Shown: positions 1 to 43,489 of the stretch, piece by piece
Layout of the letters: each line of letters starts with the position of its first letter
Position numbering within the stretch: the stretch's first letter is position 1
Source: Pirellulales bacterium
GTDB lineage: Bacteria; Planctomycetota; Planctomycetia; Pirellulales; JACPPG01
Assembly: GCA_036490175.1 (NCBI GenBank)
Contig: DASXEJ010000071.1
Location: 1-43,489 of the forward strand
DNA length: 43,489 nucleotides
Direction: 5' to 3'
Program-made: the position numbers and the translations under genes
The notes under the pieces: model-generated
Databases searched by the model: none
The model's input: the letters and a program-made list of their open reading frames with translations, nothing else
What the model was told of the DNA's origin: nothing

Positions 1-1
1 G

Positions 2-118
2 CTCGCCACCCTGCGCCGCCGCAGTCTGCGACAAAAGGTTTTTGAACTACGCCTGGCCGGCCCGGGCTCGCGAAAAATACGACAACTACTGGAATACACC
101 GTCACAATGGCGGCGTAA
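2..118 (+). CDS. possible C-terminal end of a truncated gene
   Basis: A reading frame open from the window edge to a TAA at 116-118 gives 38 residues rich in Arg and Leu, ending in Val-Thr-Met-Ala-Ala. It would be convergent with the amidotransferase gene on the other strand. It is too short to assign to a family, and an open frame of this length can occur by chance in GC-rich DNA. Confidence 0.25.
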   Translation, partial: LATLRRRSLRQKVFELRLAGPGSRKIRQLLEYTVTMAA

Positions 119-149
119 AACTGCAAAAGTCGAACTTAGAAGCACGAAA

Positions 150-974
150 TCAAATGCGCAGCCACCGCACGATGAAGTCTGCATCAACGCTCAGCACATG
201 ACCGTCGGGTACTTCGGCCCAAGCCTGGTCGCCAATGGGCTCGGATGCCACCGCTACTCCCCGCGACGTTCGCGATCTGTTGCCCGCCGTCGCCACTATC
301 CTATCAAACGGCCCATTTCGATTCGTCCACCATAAGCTGTGTTTCCAGCGCGAGGCCAACAACACGACTCCATCGGTAAGCAGGAAGTTCAGACGTGTCG
401 GCTCGCTCGGCCCTGTGGACGCGCTGCGAGCATCCAACAGGCGAATCGCGGCGGCCATTTCGGTCGCGACCAGATTCACGTCGCCGCACGGCTGCAGGAT
501 CGCTTGACCCGCGCGTCGCAATCGGCTCAAGATCCAAAAAAATACCTGTTCGCTATCGGTGGTCCCGCCCACGTGTTGACGCAGGTCAAAATCTGTCTCG
601 TCGACCAGGACGGGCCGCAGTATGTCATATCCGGTGACCGTTCCGTTGTGCGCGAACATCCATCGTCCGCACGTGAAAGGATGGACATTAGCCGGGCACA
701 GATCTCCTACAGACGCCTGACGAACATGACCCATTACCATGGGCGAAGCAATACGCCCCGCCGCGGCCACGAACTCGGGATCATCCGGCGCCGCCGTAGG
801 TCGTCGAACGGTCCGCGGCTGTTCGCCTTCGTAGTAGCCGATTCCCCAACCATCGCGATGAGTTTCCCCACGCCAGTCTCGGCAGCTCTGCGTTATCAGC
901 GAGTGCGCGCCGTCAACTAACATGCCGACCGCAGCGAGCGGAGTACTAGCAATATGGCCGTACATGCGGCACAT
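150..974 (-). CDS. class II glutamine amidotransferase (EgtC/YafJ-like)
   Basis: This 274-residue protein matches the single-domain class II (Ntn-type) glutamine amidotransferases, which hydrolyse glutamine or gamma-glutamyl amides with an N-terminal cysteine. I chose the ATG at 974 rather than a GTG nine bases upstream because it places Cys at position 2, where it becomes the catalytic N-terminal residue after Met removal. An AGGTG ribosome-binding site lies six bases upstream of this ATG. Other family marks are the GWGIGYY segment, the MGHVRQAS segment (residues about 75-90), the FAHNGTV oxyanion/substrate loop and the TTDSE motif. It lies 266 bases downstream of the GCS2-type ligase on the same strand, so a role in cleaving or supplying amide groups for that pathway is likely but inferred. 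EgtC-like enzymes cleave gamma-glutamyl conjugates; the substrate here is unknown. Confidence 0.85.
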   Translation of the reverse strand: MCRMYGHIASTPLAAVGMLVDGAHSLITQSCRDWRGETHRDGWGIGYYEGEQPRTVRRPTAAPDDPEFVAAAGRIASPMVMGHVRQASVGDLCPANVHPFTCGRWMFAHNGTVTGYDILRPVLVDETDFDLRQHVGGTTDSEQVFFWILSRLRRAGQAILQPCGDVNLVATEMAAAIRLLDARSASTGPSEPTRLNFLLTDGVVLLASRWKHSLWWTNRNGPFDRIVATAGNRSRTSRGVAVASEPIGDQAWAEVPDGHVLSVDADFIVRWLRI

Positions 975-1240
975 CGGGCGCACCTATGGCAGCTTAATCG
1001 AAAGTGCAGGGATCCAGTGGCGCCAGCTGAGCAGCGGCAAACGGGAACTGAGGCCGTGCAGCATGAGTCACGCACATAACGAGCCGCACGGCGCAAATTC
1101 AAAATATTGGGGACAGCTGAATTATACCGGCACCCCAGCGAACGGCCTAGGTCAGAGCCGACCCGTGGACCAATGGTGCGATACACCTTCCTGTGGCCGT
1201 GAGAATTCAACACAAGTATCGATTGCGAACCAAGCCGACG

Positions 1241-2509
1241 CTAGGAACCGGTGCTCGTGGAAAACATCTCGCCTCGCGCCAGGCAAGCGCACAGCCGCGA
1301 GTAGACCTCGTGCAGATTGGACCGATCGATCGCCCCGGTCGATCTCCCGACGGCTTGCAGAATGCGCCGCGCGAGCGGCCCTTCCCGCAAAATTACTCCG
1401 AGTGCATGGTCGGTTTCGGCCGTTCGGCCGGCACGATCGGGGACCGATTCGTGAATGTGTTGCCACAGATCCGCCAGTGAAGAAGATGCCCCTTTGACGC
1501 CGAATAGTCGCAAGAATTCTGCGTCGCGCATGATCGCTCGCTCGCCGTCGCGGATGGCCGCCTGCAAGACCTCGGCTAGTCGTTCGGCCGGCCACTGTTG
1601 TTGCTCGGCAAGCCCAACGAACCGTTCGTCGACGAGTGCTCGTAGCGCGCCGACGGCCAGTCCACACACGGCCAGGTCGGCCGCAGGGCATTCCTGAATG
1701 TCGAGAACTCGGATTTCGATCGTATTGCGCTCGAAGCGAGCGATCGCACCGCGAGCGTTGAGCCATTCGTGTTGTAGCACTCCCGCCGGATCGTGTGGCG
1801 CGATGTCCGCATACAATCGACCAAGAATGGTCTCCCGGTAATGCACCTCGCTAAACACCGCCTCCGGCACGACGTGGCCCGTGACCGAAGGTATTCGTTT
1901 ACTGTTTCCCCGATAGACGTCCAGGCGGGTATCCAGAGTGCCAGTCGCCACGCCGTCGACGATCGGACTGCTAGCGGCGATGGCCGGTAAGATCGGCAGT
2001 ACCACGCGAATGGCAGCGTGTAGCCGCCCGAACTCCTCGTCGTCGGCAAACGGGAGATTCAAATGCACGCTTTGCAAATTCGACCAACCATGTCCGCGGC
2101 AGTCGAAGATTTTGTTGAAACCTTCGTAGATCTCATTGCAATCGTGCGGCCAAAGCTTCGTTTCTCGCAGCGGGTCCATCCAGGGGTGCATGCCGCCGGG
2201 CAATAGTCGAGCGCCATGGCGCGCTAAAAGTTCGTTGATGCGGCGCACCTGCGCCTGAAATGTACCAGCTAGCGGCACGAGAGACGTGGCCGGATCCGTG
2301 GTTTTAAGCTCCACGACGTGCGCCACCAGCTCGTTCGACCAGGAGATATCTCCGGCTTCGATCTCGCCAACGTACTCGTCCCCTCCGGCGGCATCGCGCA
2401 GCAACTCGTCCGCGATGGGACAAACGTCGAGCGACGCGGCATCGACGATCATGTACTCCAACTCGACGCCGTAAGCCTGGAATAGTCGCAAACGCAGGGC
2501 AGTACTCAT
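1241..2509 (-). CDS. GCS2-family glutamate-amine (carboxylate-amine) ligase, YbdK-like
   Basis: At 422 residues this is a member of the glutamate-cysteine ligase 2 family, which uses ATP to join the gamma-carboxylate of glutamate to an amine. Family marks are the GVELEYMIVD strand near the N-terminus (metal-binding Glu), the GGMHPWMDP segment, the QSVHLNLPF strand, the IAASSP segment and the NTIEIRVLD strand near residue 270. Its ATG overlaps the TGA of the upstream ATP-grasp gene in an ATGA junction (2506-2509), so the two are almost certainly translationally coupled. Family members such as YbdK have weak glutamate-cysteine ligase activity, but the true substrate is usually unknown. Placement in an operon with an ATP-grasp ligase and a C39-like peptidase suggests synthesis of a small gamma-glutamyl compound or peptide modification rather than glutathione. 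Confidence 0.85.
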   Translation of the reverse strand: MSTALRLRLFQAYGVELEYMIVDAASLDVCPIADELLRDAAGGDEYVGEIEAGDISWSNELVAHVVELKTTDPATSLVPLAGTFQAQVRRINELLARHGARLLPGGMHPWMDPLRETKLWPHDCNEIYEGFNKIFDCRGHGWSNLQSVHLNLPFADDEEFGRLHAAIRVVLPILPAIAASSPIVDGVATGTLDTRLDVYRGNSKRIPSVTGHVVPEAVFSEVHYRETILGRLYADIAPHDPAGVLQHEWLNARGAIARFERNTIEIRVLDIQECPAADLAVCGLAVGALRALVDERFVGLAEQQQWPAERLAEVLQAAIRDGERAIMRDAEFLRLFGVKGASSSLADLWQHIHESVPDRAGRTAETDHALGVILREGPLARRILQAVGRSTGAIDRSNLHEVYSRLCACLARGEMFSTSTGS

Positions 2510-3975
2510 GGAATTCTCTTGCCAGCCTTGGTTTCCTCGATGCGCTCGAGAAAAACCTCCATCATGCGGGTGTAAAGCTCGGCCTTGAGAAAGGCGTCTT
2601 CCACGCCGGCATCGATATTTGGATTGTCATTGATCTCGATGACGTAGCAATTTCGGCCGCTCTGCTTGATATCGACGCCATACAGGCCGTCGCCAATGAG
2701 GTTTGCAGCCCGCAGCGCAGTATTGATCACCTGGCGCGGCGCCTGTTGCACGGGAAAAGTTTCGGTGCGACCATAACGACGCTTGCCCGAGGATTCGTTC
2801 TTTATGATCTGCCAGTGGTCTGGAACCATGTGGTACTTGCAGGCGAACAGCGGCTGTCGATCGAAGATGCCTACCCGCCAGTCGTAAATCGTGGGAAGGA
2901 ACTCCTGCGCGATCAGCAGGTCCGACTTTGCCAAGAACTTGTCCGCACAGTCGTCAAGCATCGCCTGGCTCTCAACCTTGACTACGCCGAGCGAGAAGGC
3001 CGCGTCGGGCTGCTTAAGTACGAAAGGAAAGCCCAATTCATTCCCGACCGAATCGATATTGTCCTTGTTGACAATGACGGTACGCGGAATGCGGACCTTG
3101 TGCCGGCTGAGCAACTCGGCCAGATATACCTTGTTCGAGCATCGCAAAATAGATTCTGGATCGTCAACTACAACGAGCCCCTCCATGGCCGCGCGCCGCG
3201 CAAAGCGGAAAGTATGATGGCTTACGGCCGTGGTCTCGCGAATGAACAAGGCATCGAACTCGGCCAGGCGGGCGTAGTCGTCGCGGCCGATCAAGTCTGT
3301 GTGCAAGCCACAAACCTCGCCCGCGCGGACAAAACGCTCGATGGCCTTTTCGTCCGACGGAGGGAGGGGATCCTCAGCACTTACCAAAAGCGCCAGATCG
3401 TATTTCTGCGGATGTCGCCGACGAATCGCGGTCCGTCGCCCCGCAAAATGCTCGGTCGCCACGTCCACGACAAACGAACGATGCTGAGACGGAATGCCGT
3501 CGACGGGCACAGGGCCAATCTGTCGCAATTGCCATTTGCCATTGCGCGTAAATTGAGCCCGCAATAGCGGCGCCTGAAAAAGATTAAATAGATGTAGGCT
3601 TAATCGATCGTAACGCCGTGCTAGATTCCGGCCAAAATAAATGCTTAGCGTGAACTTATCCGATTCGATCGGCGCCAGACTGTCTTGAATCAGGTCGTCC
3701 AGATCGTCCGACACGAACCGCACGACCGTCTGCGATTTCATGTCCTGGATCGTCATGATGTTGGGCAGCGGCTTATGTCCGCGCGCCGTAGCCAACAGCG
3801 TAACGTAGTAACCCAAACTCTGATAACGATACGACCGGCAGAGGTTGAAGACCTTTGCGTTCCGCAGCTCACCGTATTCCGGCTTGGTGAGATAGCTCTT
3901 GGCATCGACTACAGCTACGCCTGGGATGTGGAACGGCCACTCGCTGGCGTTGTTAACGACTATCAGTACCGGCAT
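2506..3975 (-). CDS. RimK-type ATP-grasp ligase with RLAN N-terminal domain
   Basis: The 489-residue product has an N-terminal half matching the RimK-like ATP-grasp N-terminal (RLAN) domain and a C-terminal ATP-grasp domain, roughly residues 260-475. The ATP-grasp part shows the FPFVLKQP nucleotide-binding strand, the DWRVGIF segment and the VIEINDNPN metal-binding motif. ATP-grasp enzymes of this type couple amino acids, often glutamate, to a carboxylate through an acyl-phosphate. I chose the ATG at 3975, which has an AAGGAAG ribosome-binding site at close spacing, over a candidate 33 bases upstream without such a site. The start lies inside the 3' end of the C39-like gene (23-base overlap) and the stop overlaps the next gene's start, so the three genes form a tight operon. 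The target is not visible from sequence. Confidence 0.88.
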   Translation of the reverse strand: MPVLIVVNNASEWPFHIPGVAVVDAKSYLTKPEYGELRNAKVFNLCRSYRYQSLGYYVTLLATARGHKPLPNIMTIQDMKSQTVVRFVSDDLDDLIQDSLAPIESDKFTLSIYFGRNLARRYDRLSLHLFNLFQAPLLRAQFTRNGKWQLRQIGPVPVDGIPSQHRSFVVDVATEHFAGRRTAIRRRHPQKYDLALLVSAEDPLPPSDEKAIERFVRAGEVCGLHTDLIGRDDYARLAEFDALFIRETTAVSHHTFRFARRAAMEGLVVVDDPESILRCSNKVYLAELLSRHKVRIPRTVIVNKDNIDSVGNELGFPFVLKQPDAAFSLGVVKVESQAMLDDCADKFLAKSDLLIAQEFLPTIYDWRVGIFDRQPLFACKYHMVPDHWQIIKNESSGKRRYGRTETFPVQQAPRQVINTALRAANLIGDGLYGVDIKQSGRNCYVIEINDNPNIDAGVEDAFLKAELYTRMMEVFLERIEETKAGKRIP

Positions 3976-4696
3976 GACTTCCTTGTTTGCGCACTTTGCG
4001 CGGTTCAATAATCAGCAAATTCGCGTCGTAGGTGATAATGCCCAGCAAGATGGCGCAGATCACACGATCGATACTCACGACATACCGATTGCCACCCGAG
4101 ACAGGATTTGTCTCTAGAGGATCCGCCACCAGCACTTCGCGCGTTTCTTTGTTGTAGCCGCAGAGCACGACGAAATGCCCGGTCGGCTCGCCGCGCACGC
4201 TGTCCGGCTCGCACAGCGGGCCATATTCGCGCTCGGTGCGGTGCAAATACGTGGCGCTCAATCCGGTCAGCACGGGCACCGAACGGTTGAGATACTTTCG
4301 GATCAGTGCGCCTGTTAGATCTTCAAAGCGGAGTTGCCCGCCGAGTTCCAGAAACTCCAAATAGGCAAGCGTGGCCACGCGCAAAATGGGAGCGGGTTTG
4401 CACTCCATCTGCCGGCGCAGATTTTGTGCCAGGTCGATTTGCTCGGACCGAAACCAGGTAGGATCGAACAGCTGCAAGTTGTAGGTGAAGATGGTTGCGT
4501 CGTAACCGCGCCGCAACGCATGACATCCCAGCAGTACGTCGAGCGTCCCGCCGCCGGCCACGCGCGGCACCTCGGAGATCACCTGCTCCAAGTCGATCTC
4601 ATCGCCGTGATAGCGATACACCGAATGAAGACATGTGGGACCGCAGGTGTAGTCATCCGGCTGCGTCAGCATCTCCACGATCAGTTTCGATTCCAC
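3953..4696 (-). CDS. C39-like (DUF3335-type) papain-fold cysteine peptidase
   Basis: This 247-residue protein has the papain-like C39 signature: Gln and Cys in the N-terminal QPDDYTCGPTC segment, and His in a GHFVVLCGY strand about 140 residues later, followed by a DPL segment. This matches the peptidase C39-like family that accompanies RimK-like ATP-grasp genes. No signal peptide or ABC-transporter domain is present, so unlike bacteriocin exporters it is probably cytoplasmic. I chose the GTG at 4696 because GGGAGG lies just upstream; a TTG at 4732 is the alternative. It is the first gene of the operon and overlaps the ATP-grasp gene. A role in trimming a peptide substrate or product of the neighbouring ligases is inferred. 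Confidence 0.75.
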   Translation of the reverse strand: MESKLIVEMLTQPDDYTCGPTCLHSVYRYHGDEIDLEQVISEVPRVAGGGTLDVLLGCHALRRGYDATIFTYNLQLFDPTWFRSEQIDLAQNLRRQMECKPAPILRVATLAYLEFLELGGQLRFEDLTGALIRKYLNRSVPVLTGLSATYLHRTEREYGPLCEPDSVRGEPTGHFVVLCGYNKETREVLVADPLETNPVSGGNRYVVSIDRVICAILLGIITYDANLLIIEPRKVRKQGSHAGTDSR

Positions 4697-5007
4697 TCCG
4701 CCTCCCAATAGTCGACCTGATGGGCCAGTCAATCGCCGGTCGCTAGGTGTTAAGCTTCAGCGATTTTACCCATTTCGCCAAAATCGGACGAGAGCAGCCT
4801 GGCAGCCCGCTGGGAGCTGCCCGCCGGCCGCAAACACTGCGGGCTGGGATACCGTTAGGAATGCACTAGGCGGCTGATTGCCGCCGGAGACCGTGCATTT
4901 CGCAGATCCGCGAGCGAAGTCAGGGGCGAAACCTGAAACGGGCTGGCATGGGGAAATGGGGAGGTGACGGTATCCGTATTGCAGGCCGCCCCTGCGCAAA
5001 GTGACGA
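4697..5007. other. intergenic stretch with a multi-stem structured element
   Basis: No convincing gene lies here; the open frames do not resemble proteins. Instead it holds several perfect inverted repeats: 8 bp (4803-4810 with 4839-4846), 9 bp (4847-4855 with 4967-4975), 7 bp (4860-4866 with 4893-4899), 6 bp (4869-4874 with 4880-4885), 4-5 bp (4899-4903 with 4914-4918) and 5 bp (4920-4924 with 4932-4936). The 9-bp pair encloses the last four. On the minus strand the element would lie in the leader of the C39/RimK/GCS2 operon, ending about 105 bases before its first start codon. It could be a regulatory leader RNA, a small RNA or a dispersed palindromic repeat. Confidence 0.6.
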
Positions 5008-6762
5008 TTACTTCGACGGAGGCTGGCCTGGCAATGTAGTGAAGTAGCCAATCATCATTTCGTCCCAGGTTTGCTCACCCCAACCGACGTTCCGCATCGG
5101 GTCCGGGTTACTCAGATTGCTCTCCGAGTTGTCATAGTGGGCCGTACAGAGCAACTCGGTGCCTCGGGGTAGTAGTTTTGGCTCGGCCAGGTCGTAACGC
5201 ATCTGCCAGTTGAAGTCGTACTTCGGTACGTCGAGCAAGATTTCCTGGCGCCCATCGGGATACCGTGCCTCGTATCGAAACGCCTTGCCACGCATGTGCA
5301 TGTGAGGGGTCATCGACACCAAGCGAACATCCTCGCCGAACCGATGGTGCGACCTCTCTTGATGATTGTCGGCGCCCGCCGGAATCCGCAGCCTGGTGTT
5401 GGCAGCCTCGTCGCCATCGATCCGCTCGCGTACTTCGCTGGGATCGGCAAAGACCAGGCCCACGCAACTACGGTCTTCTTGCGGCATGCCATTGGGAGTG
5501 TAATGAATTTGGAATACGACCTTCGAGCCCGCCGGCACTCGCAGTGCCGCCCCTTCGGGATACTTCGATGGCGGCATGCCTGGCGCGTAACCCACAAGCG
5601 CTCCTCCGCCTAACCCCAGGCGCGCGGGCTGCTTGGGCCGCACAAAACCTACAATGATATGATGGACCACGCTCCTGTTGCCCGGCCGTGCTTCGATGGC
5701 CTTGATCCATTTATCCTCTTTGAAAAACGGATCTACCAGAAAGTAGCGGTATGGCAATGTTCCCTGGGCGGCCACCTTTACGGGCTTCTCTTGGATGTAA
5801 ACCACCTTGTCCGGCTCGGGGATCTGCCAGCCTTCGACGAACTTCGGCGACTCGGGCAGGTCCTTGAGATCCCCTTCCGGACAACCATTGTCGACCCAAT
5901 CGTAGATCAGTTGCCGTTCGACGTCGCCGAGGCGTGCGTCGTTGGCAAACTTGCCGTGCGCGGGGTTGGCAAACCAGGGAGGCATACGTCCTTCCTGAAC
6001 GACTTCGCGCACCGTCGGAGCCCAACCGACAGCCTCTTCGTAGCTAGTCAGAGGAAACGGCGCGATATCCCCGGCGTGGTGGCAGTTGACACAACGTTCG
6101 TTAAGGAGTCGAGATATTTGGTTGCTGTACGTAACGGGTCCTTGCGGCTCGGTTTTGGCCACGCGACCAATTAGGCAGCCACCGGCCTGGGTCACGGGCT
6201 GGCTAACGTCGCGGCCTGCCAACAATTCGTCGACGGCTGAAGCCAGGTCGCGCCGTGTCGGGGTGGGGCGTTGAAACCCCACACCGTACTGATCATCGAT
6301 TCGACCGGCGTAACGAACTACACGGTCGCCGTCCAGAACAAAGACTTGCGGCGTCCGGACGGCACCCAAACCATCGGCCAGCGAATTGCCCACATCCTTC
6401 AGAATCGGAAACGTGAGGCTATGCTGGCGGGCAAATGCCCTGATCTCGGTAAGTGTGTCCTGACGGTTGGAATTGATCCCCAGCACCGTCACCCCCTGCG
6501 GGCCGTATTCTTGGGCAACATGCTCTAGCCGTCCGGCATAGAGTTTGGCGAGGGGGCACTCGTTGCCGAGAAATGCCAGCACGAGAAGCTTCCGCCCGGC
6601 ATAGTCGGAAAGCGCGTGGGGCTTGCCATATTGGTCGCGCAAAGAAAACTCGGGAGATTTCTGCCCGACAATGCTCTCCCGACGTTCCGTATCGCCGGCC
6701 CACGCCGAATGCGAACCTATTGTGAGCAAGCCTAGGATGAACAGAGCAGGGAACTTGCGCAT
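5008..6762 (-). CDS. exported redoxin / cytochrome c / copper type II monooxygenase-like fusion
   Basis: The 584-residue protein begins with a Sec signal peptide (about residues 1-22) and combines three modules. Residues about 33-180 are a TlpA/AhpC-type thioredoxin fold with a single Cys69 in NECP. Residues about 205-300 hold a heme c site (CVNCH, Cys224/Cys227/His228) with Met260 in GRMPPW as a probable distal ligand. Residues about 325-575 resemble the two copper-binding domains of peptidylglycine-type monooxygenases: paired His367-His368, His420, the His487-x-His489 motif, and a late Met pair. It should sit in the periplasm and carry electrons from heme to copper, but whether it is an active oxygenase is unknown. 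A GAGG-containing ribosome-binding site precedes the ATG. It appears monocistronic. Confidence 0.85.
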   Translation of the reverse strand: MRKFPALFILGLLTIGSHSAWAGDTERRESIVGQKSPEFSLRDQYGKPHALSDYAGRKLLVLAFLGNECPLAKLYAGRLEHVAQEYGPQGVTVLGINSNRQDTLTEIRAFARQHSLTFPILKDVGNSLADGLGAVRTPQVFVLDGDRVVRYAGRIDDQYGVGFQRPTPTRRDLASAVDELLAGRDVSQPVTQAGGCLIGRVAKTEPQGPVTYSNQISRLLNERCVNCHHAGDIAPFPLTSYEEAVGWAPTVREVVQEGRMPPWFANPAHGKFANDARLGDVERQLIYDWVDNGCPEGDLKDLPESPKFVEGWQIPEPDKVVYIQEKPVKVAAQGTLPYRYFLVDPFFKEDKWIKAIEARPGNRSVVHHIIVGFVRPKQPARLGLGGGALVGYAPGMPPSKYPEGAALRVPAGSKVVFQIHYTPNGMPQEDRSCVGLVFADPSEVRERIDGDEAANTRLRIPAGADNHQERSHHRFGEDVRLVSMTPHMHMRGKAFRYEARYPDGRQEILLDVPKYDFNWQMRYDLAEPKLLPRGTELLCTAHYDNSESNLSNPDPMRNVGWGEQTWDEMMIGYFTTLPGQPPSK

Positions 6763-6831
6763 ACCGAATCAACCTCTTATCTGTTCTCTGAGCAACTTGC
6801 CCCTCTTAGTGCTGCCTACCCTGGCGGCGAT

Positions 6832-6855
6832 GGGTAATCCTCTCCCACATTACCC
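6832..6855. promoter_or_regulatory. 7-bp inverted repeat upstream of the redoxin/cytochrome gene
   Basis: A perfect GGGTAAT / ATTACCC pair separated by ten bases lies about 70-95 bases upstream of the start codon at 6762, in the only spacer between that gene and the isomerase-like gene. Its size and place suit a protein-binding operator, but no regulator is adjacent and chance is not excluded. Confidence 0.25.
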
Positions 6856-6964
6856 CCGCGAACGCAAGCCGGTTTCATCCCGGTTTGGCGGCGCCGGCCA
6901 TCCATTCTGAGCTACCCCACCGGCTGTGCGAAGTTCCGGCATTTCCGCCCGCTGATAACACGGC

Positions 6965-7888
6965 TCAACTGGCAAAGATTCGGTCCATATTGGCAGCAAT
7001 CGTCTGCAATCGATCGTGTCCGCCGCCGGGGATTTCGGCTGTCGCCCAGCCACTGTATTTAATCGTACGCAGGGCTGCCATGACAGCGGGCCAGTCGCAA
7101 TCACCTTGCAACAGCTCGACGTCGAATCCCTTCCCCAACCCTTCTTCGTTTTGCTTCTTGCGGCTGAACTCCTTGATGTCGAGCTTCATGATGCGCGGGC
7201 CAAGGGTCGTGATCCAATGCTCGGGCCAGCCATAGCGGAGCACATTGCCCACGTCAAAATAGGCTCCCACCAAAGGCGAATCGAACTCGTCAATGTAACG
7301 TGCCTCTTCCAGCGGGCTGAGCAGAAAATTGTTCCAAACGTTCTCGAGGGCAATCTTGATTCCCAACTCGTTTGCCAATGGGATCGCCTTGCGAATCTCG
7401 ACCTGCGAGCGCGTGTAAGCATCGGCGTACGAGACTTCCTTATTCACTACCGCCGGCACCAGCAGTACCGTAGTTCCGCCGTACTGCTTCGCATCATGCA
7501 GTGCTATCTTTAGCCCTTCCAATCCACGCGCACGAACCGTGGGGTCGGGATCGGATAGAGTGTCGCGCCAGTGGACCGAATCCACCACCCCGTGAATTGG
7601 CAAGCCCACTTCATCGCGCGCTCGCAAAACTTCATTCGAGTCGAGCTTACTAGGGCTGTCCATTTCGACGCCGTCAAAGCCTAACTCCTTGAGCAGTTGA
7701 AACTTTTCCTTCACGGAATTACCGGCCTGAATCATGCCGTATTTTACAGCCTTCTTCAGCTGCTTTGTCTGAGAATCGGCGGCGGCTGCGACCGTATGCC
7801 ACATCGGCGCTGCGTTTGCGGCCGCCAATCCGGCGACAGCCGAAATCTTGAGAAAGTCGCGCCGGCCAGGTTGATCGTGGGCCTTCAT
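6965..7888 (-). CDS. Tat-exported sugar phosphate isomerase/epimerase-like TIM-barrel protein
   Basis: The 307-residue protein starts with a twin-arginine signal (GRRDFLK followed by an Ala-rich stretch, residues about 8-35), so it is predicted to be exported folded. The rest is an AP-endonuclease-2/xylose-isomerase-like TIM barrel: GFDGVEMDSPS near the first strands, ALENVWNN with the usual metal-binding Glu, GAYFDVGN, MKLDIKEF, and a final WATAEIPGG strand. Metal ligands of the family (Glu, Asp, His, Glu) can be placed on these strands. A strong GGAGGAG ribosome-binding site fixes the ATG. Planctomycete genomes carry many such exported homologues, usually with unknown sugar or inositol-type substrates. 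The gene stands alone between the redox fusion and a divergent hydrolase. Confidence 0.85.
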   Translation of the reverse strand: MKAHDQPGRRDFLKISAVAGLAAANAAPMWHTVAAAADSQTKQLKKAVKYGMIQAGNSVKEKFQLLKELGFDGVEMDSPSKLDSNEVLRARDEVGLPIHGVVDSVHWRDTLSDPDPTVRARGLEGLKIALHDAKQYGGTTVLLVPAVVNKEVSYADAYTRSQVEIRKAIPLANELGIKIALENVWNNFLLSPLEEARYIDEFDSPLVGAYFDVGNVLRYGWPEHWITTLGPRIMKLDIKEFSRKKQNEEGLGKGFDVELLQGDCDWPAVMAALRTIKYSGWATAEIPGGGHDRLQTIAANMDRIFAS

Positions 7889-8141
7889 TCTTGCTCCTCC
7901 GTCTGAACCAAATATAGTGGGGCTGGCCGAAATACCCTACAAGCGCGTTGGGCGCGACTGCCAATTATTGGCTGCCTGCCATAATATTCGTCGGTTGGTC
8001 GGCCAGCAACCACCGCTCGCGCCGATTCAGTACCTGCTGATGTTGGAGATAATGTTGGTTCCCGCCGACCGTCTATTGCTGACTTGATCCTCTGCCTGCA
8101 TCCATCAACTAATTAACGTCACCCATGCCGAGTGCACTTCG

Positions 8142-10484
8142 ATGGCAATCCTTCGTACGATCGCAGCCGGCGTATTCTGCGCCTCGATGTTTACGGCAAC
8201 TGCAAGCGGTGCGGCTGAGGAATCGCTGGCCGGCACCCAGCCGCTCACTGCAACGGGAGATTTCGCCCTGCAAATGGTCAACGGCATCGACACGTTTCTG
8301 TTGCGCAAAATCGACGAATCCATCGCGGCCCGGACCACGTATTGGCACCGCGACAGTTCGTCGCCCGAGAAGTACAACGAATCGGTCCAACCGAATCGCG
8401 CGCGGCTGGCAAAGATCATTGGCGCCACCGATGCTCGTGTTCCTTTCGAAGGTTTGGAGATCATCGCGACGACGAACCTGCCGACGCTTGTCGGCGGTTC
8501 CCAAAAATTCGAAGCCATGCAAATTCGTTGGCCCACGCTGCGCGGCGTTTATGGCGAAGGATTGCTACTGCACCCGACACACGACAATCCCGTAGCAGAT
8601 GTGATTGTTATTCCTGACGCCGATCAGGCGCCCGAAATGCTCGCTGGCTTGGAATCGGGGGATCGGGCGCTGCCGGCCAAACAACAGATTGCCCGCCGCT
8701 TGGCCGAGAGCGGCTGCCGCGTCGTAGTGCCGGTGCTGATCGATCGCGACAACAAGTACTCTGTCGGAGCCGGCGGCGCGCGACCAACGAATCAGCCGCA
8801 TCGCGAGTTCATCTATCGCCAGGCATATGAGATGGGGCGTCATATTATCGGCTACGAAGTGCAAAAGATGCTAGCGCTGGTCGATTTCTTCGCTGCCGAC
8901 GCCACTCGCACGAAGCAGAAGCGACCCATCGGCATTTTGGGCTATGCCGAAGGAGGATTGATAGCACTGTACGCTGCAGCGCTCGATACGCGCCTCGAAG
9001 CGACCTGCGTCAGCGGCTACTTCGCGCCGCGCGAGCATCTGTGGGAAGAGCCAATCTACCGCAACGTATTTTCGCTGTTGAGCGAATTCGGCGACGCTGA
9101 ACTGGCCTCGCTCGTGGCGCCGCGAGCCTTGGTGATCGAGGCCGCGCGCGCGCCGGACGTCTCTGGTCCACCCAAGCCAGGTCCCGGTATCAGCGGCGGA
9201 GCGGCTCCCGGCAAGCTTACGACGCCCGACGCTAAGATCAAGATTTCCAAGGAAATTGTCCGCGCCGGCAGTCTTGCTGGACTGGCTTGGAAAGTAGCGC
9301 AAATCAATAGCGAAGGCGGCTCCGGTCCGCCGGGCGACCTTGAGACGCTCGCTACGTTCCTGAAATACCTGCGCGACGACGCGGCACTCGCCCCCCTCGG
9401 CCCCGATCCGATCGTCCATCGTCCGGCCGATCCATTACGGCTGAAGCGGCAATTCGACCAGCTGGTCGACTACACGCAGCATCTGCTGGCCGATTCTGAC
9501 ACCACGCGGCGCGCCTTTTGGGCCCGGGCCGACCGGCAATCGCGCTCGATCGAAAAATGGCAGGAGTCGACCGCCTCCTACCGCAAATACTTTTACGACG
9601 AAGTCATCGGCCGCTTCGACGTCAAGAAGTTACCTCTCAACGTTCGCACCCGCCGGGTATTCGACGAGGCGGAGTTTACAGGCTACGAAGTGGTATTGGA
9701 TGTATTCGCGGACGTATTCGCATATGGCATTCTGCTTGTACCAAAAGACATCCGGTCTGGCGAACGGCGGCCCGTGGTGGTTTGTCAGCATGGGCTGGAG
9801 GGTCGCCCGCAATTCGTGGCCGACCCGACGGTGAATGACCACCACTACAACCAATATGCCGTGCAACTCGTCAAACGTGGCTACGTGACCTACGCGCCTC
9901 AGAATCCGTACATCTTCGAAGATCGTTTCCGCACGTTGCAACGTAAGGCCAACCCACTTGGTAAAACGCTTTTCTCGATCATCGTGCCGCAGCACGAGCA
10001 GACGGTCGATTGGCTGGCATCGCTTGAATTTGTCGATCCCGCGCGGATCGCCTTTTATGGCTTGTCTTACGGCGGCAAGACGGCCATGCGTGTTCCGGCA
10101 ATCGTCGAGAAGTACTGCCTGTCGATTTGCTCGGCTGATTTCAATGAATGGATCTGGAAAAACGTCTCTGCGCACAGTCCCTATAGCTACTTGCACACGC
10201 CTGAGTACGAGATGTTCGAGTTCGACCTGGGAAATACGTTTAACTATTCCGACATGGCGAGCCTGATCGCGCCGCGACCGTTCATGGTCGAACGTGGTCA
10301 CCGCGATGGTGTTGCGCCCGACGAATGGGTGGCCTACGAGTACGCCAAGGTGCGACAATTATATGCGGACTTAAAAATCCCCGAACGCACGACGATCGAA
10401 TTCTTCGACGGCCCACATACGATTCACGGCGTGGGAACGTTTGAGTTTCTGGACAAACAGTTAAGGTGGAATCCGCAACGGTGA
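8142..10484 (+). CDS. exported protein with two alpha/beta-hydrolase domains, the first apparently inactive
   Basis: This 780-residue protein has a Sec signal peptide (residues about 1-24) and two alpha/beta-hydrolase domains, roughly residues 120-340 and 500-775. The second resembles dienelactone hydrolase/acetyl xylan esterase enzymes: nucleophile elbow GLSYG with Ser642, candidate acids around Asp722-Asp727, and candidate histidines at 759 and 762. In the first domain the matching elbow reads GYAEG, with Ala269 where Ser is expected, so this copy is probably not catalytic. Such exported planctomycete proteins are thought to deacetylate or cleave esters of polysaccharides; that role is inferred. 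The gene is divergent from the isomerase-like gene, sharing a 253-base upstream region, and has no strong ribosome-binding site. Confidence 0.82.
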   Translation: MAILRTIAAGVFCASMFTATASGAAEESLAGTQPLTATGDFALQMVNGIDTFLLRKIDESIAARTTYWHRDSSSPEKYNESVQPNRARLAKIIGATDARVPFEGLEIIATTNLPTLVGGSQKFEAMQIRWPTLRGVYGEGLLLHPTHDNPVADVIVIPDADQAPEMLAGLESGDRALPAKQQIARRLAESGCRVVVPVLIDRDNKYSVGAGGARPTNQPHREFIYRQAYEMGRHIIGYEVQKMLALVDFFAADATRTKQKRPIGILGYAEGGLIALYAAALDTRLEATCVSGYFAPREHLWEEPIYRNVFSLLSEFGDAELASLVAPRALVIEAARAPDVSGPPKPGPGISGGAAPGKLTTPDAKIKISKEIVRAGSLAGLAWKVAQINSEGGSGPPGDLETLATFLKYLRDDAALAPLGPDPIVHRPADPLRLKRQFDQLVDYTQHLLADSDTTRRAFWARADRQSRSIEKWQESTASYRKYFYDEVIGRFDVKKLPLNVRTRRVFDEAEFTGYEVVLDVFADVFAYGILLVPKDIRSGERRPVVVCQHGLEGRPQFVADPTVNDHHYNQYAVQLVKRGYVTYAPQNPYIFEDRFRTLQRKANPLGKTLFSIIVPQHEQTVDWLASLEFVDPARIAFYGLSYGGKTAMRVPAIVEKYCLSICSADFNEWIWKNVSAHSPYSYLHTPEYEMFEFDLGNTFNYSDMASLIAPRPFMVERGHRDGVAPDEWVAYEYAKVRQLYADLKIPERTTIEFFDGPHTIHGVGTFEFLDKQLRWNPQR

Positions 10485-10683
10485 ATGCGAGTATCCAGGC
10501 CGGGACAATCATCTCTGTATCGACGACGATTCGTAAAAGGGACCTCTATGAGCACGATCAATGGGATGGGCACGTTGCGCGATGGTTGGAAGCGTTGCCG
10601 ACGCCACGGCGCAACAGCGATCGTAAAGACGATGTGGCGAGCTTGCTGACCGCACCAACAAGATCAACTCGATCGTTCACAAA

Positions 10684-11121
10684 CTAACTTTTAGACGGAT
10701 GCGCGCGGTGGGCAATCGCGATGCGATTCCAGGCGTTCATCATGGAAATGATCAGTGTCAAGTCTACAATCTGCTGCTCCGAATAGTGTTGCGTCAACGC
10801 GTCGTACACGTTGTCGGGCGCGTGTGTATGCGATATGTCGGTAAGGGCCTCGGCCCAGGCCAATGCGGCATGCTCTGCATCGTCGAAGAATTTGCACTCA
10901 TACCAGGCCGCTAGGCAATCGAGTCGCTGCTGCGATTCGCCATGCTCGCGGGCCTGGTTCGAGTGCATATTGACGCAATAGACGCACCCATTGATTTGTG
11001 AAATCCGCAACTCCACAAGCGTCCGCAACTTGGGGTCGATGCTCGTAATGTGCGTATTGACCGCGGAGAGAGCATCGGCCGCAGGCCGATTTACAACGTA
11101 ATAGTTGGCACGAGTGCTCAT
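10684..11121 (-). CDS. carboxymuconolactone decarboxylase family protein (AhpD-like)
   Basis: The 145-residue product matches the AhpD/CMD fold, an all-helical family that includes alkylhydroperoxidase AhpD. The redox motif is present as Cys-Val-Tyr-Cys followed by Met-His-Ser, i.e. CxxC with the following His (about residues 44-51), preceded by the LVELRISQINGC helix typical of the family. I chose the ATG at 11121, which has a GAGG ribosome-binding site seven bases upstream; a longer frame starting at 11247 adds 42 residues with no family resemblance. The gene is convergent with the hydrolase gene and divergent from the DUF11 gene. It may act in peroxide defence, but single AhpD-like genes of this kind are generally unassigned. 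Confidence 0.85.
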   Translation of the reverse strand: MSTRANYYVVNRPAADALSAVNTHITSIDPKLRTLVELRISQINGCVYCVNMHSNQAREHGESQQRLDCLAAWYECKFFDDAEHAALAWAEALTDISHTHAPDNVYDALTQHYSEQQIVDLTLIISMMNAWNRIAIAHRAHPSKS

Positions 11122-11513
11122 AAGGGATCCTCGAGAGGTCTTACGAAGGGAGTCTGCCACGGTATATCCGTCAGTCACTGTCGTCCAGCAGGCGACATCC
11201 ATACGCAGCCTGCCTATCTCTCCAAAGTGGCTTTTCTCTGGATGCACGCTTGGCCTCGCCTCCTCGACTCGGTTCCACTTTTGCTAGCACAATTGCCCTT
11301 TGCGCGCCCGACGGCATTTGGTATTTCACCCCCGTCGAATCCCCTTTCCAAACCTGGCAGCCGCTGGGCCAACGGTGCGTAACTTCGCACAGTGCGGTCA
11401 ATGGCTGCGGTGGTTTTGTGCGCGCGGCGTCAACGTTCCCATCTTAAAGACGCGGCTGCGGTGGATTGCCTGGGCGTTTGGCTCACATCGGAAATTCGCG
11501 GGAGACTCAAGTC
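11122..11513. other. 392-base divergent upstream region without a gene
   Basis: This spacer separates the AhpD-like gene from the DUF11 gene and should contain both promoters. I see no open frame with protein-like composition, no RNA gene and no strong repeat. The only symmetry is a short GTGCG/CGCAC pair around 11376-11391. Confidence 0.5.
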
Positions 11514-13796
11514 ATGAAGCGGATGATGATCCGTCTGTCGGCACTAACGGCCGTACTCTCTCTAGGCACGTTTGCCGTGGTGCAGGCGCAACGCAGCACG
11601 CGTCCGACAGAAGCCGAGGTGGCGTCTGACGAGCCCGCGCGGCTGAACGTCGACGAGCGGGCCGTCAAGCCAATGCCGCAGCCGACCGAGTTGTACACGC
11701 AGTCGGATCGCTATGCTCCGCTCGACACGCAAACCGCGGCGCCCGCCACCGATCCATTTGCAGCACAGGCCGCGGCGGGCCGCGATATGCCGCTGGCGGA
11801 TGCTGGCAACTCGATGGTTCCACCGTCCGATTCACAGACTATTCCCACGGCTGCCGAAGCGATGCGCCGCTACGGAGCATCTCGGCAGCAGGCCGAGGGC
11901 CGCGCCAATATCCGCTCACTGGGATACGACGAGGCGCCCACCGCCGGCCAATCGCCCGATGATGCCGGTGACGCCAGCGCTGACGAAGGCGCTCCTTTCC
12001 CACCTGCGGCGGACCGCAACGAGCCGACCCTCGCTGCACCAAGAAGTCGCGGTGATCAAATGGCCACCCAAACCGATATTACCGAGGCTGATGCAAACTT
12101 ACCTGCCGAGCCGCCCACGGGTGCGTTGATGCCTGAGACAACGGACAATCAGATTCAAGACGACGCACCGCGAAATTCTCTGCGCGGCGAGCCTCTGGCC
12201 GAGGATCGTTATCGACAATCGGCGACGCCGGTCAAATCGCGGGAGCCGGCGCTGTTGCCGGACGAGCCGCTAGACGACCGACAGTCGCTCGCGCCGACGA
12301 ACAACTTTGCGCCGCCGGTCGATAATAACTTTGCACCGCGCGACAGCGACGCTTTCGCCTCGCCCCGTCAGACGCAAACTGATGCGCCTTCAGAAGGGGC
12401 CGGCCGCCCCGGTGGCAAGCATCTTGAAGGGCAGCAGACGCCTCATCTAACTGTTGAAAAAATCGCGCCCCCCGAGATCCAGGTTGGCAAACCGGCAGTA
12501 TTTGTGCTGAAGGTTCGCAACACCGGCCAGGTTGCCGCGGCCCACGTCGAGGTTCACGATCAGGTTCCCAAGGGAACTCAACTCATGAGCACGACGCCCC
12601 GCGCCGCCGAGCCTAATTCAGGCGAGGTCGTGTGGTCGCTCGGCGCGCTCAAGCCGGGTGAGGAAATCAGCGTCGAATTGGAATTGATGCCGGTCGCTGA
12701 AGGTGAAGTTGGGAGCGTCGCTACGGTTCACTTCGCGGCCGAATCGTCCGTGCGGACCATGGTCACCAAGCCTGTCCTAATGCTCGACGTAAAGGCGGCC
12801 CACGAGGTGTTGCTGGGCGAAGACTTGAAGATGGCGATTAAGCTCACCAATACTGGAACAGGCGCGGCGACGGGCGTGCTAATACGCGAGGCCGTGCCTG
12901 ATTTGCTGCAACATCCAGCTGGGACAGAGGTGGAGTACGACATCGGCACGCTGAAGCCAGGCGAATCGCGTGAGTTGGACCTGGTAATGCACGCGGTCAA
13001 GGCTGGCCGCGTGCAGAATATGCTCAGCGCGATTGGCGAAGGGAGCCTGCGCGTCGATCAACAGGCGGATCTCGAAGTGATCGCTCCGGCCTTGGCGTTG
13101 AAAATGGAAGGTCCTGGCCGCCGATATCTCGATCGCCAGGCAACCTATACCGTGAGCGTGTCGAATCCCGGCACCGCGCCAGCCAAGGAAATCTCGCTGA
13201 TTACGCATTTGCCGGCCGGCCTCAAATTTGTCGAAGCTAACAATGCCGGCCAATACGATCCGCGTACACGCGCCGTGCAATGGTTGTTGGATGAACTGCC
13301 TGCGAATGAAACGGGCAGCGTGACGTTGACGACTGTTCCCATTGAGATTGGCGAGCAACTGGTACGCATCGAGAGTACCGCCGAGCGCGGCCTCTCGGCA
13401 CAGGAGGAAAAGAAAATCCTGGTCGAAGGCGTGGCCGCGATCAACTTCGAAGTAGTCGACGTCGCCGATCCGATCGAAGTGGGGGGCGAAACAGCTTACG
13501 AGGTGCGCGTGGTCAACCAGGGCACAAAAACGGCTACCAACGTGCAAGTCGTGGCATTATTGCCCGAAGAGCTCAAACCGATTGGCGGCGAGGGCCCGGC
13601 GCGCTACACAATCGATGGCCAGCGAGTGCTATTCGAACCACTTGCACAACTGGCCCCCAAGGCCGACACGACCTATCGCGTCAAAGCCCAGGGACGTGGC
13701 CCAGGCGACGTGCGCGTCCGCGTGCAAATTATTACCGAAGAAATTCGCAAGCCCGTCACCAAGGAAGAGAGCACGCGAGTGTACGCGGACGAGTGA
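11514..13796 (+). CDS. exported DUF11-repeat surface protein
   Basis: The 760-residue protein has a Sec signal peptide (residues about 1-25, ending VVQAQ), then about 285 residues of Ala/Pro/Asp/Gln-rich low-complexity sequence likely to be disordered. From residue about 311 to the end come four consecutive DUF11-type beta-sandwich repeats of about 110 residues, recognised by recurring VGKPAVFVLKVRNTG-like starts, a VPKGTQL-like middle and LKPGE-like ends. DUF11 repeats are structural modules of cell-surface proteins. The true start is the ATG at 11514, before the Lys-Arg-rich signal sequence and after a GGAG site; a frame opening at 11466 adds 16 unrelated residues. A role in envelope structure or adhesion is inferred; there is no enzyme motif. 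Confidence 0.85.
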   Translation: MKRMMIRLSALTAVLSLGTFAVVQAQRSTRPTEAEVASDEPARLNVDERAVKPMPQPTELYTQSDRYAPLDTQTAAPATDPFAAQAAAGRDMPLADAGNSMVPPSDSQTIPTAAEAMRRYGASRQQAEGRANIRSLGYDEAPTAGQSPDDAGDASADEGAPFPPAADRNEPTLAAPRSRGDQMATQTDITEADANLPAEPPTGALMPETTDNQIQDDAPRNSLRGEPLAEDRYRQSATPVKSREPALLPDEPLDDRQSLAPTNNFAPPVDNNFAPRDSDAFASPRQTQTDAPSEGAGRPGGKHLEGQQTPHLTVEKIAPPEIQVGKPAVFVLKVRNTGQVAAAHVEVHDQVPKGTQLMSTTPRAAEPNSGEVVWSLGALKPGEEISVELELMPVAEGEVGSVATVHFAAESSVRTMVTKPVLMLDVKAAHEVLLGEDLKMAIKLTNTGTGAATGVLIREAVPDLLQHPAGTEVEYDIGTLKPGESRELDLVMHAVKAGRVQNMLSAIGEGSLRVDQQADLEVIAPALALKMEGPGRRYLDRQATYTVSVSNPGTAPAKEISLITHLPAGLKFVEANNAGQYDPRTRAVQWLLDELPANETGSVTLTTVPIEIGEQLVRIESTAERGLSAQEEKKILVEGVAAINFEVVDVADPIEVGGETAYEVRVVNQGTKTATNVQVVALLPEELKPIGGEGPARYTIDGQRVLFEPLAQLAPKADTTYRVKAQGRGPGDVRVRVQIITEEIRKPVTKEESTRVYADE

Positions 13797-13956
13797 CCAC
13801 GTCTGCGACAGACCGGCGCTGACTCGGTGACGCGTTCAAATAGGAACTCGTTATGGCAAATTCAAAGAATGCTGAGACGATCGCCGAGCGCGCGGCCTCC
13901 TGCGTTAACGCATGGCTGACACGGAACCGTCAAGAACATCCGGCAGAAAACACGGA

Positions 13957-14832
13957 TCACTTTATCGGCCGCTGCCCCCAGGGCATCGGCATGGTCGGAC
14001 GGTGACGATGGTGATCCCGACGTCGATCGGCTGGGCGTCCGTGGAAATAGTTCACGAATTGCACGAGTTGCTTGACTGCTTCTTCGTACGCTTCGCGTCC
14101 CTTTTCAGCGGTCGCGAGCTTCGCCGCACCCAAAACGCCCGTCTCTGAGTAGCTGCTAGTCCATGAGATGAGCGGAGCCGGACCAGCGGCGAAGAGATCA
14201 ACCCAATTGAACGGGCTGTTTTCCTCGTTAAAGCTGATCGTGCCGTCGGCAATACGGTCTTTGCGGACGTTGTCGCCATCGAGGTACAAATACATCGACG
14301 TCTCGAGTTCGCAGGCGTGCGCGCAGCCACCGGGGAATTTGCTCTGGCGCCAGCGCGGCAGAAACTGCTTGTCAACTGTTAGCAGATTCCACCAGGCGGC
14401 CAAGATGCATTCCGCGTCGGTTTCGAGGTTCGTGCGCCGCGCGACCAGATCGAGGTTTGGCATGTTCGAGCCATGCCCGTTGAGGAGCACGATCTTTTTG
14501 AATCCGTGGTAGGCGAGCGATTTGGTTATATCGAGCACATGGTGCATGAAGTGCTCGAAATCGTTATTGATCGTGCCGGGAAAATCCATCACGTGTCCGG
14601 TGTAGCCATAGGCCACGATCGGAAGCACCAGGATCTTGGCCGGCACCTCTCGGCCCGCCCCCAGTGCAATCTGCGTCGGACAGATCAGGTCGACATCCAG
14701 CGGCAAATGCGGCCCGTGCTGCTCGACGGCACCGCACGGCAGGATGCATACTTTGCCCAGATCGACGGCGTCGTTGACCTCGGGCCAGGTCAGTTTCTCG
14801 TAGCGATATTCCGTGGCGGCGCGGCTGGTCAT
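13957..14832 (-). CDS. creatininase-family amidohydrolase
   Basis: At 291 residues this matches the creatininase family, metal-dependent hydrolases of cyclic amides, formamides and related substrates. The metal-site motifs are present: GAVEQHGPHLPLDVD (Glu, His and Asp ligands) near residue 35, the GYTGHVMDFPGT loop, the LLNGHGSN motif, and an AHACELETS segment with a further Glu ligand. I chose the ATG at 14832, with an AGGGA site seven bases upstream. The extreme C-terminus is Arg/His-rich (RRRDHHRHR) and beyond the usual fold. The gene is divergent from an enolase-superfamily gene with only 114 bases between, and the two may share control. The natural substrate is unknown; mycofactocin- and creatinine-type roles have no supporting context. 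Confidence 0.85.
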   Translation of the reverse strand: MTSRAATEYRYEKLTWPEVNDAVDLGKVCILPCGAVEQHGPHLPLDVDLICPTQIALGAGREVPAKILVLPIVAYGYTGHVMDFPGTINNDFEHFMHHVLDITKSLAYHGFKKIVLLNGHGSNMPNLDLVARRTNLETDAECILAAWWNLLTVDKQFLPRWRQSKFPGGCAHACELETSMYLYLDGDNVRKDRIADGTISFNEENSPFNWVDLFAAGPAPLISWTSSYSETGVLGAAKLATAEKGREAYEEAVKQLVQFVNYFHGRPADRRRDHHRHRPTMPMPWGQRPIK

Positions 14833-14891
14833 TTGATTCCCTGTCGGCTCGAACAACTTGCAGTCACCAAGGCGCCCTGAGTATGCTCGGC

Positions 14892-14921
14892 ATTCGCAAG
14901 TGTTTCAACGCGCTTGCGAAT
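14892..14921. promoter_or_regulatory. 9-bp inverted repeat in a divergent promoter region
   Basis: ATTCGCAAG and its exact complement CTTGCGAAT lie 12 bases apart, midway between the creatininase-family and enolase-superfamily start codons. Half-site centres are 21 bases apart, two turns of DNA, as expected of a dimeric regulator site controlling both genes. No cognate regulator is visible nearby. Confidence 0.4.
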
Positions 14922-14946
14922 ACCGACGACGCGCCGCCCCCGCTGA

Positions 14947-16074
14947 ATGACAAATATGAAAATTACCGAAGTCATTACCATTCCACTCTGCGGTGCAACG
15001 CACGATCACGGCTGGCCAGGGGGAACCGACCCCAACGTACAGTACAATACGCTGGTCGAACTCCGCACGGATGAGGGCATCGCCGGTCTGGGTAGTTGCT
15101 ATACCACGCGGGCTCTGGTCGAGGGTTCGCTCGATCTATTGCGGCCCCACCTCATCGGCGAGAGCGGGCTGGAACCGGATCGTGTGGCCGAGAAGCTGCG
15201 GCAATCCATGTTCTGGCTCGGCCGCGGAGGTTCGGTTGAGCATACGATTAGCGGTCTGGATATCGCCTTGTGGGACTTATGCGGCAAGGCCCTCGGTCAA
15301 CCTGTCTCGCGCTTACTCGGTGGGAACTATCGCGATCGAATCAAACCATATGCTTCGATCCTATTCGACGATCCACCGCAGTTGCGCGATAAGCTGCTCG
15401 AACAGCGAGCTCGCGGTTTTCGTGCCATCAAAATGGGCTGGCGCCCGTTTGGCCGCGTCAGCCGGCAGATGGACGAAGTGTTGATCAAGACGGCACGCGA
15501 CGCCGTAGGCAACGACGTCGAGCTAATGGTCGACGCCGGCGGCAGTGAGCAGTTCTGGCCGCACGGCGTGACATGGGCGCGAGAGACGGCGCGCATGCTA
15601 GGCGACTACGGCATCGTGTGGTTCGAAGAGGCCTTGCGTCCCGATGACGTGGAGGGTTTTCGCGAGCTGCGCACAACTTCGCCCGTGCTAATTGCCAGTG
15701 GCGAAGTGCTCACACGACGGCAGGCTTTCGTGCCCTTCATCACCGGCCGGGCGCTGGACATCATTCAGCCCGACATAACCAAATGCGGCGGTCTGAGCGA
15801 GACGCGGCGACTCGGTTGGCTGGCCTACGATCACGGCGTACTACTTGTGCCCCACGGTTGGAACACGGGTGTGGGGGTGGCAGCGGATCTAGCACTAGTG
15901 GCGGCGTTGCCGATTGCGCGCTGGGTCGAGTTTCAGGTTGGGGTGCCTTACGTCGAAGAAATCGTTTCACCCCCATTTGCTCTGGATGCTGACGGAATGT
16001 TACGCATCCCCACGGGCCCAGGTCTTGGAATTGAATTGAACCGCGAGGCGCTTGATCGCTATGCCGGGACATAA
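14947..16074 (+). CDS. mandelate racemase/muconate lactonizing enzyme family protein
   Basis: The 375-residue protein belongs to the enolase superfamily, which abstracts a proton alpha to a carboxylate. The N-terminal capping domain is followed by the barrel with AIKMGW (catalytic-base Lys region), MVDAGG (first metal-binding Asp), WFEEAL (second Glu), IASGE (third Glu), DIIQPD and the VPHGWNTG strand carrying a His base. The His on the late strand suits a mandelate racemase or sugar-acid dehydratase subgroup rather than muconate cycloisomerase. Two in-frame ATGs (14947 and 14956) are possible and neither has a clear ribosome-binding site. It is divergent from the creatininase-family gene, and the transporter downstream has a possible carbohydrate-binding module, so use of a sugar acid is plausible but inferred. 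Confidence 0.85.
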   Translation: MTNMKITEVITIPLCGATHDHGWPGGTDPNVQYNTLVELRTDEGIAGLGSCYTTRALVEGSLDLLRPHLIGESGLEPDRVAEKLRQSMFWLGRGGSVEHTISGLDIALWDLCGKALGQPVSRLLGGNYRDRIKPYASILFDDPPQLRDKLLEQRARGFRAIKMGWRPFGRVSRQMDEVLIKTARDAVGNDVELMVDAGGSEQFWPHGVTWARETARMLGDYGIVWFEEALRPDDVEGFRELRTTSPVLIASGEVLTRRQAFVPFITGRALDIIQPDITKCGGLSETRRLGWLAYDHGVLLVPHGWNTGVGVAADLALVAALPIARWVEFQVGVPYVEEIVSPPFALDADGMLRIPTGPGLGIELNREALDRYAGT

Positions 16075-16298
16075 TGAATTCCAAGACGTAAATGATGAGT
16101 CGAATGGTGGATGCCGCAACCTGCAACGTTTTACTCATCGGTTGGCGCGGAGCGTTCGGCAATTCCATGTTCAGCGACGATCGAAGAATTTAATCTGCTC
16201 CTAGCCTGTAAATTTGGTCCGTGCCTCCTTGTCTCTGCGGTAAATCCGCACTGACAATTACAAACCCGGCTTGCTCCAGTTGGCGGTAGTGTCGCATA

Positions 16299-18146
16299 AT
16301 GCGGCGGTTCCACCTCATCTTTTCGCACCATCCGCAGGTTCGCGCTTTGAGCCACCCCGACGCATCGCAATCAGCCAGCCCGGTGAAGGGAATCGAAGTC
16401 TTCGCCTGGACGATGTACGACTGGGCGAATAGCGCGTACTCCACGTTCCAGATCACGATCTTGATGTTGTACTTGCAGCAGGTCGTGCTGCCGGGCGCGC
16501 CGGGCCAAATTGCGTATGGGTATGGTATCGGCATCTCGACGTTGTTCGCGGCTGTGCTCTCGCCCATTCTGGGAGCCGTAGCCGACGCGCATGCCAGCAA
16601 ACGATTCTGGCTGTGTGTGATGACCTTGGCGGGCGCCCTCGCCAGTGTGGCGATGTACTTTCTGCCCGTGGAAATGTCATGGGCGTTCGTCGGTCTGTTC
16701 TTCGTTACCAGTCTGAGCTTCGAGCTGGCGTGGGGACTGTACAATGCGTTCCTGCCTGAGATTGCTGACGAAAAATCGATGAATCGCGTCTCGGCCTACG
16801 GCTTTGCAATGGGCTATGTCGGCGGCGGACTGGCCCTGCTAATCGGCGTGCTAGTAGTGCAGTACGGCGATGTGCTGGGACTGCCCTCGAATCTGGCAGG
16901 GGATTGCGCCATCGGCCACGAGATCGATTTCGACGTGGCGCTGCCGCCTGGCGATTACTCGGTCACCATCACGGTGGGAGATCTGCGCGAAGCGCACGGC
17001 CCCATAGACGTGTCACTAAATGGAAAGCGTGTCGAGACTGTACGCACAACGCGCGGCGAAGTTCTGGCCTATGACTACCCGGTTACCCTCACTGGTGACA
17101 AGTTATCGCTGCAACTAACCGGACCCGGGACTATCGAACAAGCCGCTTTGGCCGGCGTTGGCATTTCGGGAGGGCCGTTGTCTAGACCGCTCTTGTTCGA
17201 CTTCGGCACCGCGGACTCTGCCGCACAGGCAGGCTCGATCTGGGTCACGAGCGAGGACGAGTTCAAAAGTTACAATCGCGCCGCACTGACAGCGAAGAGC
17301 AAAGCTATCCCGGAAAAGGATCTACCTGAGGAGATTTCTTTCGGTCTGCGCCCGGTAGAGGGGCAGCCGCTCGAATCGCGCGATGCCGTGATGGTCCCCC
17401 GCTTGAAACTAGGACTGCTGATCATGGGGCTTTGGTGGGGCTTGTTTAGCCTGCCTACGTTGTTGATTCTGCGCGATCGTGTCAAGCCCCGCGCGGGGCG
17501 CGAATCGCTTGCCGCCACGGCCGCTCGGGCCGTGCGCGAAGTGAGCAAAACCCTCAGCGGGGTGCGTCATTTCCGCGTTTTATTTTTGTTTTTGATCGCC
17601 TTTCTGATTTACAACGACGGCGTCGCGACGATCATCACGCAATCCACGGTGTTTGCCAAGGAAGTACTGCATATCGGTGCCGGCGAATTGGTTTTTGTGG
17701 TGCTAATGATTCAATTCGTTTCGATGCCGGGCGCACTATTCGTCGGTTGGCTTTCGGGTAAACTTGGCGAGAAGCAGACCCTGATGATGTGCATCGTGGT
17801 TTATATTGGTTGGTTGCTGGCCGCGTTTTTCATCAACACGCGCTTGCAATTCTGGATCATGGGGGCCGTCTTGGCGCTGGTAATGGGGGGCATTCAAAGT
17901 GTCAGCCGTGCCATCATGGGGCTGATGACTCCGGCCAGTCGAAGCGGCGAGTTCTTTGGCTTCTTTAATTTGTCGAGCAAAGCGACCAGCTTCGCCGGTC
18001 CGATCCTATTCAGTTCGATCCTGGCGTGGACCGGCCAGCCGCACCTGGCCATCTTGAGCTTGCTGGTATTCTTCGTCGTGGGCGGCGGACTGGCTTGGTT
18101 TGTCAACGTCGCCGAAGGGCATCGCCGGGCCTTGGAAGATACATAG
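16299..18146 (+). CDS. UMF1/Atg22-type MFS transporter with a large inserted periplasmic domain
   Basis: This 615-residue membrane protein carries the UMF1-family hallmark MYDWANSAY in its first helix (residues about 38-46). Helices 1-5 lie at about residues 32-62, 70-97, 102-122, 126-152 and 163-189. Helix 6 (about 368-391) is separated from helix 5 by about 178 residues, where relatives have a short loop. With a cytoplasmic N-terminus this loop is periplasmic. The insert is beta-rich and contains ALPPGDYSVTITVGD (about 214-228) and, later, LLFDFGTADS (298-307). These resemble the strands of carbohydrate-binding beta-sandwich domains seen in rhamnogalacturonan-type enzymes, but in swapped order. 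Helices 7-12 follow (about 425-601). The substrate is unknown; the insert suggests a sugar or oligosaccharide. The start lacks a clear ribosome-binding site. Confidence 0.82.
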   Translation: MRRFHLIFSHHPQVRALSHPDASQSASPVKGIEVFAWTMYDWANSAYSTFQITILMLYLQQVVLPGAPGQIAYGYGIGISTLFAAVLSPILGAVADAHASKRFWLCVMTLAGALASVAMYFLPVEMSWAFVGLFFVTSLSFELAWGLYNAFLPEIADEKSMNRVSAYGFAMGYVGGGLALLIGVLVVQYGDVLGLPSNLAGDCAIGHEIDFDVALPPGDYSVTITVGDLREAHGPIDVSLNGKRVETVRTTRGEVLAYDYPVTLTGDKLSLQLTGPGTIEQAALAGVGISGGPLSRPLLFDFGTADSAAQAGSIWVTSEDEFKSYNRAALTAKSKAIPEKDLPEEISFGLRPVEGQPLESRDAVMVPRLKLGLLIMGLWWGLFSLPTLLILRDRVKPRAGRESLAATAARAVREVSKTLSGVRHFRVLFLFLIAFLIYNDGVATIITQSTVFAKEVLHIGAGELVFVVLMIQFVSMPGALFVGWLSGKLGEKQTLMMCIVVYIGWLLAAFFINTRLQFWIMGAVLALVMGGIQSVSRAIMGLMTPASRSGEFFGFFNLSSKATSFAGPILFSSILAWTGQPHLAILSLLVFFVVGGGLAWFVNVAEGHRRALEDT

Positions 18147-18285
18147 CCACAGGCGTCACCGGACAGGGGCTGTGACGAGCCAATACGCGCCGCTGGTCCG
18201 TCTGCGGCCGGCACATTAAACTAGCGTTGTTCGCTGCTGGCTCTTCTGGCAGCACGAAACACCAGTGCCCGGAGAATGATTGCTC

Positions 18286-18921
18286 ATGCTAGGTGCCAAA
18301 CTCGACGTCGGTCCGTACCTTGATCGCCTGCACGCCGAGATCGACCGCGTCGACCACGCGGAAATCCGCCAGATGGCGGACCTGATTTACGGAGCCTGGC
18401 AAGACGGAAAATTCGTCTTTATTTTCGGCAATGGTGGCTCGGGCACTACTGCCTCGCACTTCGCCGAAGACCTCGGCAAGAGCAGCCTGCATGAGCACCA
18501 TTTGAAAGATGAATCCAAGAAACGACTCAAGGTGCTCAGCTTGACTGACAACCTGGGCTGGATTATGGCCGTCGGCAATGATGTGGGCTACGACCAGATT
18601 TTCGTACAGCAATTGATGAACTACGGCAGCAAGGGGGACGTGGTGCTCGCGATCAGCGGATCGGGCAACAGCCCCAATGTGTTGGCCGCGGTCGACTGGG
18701 CCAACCGGCACGGACTGAAGACATTTGGGCTAACCGGTTTCGCTGGCGGCAAACTGCGCGGCATGGCACAGGCCGGATTGCAGGTCCCGCTCGACGATAT
18801 GGGCATGGTCGAGAGCATTCATCTGTGCGTATTTCATTGGGTTCTGAACGACGTCTTTGCCCGCATCAACCACGAAGGTCGCCATTCGGCGGGCAGTGTA
18901 CCTACTGCCGCCAGCAAATGA
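18286..18921 (+). CDS. SIS-domain sugar-phosphate isomerase (GmhA-like)
   Basis: The product of about 211 residues is a single SIS domain. It shows the phosphosugar-binding FGNGGSGTTASHFAEDLGK segment and a second loop AISGSGNSPNVL, both typical of phosphoheptose isomerase-like proteins that convert sedoheptulose 7-phosphate; a conserved pair of His residues near HEHH may take part in catalysis. GGAG at 18271-18274 could serve either the ATG used here or an in-frame TTG at 18280. A ROK-family sugar kinase follows 191 bases downstream on the same strand, consistent with both working on phosphorylated sugars, though the spacer argues against strict co-transcription. Exact substrate unknown; family assignment is firm. 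Confidence 0.85.
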   Translation: MLGAKLDVGPYLDRLHAEIDRVDHAEIRQMADLIYGAWQDGKFVFIFGNGGSGTTASHFAEDLGKSSLHEHHLKDESKKRLKVLSLTDNLGWIMAVGNDVGYDQIFVQQLMNYGSKGDVVLAISGSGNSPNVLAAVDWANRHGLKTFGLTGFAGGKLRGMAQAGLQVPLDDMGMVESIHLCVFHWVLNDVFARINHEGRHSAGSVPTAASK

Positions 18922-18926
18922 CGTCG

Positions 18927-18988
18927 TCCACGGGCCACAACGAATTTTTAGTGCGTACTGCTTTTTAGTGTAGTGCGTTGCCCGTGGA
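18927..18988 (+). terminator. long hairpin with internal direct repeat after the SIS gene
   Basis: Six bases after the SIS stop codon, TCCACGGGC (18927-18935) is exactly complementary to GCCCGTGGA (18980-18988), with AACG/CGTT just inside. The 44-base loop holds two copies of TTTTTAGTG (18945-18953 and 18962-18970). It is not a classic terminator, since the T-runs lie in the loop, but a 3'-end or processing role is likely. Confidence 0.35.
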
Positions 18989-19112
18989 TTAGCGCGACCG
19001 ATTAAACGCGGGCTTTTAAACGATGCCACAGGGTTTGATCTTGCAGGACTGCTTCGGCCGAAGCCACAAAGGCTTGATCACATAGCATCATTCCAACTGG
19101 ACGGCCGGCTCC

Positions 19113-20102
19113 ATGTTCTTGGGCGTTGAAATTGGTGGAACGAAGTTGCAGCTAGGCGTTGGCGATGGCTCTGGGCCCCCGCTAATCGAATTGGTACGGC
19201 TCGACGTAATAGGCGCCGACGGCGCGCAAGGAATTCTAGCGCAAATTCGTACGGCGGCGCGAGCATTGATCGTAAAACACGCCGTCAACCGCGTTGGCTT
19301 CGGCTTTGGTGGTCCGATCGACGCTACTGGCTTGCGCACGGTGAAGAGCCACCAGGTCAACGGCTGGGATGATTTCCCTCTGGCCGAGTGGTGTCAACGC
19401 GAGTTGGGCCTGCCGGCCGTGCTCGGAAATGACGCCGATCTAGGAGGCCTGGCCGAAGCGCATTACGGAGCCGGCAGGAATTACAACCCGATCTTCTACA
19501 TCACCGTTGGCACCGGCATCGGCGGTGGCTTTATCGTCGATCGACACGTCTACCGAGGTGGCGGGCACGGCGCGGCCGAACTCGGTCACTTGCGCCCCGG
19601 CGTCAAGGCGACGGATCCTCACGACACGCTCGAATCGCATGCTGCTGGGCCTGGCATCGCGGCGACGATGCGCCGGCGGTTGGCGCAATTGCCCTCGACC
19701 GACGATCGCAATGCGCGCGATCTGGTGGCCCGCTGTGGAGGAAACTTGGAATTGCTTACGGCCAAGATTGTGGGTGAGGCGGCCTCAGCTGGAAACCAGC
19801 TCGCAATGGTAAGCCTGCAAGAATCGCTGCGCGTGCTTGGCTGGGCTATCGCCCAAATGATCACAATTCTTGCGCCAGCGGCCGTGTTGATCGGTGGCGG
19901 CGTATCCCTAATGGGAGAAGAGCTGTTCTTCGTTCCCGTGTGCCGTGAGGTCGAGCGCTATGTCTTTCCGCCATTTCGTGGCACCTACCGGATAATGCCG
20001 GCGCAGCTCGGCGAAGAAATGGTCGTGCATGGGGCCCTGGCGCTGGCGGCGAACGCGGATAATATAACGCCAAATGTCAAAGGACGAATGACGCACTACT
20101 GA
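19113..20102 (+). CDS. ROK-family sugar kinase-like protein lacking the zinc motif
   Basis: The 329-residue protein has the ROK fold: ATP-binding GVEIGGTKLQLG at residues 4-15, catalytic Asp107 in GNDAD, the TVGTGIGGG phosphate loop (131-139), and the ELGH motif with His159. In most ROK kinases ELGH is followed by a CxCGxxGC zinc site; here that stretch (about 160-175) has no cysteine at all. A C-terminal IGGGVS motif completes the ATP site. A glucokinase-type or related hexose kinase function is likely given the intact Asp107, but loss of the zinc site is a real divergence. No ribosome-binding site is visible before the ATG. It follows the SIS isomerase gene on the same strand. Confidence 0.82.
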   Translation: MFLGVEIGGTKLQLGVGDGSGPPLIELVRLDVIGADGAQGILAQIRTAARALIVKHAVNRVGFGFGGPIDATGLRTVKSHQVNGWDDFPLAEWCQRELGLPAVLGNDADLGGLAEAHYGAGRNYNPIFYITVGTGIGGGFIVDRHVYRGGGHGAAELGHLRPGVKATDPHDTLESHAAGPGIAATMRRRLAQLPSTDDRNARDLVARCGGNLELLTAKIVGEAASAGNQLAMVSLQESLRVLGWAIAQMITILAPAAVLIGGGVSLMGEELFFVPVCREVERYVFPPFRGTYRIMPAQLGEEMVVHGALALAANADNITPNVKGRMTHY

Positions 20103-20231
20103 GCGAAATCCGAATGGCCAAAAACGGCCGCCGGCAGCGTTACGATCGTTGGCAAATTCGTCGCGGAACATTCGAGAATCCGTAATCAGACTGACCGGAC
20201 GTGTCAGCAATCGCCGCGGCTTATCGCGCTA

Positions 20232-20603
20232 TCAAAGTGCGCGCTGCTCGTTCCTCGATCGGACTTCCGGCAAAGGATAGTCGATGATGGCCAGCCCCTC
20301 CTGCCCTGCCAGCTCGCGCAATCGTCGCCAGCCGCGGGTGACCAAGGTCTCGCGTTCCTTGACGTAAATACGATCAAGTGAGCGCTTGTCAAAGGGCCCC
20401 TCGACTACCACAGGCGCGAATTCGTTGTCGACGACAAACTGCGCGAGCGCCGGATTGCAGCGCACATGGCGCTCAGCCGTGGTGTGAAGTGTCTCGGGAT
20501 CAATCATGCCAATCACGTAGCGAAGGTATAGATCGCTATCGGTGATTTCTTCGACGTCGCCGCCGCACACGTCGCACAGATAGCCTTCTTCGCACTTCGC
20601 CAT
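20232..20603 (-). CDS. small protein of unknown function with a CxxC pair
   Basis: I do not recognise this 123-residue protein. It begins MAKCEEGYLCDVCGGDVEEI, with Cys4, Cys10 and Cys13 as possible metal ligands and one further Cys in RHVRCNPAL. The central part is rich in aromatic and acidic residues and the C-terminal third is charged and probably helical. I preferred the ATG at 20603 because the 18 upstream residues look unrelated and the Cys cluster then sits at the N-terminus. It lies 64 bases downstream of dapB on the same strand and may be co-transcribed with it. Protein-like composition and neat placement support a real gene. Confidence 0.65.
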   Translation of the reverse strand: MAKCEEGYLCDVCGGDVEEITDSDLYLRYVIGMIDPETLHTTAERHVRCNPALAQFVVDNEFAPVVVEGPFDKRSLDRIYVKERETLVTRGWRRLRELAGQEGLAIIDYPLPEVRSRNEQRAL

Positions 20604-20667
20604 GAAACAACGACCATGATGAATTCGGAATGCCGTACGATCAACGGAATTTGGCAACCAGCGTGAC

Positions 20668-21465
20668 TTATAGCCCTAGGACGTCGCTTATGCCGTACAG
20701 ACCTGCCGGTTTGCCGACTAGGAATCTGGCGGCGGATAGAGCGCCGTGCGCATAGCAATCTCGGTTCGTCGCGCGCACGGTCAGTTCCAGAGTTTCGCCC
20801 AGCAGGCTGAAGATGATCGTATGTTCGCCCGGGTTATCTCCCGTGCGGACCGCGTGATAGCCGATCTCATTATGCGGGCGCTGACCCGGCCGACCGTGGC
20901 GACCGTGCTGCTGATTGCTTTGGCCCATCTCGGCGGCAATGATCTCGCCGAATCGAAGCGCCGTGCCGCTGGGGGCATCTTCCTTGAAGCGATGATGCCG
21001 TTCGATGATCTCGACGTCGGCTCCGGTGGGATGATCCTTTAGCGCGCCGGCAGCCACGGCCGACAATTTCATGGCCAGATTCACGGCCAGGCTCATGCTA
21101 GGAGACCATAAGAGCGGCATCCCGCTGGCCGCCTCTTTGACTTCGCGAAGCTGATCGGCCTCAAGGCCAGTAGTGGCAACCACCAGCGGCACCTTTCGTT
21201 CGCAGCATGTCTTGACGATGGCCAACGTTCCGGCCGGACTGGAAAAATCGATGATTACATCGGCCACCCTATCGAGTGTGGCCGACAAGGGAACATCCAG
21301 CTTGCCAGCGCCGGCGAGCAGGCCGGCATCTTCGCCCAGCTTCGGGTGACCTGCTCGCTCGATTGCCGCGACGATAGTGAAATTGTGGTCTAAAGCTGCG
21401 AGCGCTATCAATCGCTGACCCATCCGACCGGCAGCACCATGGATAGCGAGTTTTGTGGAGGACAT
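20668..21465 (-). CDS. dapB: 4-hydroxy-tetrahydrodipicolinate reductase
   Basis: DapB reduces 4-hydroxy-tetrahydrodipicolinate to tetrahydrodipicolinate with NAD(P)H, in the cytoplasmic pathway to diaminopimelate and lysine. The 265-residue length is normal. The N-terminal GAAGRMG nucleotide-binding loop (residues 10-16), the IDFSSP and ATTGL segments, the catalytic EIIERHHRFKEDAPSGTA motif, and the C-terminal Arg-Thr-Gly-Asp plus GEHTIIF strand are all present. No ribosome-binding site is evident before the ATG. thrC lies upstream on the same strand with 168 bases between, so two aspartate-family biosynthesis genes are neighbours, possibly in one transcript. Confidence 0.95.
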   Translation of the reverse strand: MSSTKLAIHGAAGRMGQRLIALAALDHNFTIVAAIERAGHPKLGEDAGLLAGAGKLDVPLSATLDRVADVIIDFSSPAGTLAIVKTCCERKVPLVVATTGLEADQLREVKEAASGMPLLWSPSMSLAVNLAMKLSAVAAGALKDHPTGADVEIIERHHRFKEDAPSGTALRFGEIIAAEMGQSNQQHGRHGRPGQRPHNEIGYHAVRTGDNPGEHTIIFSLLGETLELTVRATNRDCYAHGALSAARFLVGKPAGLYGISDVLGL

Positions 21466-21633
21466 GCGTGCGAGGGGGCTGTGGGACTATTTCTTTGGTT
21501 GTTGCGAAGTGTCGAGGCGAGGGCGTTGGGTGAGAATGTCTGATGTCGAAGCACAAATGCCGAAAGAAATCCGCATGGCCAAAGCGCTTCGTCTATCGAC
21601 GTTCGTCATCTCTTATGGGGGCTGCCCTCGCCG

Positions 21634-23037
21634 CTAACTGTATAACTGAATCGCCTTGACGATCTCGTTGAGGTCGTTGGGCACCGCTACGGCGCGATTG
21701 GCGTAGGCCGCGCGTTGCACACCTCGGCTGCCAAGTACTTCGTTGAACTTGTCCTGATCCGTGGTGTGATATGCGACAGTGGCGGTCGGGTCCTTTAGTT
21801 GATGGCCGGTTAGGATGCACACTACTCGCTCGGCCGTGCCGATAATTCCCTCGTGCCGCAGCAGCCGCGCGCCGGCGACGCTGGCGGCGCTGGCTGGTTC
21901 ACACCCCAGTCCCCCGGCGCCAACTTGGGCCTTGGCATCCATGATCTCCTGGTCGGTCACCTCGCGCACTACTCCGTCGCAGGTTTCGAGTGCCCTCAGG
22001 CACTTGTTAAGATTCACCGGTCGATTGATCTCGATAGCGCTGGCAATGGTTGAAGCACGTCGCCCCGCATGGTCGAGTTCGCCGTAATAACGCCCGGCCG
22101 ATTCCAGATTGGGAGATCCACTGTTCCAACGCAGACCGCGCCGCTCGTACAGTTCATACAGCGTATTGGCACCGGCGGCATTGATCACAGCGAGCCGCGG
22201 AATGCGATCAATCAGGCCGATTTCGCGCAGCTCGGCGAAGGCCTTGCCGAAGGCACTCGAATTGCCGAGGTTCCCGCCGGGCACCACGATCCAGTCGGGC
22301 ACTTCCCACCGCAGTGCCTCAAGGACGCGGTACATGATCGTCTTCTGCCCCTCGAGGCGGAACGGATTGACGCTGTTGACCAGGTAGATTCCCAGCTCTT
22401 GCGACACTTCCTTGACACGGGCCATCGCATCGTCGAAATCGCCGGCGATCTGCACGGTCAGCGCGCCATAGTCAAGCGCCTGCGAAAGCTTGCCGTACGA
22501 GATTTTGCCCGACCCGACAAAGATCACAGCCTTCATCAGCCGAGTGACCGAGCAATAGGCAGCCAGAGAGGCACTCGTGTTGCCGGTCGATGCACAGGCT
22601 GCGCGACTGGCGCCGATCGTACGTGCGTGGGTGAAGGCGGCCGACATGCCATTGTCTTTGAAGCTGCCCGAAGGGTTCATGCCCTCATACTGCAGAAACA
22701 GACCGTCGGGCTCGACGCCAACAAAACGAGCTACGTTCGGAGCGGGCTGCAGCAGAGTCTGCCCCTCGCCGATCGTGACGATTTGCGAGGGCGGGGCGAA
22801 CGGCAGCAGCTCGTAGAAACGCCACACCCCGCTGAAGCACAGCCGGTCGTAGCGGCGTGACCATTTCTGCTCGAATTGCGATAGCGACTGGGGGGGACGA
22901 GCCCGATCCCAGTCATAGACGACGTCGAGCAGATCGCCGCATACCGCGCACTGGACCCGTACCTCGTCGATTCCATAGGTCGTCCCACAGCGCGGGGAGA
23001 TGCACTTTTGGAAGGCGAGATCGGTCTTGGCTACCAC
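21634..23037 (-). CDS. thrC: threonine synthase
   Basis: Threonine synthase converts O-phosphohomoserine to threonine using pyridoxal phosphate. The protein of about 467 residues has an N-terminal zinc-ribbon-like segment with two CxxC-type pairs (CISPRC and CAVC), then the PLP fold with the Lys of [11 protein letters not shown], the [12 protein letters not shown] phosphate loop, and the GGNLGN loop. This is the class with a Cys-rich N-terminus, about the usual length. The start is uncertain: GTG at 23037 has GGGAGG 14 bases upstream, and a GTG at 23076 would add 13 residues. It precedes dapB on the same strand, consistent with a grouping of aspartate-family biosynthesis genes. Confidence 0.93.
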
Positions 23038-23303
23038 GCTAATTGCTCGTGCCTCCCGCGATTTGCCGCACCCCACGACGGGGGAACAGCTCAGTCTACG
23101 CCGGTACTAGCAGACCATCAAGCTAACCTTGCCACGGTCTACTTGACGTCCATAGCACGAGTGTCCGAATGGGCGGGCCCATGCGGTCGATACGATCGGC
23201 CAAATGCGCGGTTTGACAGTCGATTTGGCCCATTTTACAATGGTGAGTCTATGAACTCCTCGCCGGTAGTTCAGGGGGAGTTTTCTGCCGGAGATATCGC
23301 GAA

Positions 23304-23675
23304 ATGAAGAAGGTCGAGTCGAAAGTCTATAAAGAACGCCTCTTGGCGCTACGTGCCCGGCTGCGGGGTGAAGTCAACCAACTGGCAAACGCCGCATTAA
23401 AGAAGAACCGGCCGGACGGGGCAGGTGATCAATCGACCATGCCCATCCACATGGCGGATCTGGGCAGTGACAATTTCGAGCAGGAATTCACGTTGTCGTT
23501 GATGGAGAACGAAGAAGACACTCTTCTGTCCATCGAGTCCGCCTTGGAACGCATTGAGGAAGGGACCTATGGCCAGTGCGAAGAATGCGGCGTGAAAATT
23601 CCGAAATTGCGTCTCAACGCCATTCCCTATGCTCCCCTGTGCGTCAAATGCGCTCAGCAGCTTGAACGTCGGTAA
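23304..23675 (+). CDS. TraR/DksA-family zinc-finger protein
   Basis: At 123 residues this is a short DksA-like protein. An N-terminal coiled-coil region (residues about 1-85) contains the acidic tip (Asp52...Asp56), and a C4 zinc finger follows with Cys92, Cys95, Cys113 and Cys116 (CEECG...CVKC). DksA-type proteins enter the secondary channel of RNA polymerase and adjust transcription with ppGpp; shorter relatives can act alone. A GGAG site nine bases before the ATG supports the start. lspA follows after 266 bases on the same strand. Its role here is inferred from the family. Confidence 0.9.
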   Translation: MKKVESKVYKERLLALRARLRGEVNQLANAALKKNRPDGAGDQSTMPIHMADLGSDNFEQEFTLSLMENEEDTLLSIESALERIEEGTYGQCEECGVKIPKLRLNAIPYAPLCVKCAQQLERR

Positions 23676-23941
23676 GTCGTGAGTGGCATGTTGACCGAGG
23701 GCAGTTTCTTGGCCCCCATGAGATTGCGCACTTATTTGCTAGCAGGGGTTTCGGGCGAGACCCACTAGATTGTCGGCGGACCACGGACGAGTCATGGCGG
23801 CGACGCTTTCCTACTCGTTGCGATCTTGACGCAATCAAGGCAACGGGCCTAAGGTCATGGCAGGGAATGCCGGAATCTCGATGGTCAGCGTCTCTCCCCC
23901 CGACTGACGCACTTTAGTCCCCCTCTGGTAAGGAAACTACC

Positions 23942-24508
23942 ATGACGGCGGTGCCAATTAATCGACATCTGGCGTTCGCGGCCATTGCTATAACGGGTTG
24001 CTTAATCGATCTGGCGACGAAGCGCTCGGTTTTTCACTGGCTGGGAATGCCGGACGCCAACCGGTTTAACGTCTGGTGGATTTGGGAGCCGTACTTCGGA
24101 CTGCAGACCAGCACCAATGAAGGTGCCCTGTTCGGCATGGGGCAAGGCATGGTGTGGCTGTTTGCAGCTGCATCATTCATCGCCATTCTGGCAATTTGTT
24201 ATTGGCTGTTTGTCATCGGCGCGGCACGGGATTGGTTGCTGACGATCGCATTAGCGACTGTTATGGGGGGCGTGCTAGGCAATTTGCACGACCGACTTGG
24301 CCTATGGCCAGTGCCTGATGCCCCCCAATTGCGCATGAATGCCGTCCGAGATTGGATCTTGTTTCAATGGCCTCCCTGGGTTTGGCCGAACTTTAACATT
24401 GCGGATAGCCTGCTGGTGTGCGGAGGAGCGCTGCTGGTATGGCACGCACTAACGCAGGCCACCCCCGCCAGCGGGCCCCGAACCGAGGCTGCCGGTCGCC
24501 AGGCCTAA
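23942..24508 (+). CDS. lspA: lipoprotein signal peptidase (signal peptidase II)
   Basis: LspA is the inner-membrane aspartyl protease that removes signal peptides from prolipoproteins. The 188-residue protein has four membrane helices and all the conserved motifs: Asp and Lys in LIDLATK (residues 21-27), NEGALFG (59-65), GNLHDR with catalytic Asp117, and FNIADS with catalytic Asp155. An AAGGA site eight bases before the ATG fixes the start. The C-terminal tail after the last helix is Ala/Pro/Arg-rich and likely cytoplasmic. It follows the DksA-like gene. Confidence 0.93.
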   Translation: MTAVPINRHLAFAAIAITGCLIDLATKRSVFHWLGMPDANRFNVWWIWEPYFGLQTSTNEGALFGMGQGMVWLFAAASFIAILAICYWLFVIGAARDWLLTIALATVMGGVLGNLHDRLGLWPVPDAPQLRMNAVRDWILFQWPPWVWPNFNIADSLLVCGGALLVWHALTQATPASGPRTEAAGRQA

Positions 24509-24563
24509 TGCCGCCCCGACAGCAAATTCCCAGAATTCCCCTGCGGTCGACATTGCTTTCGAC

Positions 24564-24585
24564 CATGTGAAATGGGTATCACATG
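24564..24585. promoter_or_regulatory. palindromic operator-like site upstream of the Rrf2 gene
   Basis: CATGTGA and its exact complement TCACATG are separated by eight bases, about 165 bases before the Rrf2-type regulator start. The half-site is close to that of CRP/FNR proteins (TGTGA...TCACA), but the spacing is eight rather than six, so the regulator cannot be named. Confidence 0.35.
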
Positions 24586-24749
24586 AGCGGGGAGGATCGG
24601 ATAGATCGTGCGAATCGCGTTTGTGAATGGGCAGACACAGAAAAAAACACAACTCAGCCGAACTGTCGGGGCAGTTTCAGGCAGGGTCGGATGTTACCGT
24701 GTTCTGTTCCCATGTGCGTTGAAAAACTAGCAATCAGGGAGCCACAATT

Positions 24750-25199
24750 ATGAAGCTCTCGCGCACTGTGGAATACGCCATCCAGGCCACACTGCAATTG
24801 GCGCAATCCAAAACCGGTGGGCCAGTGCCCTGCAGTCAGTTGGCGGCAACCAGTTCGATGCCTGAGCGGTTCTTGCTGCAAATTCTGCGCAACTTGGTAA
24901 CGCATGGCATTCTGACGTCGACGCGGGGCGTTGTCGGCGGTTATATGTTGCACCGCCGGCCCGAGGCAGTTTCGCTCTTGGACCTGATCGAGGCGATCGA
25001 AGGCCCTCTTGTGGGCAGTGTGCCCTCGAGCCCTGCCCTTTCCGAGCAGACGCTCGCCAAGCTACAAGACGCATTGAATGACGTGGCCGCAGCCGAGCGT
25101 GCCGAACTGAGCCGCATCACACTGGCGGACCTGTTGCCCCCCGCTGCGGAACGAGAACCTGCGCCCGCTCCATCGGTCCTGGCAAGAAAAGCTCAATAA
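24750..25199 (+). CDS. Rrf2-family transcriptional regulator without Fe-S cysteines
   Basis: The 149-residue protein opens with the typical Rrf2 start (MKLSRTVEYAIQATLQLA) and a winged helix through residue about 75, including the GVVGGYML wing. Rrf2 proteins such as IscR bind an Fe-S cluster through three cysteines in the region around residues 90-105. Here the only cysteine is Cys28, outside that region, so this member probably senses something else or needs no cofactor. The C-terminal 20 residues are Ala/Pro-rich. A GGGAG site eight bases before the ATG supports the start. No target gene is obvious. Confidence 0.88.
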   Translation: MKLSRTVEYAIQATLQLAQSKTGGPVPCSQLAATSSMPERFLLQILRNLVTHGILTSTRGVVGGYMLHRRPEAVSLLDLIEAIEGPLVGSVPSSPALSEQTLAKLQDALNDVAAAERAELSRITLADLLPPAAEREPAPAPSVLARKAQ

Positions 25200-25428
25200 C
25201 TTGCTGACGGCGACAGGTTCATGTTTTTGCGCGTCTCGCCCAAGTCATTGCGCGCCATCGCTGCGACAACCCACAGGCGTTGACGATGCGTGGCGTCGAG
25301 TTCCATGGAAATCGCGTGCCCTTTCTCTCGTCGTGGCGAGTGCCGATCGCATGATTTCGTCCTGGTAGACGTCGCCGGATACCGGCAGCGCAGGGGCTTT
25401 TGACAAGGCGCGACGCCAAACCTAGAAT

Positions 25429-27132
25429 TCAGCCGTTCCAGTGTCCCGTCGGTGTGGCCCGCCCCATGACCGACAGAGGGGGCGGTAGCTCAGTTGGGAG
25501 AGCGCTGCGTTCGCAATGCAGAGGTCGAGGGTTCGACTCCCTTCCGCTCCATTCTTGCAGCCCGTTGACAATTGTTGTCAGCGGGCTGTTTTCGTTGACA
25601 GGGATTACACTTACATCGTCGGTAGACGCCACGTGCTGCGAAGCTGCCTCAACCGCCTCTTTGACACTGTTTGCCACCGTTACGCAGGCAGGGACAATAG
25701 TCGTGGCAAGCACGGTGACAAGCGCGCTTTCGTCACTAGCCGCAGACGTGTGCGGCTTCACTTCGAGTGACGGCAGAGTAGCCAGCGCGGCCACCACGTC
25801 TAACTGCTTGGGATCGGTGTAGACGTTCATCGTCAGGCCGATATCGCTATGCCTAGCTGCGGCTTGAGCCACTCGCGGTGCCACGCCCCCTTTGCTTAGG
25901 TTCGTGACGAACGTGTGCCGAAGAGCATGGATATCGATCGTCCGCCCACGTTCATCGCGCTTGTCGATCTTCGTCTTGCCGGTCTGCGGATCTTTGTACG
26001 CCCTAGCCAGGCCGGCTGCGACCAGGTCGCGGTCGAGGATTCGTAACAGGCCGGCAGGGACCGTGAATAGCGGGGTGCTAGCCGCGGTCAAACCATGCTG
26101 GCGCATGTCGTCGACCCATAGTCGTAGATCAGCAACAAGGTCGCCACGCAGTGGAATCACATTGCCTTCGCGGTTCTTTTCGTCGCCGGGGTTCAGATTC
26201 AAGAGGGCTGCGCCTAGATCGACTTGCCCAAGGGTAATCGACGTTAGCTCGCCCTTACGTAGTCCCGTCAGGAGCAAGGTTTTGTAGATCAATGTGCGCT
26301 CCCAACCGATCCGTTCCAATCGGTCGCGGGATGCCTCTGAGAGCTTTGCTGCTTGCTCGCCTTTGTGCTTACCGCGACGTACGGTCAAAGCATCATGGAG
26401 CGGCCTTGCTCGGGCTATTTCTAGCAACCTAGACAATTCGACCTCTGTCATGGCGCGTCGTTTTCGTCGCTGGTCAAGACGGGCGTCCGCAACTGCAACG
26501 GCAGCGAATGGATTCAAGGTCAACCGCCGTACCGTGGGCTTCATGCACCAATTGCAGAACCCAAGCATAGCTTGCCGGAATTCGTTACGGTTTCCCGCAG
26601 ACATGCCCTCCCCTGCCCTGACGTCTAACCACGCCTCGAACGCGACGGCATCAAGATCGACAAGTCGCGCAAACTTGCAATCGCTCGCGATCCGGTTTAG
26701 ACGCGCGGTCGTTGTTTTGATTCGCCCGGCATGCCGTCCCTTGGCCGTCTGCGATTTCGAGTAGGCATCAAAATGTCTTGCAATGCTGACCTTCTGATGA
26801 TCGATAACGGCATCCTCTGCTGGCGTGTGAATACCGGCCCGAACATTTTCAACACGCTTGGTGAGATTGCCTAGGACCTGCCTCGCCATTGCCGCATCTC
26901 GGCAGCCAGTAGGTACTTCGCGGACATTCCCGGTGGCGTCGCGGTACTGTGCCGTGTAAGTGTTCGCACGCAACAGCACGCGATCGAGGCCGTCGTTACC
27001 TTTTATTACCGGAGCAGCGCGAAGCTTGCCTTTGCTATCGCGCCAACGCGCCACGCGCTTCTCGTCCCGCAGTTCCACAACAGCCCCAGTCGGAAGCGGT
27101 TTGCTATAGCTTTTTCGTCGAACGTTTCCCAC
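25429..27132 (-). CDS. tyrosine-type site-specific integrase overlapping the tRNA
   Basis: This integrase of about 567 residues catalyses insertion and excision of the element. Relative to the GTG start, catalytic residues are Arg292 (TGLRKGEL), His402 and Arg405 (HALRHTF), His428 (AARHSD) and Tyr438 (MNVYTD), with a SAM-like core-binding domain before them. I chose the GTG at 27132, preceded by AAAGGG, because the sequence from there resembles integrase N-termini; a TTG at 27168 is the alternative. The catalytic core ends near residue 455. The remaining part includes residues read from the tRNA terminator (about 515-525) and the antisense of tRNA-Ala (about 528-552, GRESNPRPLHCERSALP), and the stop lies in flanking chromosome. 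The C-terminal tail therefore depends on the integration site. Confidence 0.9.
   Translation of the reverse strand: MGNVRRKSYSKPLPTGAVVELRDEKRVARWRDSKGKLRAAPVIKGNDGLDRVLLRANTYTAQYRDATGNVREVPTGCRDAAMARQVLGNLTKRVENVRAGIHTPAEDAVIDHQKVSIARHFDAYSKSQTAKGRHAGRIKTTTARLNRIASDCKFARLVDLDAVAFEAWLDVRAGEGMSAGNRNEFRQAMLGFCNWCMKPTVRRLTLNPFAAVAVADARLDQRRKRRAMTEVELSRLLEIARARPLHDALTVRRGKHKGEQAAKLSEASRDRLERIGWERTLIYKTLLLTGLRKGELTSITLGQVDLGAALLNLNPGDEKNREGNVIPLRGDLVADLRLWVDDMRQHGLTAASTPLFTVPAGLLRILDRDLVAAGLARAYKDPQTGKTKIDKRDERGRTIDIHALRHTFVTNLSKGGVAPRVAQAAARHSDIGLTMNVYTDPKQLDVVAALATLPSLEVKPHTSAASDESALVTVLATTIVPACVTVANSVKEAVEAASQHVASTDDVSVIPVNENSPLTTIVNGLQEWSGRESNPRPLHCERSALPTELPPPLSVMGRATPTGHWNG
25479..25551 (+). 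tRNA. tRNA-Ala (anticodon CGC)
   Basis: The 73-base sequence folds as a full cloverleaf: a 7-bp acceptor stem (25479-25485 with 25544-25550, one G-U pair), D stem GCTC/GAGC, a 5-bp anticodon stem with loop TTCGCAA giving anticodon CGC (Ala, codon GCG), and a T stem with TTCGACT loop. The 3' CCA is not encoded. A strong terminator follows, and the integrase gene of the adjacent element reads through this tRNA on the opposite strand, marking it as the integration site. Confidence 0.95.
25558..25592 (+). terminator. rho-independent terminator after tRNA-Ala
   Basis: A 14-bp hairpin (25558-25571 with 25575-25588, one T-G pair, three-base loop) is followed by TTTT. It ends the tRNA transcript and also lies inside the 3' part of the integrase reading frame on the other strand. 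Confidence 0.85.
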
Positions 27133-27346
27133 GAAATAAACCCTTTGTGCTTTGGCGGACGAGCACAAGGCCGAAGTAGTCGGCTAGCTTGTCCGCAATG
27201 TCGAGGCGTAGAGAAGTATCACCACGTGCAAAACGAATCAGACTAGCACGGGATATGCCAGTCTGATTCGCAATTTGCAGCAGTGGAATTCCGCTTTCGC
27301 AGATAGTTTGTCGTAACAGGTCCGACATCTGTGATGAGCGCGTCAT
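27104..27346 (-). CDS. small XRE-type helix-turn-helix regulator
   Basis: The 80-residue protein contains a lambda-repressor-like helix-turn-helix: LLQIANQTGISRASLIRFARG gives the recognition region and a short helical segment follows. I used the ATG at 27346; a second Met at 27328 is also possible, and no strong ribosome-binding site is seen. The end overlaps the integrase start by 29 bases, so the two are probably coupled. It lies between the excisionase-like gene and the integrase, the usual place for a switch controlling excision. Confidence 0.75.
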   Translation of the reverse strand: MTRSSQMSDLLRQTICESGIPLLQIANQTGISRASLIRFARGDTSLRLDIADKLADYFGLVLVRQSTKGLFRGKRSTKKL

Positions 27347-27389
27347 GTGCTTTTTATCACACGTAGCGCACCTGAAGTCAAGCTTGCGA

Positions 27390-27581
27390 CTACCGAACAG
27401 GTGCGCAGCCCTTCGCGATCCAGGTATCAATTTCTGCCGATCGCCAACGGTTCATGGCCCCGACCTTGACAGGTGCGGGAAGTTTTCCGCCGTCCGTGAG
27501 CCGGTAGATTTGGCGAGGGGAAACCTGTAGCTTCGTTGAAAGATCGCCCACAGTGAGCAGTACACCTTCCGCGGCTATCAT
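27390..27581 (-). CDS. AlpA/excisionase-like winged helix-turn-helix protein
   Basis: This 63-residue protein is a compact MerR-like DNA-binding domain of the AlpA/excisionase type: LTVGDLSTKLQVSPRQIYRL forms the helix-turn-helix, followed by a basic wing and the WRSAEIDTWI end common to these proteins. The ATG at 27581 has an AAGGA site seven bases upstream; the longer frame to 27776 adds unrelated residues. Excisionases of this type bend att-site DNA and direct the integrase toward excision, which fits its position upstream of the integrase. Confidence 0.8.
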   Translation of the reverse strand: MIAAEGVLLTVGDLSTKLQVSPRQIYRLTDGGKLPAPVKVGAMNRWRSAEIDTWIAKGCAPVR

Positions 27582-27726
27582 TGAAATGTCCTTTTCTGTC
27601 GCATTGATGCGACGTTTCCCAGTTATAGTTTGCGCGATCGCTTTAGGCGGGCGCGAGAAGATCAACCAACTCGTCGGCGCCGCCGAACTGGCACAGCAAC
27701 GTTCAACAGCGAGCAATCGGAGACCC

Positions 27727-28047
27727 TCACCTAGCCCCTTCGATGGCGGGGATTCTCGTCGGCCATACCACATCAAGTTTGTCCCAGTTGTCTAAGTCCA
27801 ACGACGCAGCTGGTACAGGGTTGGCCCGTAGCTCCTGCCTGGCCGCCGAACGCGCGCTCTTGGACCTGAGGCCGGCATCAGCCATGCGTTGGTCGACAAT
27901 GTTCATACTTGTACGCCACCAAAGATGAACGCCAGGATTGTAAGTGTTGCGCACGACCCATGAACGTTCATCCGTATACGCAATGGCCCGTAAGGCTTCC
28001 GGATTAAATTTTGGCGCCCGCTGACTAACCAATGATCTTATCGCCAT
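27727..28047 (-). CDS. element-borne protein of unknown function
   Basis: I do not recognise this 106-residue protein. It is basic and Trp-rich in the middle (VVRNTYNPGVHLWWRTSM) with an Ala/Arg-rich helical stretch at about residues 60-78. A strong AAAGGAAG ribosome-binding site seven bases before the ATG shows it is translated. Its start overlaps the preceding gene's stop by ten bases. Confidence 0.65.
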   Translation of the reverse strand: MAIRSLVSQRAPKFNPEALRAIAYTDERSWVVRNTYNPGVHLWWRTSMNIVDQRMADAGLRSKSARSAARQELRANPVPAASLDLDNWDKLDVVWPTRIPAIEGAR

Positions 28048-28301
28048 TCAAAGGCTTCCTTTCGTTCAGTGCGTTGCCGCGCTTCCAGCTTTCGAAGCAA
28101 TTCACAAATGCCTCGGTATTCAGCTAGCTGTTGATTGACTTGCGCAATGCGATCGGACACTTCGGCGCTGCGGCGTTCTTTAGCTCGCATTGAAGCCAGT
28201 TCGTTTTCCAGGTCTTGGATGCTGCATTCAACGCGGGAACTGCCGAGCATACGCAAAACGCGATTGTTGCTGCTGATAACTGTATATTCTTTGTCTTTCA
28301 T
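28038..28301 (-). CDS. short coiled-coil protein of the element
   Basis: This 87-residue protein has no recognised family. From residue about 28 it is strongly charged and helical, with heptad-like Leu/Ile spacing indicating a coiled coil (DLENELASMRAKERRSAE and onwards). The ATG at 28301 has an AAAGGA site close upstream; a longer frame to 28385 is less likely. It lies between a second coiled-coil gene and the Trp-rich protein, with overlaps typical of one transcript. Confidence 0.6.
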   Translation of the reverse strand: MKDKEYTVISSNNRVLRMLGSSRVECSIQDLENELASMRAKERRSAEVSDRIAQVNQQLAEYRGICELLRKLEARQRTERKEAFEWR

Positions 28302-28366
28302 GTGATCCTTTCTTGCCACACGCGCACAGGCGGCAACGCTGCCGCCCGGCGCACATGGAAAATGCT

Positions 28367-29026
28367 TCAGATGGTGTATCCACATTCGCGGGCTTGCGCC
28401 AGCCAGATCGAACCCCGTCCGTTGATGTCATCTAGCGGTTCTGGCCGCCAGCGATAGGGTTGTGGCGGGCAATATGCGCCGCCACTGATCGCATGCACAG
28501 ATTCCCTGACGGCAGTTTCATTTTGGCAAGCCGCCTCCAATGCGATTAAACATCGGTGGATATCCCGAAGTGACTCTTCGTACTTGGTACGCAGGCCGTA
28601 TTTTTCCACCAAACGGCGGCCTGCATCATATTCAGCCTTCGTGACGATTTGGGATTGCAGTTCAACCGCCTTTCGAAATACGCGCAGCTGGTGCTCAAGG
28701 GTCTTTATCTTCTGGTCATTGGATTCCGGCATCTGCGTAAATGTGTTGTCGGCCAGCAAAGCGGCAACCTCGCTGTCGACGAACGTCGTTGCTTGACGCT
28801 GAACCGCATAGGCCCCTTGCAAATCGCTTTGAACTTTATCAGCTTGCTGATTTAGGTCTTGAAGCTTTTGCCATGCCGCAGCGTAACCTTCGTCATCATG
28901 CAAGGACGCATGCGGACGAAGGCCGAGCCAATCGGCCAAAGTCCTAACCATGCTCTGCACGCCGCCAGCGGTAGGCTGGCTTGTTGCGTGCTCCGTAGTT
29001 GTCTCTGTCGTTTTCTTAGTTGGCAT
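28367..29026 (-). CDS. coiled-coil protein next to the prohead protease
   Basis: The 219-residue protein starts with a Thr/Glu-rich tail (residues 1-20), then a long helical region (about 45-180) with coiled-coil character, and ends in a Trp/Pro-rich segment. The ATG at 29026 has an AGGGGGC site six bases upstream. It directly follows the HK97-type prohead protease gene, where tailed phages usually encode the major capsid protein. It is too short and lacks the composition expected of an HK97 capsid, so it may instead be a scaffold-like or unrelated protein; this is inference from position and helical content. Confidence 0.65.
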   Translation of the reverse strand: MPTKKTTETTTEHATSQPTAGGVQSMVRTLADWLGLRPHASLHDDEGYAAAWQKLQDLNQQADKVQSDLQGAYAVQRQATTFVDSEVAALLADNTFTQMPESNDQKIKTLEHQLRVFRKAVELQSQIVTKAEYDAGRRLVEKYGLRTKYEESLRDIHRCLIALEAACQNETAVRESVHAISGGAYCPPQPYRWRPEPLDDINGRGSIWLAQARECGYTI

Positions 29027-29105
29027 ATGTCTGCCCCCTTTTGCGCCAGTTTCAATTGCCGTGCGTGAATTAGCGCAGGTCCACGCAACGGCCCCATTTG
29101 GGAAA

Positions 29106-29654
29106 TCAGTCATCACTTTCTAAAAGTCGCAGCCGACAGGCCGCAGTTTCCATTTGTGGCGAGGCCATTCGTATCCCCACTTCGGTACGCTGATAGGCTG
29201 GAAAAGCGCAGATCGACAATTCAAAAATGTCCGCGTCGTGAATCTCTCGAATGCGCTCGCCGTCCATCAATCGCCAGGAATCGCCTTTTCGCGGGACTCT
29301 GAAGCCAAACGAGCAGCCAGTTACATCCCCGCGACGGATGCTTTCGATGGCATCGCGGCCCGCCTGCGTGTCCGGAGGCGAAAGGTCAAAAAACAGTCCC
29401 TTTGAATCTTCGCGCAGACGCAACGTTCCTGCCGACAGCCGACCAAGCACCAAGTCGTTGTTGTGGTTCCAAAGCGCGCGAACGTCGACGCCGCCGGCTA
29501 GGCTCTGTTTGAAAGCCCCGGGACGGATTATCTCTTTAAAGCCGCCCAAGTCGCTGCTGTAGCTGTTAAAGACGGCCGCGTAACCTGCAATGCGCGTAAC
29601 TGCGTTTGGTTCAACCGCGGCCGCCGAAAGTGTTCCAGAATTGTGCAAAATCAT
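29106..29654 (-). CDS. HK97-family prohead protease
   Basis: The 182-residue protein matches the HK97/U35 prohead proteases, serine proteases that cleave scaffold and capsid proteins during phage head maturation. Visible marks are RIAGYAAVFN at the start, FKEIIRPGAF, the WNHNNDLVLGR segment with the catalytic His, GCSFGFRV with the catalytic Ser, and the IFELSICAFPAY strand. A GAGGGG ribosome-binding site precedes the ATG. No portal, terminase or recognisable capsid gene lies beside it, which is unusual because this family normally sits in a packaging and head module. Confidence 0.85.
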   Translation of the reverse strand: MILHNSGTLSAAAVEPNAVTRIAGYAAVFNSYSSDLGGFKEIIRPGAFKQSLAGGVDVRALWNHNNDLVLGRLSAGTLRLREDSKGLFFDLSPPDTQAGRDAIESIRRGDVTGCSFGFRVPRKGDSWRLMDGERIREIHDADIFELSICAFPAYQRTEVGIRMASPQMETAACRLRLLESDD

Positions 29655-29850
29655 TTGTCCCCTCAGGTGTTAGGTAAAGTTCGGCGCGCACTGCGGCGCC
29701 GATTGGTTCTGGCGTAAACTGCCCCTTGTGATTGGCCCCGTGCCACCTTTTGGCAATGGGCCATTTTTGCGCGACCGACGATTGGTTAGCAACCGTGACG
29801 CGCACGAGTAGAAGCCAGCTCAACTGGTCCTCAGACGCGCTGGAAGCGCC

Positions 29851-32724
29851 CTACGCGCACGTCGCGAGAAACGTTTCTTCCAGCCAGGCCGGTCTTGGCC
29901 GGATACCGATCCATACGTTTGCGCGAGTTTTTGTATCGTAGGGTGTCTCGGTAATAGGAATGTTTTCCTTCACGTGTTTTTTGTCTGCTGCGCTTTGCCT
30001 CGTGGTGGTAACTGTCCCGACGGCCGAGCGTAGATGCACGGCGAACTGACCGTCATCAAGGTCCAGTGCATCTTCGCGCGTTGACTTCCATCGTTGATAA
30101 AGCTTATGCAAAGCAGGCTTCTGAACCGCATATTCTCCAAGCTCGCAACATTCCCCGACAAACGCTTTAATCGGTGACGACGCTGAACGAAAGTCGTCAC
30201 ATAACTCTTTGCTCGATTCAGGCAGCGTGAATTTGCCTGCCTCGTACAAACGCTTCAGCCCTTCCAGTGCCCATCGCAAGATTGCAGGGTATTCCGGTAC
30301 CAGTGCTTCGGCTAAGTCGATCCGTTCTTTGTCGCAGTATGATTCGGTCAGTTTCAAAGGGATCAGCCGCGCATTCAATGCGCCCGAGTTGTCCGGGAGT
30401 GGGACAAAATCATTCGATTGCATAATGATGCGCGTGCCCTTCAGACAATAACCCACGTTCTTTTGATACTTGCGATTGATGGTTATCGAATCGCCGCCCG
30501 TCCAGGCTTTCAGATTTGCGACGATTGCAGCGGTCTGTCGCGGAAGGGTAACTTCGGGAACAATCGCCAAGCGCTTGCCAAGCGCCTGTTCAAGGCCGAA
30601 ATCTTTCACCAGGTCCTCTAGTCCAGGGCTACAGATCGCCGGTTGGCCGCCAAGCAAGTTTTTGAGCACGCCTGTAATCGTCCCTTTGCCCGACCGTGGT
30701 GGTCCGACGAGCATGAAGAACTTCTGCAAGTCGTAGCCTCGCCACAAGCAATAGCCGAAGATTTGTTGCAGGCATAGGCACCAATTCTCGTCTTGCTTAA
30801 GCGTGCCGAGAAACCTGTGCCATTCGACCGGCGCGGGGCCATTTGGTTGAAAATCAAAGTTTGCCGCGTGCTCGAAAAACAGCTTTGGCGTTTTGGGCAT
30901 GAAATAGTCCGTGCGACCTTCGATGTAGCGGCGCACATTTAGAAAGCCGTTTTTGAAAACAAGTACGTCGTCCGGGCGCCAGTCGTGTGGCTGTAGCCAG
31001 AACGGCGCTTGCACCGTTTTCGAAATTTCGCATGCGCACAAACTTTGCATCGCCTTGAACACGTCAGTGACTAGTTCGCGGGTAACCTTGGATGGCGTCA
31101 CTCCCCGTTGTTTTGCCACTTGATCGAATACTTCTTGAACCGTCTGACGAATCCAGGGGTCGAGTTCACCAGGCTTAACAACTTCCCAGCCCTCAACCAA
31201 GTCGTAGCGGTATGTTTGACCGCAAAAATACGCGAGCGTCTGTTCTCCTTTGTCTGTTGCCCACTTCTTCAGGTGGATTTTTGCAAGGATCAGCGGATCA
31301 TTAAACGCCCGACCTTCAAGGCTTTCCCCAAGCAACTCACGGACAATCGTTTCGGCGCTCTCCCCTGCCGGTTCGCCAAACACACGTTGCCATTTGGTCT
31401 TTTGCGTCACCCAACCGTTCATTTGGCCGTTAGCCCGATCGCCGTCGCCGTGCCTTGTAACTTCGACAACCAGTCGCCCGTCACAGTTCCGCCGCAGATT
31501 AATCGGCCGGTTAGCTACGGCTTGGGGTATGTCCTGTGCTTCACCTAACGCGGCGAGGGCTTCCGTAAAGGCCGTTGCGTTGGAAAATTGGTAGCCGCCC
31601 GCTTTGGGTAGCTCGGCACCGCCTGCGTATCGTGCTGCGGTTTCCAGGCTACACGGTGCATTAAAAAGACAGCTCGTCCAGTCGTCATGCGACCATGTGT
31701 TGGCTTCGCGCACTCGGTTGCCGAAGCGCACCACTTTCCAACCGCCCCCCTCCAAGGGGAATGCGAAGCAATTGATCGCTGTCGACCCAGATGAATCAGT
31801 CTTGAACACGCCTCTGTGTTTCGCGGGGTCGAATACTTTGGCAAAAGCCAGCGTATGCGTGTGCAGGCAGTGGTGTTCAGGCACCCATTCAGCGGAATAG
31901 CCGCTGTTGGCTAGCTCTTCAATTGTCGCGTGGTGTGTTTGATCGAGTGAGACTGGTTGCTGCGACCTGCAAACCCGGTCAAAGGCGTCTAGCTCGCCCT
32001 CGGGTAGGTTCGCAATTGCGACCCGTGCGCGCTGCTGGATCGGGATATGGTTTCGCCAGTCGGACGGCAGATCGGCTAGTTTGAGCGTCCGTGCAGACGG
32101 CTTGATTAGCTCTAGTCCGTTGGTGCCGGTTTGCTTCTCGTGCCATATCCACATATTGCCGCCACAGACGTCGACACGTGCAGTGAAGTCAAAACCGCAG
32201 TCGCTGCCCATCATGCTGAGGATGGCGCGGCCAAGCGCGGCATGCTCGCTATGATTGGCGGTCGGGATGTCGTCGAGCAGAACGTAGAGATGCAAACCCT
32301 TTCCACTTGTGCTGCGGCGGACTTCCACGTAGTCAAGGTCGCGTGCTTTGGCCGTCACTTCCGCTAAGCTTTCCGGAGAAAGGCCGGCCGCGTGGCCTGC
32401 CACAGCGTCGAAGTCAAAACCGACGAATTTGCTCACGCGGTCGACGTACTGCCAGCCGGTCATGCCGATGGCCTGGCAGTGCTGTGCTAAATTGAACCGC
32501 AGATCGTAATCGGTCCAGCTCGGCTCGGTGGCAGCGTTCTTTGGTATCCGCAGGTGGTGCCATGTCTCGACGCCATCGGTATAGGTGTTTCGACGCCCCT
32601 CGACGGCTGTGCCGGGCTGGACGTTAACCTGCGTTTCCATCTGCGGCGTCCAGCGCTCCCGTAGGTCCTGCCCGGGAAATTCGCATTGCGTTAGGTGAGT
32701 GCCAATTGCCTCTGAGACCTTCAT
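29851..32724 (-). CDS. primase/SF3 helicase (P4-alpha-like replication protein)
   Basis: The 957-residue protein combines an N-terminal archaeo-eukaryotic-type primase region and a C-terminal superfamily 3 helicase. In the primase part, FVGFDFD (about residue 100-106) gives the acidic metal motif and SGKGLHLYV (about 142-150) the Ser-x-His-type motif. The helicase part (about 600-850) has Walker A GPPRSGKGT near residue 672, a Walker B-like LAIVPEVTL stretch, and a later IIMQSND segment. This matches the DUF5906/D5-type replicative proteins of phages, plasmids and satellites, which open the origin and prime DNA synthesis. A GGAG site six bases before the ATG fixes the start. The 423-base region upstream is rich in short repeats and is a candidate origin. 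Confidence 0.88.
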   Translation of the reverse strand: MKVSEAIGTHLTQCEFPGQDLRERWTPQMETQVNVQPGTAVEGRRNTYTDGVETWHHLRIPKNAATEPSWTDYDLRFNLAQHCQAIGMTGWQYVDRVSKFVGFDFDAVAGHAAGLSPESLAEVTAKARDLDYVEVRRSTSGKGLHLYVLLDDIPTANHSEHAALGRAILSMMGSDCGFDFTARVDVCGGNMWIWHEKQTGTNGLELIKPSARTLKLADLPSDWRNHIPIQQRARVAIANLPEGELDAFDRVCRSQQPVSLDQTHHATIEELANSGYSAEWVPEHHCLHTHTLAFAKVFDPAKHRGVFKTDSSGSTAINCFAFPLEGGGWKVVRFGNRVREANTWSHDDWTSCLFNAPCSLETAARYAGGAELPKAGGYQFSNATAFTEALAALGEAQDIPQAVANRPINLRRNCDGRLVVEVTRHGDGDRANGQMNGWVTQKTKWQRVFGEPAGESAETIVRELLGESLEGRAFNDPLILAKIHLKKWATDKGEQTLAYFCGQTYRYDLVEGWEVVKPGELDPWIRQTVQEVFDQVAKQRGVTPSKVTRELVTDVFKAMQSLCACEISKTVQAPFWLQPHDWRPDDVLVFKNGFLNVRRYIEGRTDYFMPKTPKLFFEHAANFDFQPNGPAPVEWHRFLGTLKQDENWCLCLQQIFGYCLWRGYDLQKFFMLVGPPRSGKGTITGVLKNLLGGQPAICSPGLEDLVKDFGLEQALGKRLAIVPEVTLPRQTAAIVANLKAWTGGDSITINRKYQKNVGYCLKGTRIIMQSNDFVPLPDNSGALNARLIPLKLTESYCDKERIDLAEALVPEYPAILRWALEGLKRLYEAGKFTLPESSKELCDDFRSASSPIKAFVGECCELGEYAVQKPALHKLYQRWKSTREDALDLDDGQFAVHLRSAVGTVTTTRQSAADKKHVKENIPITETPYDTKTRANVWIGIRPRPAWLEETFLATCA

Positions 32725-33147
32725 GTTGTGCTCCGACGACTAACTGGTAGATGTGAACGAAACGCGTTGCCCCTTCGAGACGATCGTTGCCCCGCGCAGA
32801 ATTGCCCTTCCGATGCGGGCAGAGAGCCCGTCGTCCCTTCGTCACGCCGCCGTCATGCCAATGGTCACGCAAGGGTGACGAAAGGAAGTAACGGCGGTGC
32901 AATGACTTAGAGGGGGAAGAAAATGCCGCCGTCAACCCTGGCAAGGGTAAAACGACAACAGACAACGACATACATACCGGCCTGTTAGCAACTGGCAGTT
33001 ATATGTGTTGGTTAGAAACTAAGTCTGTTAAAGGGTTGACACCCTTGACATGAAGTTAAAAGGCTCTGTAAATGCCCTTAAAATAAGCATTTACGACGTC
33101 AACCCACGGGCCCCGTATTGTTGGCGAAAGTTCGACGGACCATGACG
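32725..33147. other. repeat-rich intergenic region, candidate replication origin
   Basis: No gene is supported here. Visible symmetry includes TTCGTCAC (32838-32845) with its complement GTGACGAA (32875-32882) and a further GTCACG at 32864; two TTAGnAACT copies (32985-32993, 33012-33020); AAGGGT/ACCCTT arms (33031-33036, 33041-33046); and GTAAATGC/GCATTTAC arms (33068-33075, 33087-33094). The right half is AT-rich. Its position just upstream of a primase/helicase gene suits an origin or a regulator-binding region. Confidence 0.45.
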
Positions 33148-34680
33148 TCAGATTGCGTCACTAGGCACGACGGCTGACGGCAACGGTACGCCCCGGAACT
33201 TTGGCTTGGGGATGCCACTCGCGCCGTCTTGTCGACTTCCCGCCGGCAATTTGGTGGGTTGTTGATTCTTACTAGCCGTTGCCTTTGAACCAGTATTGCC
33301 GGCTCTGGCCATTTTGCCTGTCCGAGAGGTATTACCGCTGCCCGCCATATAAGATATGCGCCCTTTTCCGATTTTCACGGACGTCAAAGCGGATTTTTCT
33401 AAAGATGTTTGCGATCTGCCATTGACTGACCGTTTGCTTGATTTCGGCGTTTGCTTGGCTGCCGGCCTTTTTTGGGACGCAGTCGTCATTTGGCAGTAGT
33501 TTCTAAGTCGCGCGACGGCATAACTGTCGTTTTCTGCTAAATAGCGTTCAATATCGGGTGCGAGCTTCTTAATGTGATCTCGAAGGGTGCTTTCTGGCAT
33601 GTTCAGATGCGCAGCGGTCTCCGTCCAACAACCTTTTTTCAAGAAATGGTCGATGGCCACGGCGACGTTGTCACGAGCAAGAAGCTGAGCCGCCTCAGTG
33701 ACTTTTTGCGAAAGCCACCAACGTTTCTCGCGATAATCTGTGCTGGTGTCGACAAACAGATCGGCATTTTTTTCGGAACAATAGTCAATTCTCGAACCCT
33801 GTTCCCAGGGCTTGCAACCGTTGTAATCGTCCTTGACGGTCGGAGACATGTCATCGGGACGTATGTCCGATGCTGGTCTGGGTTCGTTCCCGTCTTTCAG
33901 AGCCTCTATACGCTTCTGGCACGTACGTACGTCCGGCCTGTTTGGAGGTCGCAAAAAGTTAAAGAAGTCATACACAGAACGTTCAACGGCACGGCGTAGA
34001 TAACGCCAAACGTGCGCGCCATCATTCATCGTCTCTGCGATTACGGTGCCAGCGGCTACGGTAAGCGGTAATAATGAATGGGACACCAGAGCGCCGAATA
34101 GCTCAGGCTTTTTTTTTAGCGGGATTTTGGCTGCTTCTTTGACCCACCCCTTTAGGCGCGGCATTACAGCCAGGATCAAACCGTTCCGGTCACCAGCGGC
34201 GTGCAGCGCAGCAAAACGTTCCTCCGACGTGTCGACGTTTGCGCAATGTTTCAGGATGTCAAATTCGACGAGCAAATCACCGACCGTCCTCGACGGAATA
34301 ACATCGGTTCCGCTACCGGACAGGTTAGAGAAGAAGCGCCAAAGCGGTTCAAGCCAGTCGCCTTCAACACGCTTGACCGTCAAACACGCCGATGGAATCT
34401 CCCGCAATGCCACACGAATCAATGCGGCTTCGGACGGGGAGAGCTGTGCGCATTCATCCTGGATCGCTTTAAGGTGCAGCTGCGTAAGACTTCCGCGCCA
34501 CCACGGGTTTGTACGCGCTAAAGCTTCGTGAATTGCTTCGATTTCAAGCGCGGTGAGGCCGTGCGAACCTTTCTGCACATTCGCGGTATGGTCCTGCAGA
34601 TGGGGCGTCGGCCCTCCCTCAAGTTGTGTCACGCGACTGCGAATAAACCGTCGTTTTTTTCGTTGAGCAAGTGATGGCAT
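33148..34680 (-). CDS. large element-borne protein with a helix-turn-helix, function unknown
   Basis: I cannot assign this 510-residue protein to a family. The first 40 residues are very basic, the middle is mostly helical, and around residues 360-395 a segment resembling a helix-turn-helix appears (TETAAHLNMPESTLRDHIKKL). After about residue 400 the chain becomes Lys/Arg/Ser/Gly-rich and probably disordered. I chose the ATG at 34680 over an upstream codon in the same frame. It overlaps the small Cys-rich gene at its 5' end and is the first large gene of the element's main transcript. DNA binding is likely from the HTH and basic tails; a regulator or replication accessory role is inferred. 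Confidence 0.7.
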   Translation of the reverse strand: MPSLAQRKKRRFIRSRVTQLEGGPTPHLQDHTANVQKGSHGLTALEIEAIHEALARTNPWWRGSLTQLHLKAIQDECAQLSPSEAALIRVALREIPSACLTVKRVEGDWLEPLWRFFSNLSGSGTDVIPSRTVGDLLVEFDILKHCANVDTSEERFAALHAAGDRNGLILAVMPRLKGWVKEAAKIPLKKKPELFGALVSHSLLPLTVAAGTVIAETMNDGAHVWRYLRRAVERSVYDFFNFLRPPNRPDVRTCQKRIEALKDGNEPRPASDIRPDDMSPTVKDDYNGCKPWEQGSRIDYCSEKNADLFVDTSTDYREKRWWLSQKVTEAAQLLARDNVAVAIDHFLKKGCWTETAAHLNMPESTLRDHIKKLAPDIERYLAENDSYAVARLRNYCQMTTASQKRPAAKQTPKSSKRSVNGRSQTSLEKSALTSVKIGKGRISYMAGSGNTSRTGKMARAGNTGSKATASKNQQPTKLPAGSRQDGASGIPKPKFRGVPLPSAVVPSDAI

Positions 34681-34799
34681 TTTGCGCAATTATCGGGTTC
34701 TTGCCATGTCTCCCCTGCGCAAATATCGACCCCGCCCTTCATCTCCTTCAAAAAAGCGCAGAGCGGCCAATCCTTTTGCCCAACACGGGCGAGAATCAT
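34629..34799 (-). CDS. possible small Cys-rich protein
   Basis: A 56-residue frame starting at ATG 34799 has cysteines at four positions, including a CAKCHH cluster near the C-terminus that could bind zinc. It overlaps the start of the 510-residue protein's gene by 52 bases. Such tiny Zn-binding proteins are common in phage-related elements, but there is no strong ribosome-binding site and the frame could be chance. Confidence 0.4.
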   Translation of the reverse strand: MILARVGQKDWPLCAFLKEMKGGVDICAGETWQEPDNCAKCHHLLNEKNDGLFAVA

Positions 34800-35471
34800 G
34801 GCAATCCGATCCGGCAGCCGCGATTCAAGCGGTTCTGCCAAAAAACTCGCCGTAGTCGGGGATGTCTTTCCCCATTATCAAAACGTGCGCACCCTGCCGG
34901 ATCGGCGTGCCCCTAGCTGCGAACGCATGCATCGGGGGGTAGGCGGGGTGAACTCTCTACACCACGACACCCGGGACCGTTTGGCCCCAAATGCGAATTT
35001 ATTCGCAGGTTTTCACATAGGGGGCATGCCGACCAGGACCCGGCGTGCTCGCTGCCGATGGCCAGCGCATTCAATCGACCACTGGGTACAAAATATACCT
35101 GCCGGTTCGTGGTCGCCCGTGAAGCGATCTATCGGTCACGGCCTGACCAGCGTTCTGCTACTGAAGGTACAGGAGAGCTTTCGTGTGGGATTCGCGCAGC
35201 CATTTTCAATGAACAGCCTAGCGATTGCCGCGCGCGACCCGTCTAAGGCCAACACGTGCGTTCGATCAGGTAATCTGCACAAGTTATTCCTTGCCTTCAG
35301 ACCGTCGACTCGCTATAACCTTGCAGATACGTAAGCGGGCCTCATGCGGCGAGCGGGCGGTTCTCTATTCGCCGTTCGGGCAGGATTCACAAATGCGACA
35401 TTCGCAGTCTGTGGCGATGCGCGCATTCCTGCATTGGGTGCCCGATTGGGCCCTCTTTGCAGGAGAGATTC
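34800..35471. other. 672-base region without a gene, presumed right border of the element
   Basis: Open frames here do not look like proteins. The region should contain the promoter of the minus-strand element transcript and that of the plus-strand giant gene. The clearest signal is a perfect 16-base palindrome at 34992-35007 with TGCGAAT arms. I found no copy of the tRNA 3' end that would mark attR, so the right boundary is not proven. Confidence 0.5.
34992..35007. promoter_or_regulatory. perfect 16-base palindrome near the presumed element border
   Basis: TGCGAAT, two T bases, then ATTCGCA form an inverted repeat in otherwise non-coding DNA. It may bind the element's XRE or excisionase-like regulator or be part of a recombination site. 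No second copy is visible in the window. Confidence 0.35.
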
Positions 35472-38400
35472 GTGCTCATCAGACCAACGAGTTGGTTCCG
35501 CTCCCTGGAAACGGCCGGCTATCGGCGCAAGGGGCGTCGGCCGATCGGTACGAAGCGGCTGCGGCTTGAAGAGCTAGAGTCGCGACTGCTGATGACGGTC
35601 GACACGTCTCTGGGCGCCATCCCGGCTCCCACACAAGTCACGCTCGATTCGTCTGCGCGTTTCCGGATCACCGATAGCGTGGCCCAGCAGGTTTTCACTG
35701 TGCAGACAGTGAACGATCCACAGAACGGCCTGGAAGCCGTGCTGCAGATGTCGCCAACCGCCCCGACCACTTTGCAGACGCTCTACGAATTCGATGTCGT
35801 TCTGAATGTCGACGGTCAGGACACGGCCACCTACGACGTCCAGGTCGTGCTGCCCGGCGCGCAGATGGTCTCGGATTTGGCAACCGAACATACGCAGGAA
35901 GCGCAGTCGGTCATCGCTGACGTGGATGCCCCAGTCGGCGCAACCGTGGACTCGCAAGGTGACGTCACCGAACACCCGATGATGGTCGCGACCGTGCTCC
36001 ATTTCGGCCAGAGCTTAAGCGATATTCCCAGTCCACTGGCGATGCCGCCCGTCGCCGTGACCGACGTCGGCACAAAGCTCGACGTGCTGTCGAGCATGGC
36101 CACACAAACCGACGCTGACGTCCAGGACCGTCTGAACGTCTATGCCGGCATAGACCAGGTTGCCAGCGACCTGGCTGCAGATCCATCACAGGACGAAGCA
36201 CATCAACTGGGAGCGACGCTGTATACGCTGGCCGATCAAATCCAGGCAGACATGGCCAGCTCCGACACCACGCTCGCCGCCGCAGCCAAGCAGGCGTACG
36301 ACGCGGCCGTCTCGCAAAGCGATTCGTATTTTAGCGTGTGGTCGGGCAAGGACATCAACTCAGACGTCTTTCAGCAAACGGTCGATCAGCAAGACCAGTA
36401 TTCGGCGTTCTATGAATCGGGACAGGTGCAGCTCATCAATCAGTTTGCCGTCAATCTAGGCAGGCCAGCGCTCGTCACTGTCTCGGTGCCGCAAGATTAT
36501 CTCGGCATGATGGCGACCAGCAACACCGCCTCGGCGTTGATCACCACCAGTGGGCCAGCCGCTGACACGTACGTTGATTTGCCATCGGGTACGATGGCTC
36601 ACAACAGTGACACGACTCTGGACGTCTCCAAAGCCACTGGACTCCAGCAGGACTCATTGATTCGCTTTAATCTCGCTTCGATGGGTATTACATCGCAGCA
36701 AGTCGACAGCGCGACCCTAACTCTCAACGGAACGTCCGTCAGTTCGGTCGCGCCGTGGCTGGACGCGCGGGCCGTTCCAAATACCAGTTGGGTGTCGACT
36801 GTCACCGGTACTACGGTCAACGGCGACAATTCATTCGTCGCATCGGGAAATTCCGTGTCGACGTTCCAGGCTCAAACAGGAACCAACACGGTTGACGTGA
36901 CCGAGGCAGTTCGTGAGGCAGTGCGCGTGGGAGACGCTGATTTCAGTGGGGACGTGGATAATGCGAAGACGGAATTCGACGCTTTTCAAGAATTGCTCCA
37001 GAACCCGTCGGCCTACAACGCCCAGTATGGGTCGCTGACCACGATCACTAATGATATCCTCTATCGCAACGACGCCAATTTTGATGGCGCGGTCACTTCG
37101 GCAGACGTCGGGCCGTTTCTCGCGCTGCATGGCGAACTACAGGGCGACCTGAATTTCGATCATGTTGTCAATGGTCTCGAAATCAATACGATTGCCGGAA
37201 ACTGGTTGGCCACAGGACGGACCTACGAAAATGGTGACGCCAACCTGGACGGCGTCGTCAACGGGGTGGATTTGAATATGGTTGCCGGAAAATATATGGC
37301 CACCTGCACTGGCAATGCCGTTGCTCCGCAGCTCACGTTACGAATATCCGCCGAAAGCGGCTCGACAGGCACCGCAACGTTCTCCTCGACTAACGATGCA
37401 ACATCCGCCAACTGGCCCAGTCTATCCGTAACGCAGCTCGCCGACCTAGCAATCACAGGTTTCACAACCGACGCCAACAACAATTTCAATGTCAGCTATG
37501 TCGTAAAGCCAAGTCCGACGGGAGATTCGGTCGACCCGTTCTCAATCGCTGTCTACCGGTCAACAGATGGTACAGCTGATGACCAAGTGATGACCAGCTT
37601 TTCGGTGAGCGACCCGAGTCTCTTGACGCCTGGGCCCCACACGGCAAAGTTCGCACCCGATTCGTCATACGACGCGAATGACACCACTGACGACTATTAT
37701 CTACGAGCCGTGCTCGACGATGGCCATCAAATAGCAGAGTCAAACGAGTCAAACAACGAGATGCTATTCCAAGGCGGCGCTTTCATCACGCCCGCCGGCA
37801 CGATTCACGTGCAAGGAACCGATGCCGTCAATAATATCACCGTGCGCTGGGCAGGAGATGCGAACTTCGACGGGATAGTGAACGGACTTGATTTCAGCAC
37901 TTGGGCGACGCATACCGGGCCGTGGGGGGGTGATCTAAACAATGACGGTATAGCCAACGGACTCGACGACAATCTGATTGCGGAAAATGACCCGACGCCT
38001 CATACAATTCAGATTCTCGACGACGGGGTTCTTTACTCCTTCGCCCTGAGCAGCACGACCGGCATCGCCGCACGCTTGCATGGAGGCAACGACAACCTCA
38101 CGACGACCCAGACACTTTCCGTACCGGTCCTCGCCCTCGGCGGGACCGGGAATGATGTGCTTCAAGGTGGAGCGGCCGATGATGCACTGTACGGCGGCGA
38201 CGGCAACGACACGCTTCAAGGCGGGGATGGTGACGATGTTCTCGAAGGGGATGCAGGTACTGATTCCCTTCAGGGCGCGGTCGGCAATGACACGTATACA
38301 TACGCTGGGACAAGTGACCAAGGGGTCGAAACCATCTCTGATCCGTCCGGCTCAAATACGCTCGACTTCTCGAAGCTGGATTTAGGGCTCGGCGTGGTTG

Positions 38401-41400
38401 TCGACCTCAGTACGAATAATGCACAGCAGGTTATTCTCGCAAGCGACGGACGCCAGTTGACTCTCAGCAATCTTGAATCATCGATCCAGAATGTTGTCGG
38501 CACGCAATACGACGATACATTGACCGCCAATCCGTCAGGTAGTCAGCTTGATGGCCAGGACGGTAACGACACCCTTAACGGCGGTTCCGGCAATGACAGT
38601 CTGATGGGTGGGCCTGGAGACGATCGCTTGAATGGCGGTAATGGCGATGACACTTTGATTGGCGGCGGCGGCGCTGACATACTTGAGGGCGGCAATGGCA
38701 ATGATACGTATCCGGCTTCGTCAGAAGACTACAATCAGCCCGACGAAATTTACGATCCCGGCCAGGACGCTGGTTTCACTGGGCCTGATGGTCAAATAAA
38801 CCACGCGCCGCAAATCAACTACGTAAGCCCGCAATTTGGCTCGGTCGGGACGACACTGACGTTCCAGGTGTCTGCATCCGACCCGGACGCCGGCCAGCAA
38901 TTGACTTACTTTCTCGACGGCGACGTGCCAGATGGAGCAACCATCGATCCGACGACCGGAGTCTTTTCGTGGACTCCGACGATGCAGGAGACGCACGCGT
39001 ACAATATGACGATTGGGGTCGCCGACGATGGCTCCGCACCGCTCGATTCGACCGAGCAAGTCTCTGTGACGGCCTTCAATGGGGTCGAGGTTCCGCATGA
39101 CCTAATCTATCAGCCCGCCATTTATCAGCTCACTTGGGAGGAGGCTTCGCCAGTCGCTAGTTACATTCTTCAAGAACGTACTCTCCCTGGAGATTGGCAT
39201 ACCGTCGAGACGTCACCCTCAACCCTTAGCAATCTAGATCTTTCACCGGTCGGTCCGGTTGTTGAGGAATTACGCGTCGCAGCCGTATCGTTGTCCGGAC
39301 AGCCTTCGGCATTTTCAGACCCAATTACAGTGACAGTTGGTGGCGGCCTGGCGGGAACGCCGTACCTGACGTTAACGCAGAGCAATGCCGTACATATCAC
39401 TGGGAATGCTGGCAATGGCAACTACTATCAAGAGCGTGGATGGAATCAATGGTACATAGAGCGCCGTGACAGTCCTTCCTCACCATGGCATGTGATTGCG
39501 CAGTTGCCTGTCACGACATCCTCTTACACTGACACCAACGTAAATAGCGGAACTTTGTACGAGTATCGGCTCGGCGTTCAACTCGACCCAACAGGCGCTC
39601 CGTATTACGGTCTACCTGCTCCCATCCTTACACCTCTTTATAACAATATTGGCTACACCTACTCCCTCGAGATGGAAGCTGGCGCACATAACGAGTATGA
39701 CGGCCCGGCGGGCTTGGTCATTCCTCTGGACACTGGATATGAGGAGGGCAACCGTAACGCGTTGGGAGACCCTGTGCCGAACCTGAGTCCAAACGCTGGT
39801 GGCAACTACGATCTTAATCTAAGCGCTGGTCCTGCAACCAGCAGTGCGACACTTTATGTCGTCGGCATACCATCATTATCTGGCAATCAGACATCAGGCC
39901 GCATCACGTTCACATTTAGCGACAACATACGGCTATTTAATACCTCGGCCCAGTACGCGTTAGCCACGTATCCTGGATTTCAGGCTCTTGCTAGCGGTCA
40001 ACAAATATTTAGCGGTACGACCTACTGGTTTAACTTCTTTTCCGGCCTTACCATCTCAATTGAAGGAGTGTCCGCGAGCGTAAGCCCCGGCGATACGTCA
40101 TTATCCGCTACATTTGTACAGGATATTTCGTCCTATACAGCAACTACTGACACGTTGCACCTAACGGTCGCAAGCGCTGCCCTGAACGTGGTTCGTCCTG
40201 ACGGCACGCAAATGCCGGATTCTGATGCGAAGATCAATGCGATCGGCGTGCCGCTCAACAATGATGACGACAATCAAGACGGAATTCCGGATTTAGACGA
40301 GACTAATATCTCCGGCGGTGATCCGGACCTTGTTCAGTTGAACATTGGCTCCATTCTCCCTGTTCCATCGGGTTCGTGGCCCCCGGGCTTCGTTCTGGAG
40401 TTTCCCGAGGACAAAATTCACGTGTGGAAGGATCGCGCCAAGACGACTCCCATTGAGTCGGACGTCACATTGCTCGACGGGTCGGCAGCGCAGACAGTAT
40501 ACGTCGAGGGCGTTGAAACTAGCGATCCACTTCTCTATGCGTTCTCTCAAGACGATCCAGGCGTTCAAATAAAGCTTGTCGCGCTCAGCACGGACGACGA
40601 TCGACCGGACTCACGTGTCGTCCTCGACAAGATCAATGTGATCGTGATGAGCGTGGACTTGAATATAGATTCTGACAATAACGATTCGTTCGGGCCACCT
40701 GACAACTCGAACTGGGAGAACACGCTTGAGAACAACCCCTACGGGCTGGGCAAGATGATCATGGTGGATTCCTCCACCACGCCTGTCACTCCCGTAGTCT
40801 TGACTTTGCCGGCTGGCCTCGATCCCAATGATGCCACAACCGATGTCGAATTTGACTGGACACCAGGTAACAACCCCGCGGGATCGATCTCGCTCTGGGA
40901 CACGAATGCGTCTGATGCCAGCCGGAATGCGGCGGCTGTCGACCAACCCGGCGGCAACCGCATTTATCCCAACACCCAATACTCGCTTAAGGACCTGAAT
41001 TATAATGCGCAGACCGGCCAGATATTGGTCTACGCGGACGGGGACGTCAAAAGCACGATCGTCGACACCCTGGCGGGGATCGTCCAATCGGGTCGTCCCA
41101 CCGCATCACTGACGGCGAAAGTGATCGTCAATGGGAACGAGGTGGGCTCCGACTCAGTCCAGTACATTGTTACCGACCGCAATTCGTTCCTCTATCAACT
41201 GGCGACGCAACAAGCCGTTCGTGACGCGATGGCGTCGCAAGGCGTGTACACAAATACTACGGACTTGAAGGACTATGGGTTGAAGCTGCTCAGTGTAGAG
41301 GATCTGGAAGACCTTGACGTACCTGCCGCCATCGCGACTCTACTTGGACCTAGCGCTGACAACGGTGTGGACGGCTTTACGGCCGCAATATATCGAGACT

Positions 41401-42116
41401 ATACCGCTGGTGAGAATCGGTACATTTTGGCATTCGCCGGTACCGACGACGATATCTGGAGAAATGAGTGGAATGATTGGACTACTAACGTCTTACAACC
41501 GTTCGGATTTGCTGGGCCGGAATACAAAGCGGCCATGCAAATTGGTGATGCGCTTGGGCGCGTCCCGGCCTTCCAAGGCCAAAGCTTGATAGTGACCGGA
41601 CATTCACTCGGCGGCGGATTGGCCAGCGCAGCCGCAGTCGTAGGAGGATTCCGGGCGGACACGTTCAATGCCGCTGGTTTGGCTATTAGCACGCTATACC
41701 AGTTTGACGTTAATAAAGATCCGATAACTAATAATCTCACTGGCGCGATTCTCGAATTATATCCAGGATCTATCGCTCGGTATAATAATGCGGCATCGAC
41801 GATCAATGCCTATTACGTCGATTGGGATTTACTTAGCGATATCCAGGATGGAACAAGTCTCCCCGATGCGATTGGTACTCGAATCAAGCGCGATGGTGCA
41901 TTTGATGAGGGCATCGCAGTAACTGCAGCGGGGGCGATCATAATTGGGCAGCCCTGGGCAATCCCAGCTGGGTTTGCGGTTAAGGCTGTTATCGAAGCCA
42001 AGGCTCATAGCATGACGAGTGTGCTTTATGGCCTCCTGGTCAGGGAAAACGGCTTCGGTGGATTCATCGTAGACGCATTGGGATACAGCTATTTTTCGTC
42101 AGACTTAAATCCTTAG
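35472..42116 (+). CDS. giant LEPR-XLL-type surface protein with dockerin and RTX repeats and C-terminal class 3 lipase domain
   Basis: This protein of about 2214 residues starts with a basic N-terminus and LRLEELESRLLM (about residues 31-42), a variant of the planctomycete LEPR-XLL sorting motif. The GTG at 35472 has AGGAG six bases upstream; a TTG at 35457 is less likely. Dockerin-type EF-hand repeats (GDANFDG, GDLNFDH, GDANLDG, GDLNNDG) lie at about 490-615 and 795-840. A CARDB-like domain lies at about 650-765, RTX-like Ca-binding repeats (GGDGNDTL) at about 890-945 and 1020-1082, a putative Ig domain at about 1110-1200, and FN3-like domains after that. The last 300 residues are a lipase class 3/DUF2974-type alpha/beta hydrolase: AFAGTDD, Ser in GHSLGGG, FNAAGL, candidate Asp in VDWDLLSD, and His in AHSMTSVL. 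The stop is 13 bases before the ankyrin gene. A calcium-loaded extracellular lipase or toxin is likely. Confidence 0.85.
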   Translation: MLIRPTSWFRSLETAGYRRKGRRPIGTKRLRLEELESRLLMTVDTSLGAIPAPTQVTLDSSARFRITDSVAQQVFTVQTVNDPQNGLEAVLQMSPTAPTTLQTLYEFDVVLNVDGQDTATYDVQVVLPGAQMVSDLATEHTQEAQSVIADVDAPVGATVDSQGDVTEHPMMVATVLHFGQSLSDIPSPLAMPPVAVTDVGTKLDVLSSMATQTDADVQDRLNVYAGIDQVASDLAADPSQDEAHQLGATLYTLADQIQADMASSDTTLAAAAKQAYDAAVSQSDSYFSVWSGKDINSDVFQQTVDQQDQYSAFYESGQVQLINQFAVNLGRPALVTVSVPQDYLGMMATSNTASALITTSGPAADTYVDLPSGTMAHNSDTTLDVSKATGLQQDSLIRFNLASMGITSQQVDSATLTLNGTSVSSVAPWLDARAVPNTSWVSTVTGTTVNGDNSFVASGNSVSTFQAQTGTNTVDVTEAVREAVRVGDADFSGDVDNAKTEFDAFQELLQNPSAYNAQYGSLTTITNDILYRNDANFDGAVTSADVGPFLALHGELQGDLNFDHVVNGLEINTIAGNWLATGRTYENGDANLDGVVNGVDLNMVAGKYMATCTGNAVAPQLTLRISAESGSTGTATFSSTNDATSANWPSLSVTQLADLAITGFTTDANNNFNVSYVVKPSPTGDSVDPFSIAVYRSTDGTADDQVMTSFSVSDPSLLTPGPHTAKFAPDSSYDANDTTDDYYLRAVLDDGHQIAESNESNNEMLFQGGAFITPAGTIHVQGTDAVNNITVRWAGDANFDGIVNGLDFSTWATHTGPWGGDLNNDGIANGLDDNLIAENDPTPHTIQILDDGVLYSFALSSTTGIAARLHGGNDNLTTTQTLSVPVLALGGTGNDVLQGGAADDALYGGDGNDTLQGGDGDDVLEGDAGTDSLQGAVGNDTYTYAGTSDQGVETISDPSGSNTLDFSKLDLGLGVVVDLSTNNAQQVILASDGRQLTLSNLESSIQNVVGTQYDDTLTANPSGSQLDGQDGNDTLNGGSGNDSLMGGPGDDRLNGGNGDDTLIGGGGADILEGGNGNDTYPASSEDYNQPDEIYDPGQDAGFTGPDGQINHAPQINYVSPQFGSVGTTLTFQVSASDPDAGQQLTYFLDGDVPDGATIDPTTGVFSWTPTMQETHAYNMTIGVADDGSAPLDSTEQVSVTAFNGVEVPHDLIYQPAIYQLTWEEASPVASYILQERTLPGDWHTVETSPSTLSNLDLSPVGPVVEELRVAAVSLSGQPSAFSDPITVTVGGGLAGTPYLTLTQSNAVHITGNAGNGNYYQERGWNQWYIERRDSPSSPWHVIAQLPVTTSSYTDTNVNSGTLYEYRLGVQLDPTGAPYYGLPAPILTPLYNNIGYTYSLEMEAGAHNEYDGPAGLVIPLDTGYEEGNRNALGDPVPNLSPNAGGNYDLNLSAGPATSSATLYVVGIPSLSGNQTSGRITFTFSDNIRLFNTSAQYALATYPGFQALASGQQIFSGTTYWFNFFSGLTISIEGVSASVSPGDTSLSATFVQDISSYTATTDTLHLTVASAALNVVRPDGTQMPDSDAKINAIGVPLNNDDDNQDGIPDLDETNISGGDPDLVQLNIGSILPVPSGSWPPGFVLEFPEDKIHVWKDRAKTTPIESDVTLLDGSAAQTVYVEGVETSDPLLYAFSQDDPGVQIKLVALSTDDDRPDSRVVLDKINVIVMSVDLNIDSDNNDSFGPPDNSNWENTLENNPYGLGKMIMVDSSTTPVTPVVLTLPAGLDPNDATTDVEFDWTPGNNPAGSISLWDTNASDASRNAAAVDQPGGNRIYPNTQYSLKDLNYNAQTGQILVYADGDVKSTIVDTLAGIVQSGRPTASLTAKVIVNGNEVGSDSVQYIVTDRNSFLYQLATQQAVRDAMASQGVYTNTTDLKDYGLKLLSVEDLEDLDVPAAIATLLGPSADNGVDGFTAAIYRDYTAGENRYILAFAGTDDDIWRNEWNDWTTNVLQPFGFAGPEYKAAMQIGDALGRVPAFQGQSLIVTGHSLGGGLASAAAVVGGFRADTFNAAGLAISTLYQFDVNKDPITNNLTGAILELYPGSIARYNNAASTINAYYVDWDLLSDIQDGTSLPDAIGTRIKRDGAFDEGIAVTAAGAIIIGQPWAIPAGFAVKAVIEAKAHSMTSVLYGLLVRENGFGGFIVDALGYSYFSSDLNP

Positions 42117-42129
42117 GGAACATGATAGC

Positions 42130-43116
42130 GTGGACAATTCAATGGCCTTTACAAGCAGATGGTTGTTTTCTTTCCTAATTGTCGCGTTCGGCGGCTGCCA
42201 GCAGGTGGTAAACGTGCTGCCCACATCATCGTGGCATCAGAAATTCGGCTGGAAGGCAAAAGATTACTTCGACGATCCGAAAGTGGTCGCCTTATGCGAT
42301 GCAATCGAGGCGAATGACCTTGCGGAGATTGATCGGCTAGTCGCCGCCGGCGCGGACGTGAACGCCCAAGGCAAAGGGAAGATGACGCCGCTCTTGTGGG
42401 CCTTTCCCGGCAATCACTTAGAACGTTTCAAGCGATTATTGGAGCATGGAGCGAATCCGAACGTCATCGTGGAGAGCGATTTTGGCACGCGCGGGCAGAT
42501 CTTGTCAGGCACGTCCATAACCCATATGGCGACGGAGACCACGTTTCCCGGCTATTTCGATGCGGTCTTCGCTCATGGCGGCGATCCGAATCTTGAGCAG
42601 AAGACAAAAGCATTGGGGCGAGGCGACACGCCGATTTTCACGGTTGTTATGTCGCCTGTTCCCAATAAGAAAGAGAAGATCCAATTCTTGCTCGAAAAAG
42701 GGGCGGACATCAACCATTTAGACGGCAGCGGCGAAACAGCAATGATGCACGCCGTTGGGTTTAGTCAATTTGACCTTGTGCTGATGCTGCTGGAGGCAGG
42801 TGCTGACCACATGGTTTACAACAAGCGTGGCAGCGCCAGGTTGACGCATATGATACTTGTCTGGAAAACACACACAGATGACGTAGCTAGCTGGACGCCG
42901 CAACTCAGAGCGGACTACGATGCCGTCGTTCGGTGGCTCGAAGCTCACGGAGAGTCCTTTTCGGAAGCACAAAAGGACCTGGACAGGTGGAGCACCTGGT
43001 CGAGAGATACCGGTGAGTATAAACGCAAGATGGCCGCCGAGATTGCCGCACGCAAAGCTCGCGAGGCCGAAGAGCGAGAGAAACGGGAAAGTACCGTCGA
43101 CAAAGCGGATCAGTGA
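42130..43116 (+). CDS. ankyrin-repeat putative lipoprotein
   Basis: The 328-residue protein has a hydrophobic N-terminal segment ending FGGC (Cys23), a lipobox-like site, though Phe at -3 is atypical. Ankyrin repeats follow: AIEANDLAEIDRLVAAGADVNAQ (about 57-80), LLEHGANPN, VFAHGGDPN, LLEKGADINH and LLEAGADH, with slightly irregular spacing. The last 50 residues are a charged helix. The GTG at 42130 follows AGGGAA by ten bases; an ATG at 42142 would keep the signal. The gene starts 13 bases after the giant lipase gene and is surely co-transcribed. Ankyrin proteins serve as immunity partners of lipase-type effectors in several bacteria, so protection against the neighbour is a reasonable inference. 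Confidence 0.85.
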   Translation: MDNSMAFTSRWLFSFLIVAFGGCQQVVNVLPTSSWHQKFGWKAKDYFDDPKVVALCDAIEANDLAEIDRLVAAGADVNAQGKGKMTPLLWAFPGNHLERFKRLLEHGANPNVIVESDFGTRGQILSGTSITHMATETTFPGYFDAVFAHGGDPNLEQKTKALGRGDTPIFTVVMSPVPNKKEKIQFLLEKGADINHLDGSGETAMMHAVGFSQFDLVLMLLEAGADHMVYNKRGSARLTHMILVWKTHTDDVASWTPQLRADYDAVVRWLEAHGESFSEAQKDLDRWSTWSRDTGEYKRKMAAEIAARKAREAEEREKRESTVDKADQ

Positions 43117-43180
43117 ACCATCGGTATGAATGTACTGGCGCCGAGCCAAGAACGATGGAGCCGCAGAGTTGAGCGCAAAC

Positions 43181-43216
43181 AAAAAAGCTCCGCTCGCGTG
43201 CAAACGTGGGCGGGGC
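43181..43216 (-). terminator. rho-independent terminator of the minus-strand end gene
   Basis: Read on the minus strand, a GC-rich imperfect hairpin (43216 down to 43187) is followed by six T bases (43186-43181). It lies about 80 bases after the stop codon of the partial minus-strand gene, and also separates it from the ankyrin gene. Confidence 0.6.
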
Positions 43217-43296
43217 CATTTAATGAAGTGGGTGAATTGTCGGTCTGGCAGCGCGATCTCGCCGGCGTTGTGCTGCCTGACGGGCGCCTCAAGCTG

Positions 43297-43489
43297 CTAG
43301 CTATCGACGGCATGGCGTATAGTGTCGATGTCAAACGGCGGCACGTCGATCAGTTGATCCGTCTGTCGGTTGCTGGACCAGCCGTCGCGCCATTCCGGCC
43401 CGTAACCAAACAGCAGACTATCGGCGTTCGCCGTGTGCTGAATCTGGTCCGGAGTATCCTGGTTGAAAGCCAGCGTCTCGCCCGCTTCT
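43297..43489 (-). CDS. C-terminal part of an unidentified protein
   Basis: A frame open from the window edge to TAG (43297-43299) gives 63 residues of ordinary composition, including LLFGYGPEWRDGWSS and a DVPPFDIDTIRH end. The terminator just downstream supports a real gene ending here. I do not recognise the family. A plus-strand frame from ATG 43126 is also open to the edge, but it would run through that terminator. Confidence 0.5.
   Translation of the reverse strand, partial: EAGETLAFNQDTPDQIQHTANADSLLFGYGPEWRDGWSSNRQTDQLIDVPPFDIDTIRHAVDS

Follow-up and report, generated by a model that had tools for sequence, protein, structure and literature searches.

A UMF1-type transporter of a Pirellulales bacterium with a putative circularly permuted galactose-binding-like domain between TM5 and TM6

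The gene at positions 16299–18146 of the analysed window, a 43,489-nucleotide contig of a Pirellulales bacterium, encodes a 615-residue UMF1/ATG22-type MFS transporter with a domain of about 170 residues inserted between transmembrane helices TM5 and TM6. The transporter body is ordinary; the insert is unusual and conserved. Profile comparisons indicate that the insert is a circularly permuted galactose-binding-like β-sandwich of the PF21254 (AGA-YXIM_GBD) kind. This anatomy (the insert, its outward side, its kinship, its permuted order and its conservation) is practically certain. The most likely role of the domain is the capture of a sugar or glycan, an assignment that falls somewhat short of even odds; the explanation as a whole, capture included, is given a probability of about 0.4. 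The transporter gene with its parts and the SIS and ROK genes downstream of it are on the plus strand.

The transporter and its orthologues

A Pfam profile search matched the reading frame to PF11700 in two stretches (E = 1.6e-55). The score, 189.1 bits against a gathering cut-off of 24.1, places the protein in the UMF1/Atg22-like MFS family (TC 2.A.1.24). No NCBIfam model scored above its cut-off for the transporter or for the SIS and ROK proteins encoded downstream. A 12-helix MFS fold was obtained with AlphaFold2 from an alignment of six sequences (mean pLDDT 72, pTM 0.67), and MFS structures head the Foldseek list.

The transporter is the only one of its kind in its own genome. Orthologues bearing the insert were found in six other genomes: three congeneric species (G001–G003; 79%, 74% and 55% identity) and representatives of other genera, G065 (50%), G040 (45%) and G072, the last on GenBank contig WGDQ01000965.1, ‘Planctomycetaceae bacterium’. 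The stretch between TM9 and TM10 of the G001 orthologue (L004) also contains a near-duplication of 15 residues, at ~510–525.

Position and topology of the insert

More than 25 UMF1 proteins of the same order align to residues ~30–197 of the window protein and then to residues 367–612, with almost nothing between; since these relatives match both flanks as neighbouring stretches, the ~170 residues separating them are an insert. The inserted segment (residues 195–369, positions 16881–17405) is missing in most relatives of the order and present in seven genomes. It is preceded by TM5 (residues 161–189, positions 16779–16865), a helix of the AlphaFold2 model with a hydrophobic peak at residues 169–187, and followed by TM6 (residues 361–383, positions 17379–17447, from the same model). 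An earlier note on this DNA had described about 178 residues between helices 5 and 6; the place is as stated there, and the length is corrected to about 171–175 residues.

The central cytoplasmic loop after TM6 (residues 392–427, positions 17472–17579) contains 10 lysine and arginine residues and fixes the topology; the short loops after TM1 and TM3 contain none. Taken with the 12-helix model, this charge distribution (positive-inside rule) puts the insert most likely outside the cytoplasm, in the periplasm, as had been proposed. A cytoplasmic segment is scarcely credible: five helices lie upstream of it, the loop that follows is the positively charged one, the domain kind occurs in secreted enzymes and nothing was found in favour of that placement.

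Permuted order of the two halves

A Pfam search with the native insert and with its halves returned nothing useful and no PF21254 match. A profile built from the seven inserts (A1) matched the solved structure of Bacillus YxiM (2o14) at 4.7e-7 and found matches to the second half of the domain in numerous large proteins of planctomycetes, about 700–5,600 residues long; its match to CBM35 modules was marginal (0.04 to 0.25). In these large proteins the ordinary copies carry an FDFG half located ~20 residues upstream of an LPxGxYxV half. A custom profile of the ordinary domain was made from 21 such copies, and E-values were calculated at Z = 1000. On all seven inserts, profile positions 49/51–148 align at insert residues 4–103 and positions 2–30 follow at residues 103–137, with whole-insert E-values of 1e-20 to 1e-32. 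Among 1,400 shuffled sequences nothing comparable appeared (best E 0.033), and rotated inserts outscored those in native order. Every ordinary copy in which both halves were detected has the order A–B, whereas all inserts have the order B–A.

In the window protein, half B, matching the second half of the ordinary sandwich, spans residues 198–291 (LPPGDYSVTITVGD ... LAGVGIS; positions 16890–17171) and corresponds to custom profile positions 51–144 and 2o14 residues 76–153; its predicted strands have pLDDT of about 71–87. Half A, matching the first half, spans residues 297–364 (LLFDFGT ... SFGL ... SRDAV; positions 17187–17390) and corresponds to profile positions 2–30 and 2o14 residues 9–40, the joint alignment placing it likewise. 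When 2o14 was scanned with the insert profile, the two halves thus appeared in the order opposite to that of the insert. After rotation, the joint alignment brings the FDFG, FGW, DRG, RDF, LPxGxYxV and GD motifs into register and indicates that the permutation cut falls in the loop that separates DRG from RDF. Half A also contains an insert-specific elaboration of at least 20 residues, partly predicted to be helical with low confidence (residues 325–346, YNRAALTAKSKAIPEKDLPEEI; positions 17271–17336). It is present in the inserts except L012 and lacking in the ordinary copies.

PF21254 itself is approached but not reached. In native order the best relative, L013, scores 22.8 bits, under the gathering score of 27; after rotation L012 scores 25.6, L013 23.7 and the window insert 11.9 bits. 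Rotated L012 gives a single PF21254 match over positions 2–124 (1.2e-5), and unrotated L012 gives two stretches. Since the scores stay under the cut-off even when rotated, the insert is to be regarded as a permuted relative that has diverged and falls outside formal membership.

It could be supposed that only half B is homologous and that the FDFG stretch beside it is a chance likeness. Searched singly, half A is indeed weak, with E = 0.0011 (Z = 1000) in the window protein and 0.02 to 0.15 in several other inserts. This reading is nevertheless very improbable, as order and register are identical in all seven inserts, FDFGT is invariant among them, the joint alignment extends to the FGW and DRG motifs, and in 2o14 A1 also detects half A ahead of half B; moreover, in L012 half A alone reaches 2.1e-7 (half B, 2.5e-14). 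The earlier note had assigned residues ~208–290 to the second half and ~298–362, starting with FDFGTADS, to the first half of a sandwich known from rhamnogalacturonan-type lyases and esterases, in the reversed order of a circular permutant. Both assignments agree with the profile matches and the permutation with all seven inserts; kinship with domains of the YxiM/rhamnogalacturonan-esterase type agrees with the profiles, the solved 2o14 and the predicted fold of half B.

Predicted fold of the insert

The insert was also modelled alone, from very few sequences; for L006, the insert end used in structure prediction was placed by small alignments (A4–A6). The pLDDT is 65–87 over most of half B and below 50 over most of half A, and half A remains under 50 in the model of the whole transporter as well. 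A closed permuted sandwich would therefore be an extrapolation from half B and the alignments, half A having low confidence in both models. Structure searches with half B (Foldseek, VIA) showed resemblance to CBM35, CBM36 and YxiM sandwiches. The Foldseek value against 2w3j, of CBM35/CBM36 type, is 1.5e-4; the VIA Z-scores reach 8.1, with 6.3 for CBM35 and 6.4 for 2o14, rows near or below Z = 8 being taken as fold-level hints only. The comparison with sugar-binding β-sandwiches suggested in the earlier note is thus favourable as far as half B is concerned.

Distribution and evolutionary history

The seven carriers comprise four genomes of one genus together with G065, G040 and G072, and most relatives of the order are without the insert; no further carrier emerged at E 1e-8 when 392 genomes sampled from the phylum were searched. 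In a transporter tree calculated from the sequences minus the insert, the carriers occupy three separate positions. Their union in one clade was rejected (p-AU 0.0024), so simple vertical descent from one recent gain was dropped, and a gain followed by losses, or recombination, is likely. The inserts themselves cluster, though weakly (60/0 support). The same site and the same cut in all seven favour one gain with later losses, or the exchange of segments between genes.

Ordinary domains occur in head-to-tail arrays with 3–4 residues between copies, for example in G417 (L076), and the second half of one copy with the first half of the next gives exactly the order of the insert. Judging from such arrays, the insert most likely arose from half B of one copy and half A of the following copy. 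The domain is unlikely to have been copied recently within its own genome because no ordinary PF21254 domain passed the test in G000–G004, the genomes of the genus. No relative of the insert was found in viral and plasmid collections.

Between the closest pair, G000 and G002, the insert is 61% and the core 87% identical, the insert thus being the faster-changing part. The dN/dS values of about 0.20 for the insert and about 0.08 for the core, rough estimates with synonymous sites near saturation, point to purifying selection on the insert. Residues invariant among the seven inserts belong mostly to the motif of the fold itself, and no insert-specific binding site stands out.

Gene neighbourhood

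Downstream of the transporter lie genes for a SIS protein similar to GmhA, that is, phosphoheptose isomerase-like (positions 18280–18921; PF13580, 7.9e-19; TIGR00441, 3.9e-32, below its cut-off), and a glucokinase-like ROK sugar kinase (positions 19113–20102; PF00480, 1.2e-39), whose closest solved relatives are glucokinases. Upstream are genes for an enolase-superfamily dehydratase and a creatininase-family protein. The gene context suggests sugar metabolism, although the NCBIfam scores of the transporter, SIS and ROK proteins stay below cut-off. The SIS gene adjoins the UMF1 gene, with ROK beyond it, in five of the seven carriers and in five of ~29 order relatives without the insert (counts uncorrected for kinship); L022, L027 and L030 are among the relatives with SIS–ROK and no insert.

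Elsewhere in the window, positions 25429–34689 contain a phage-type integrase (PF00589), followed by several small reading frames and a DUF5906 protein on the minus strand, and may represent an integrated element. A 2,219-residue reading frame (positions 35457–42116), which encodes RTX calcium-binding repeats together with an Ig-like domain, is followed by an ankyrin-repeat protein (positions 42130–43116).

Possible role of the domain

According to the proposed mechanism, the UMF1 transporter would bear a permuted PF21254/CBM35-like sandwich in the periplasm, held by TM5 and TM6 at the transporter's outer side. As the cut lies within a loop of the sandwich, both ends of the insert can point towards the membrane and connect to the two helices. 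The domain would bind a sugar or glycan weakly outside the membrane, raising its local concentration at the transporter, and the imported cargo would then be handled by the adjoining isomerase-like SIS and kinase-like ROK proteins. Capture of this kind is made plausible by the CBM35-like fold and the sugar-kinase-like neighbour, and is held tentatively. A common fold is not a demonstrated function; invariance confined to the fold motif, the SIS–ROK relatives without the insert and the faster change of the insert relative to the core all speak against capture. The suggestion in the earlier note that the transporter has its own external sugar-capture domain thus stands as regards the external side; the same points and the low confidence of half A leave the sugar capture as a plausible proposal.

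Ranked second, and rather unlikely, is a docking function, in which the permuted sandwich would bind a periplasmic enzyme or envelope protein and so cluster substrate release at the transporter. A precedent has been proposed for a β-sandwich insert in an MFS transporter, PepT1/PepT2 (PMC4597091). The elaboration at residues 325–346, lying outside the ordinary fold, and the lack of an obvious conserved ligand site among the inserts would suit such a function, but the elaboration is missing in L012 and no partner was identified, none being obvious in the gene neighbourhood. The third explanation, a passive one, is unlikely: the insert would have a mechanical or passenger role, as a variation-tolerant lid or spacer that was acquired a single time, disappeared repeatedly and hardly affects transport. 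Its patchy occurrence on the transporter tree, with the single clade rejected, the many relatives without it and its faster evolution fit this account; purifying selection, the presence of the insert in each of the four congeneric genomes that yielded the gene and the complete set of motifs argue against decay. Sugar or glycan capture therefore keeps first place in the ranking, ahead of docking and of a passive insert.

Whatever its role, the insert represents a natural circular permutation within a secondary transporter. It illustrates how a domain from secreted sugar-degrading proteins can be accommodated in a membrane loop, its two termini both directed towards the membrane. If the domain does bind sugars, the transporter would include a receptor of its own, a function otherwise associated with separate binding proteins, and would offer a handle on the cargo carried by UMF1 proteins, a large family in bacteria.

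A different insert in Chloroflexota

At least 11 UMF1 proteins of Anaerolineae (Chloroflexota), the class of L011, have a ~200-residue insert between TM8 and TM9, in which a sandwich-like domain is flanked by two predicted hydrophobic helices (L009:4893–6932, L011:4890–6860 and L101–L110; ~35–47% identical to the L009 insert). Weak CE2_N matches were obtained in two of 11, the best at 3.5e-4; solved structures, searched with a profile, yielded no convincing match, and no relationship by sequence to the insert of the planctomycetes was found. The Chloroflexota proteins have gained a different extracytoplasmic domain independently. It is conceivable, though doubtful, that UMF1 proteins have at least twice built extracytoplasmic receptor domains and so become single-chain sugar receptor–transporters, permutation being a natural route for a tandem-array domain into a membrane loop. 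The L009 record (JAHHHY010000001.1) is titled Pleurocapsa minor, a cyanobacterium; its UMF1 gene is nearest to those of Anaerolineae and its genome, G571, surfaced in a class search centred on Anaerolineae, so the record name is probably wrong.

Comparison with known systems

Searches of the literature on UMF1, bacterial Atg22, domain inserts in MFS transporters and permuted carbohydrate-binding modules found no prior description of the planctomycete insert, in agreement with the earlier note, and none of the Chloroflexota UMF1 insert. The window protein shares its entire transmembrane body of 12 helices with the UMF1/Atg22-like family; members from the same order have a short loop between TM5 and TM6, where the window protein has the long insert. 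Domains of PF21254, such as that of Bacillus YxiM, align with the insert in both halves, but in the insert the halves are swapped and half A contains the extra elaboration. Modules of CBM35/CBM36 type are similar in the predicted fold of half B and match only marginally in sequence. The mammalian transporters PepT1 and PepT2 have extracellular Ig-like domains, which have been proposed to cluster release with trypsin (PMC4597091). Like the insert, these are β-sandwiches placed in an MFS transporter loop that faces outwards; they differ in being two tandem Ig-like folds in the POT family, have no known sequence link to the insert, and no permutation is mentioned in the abstract of that account.
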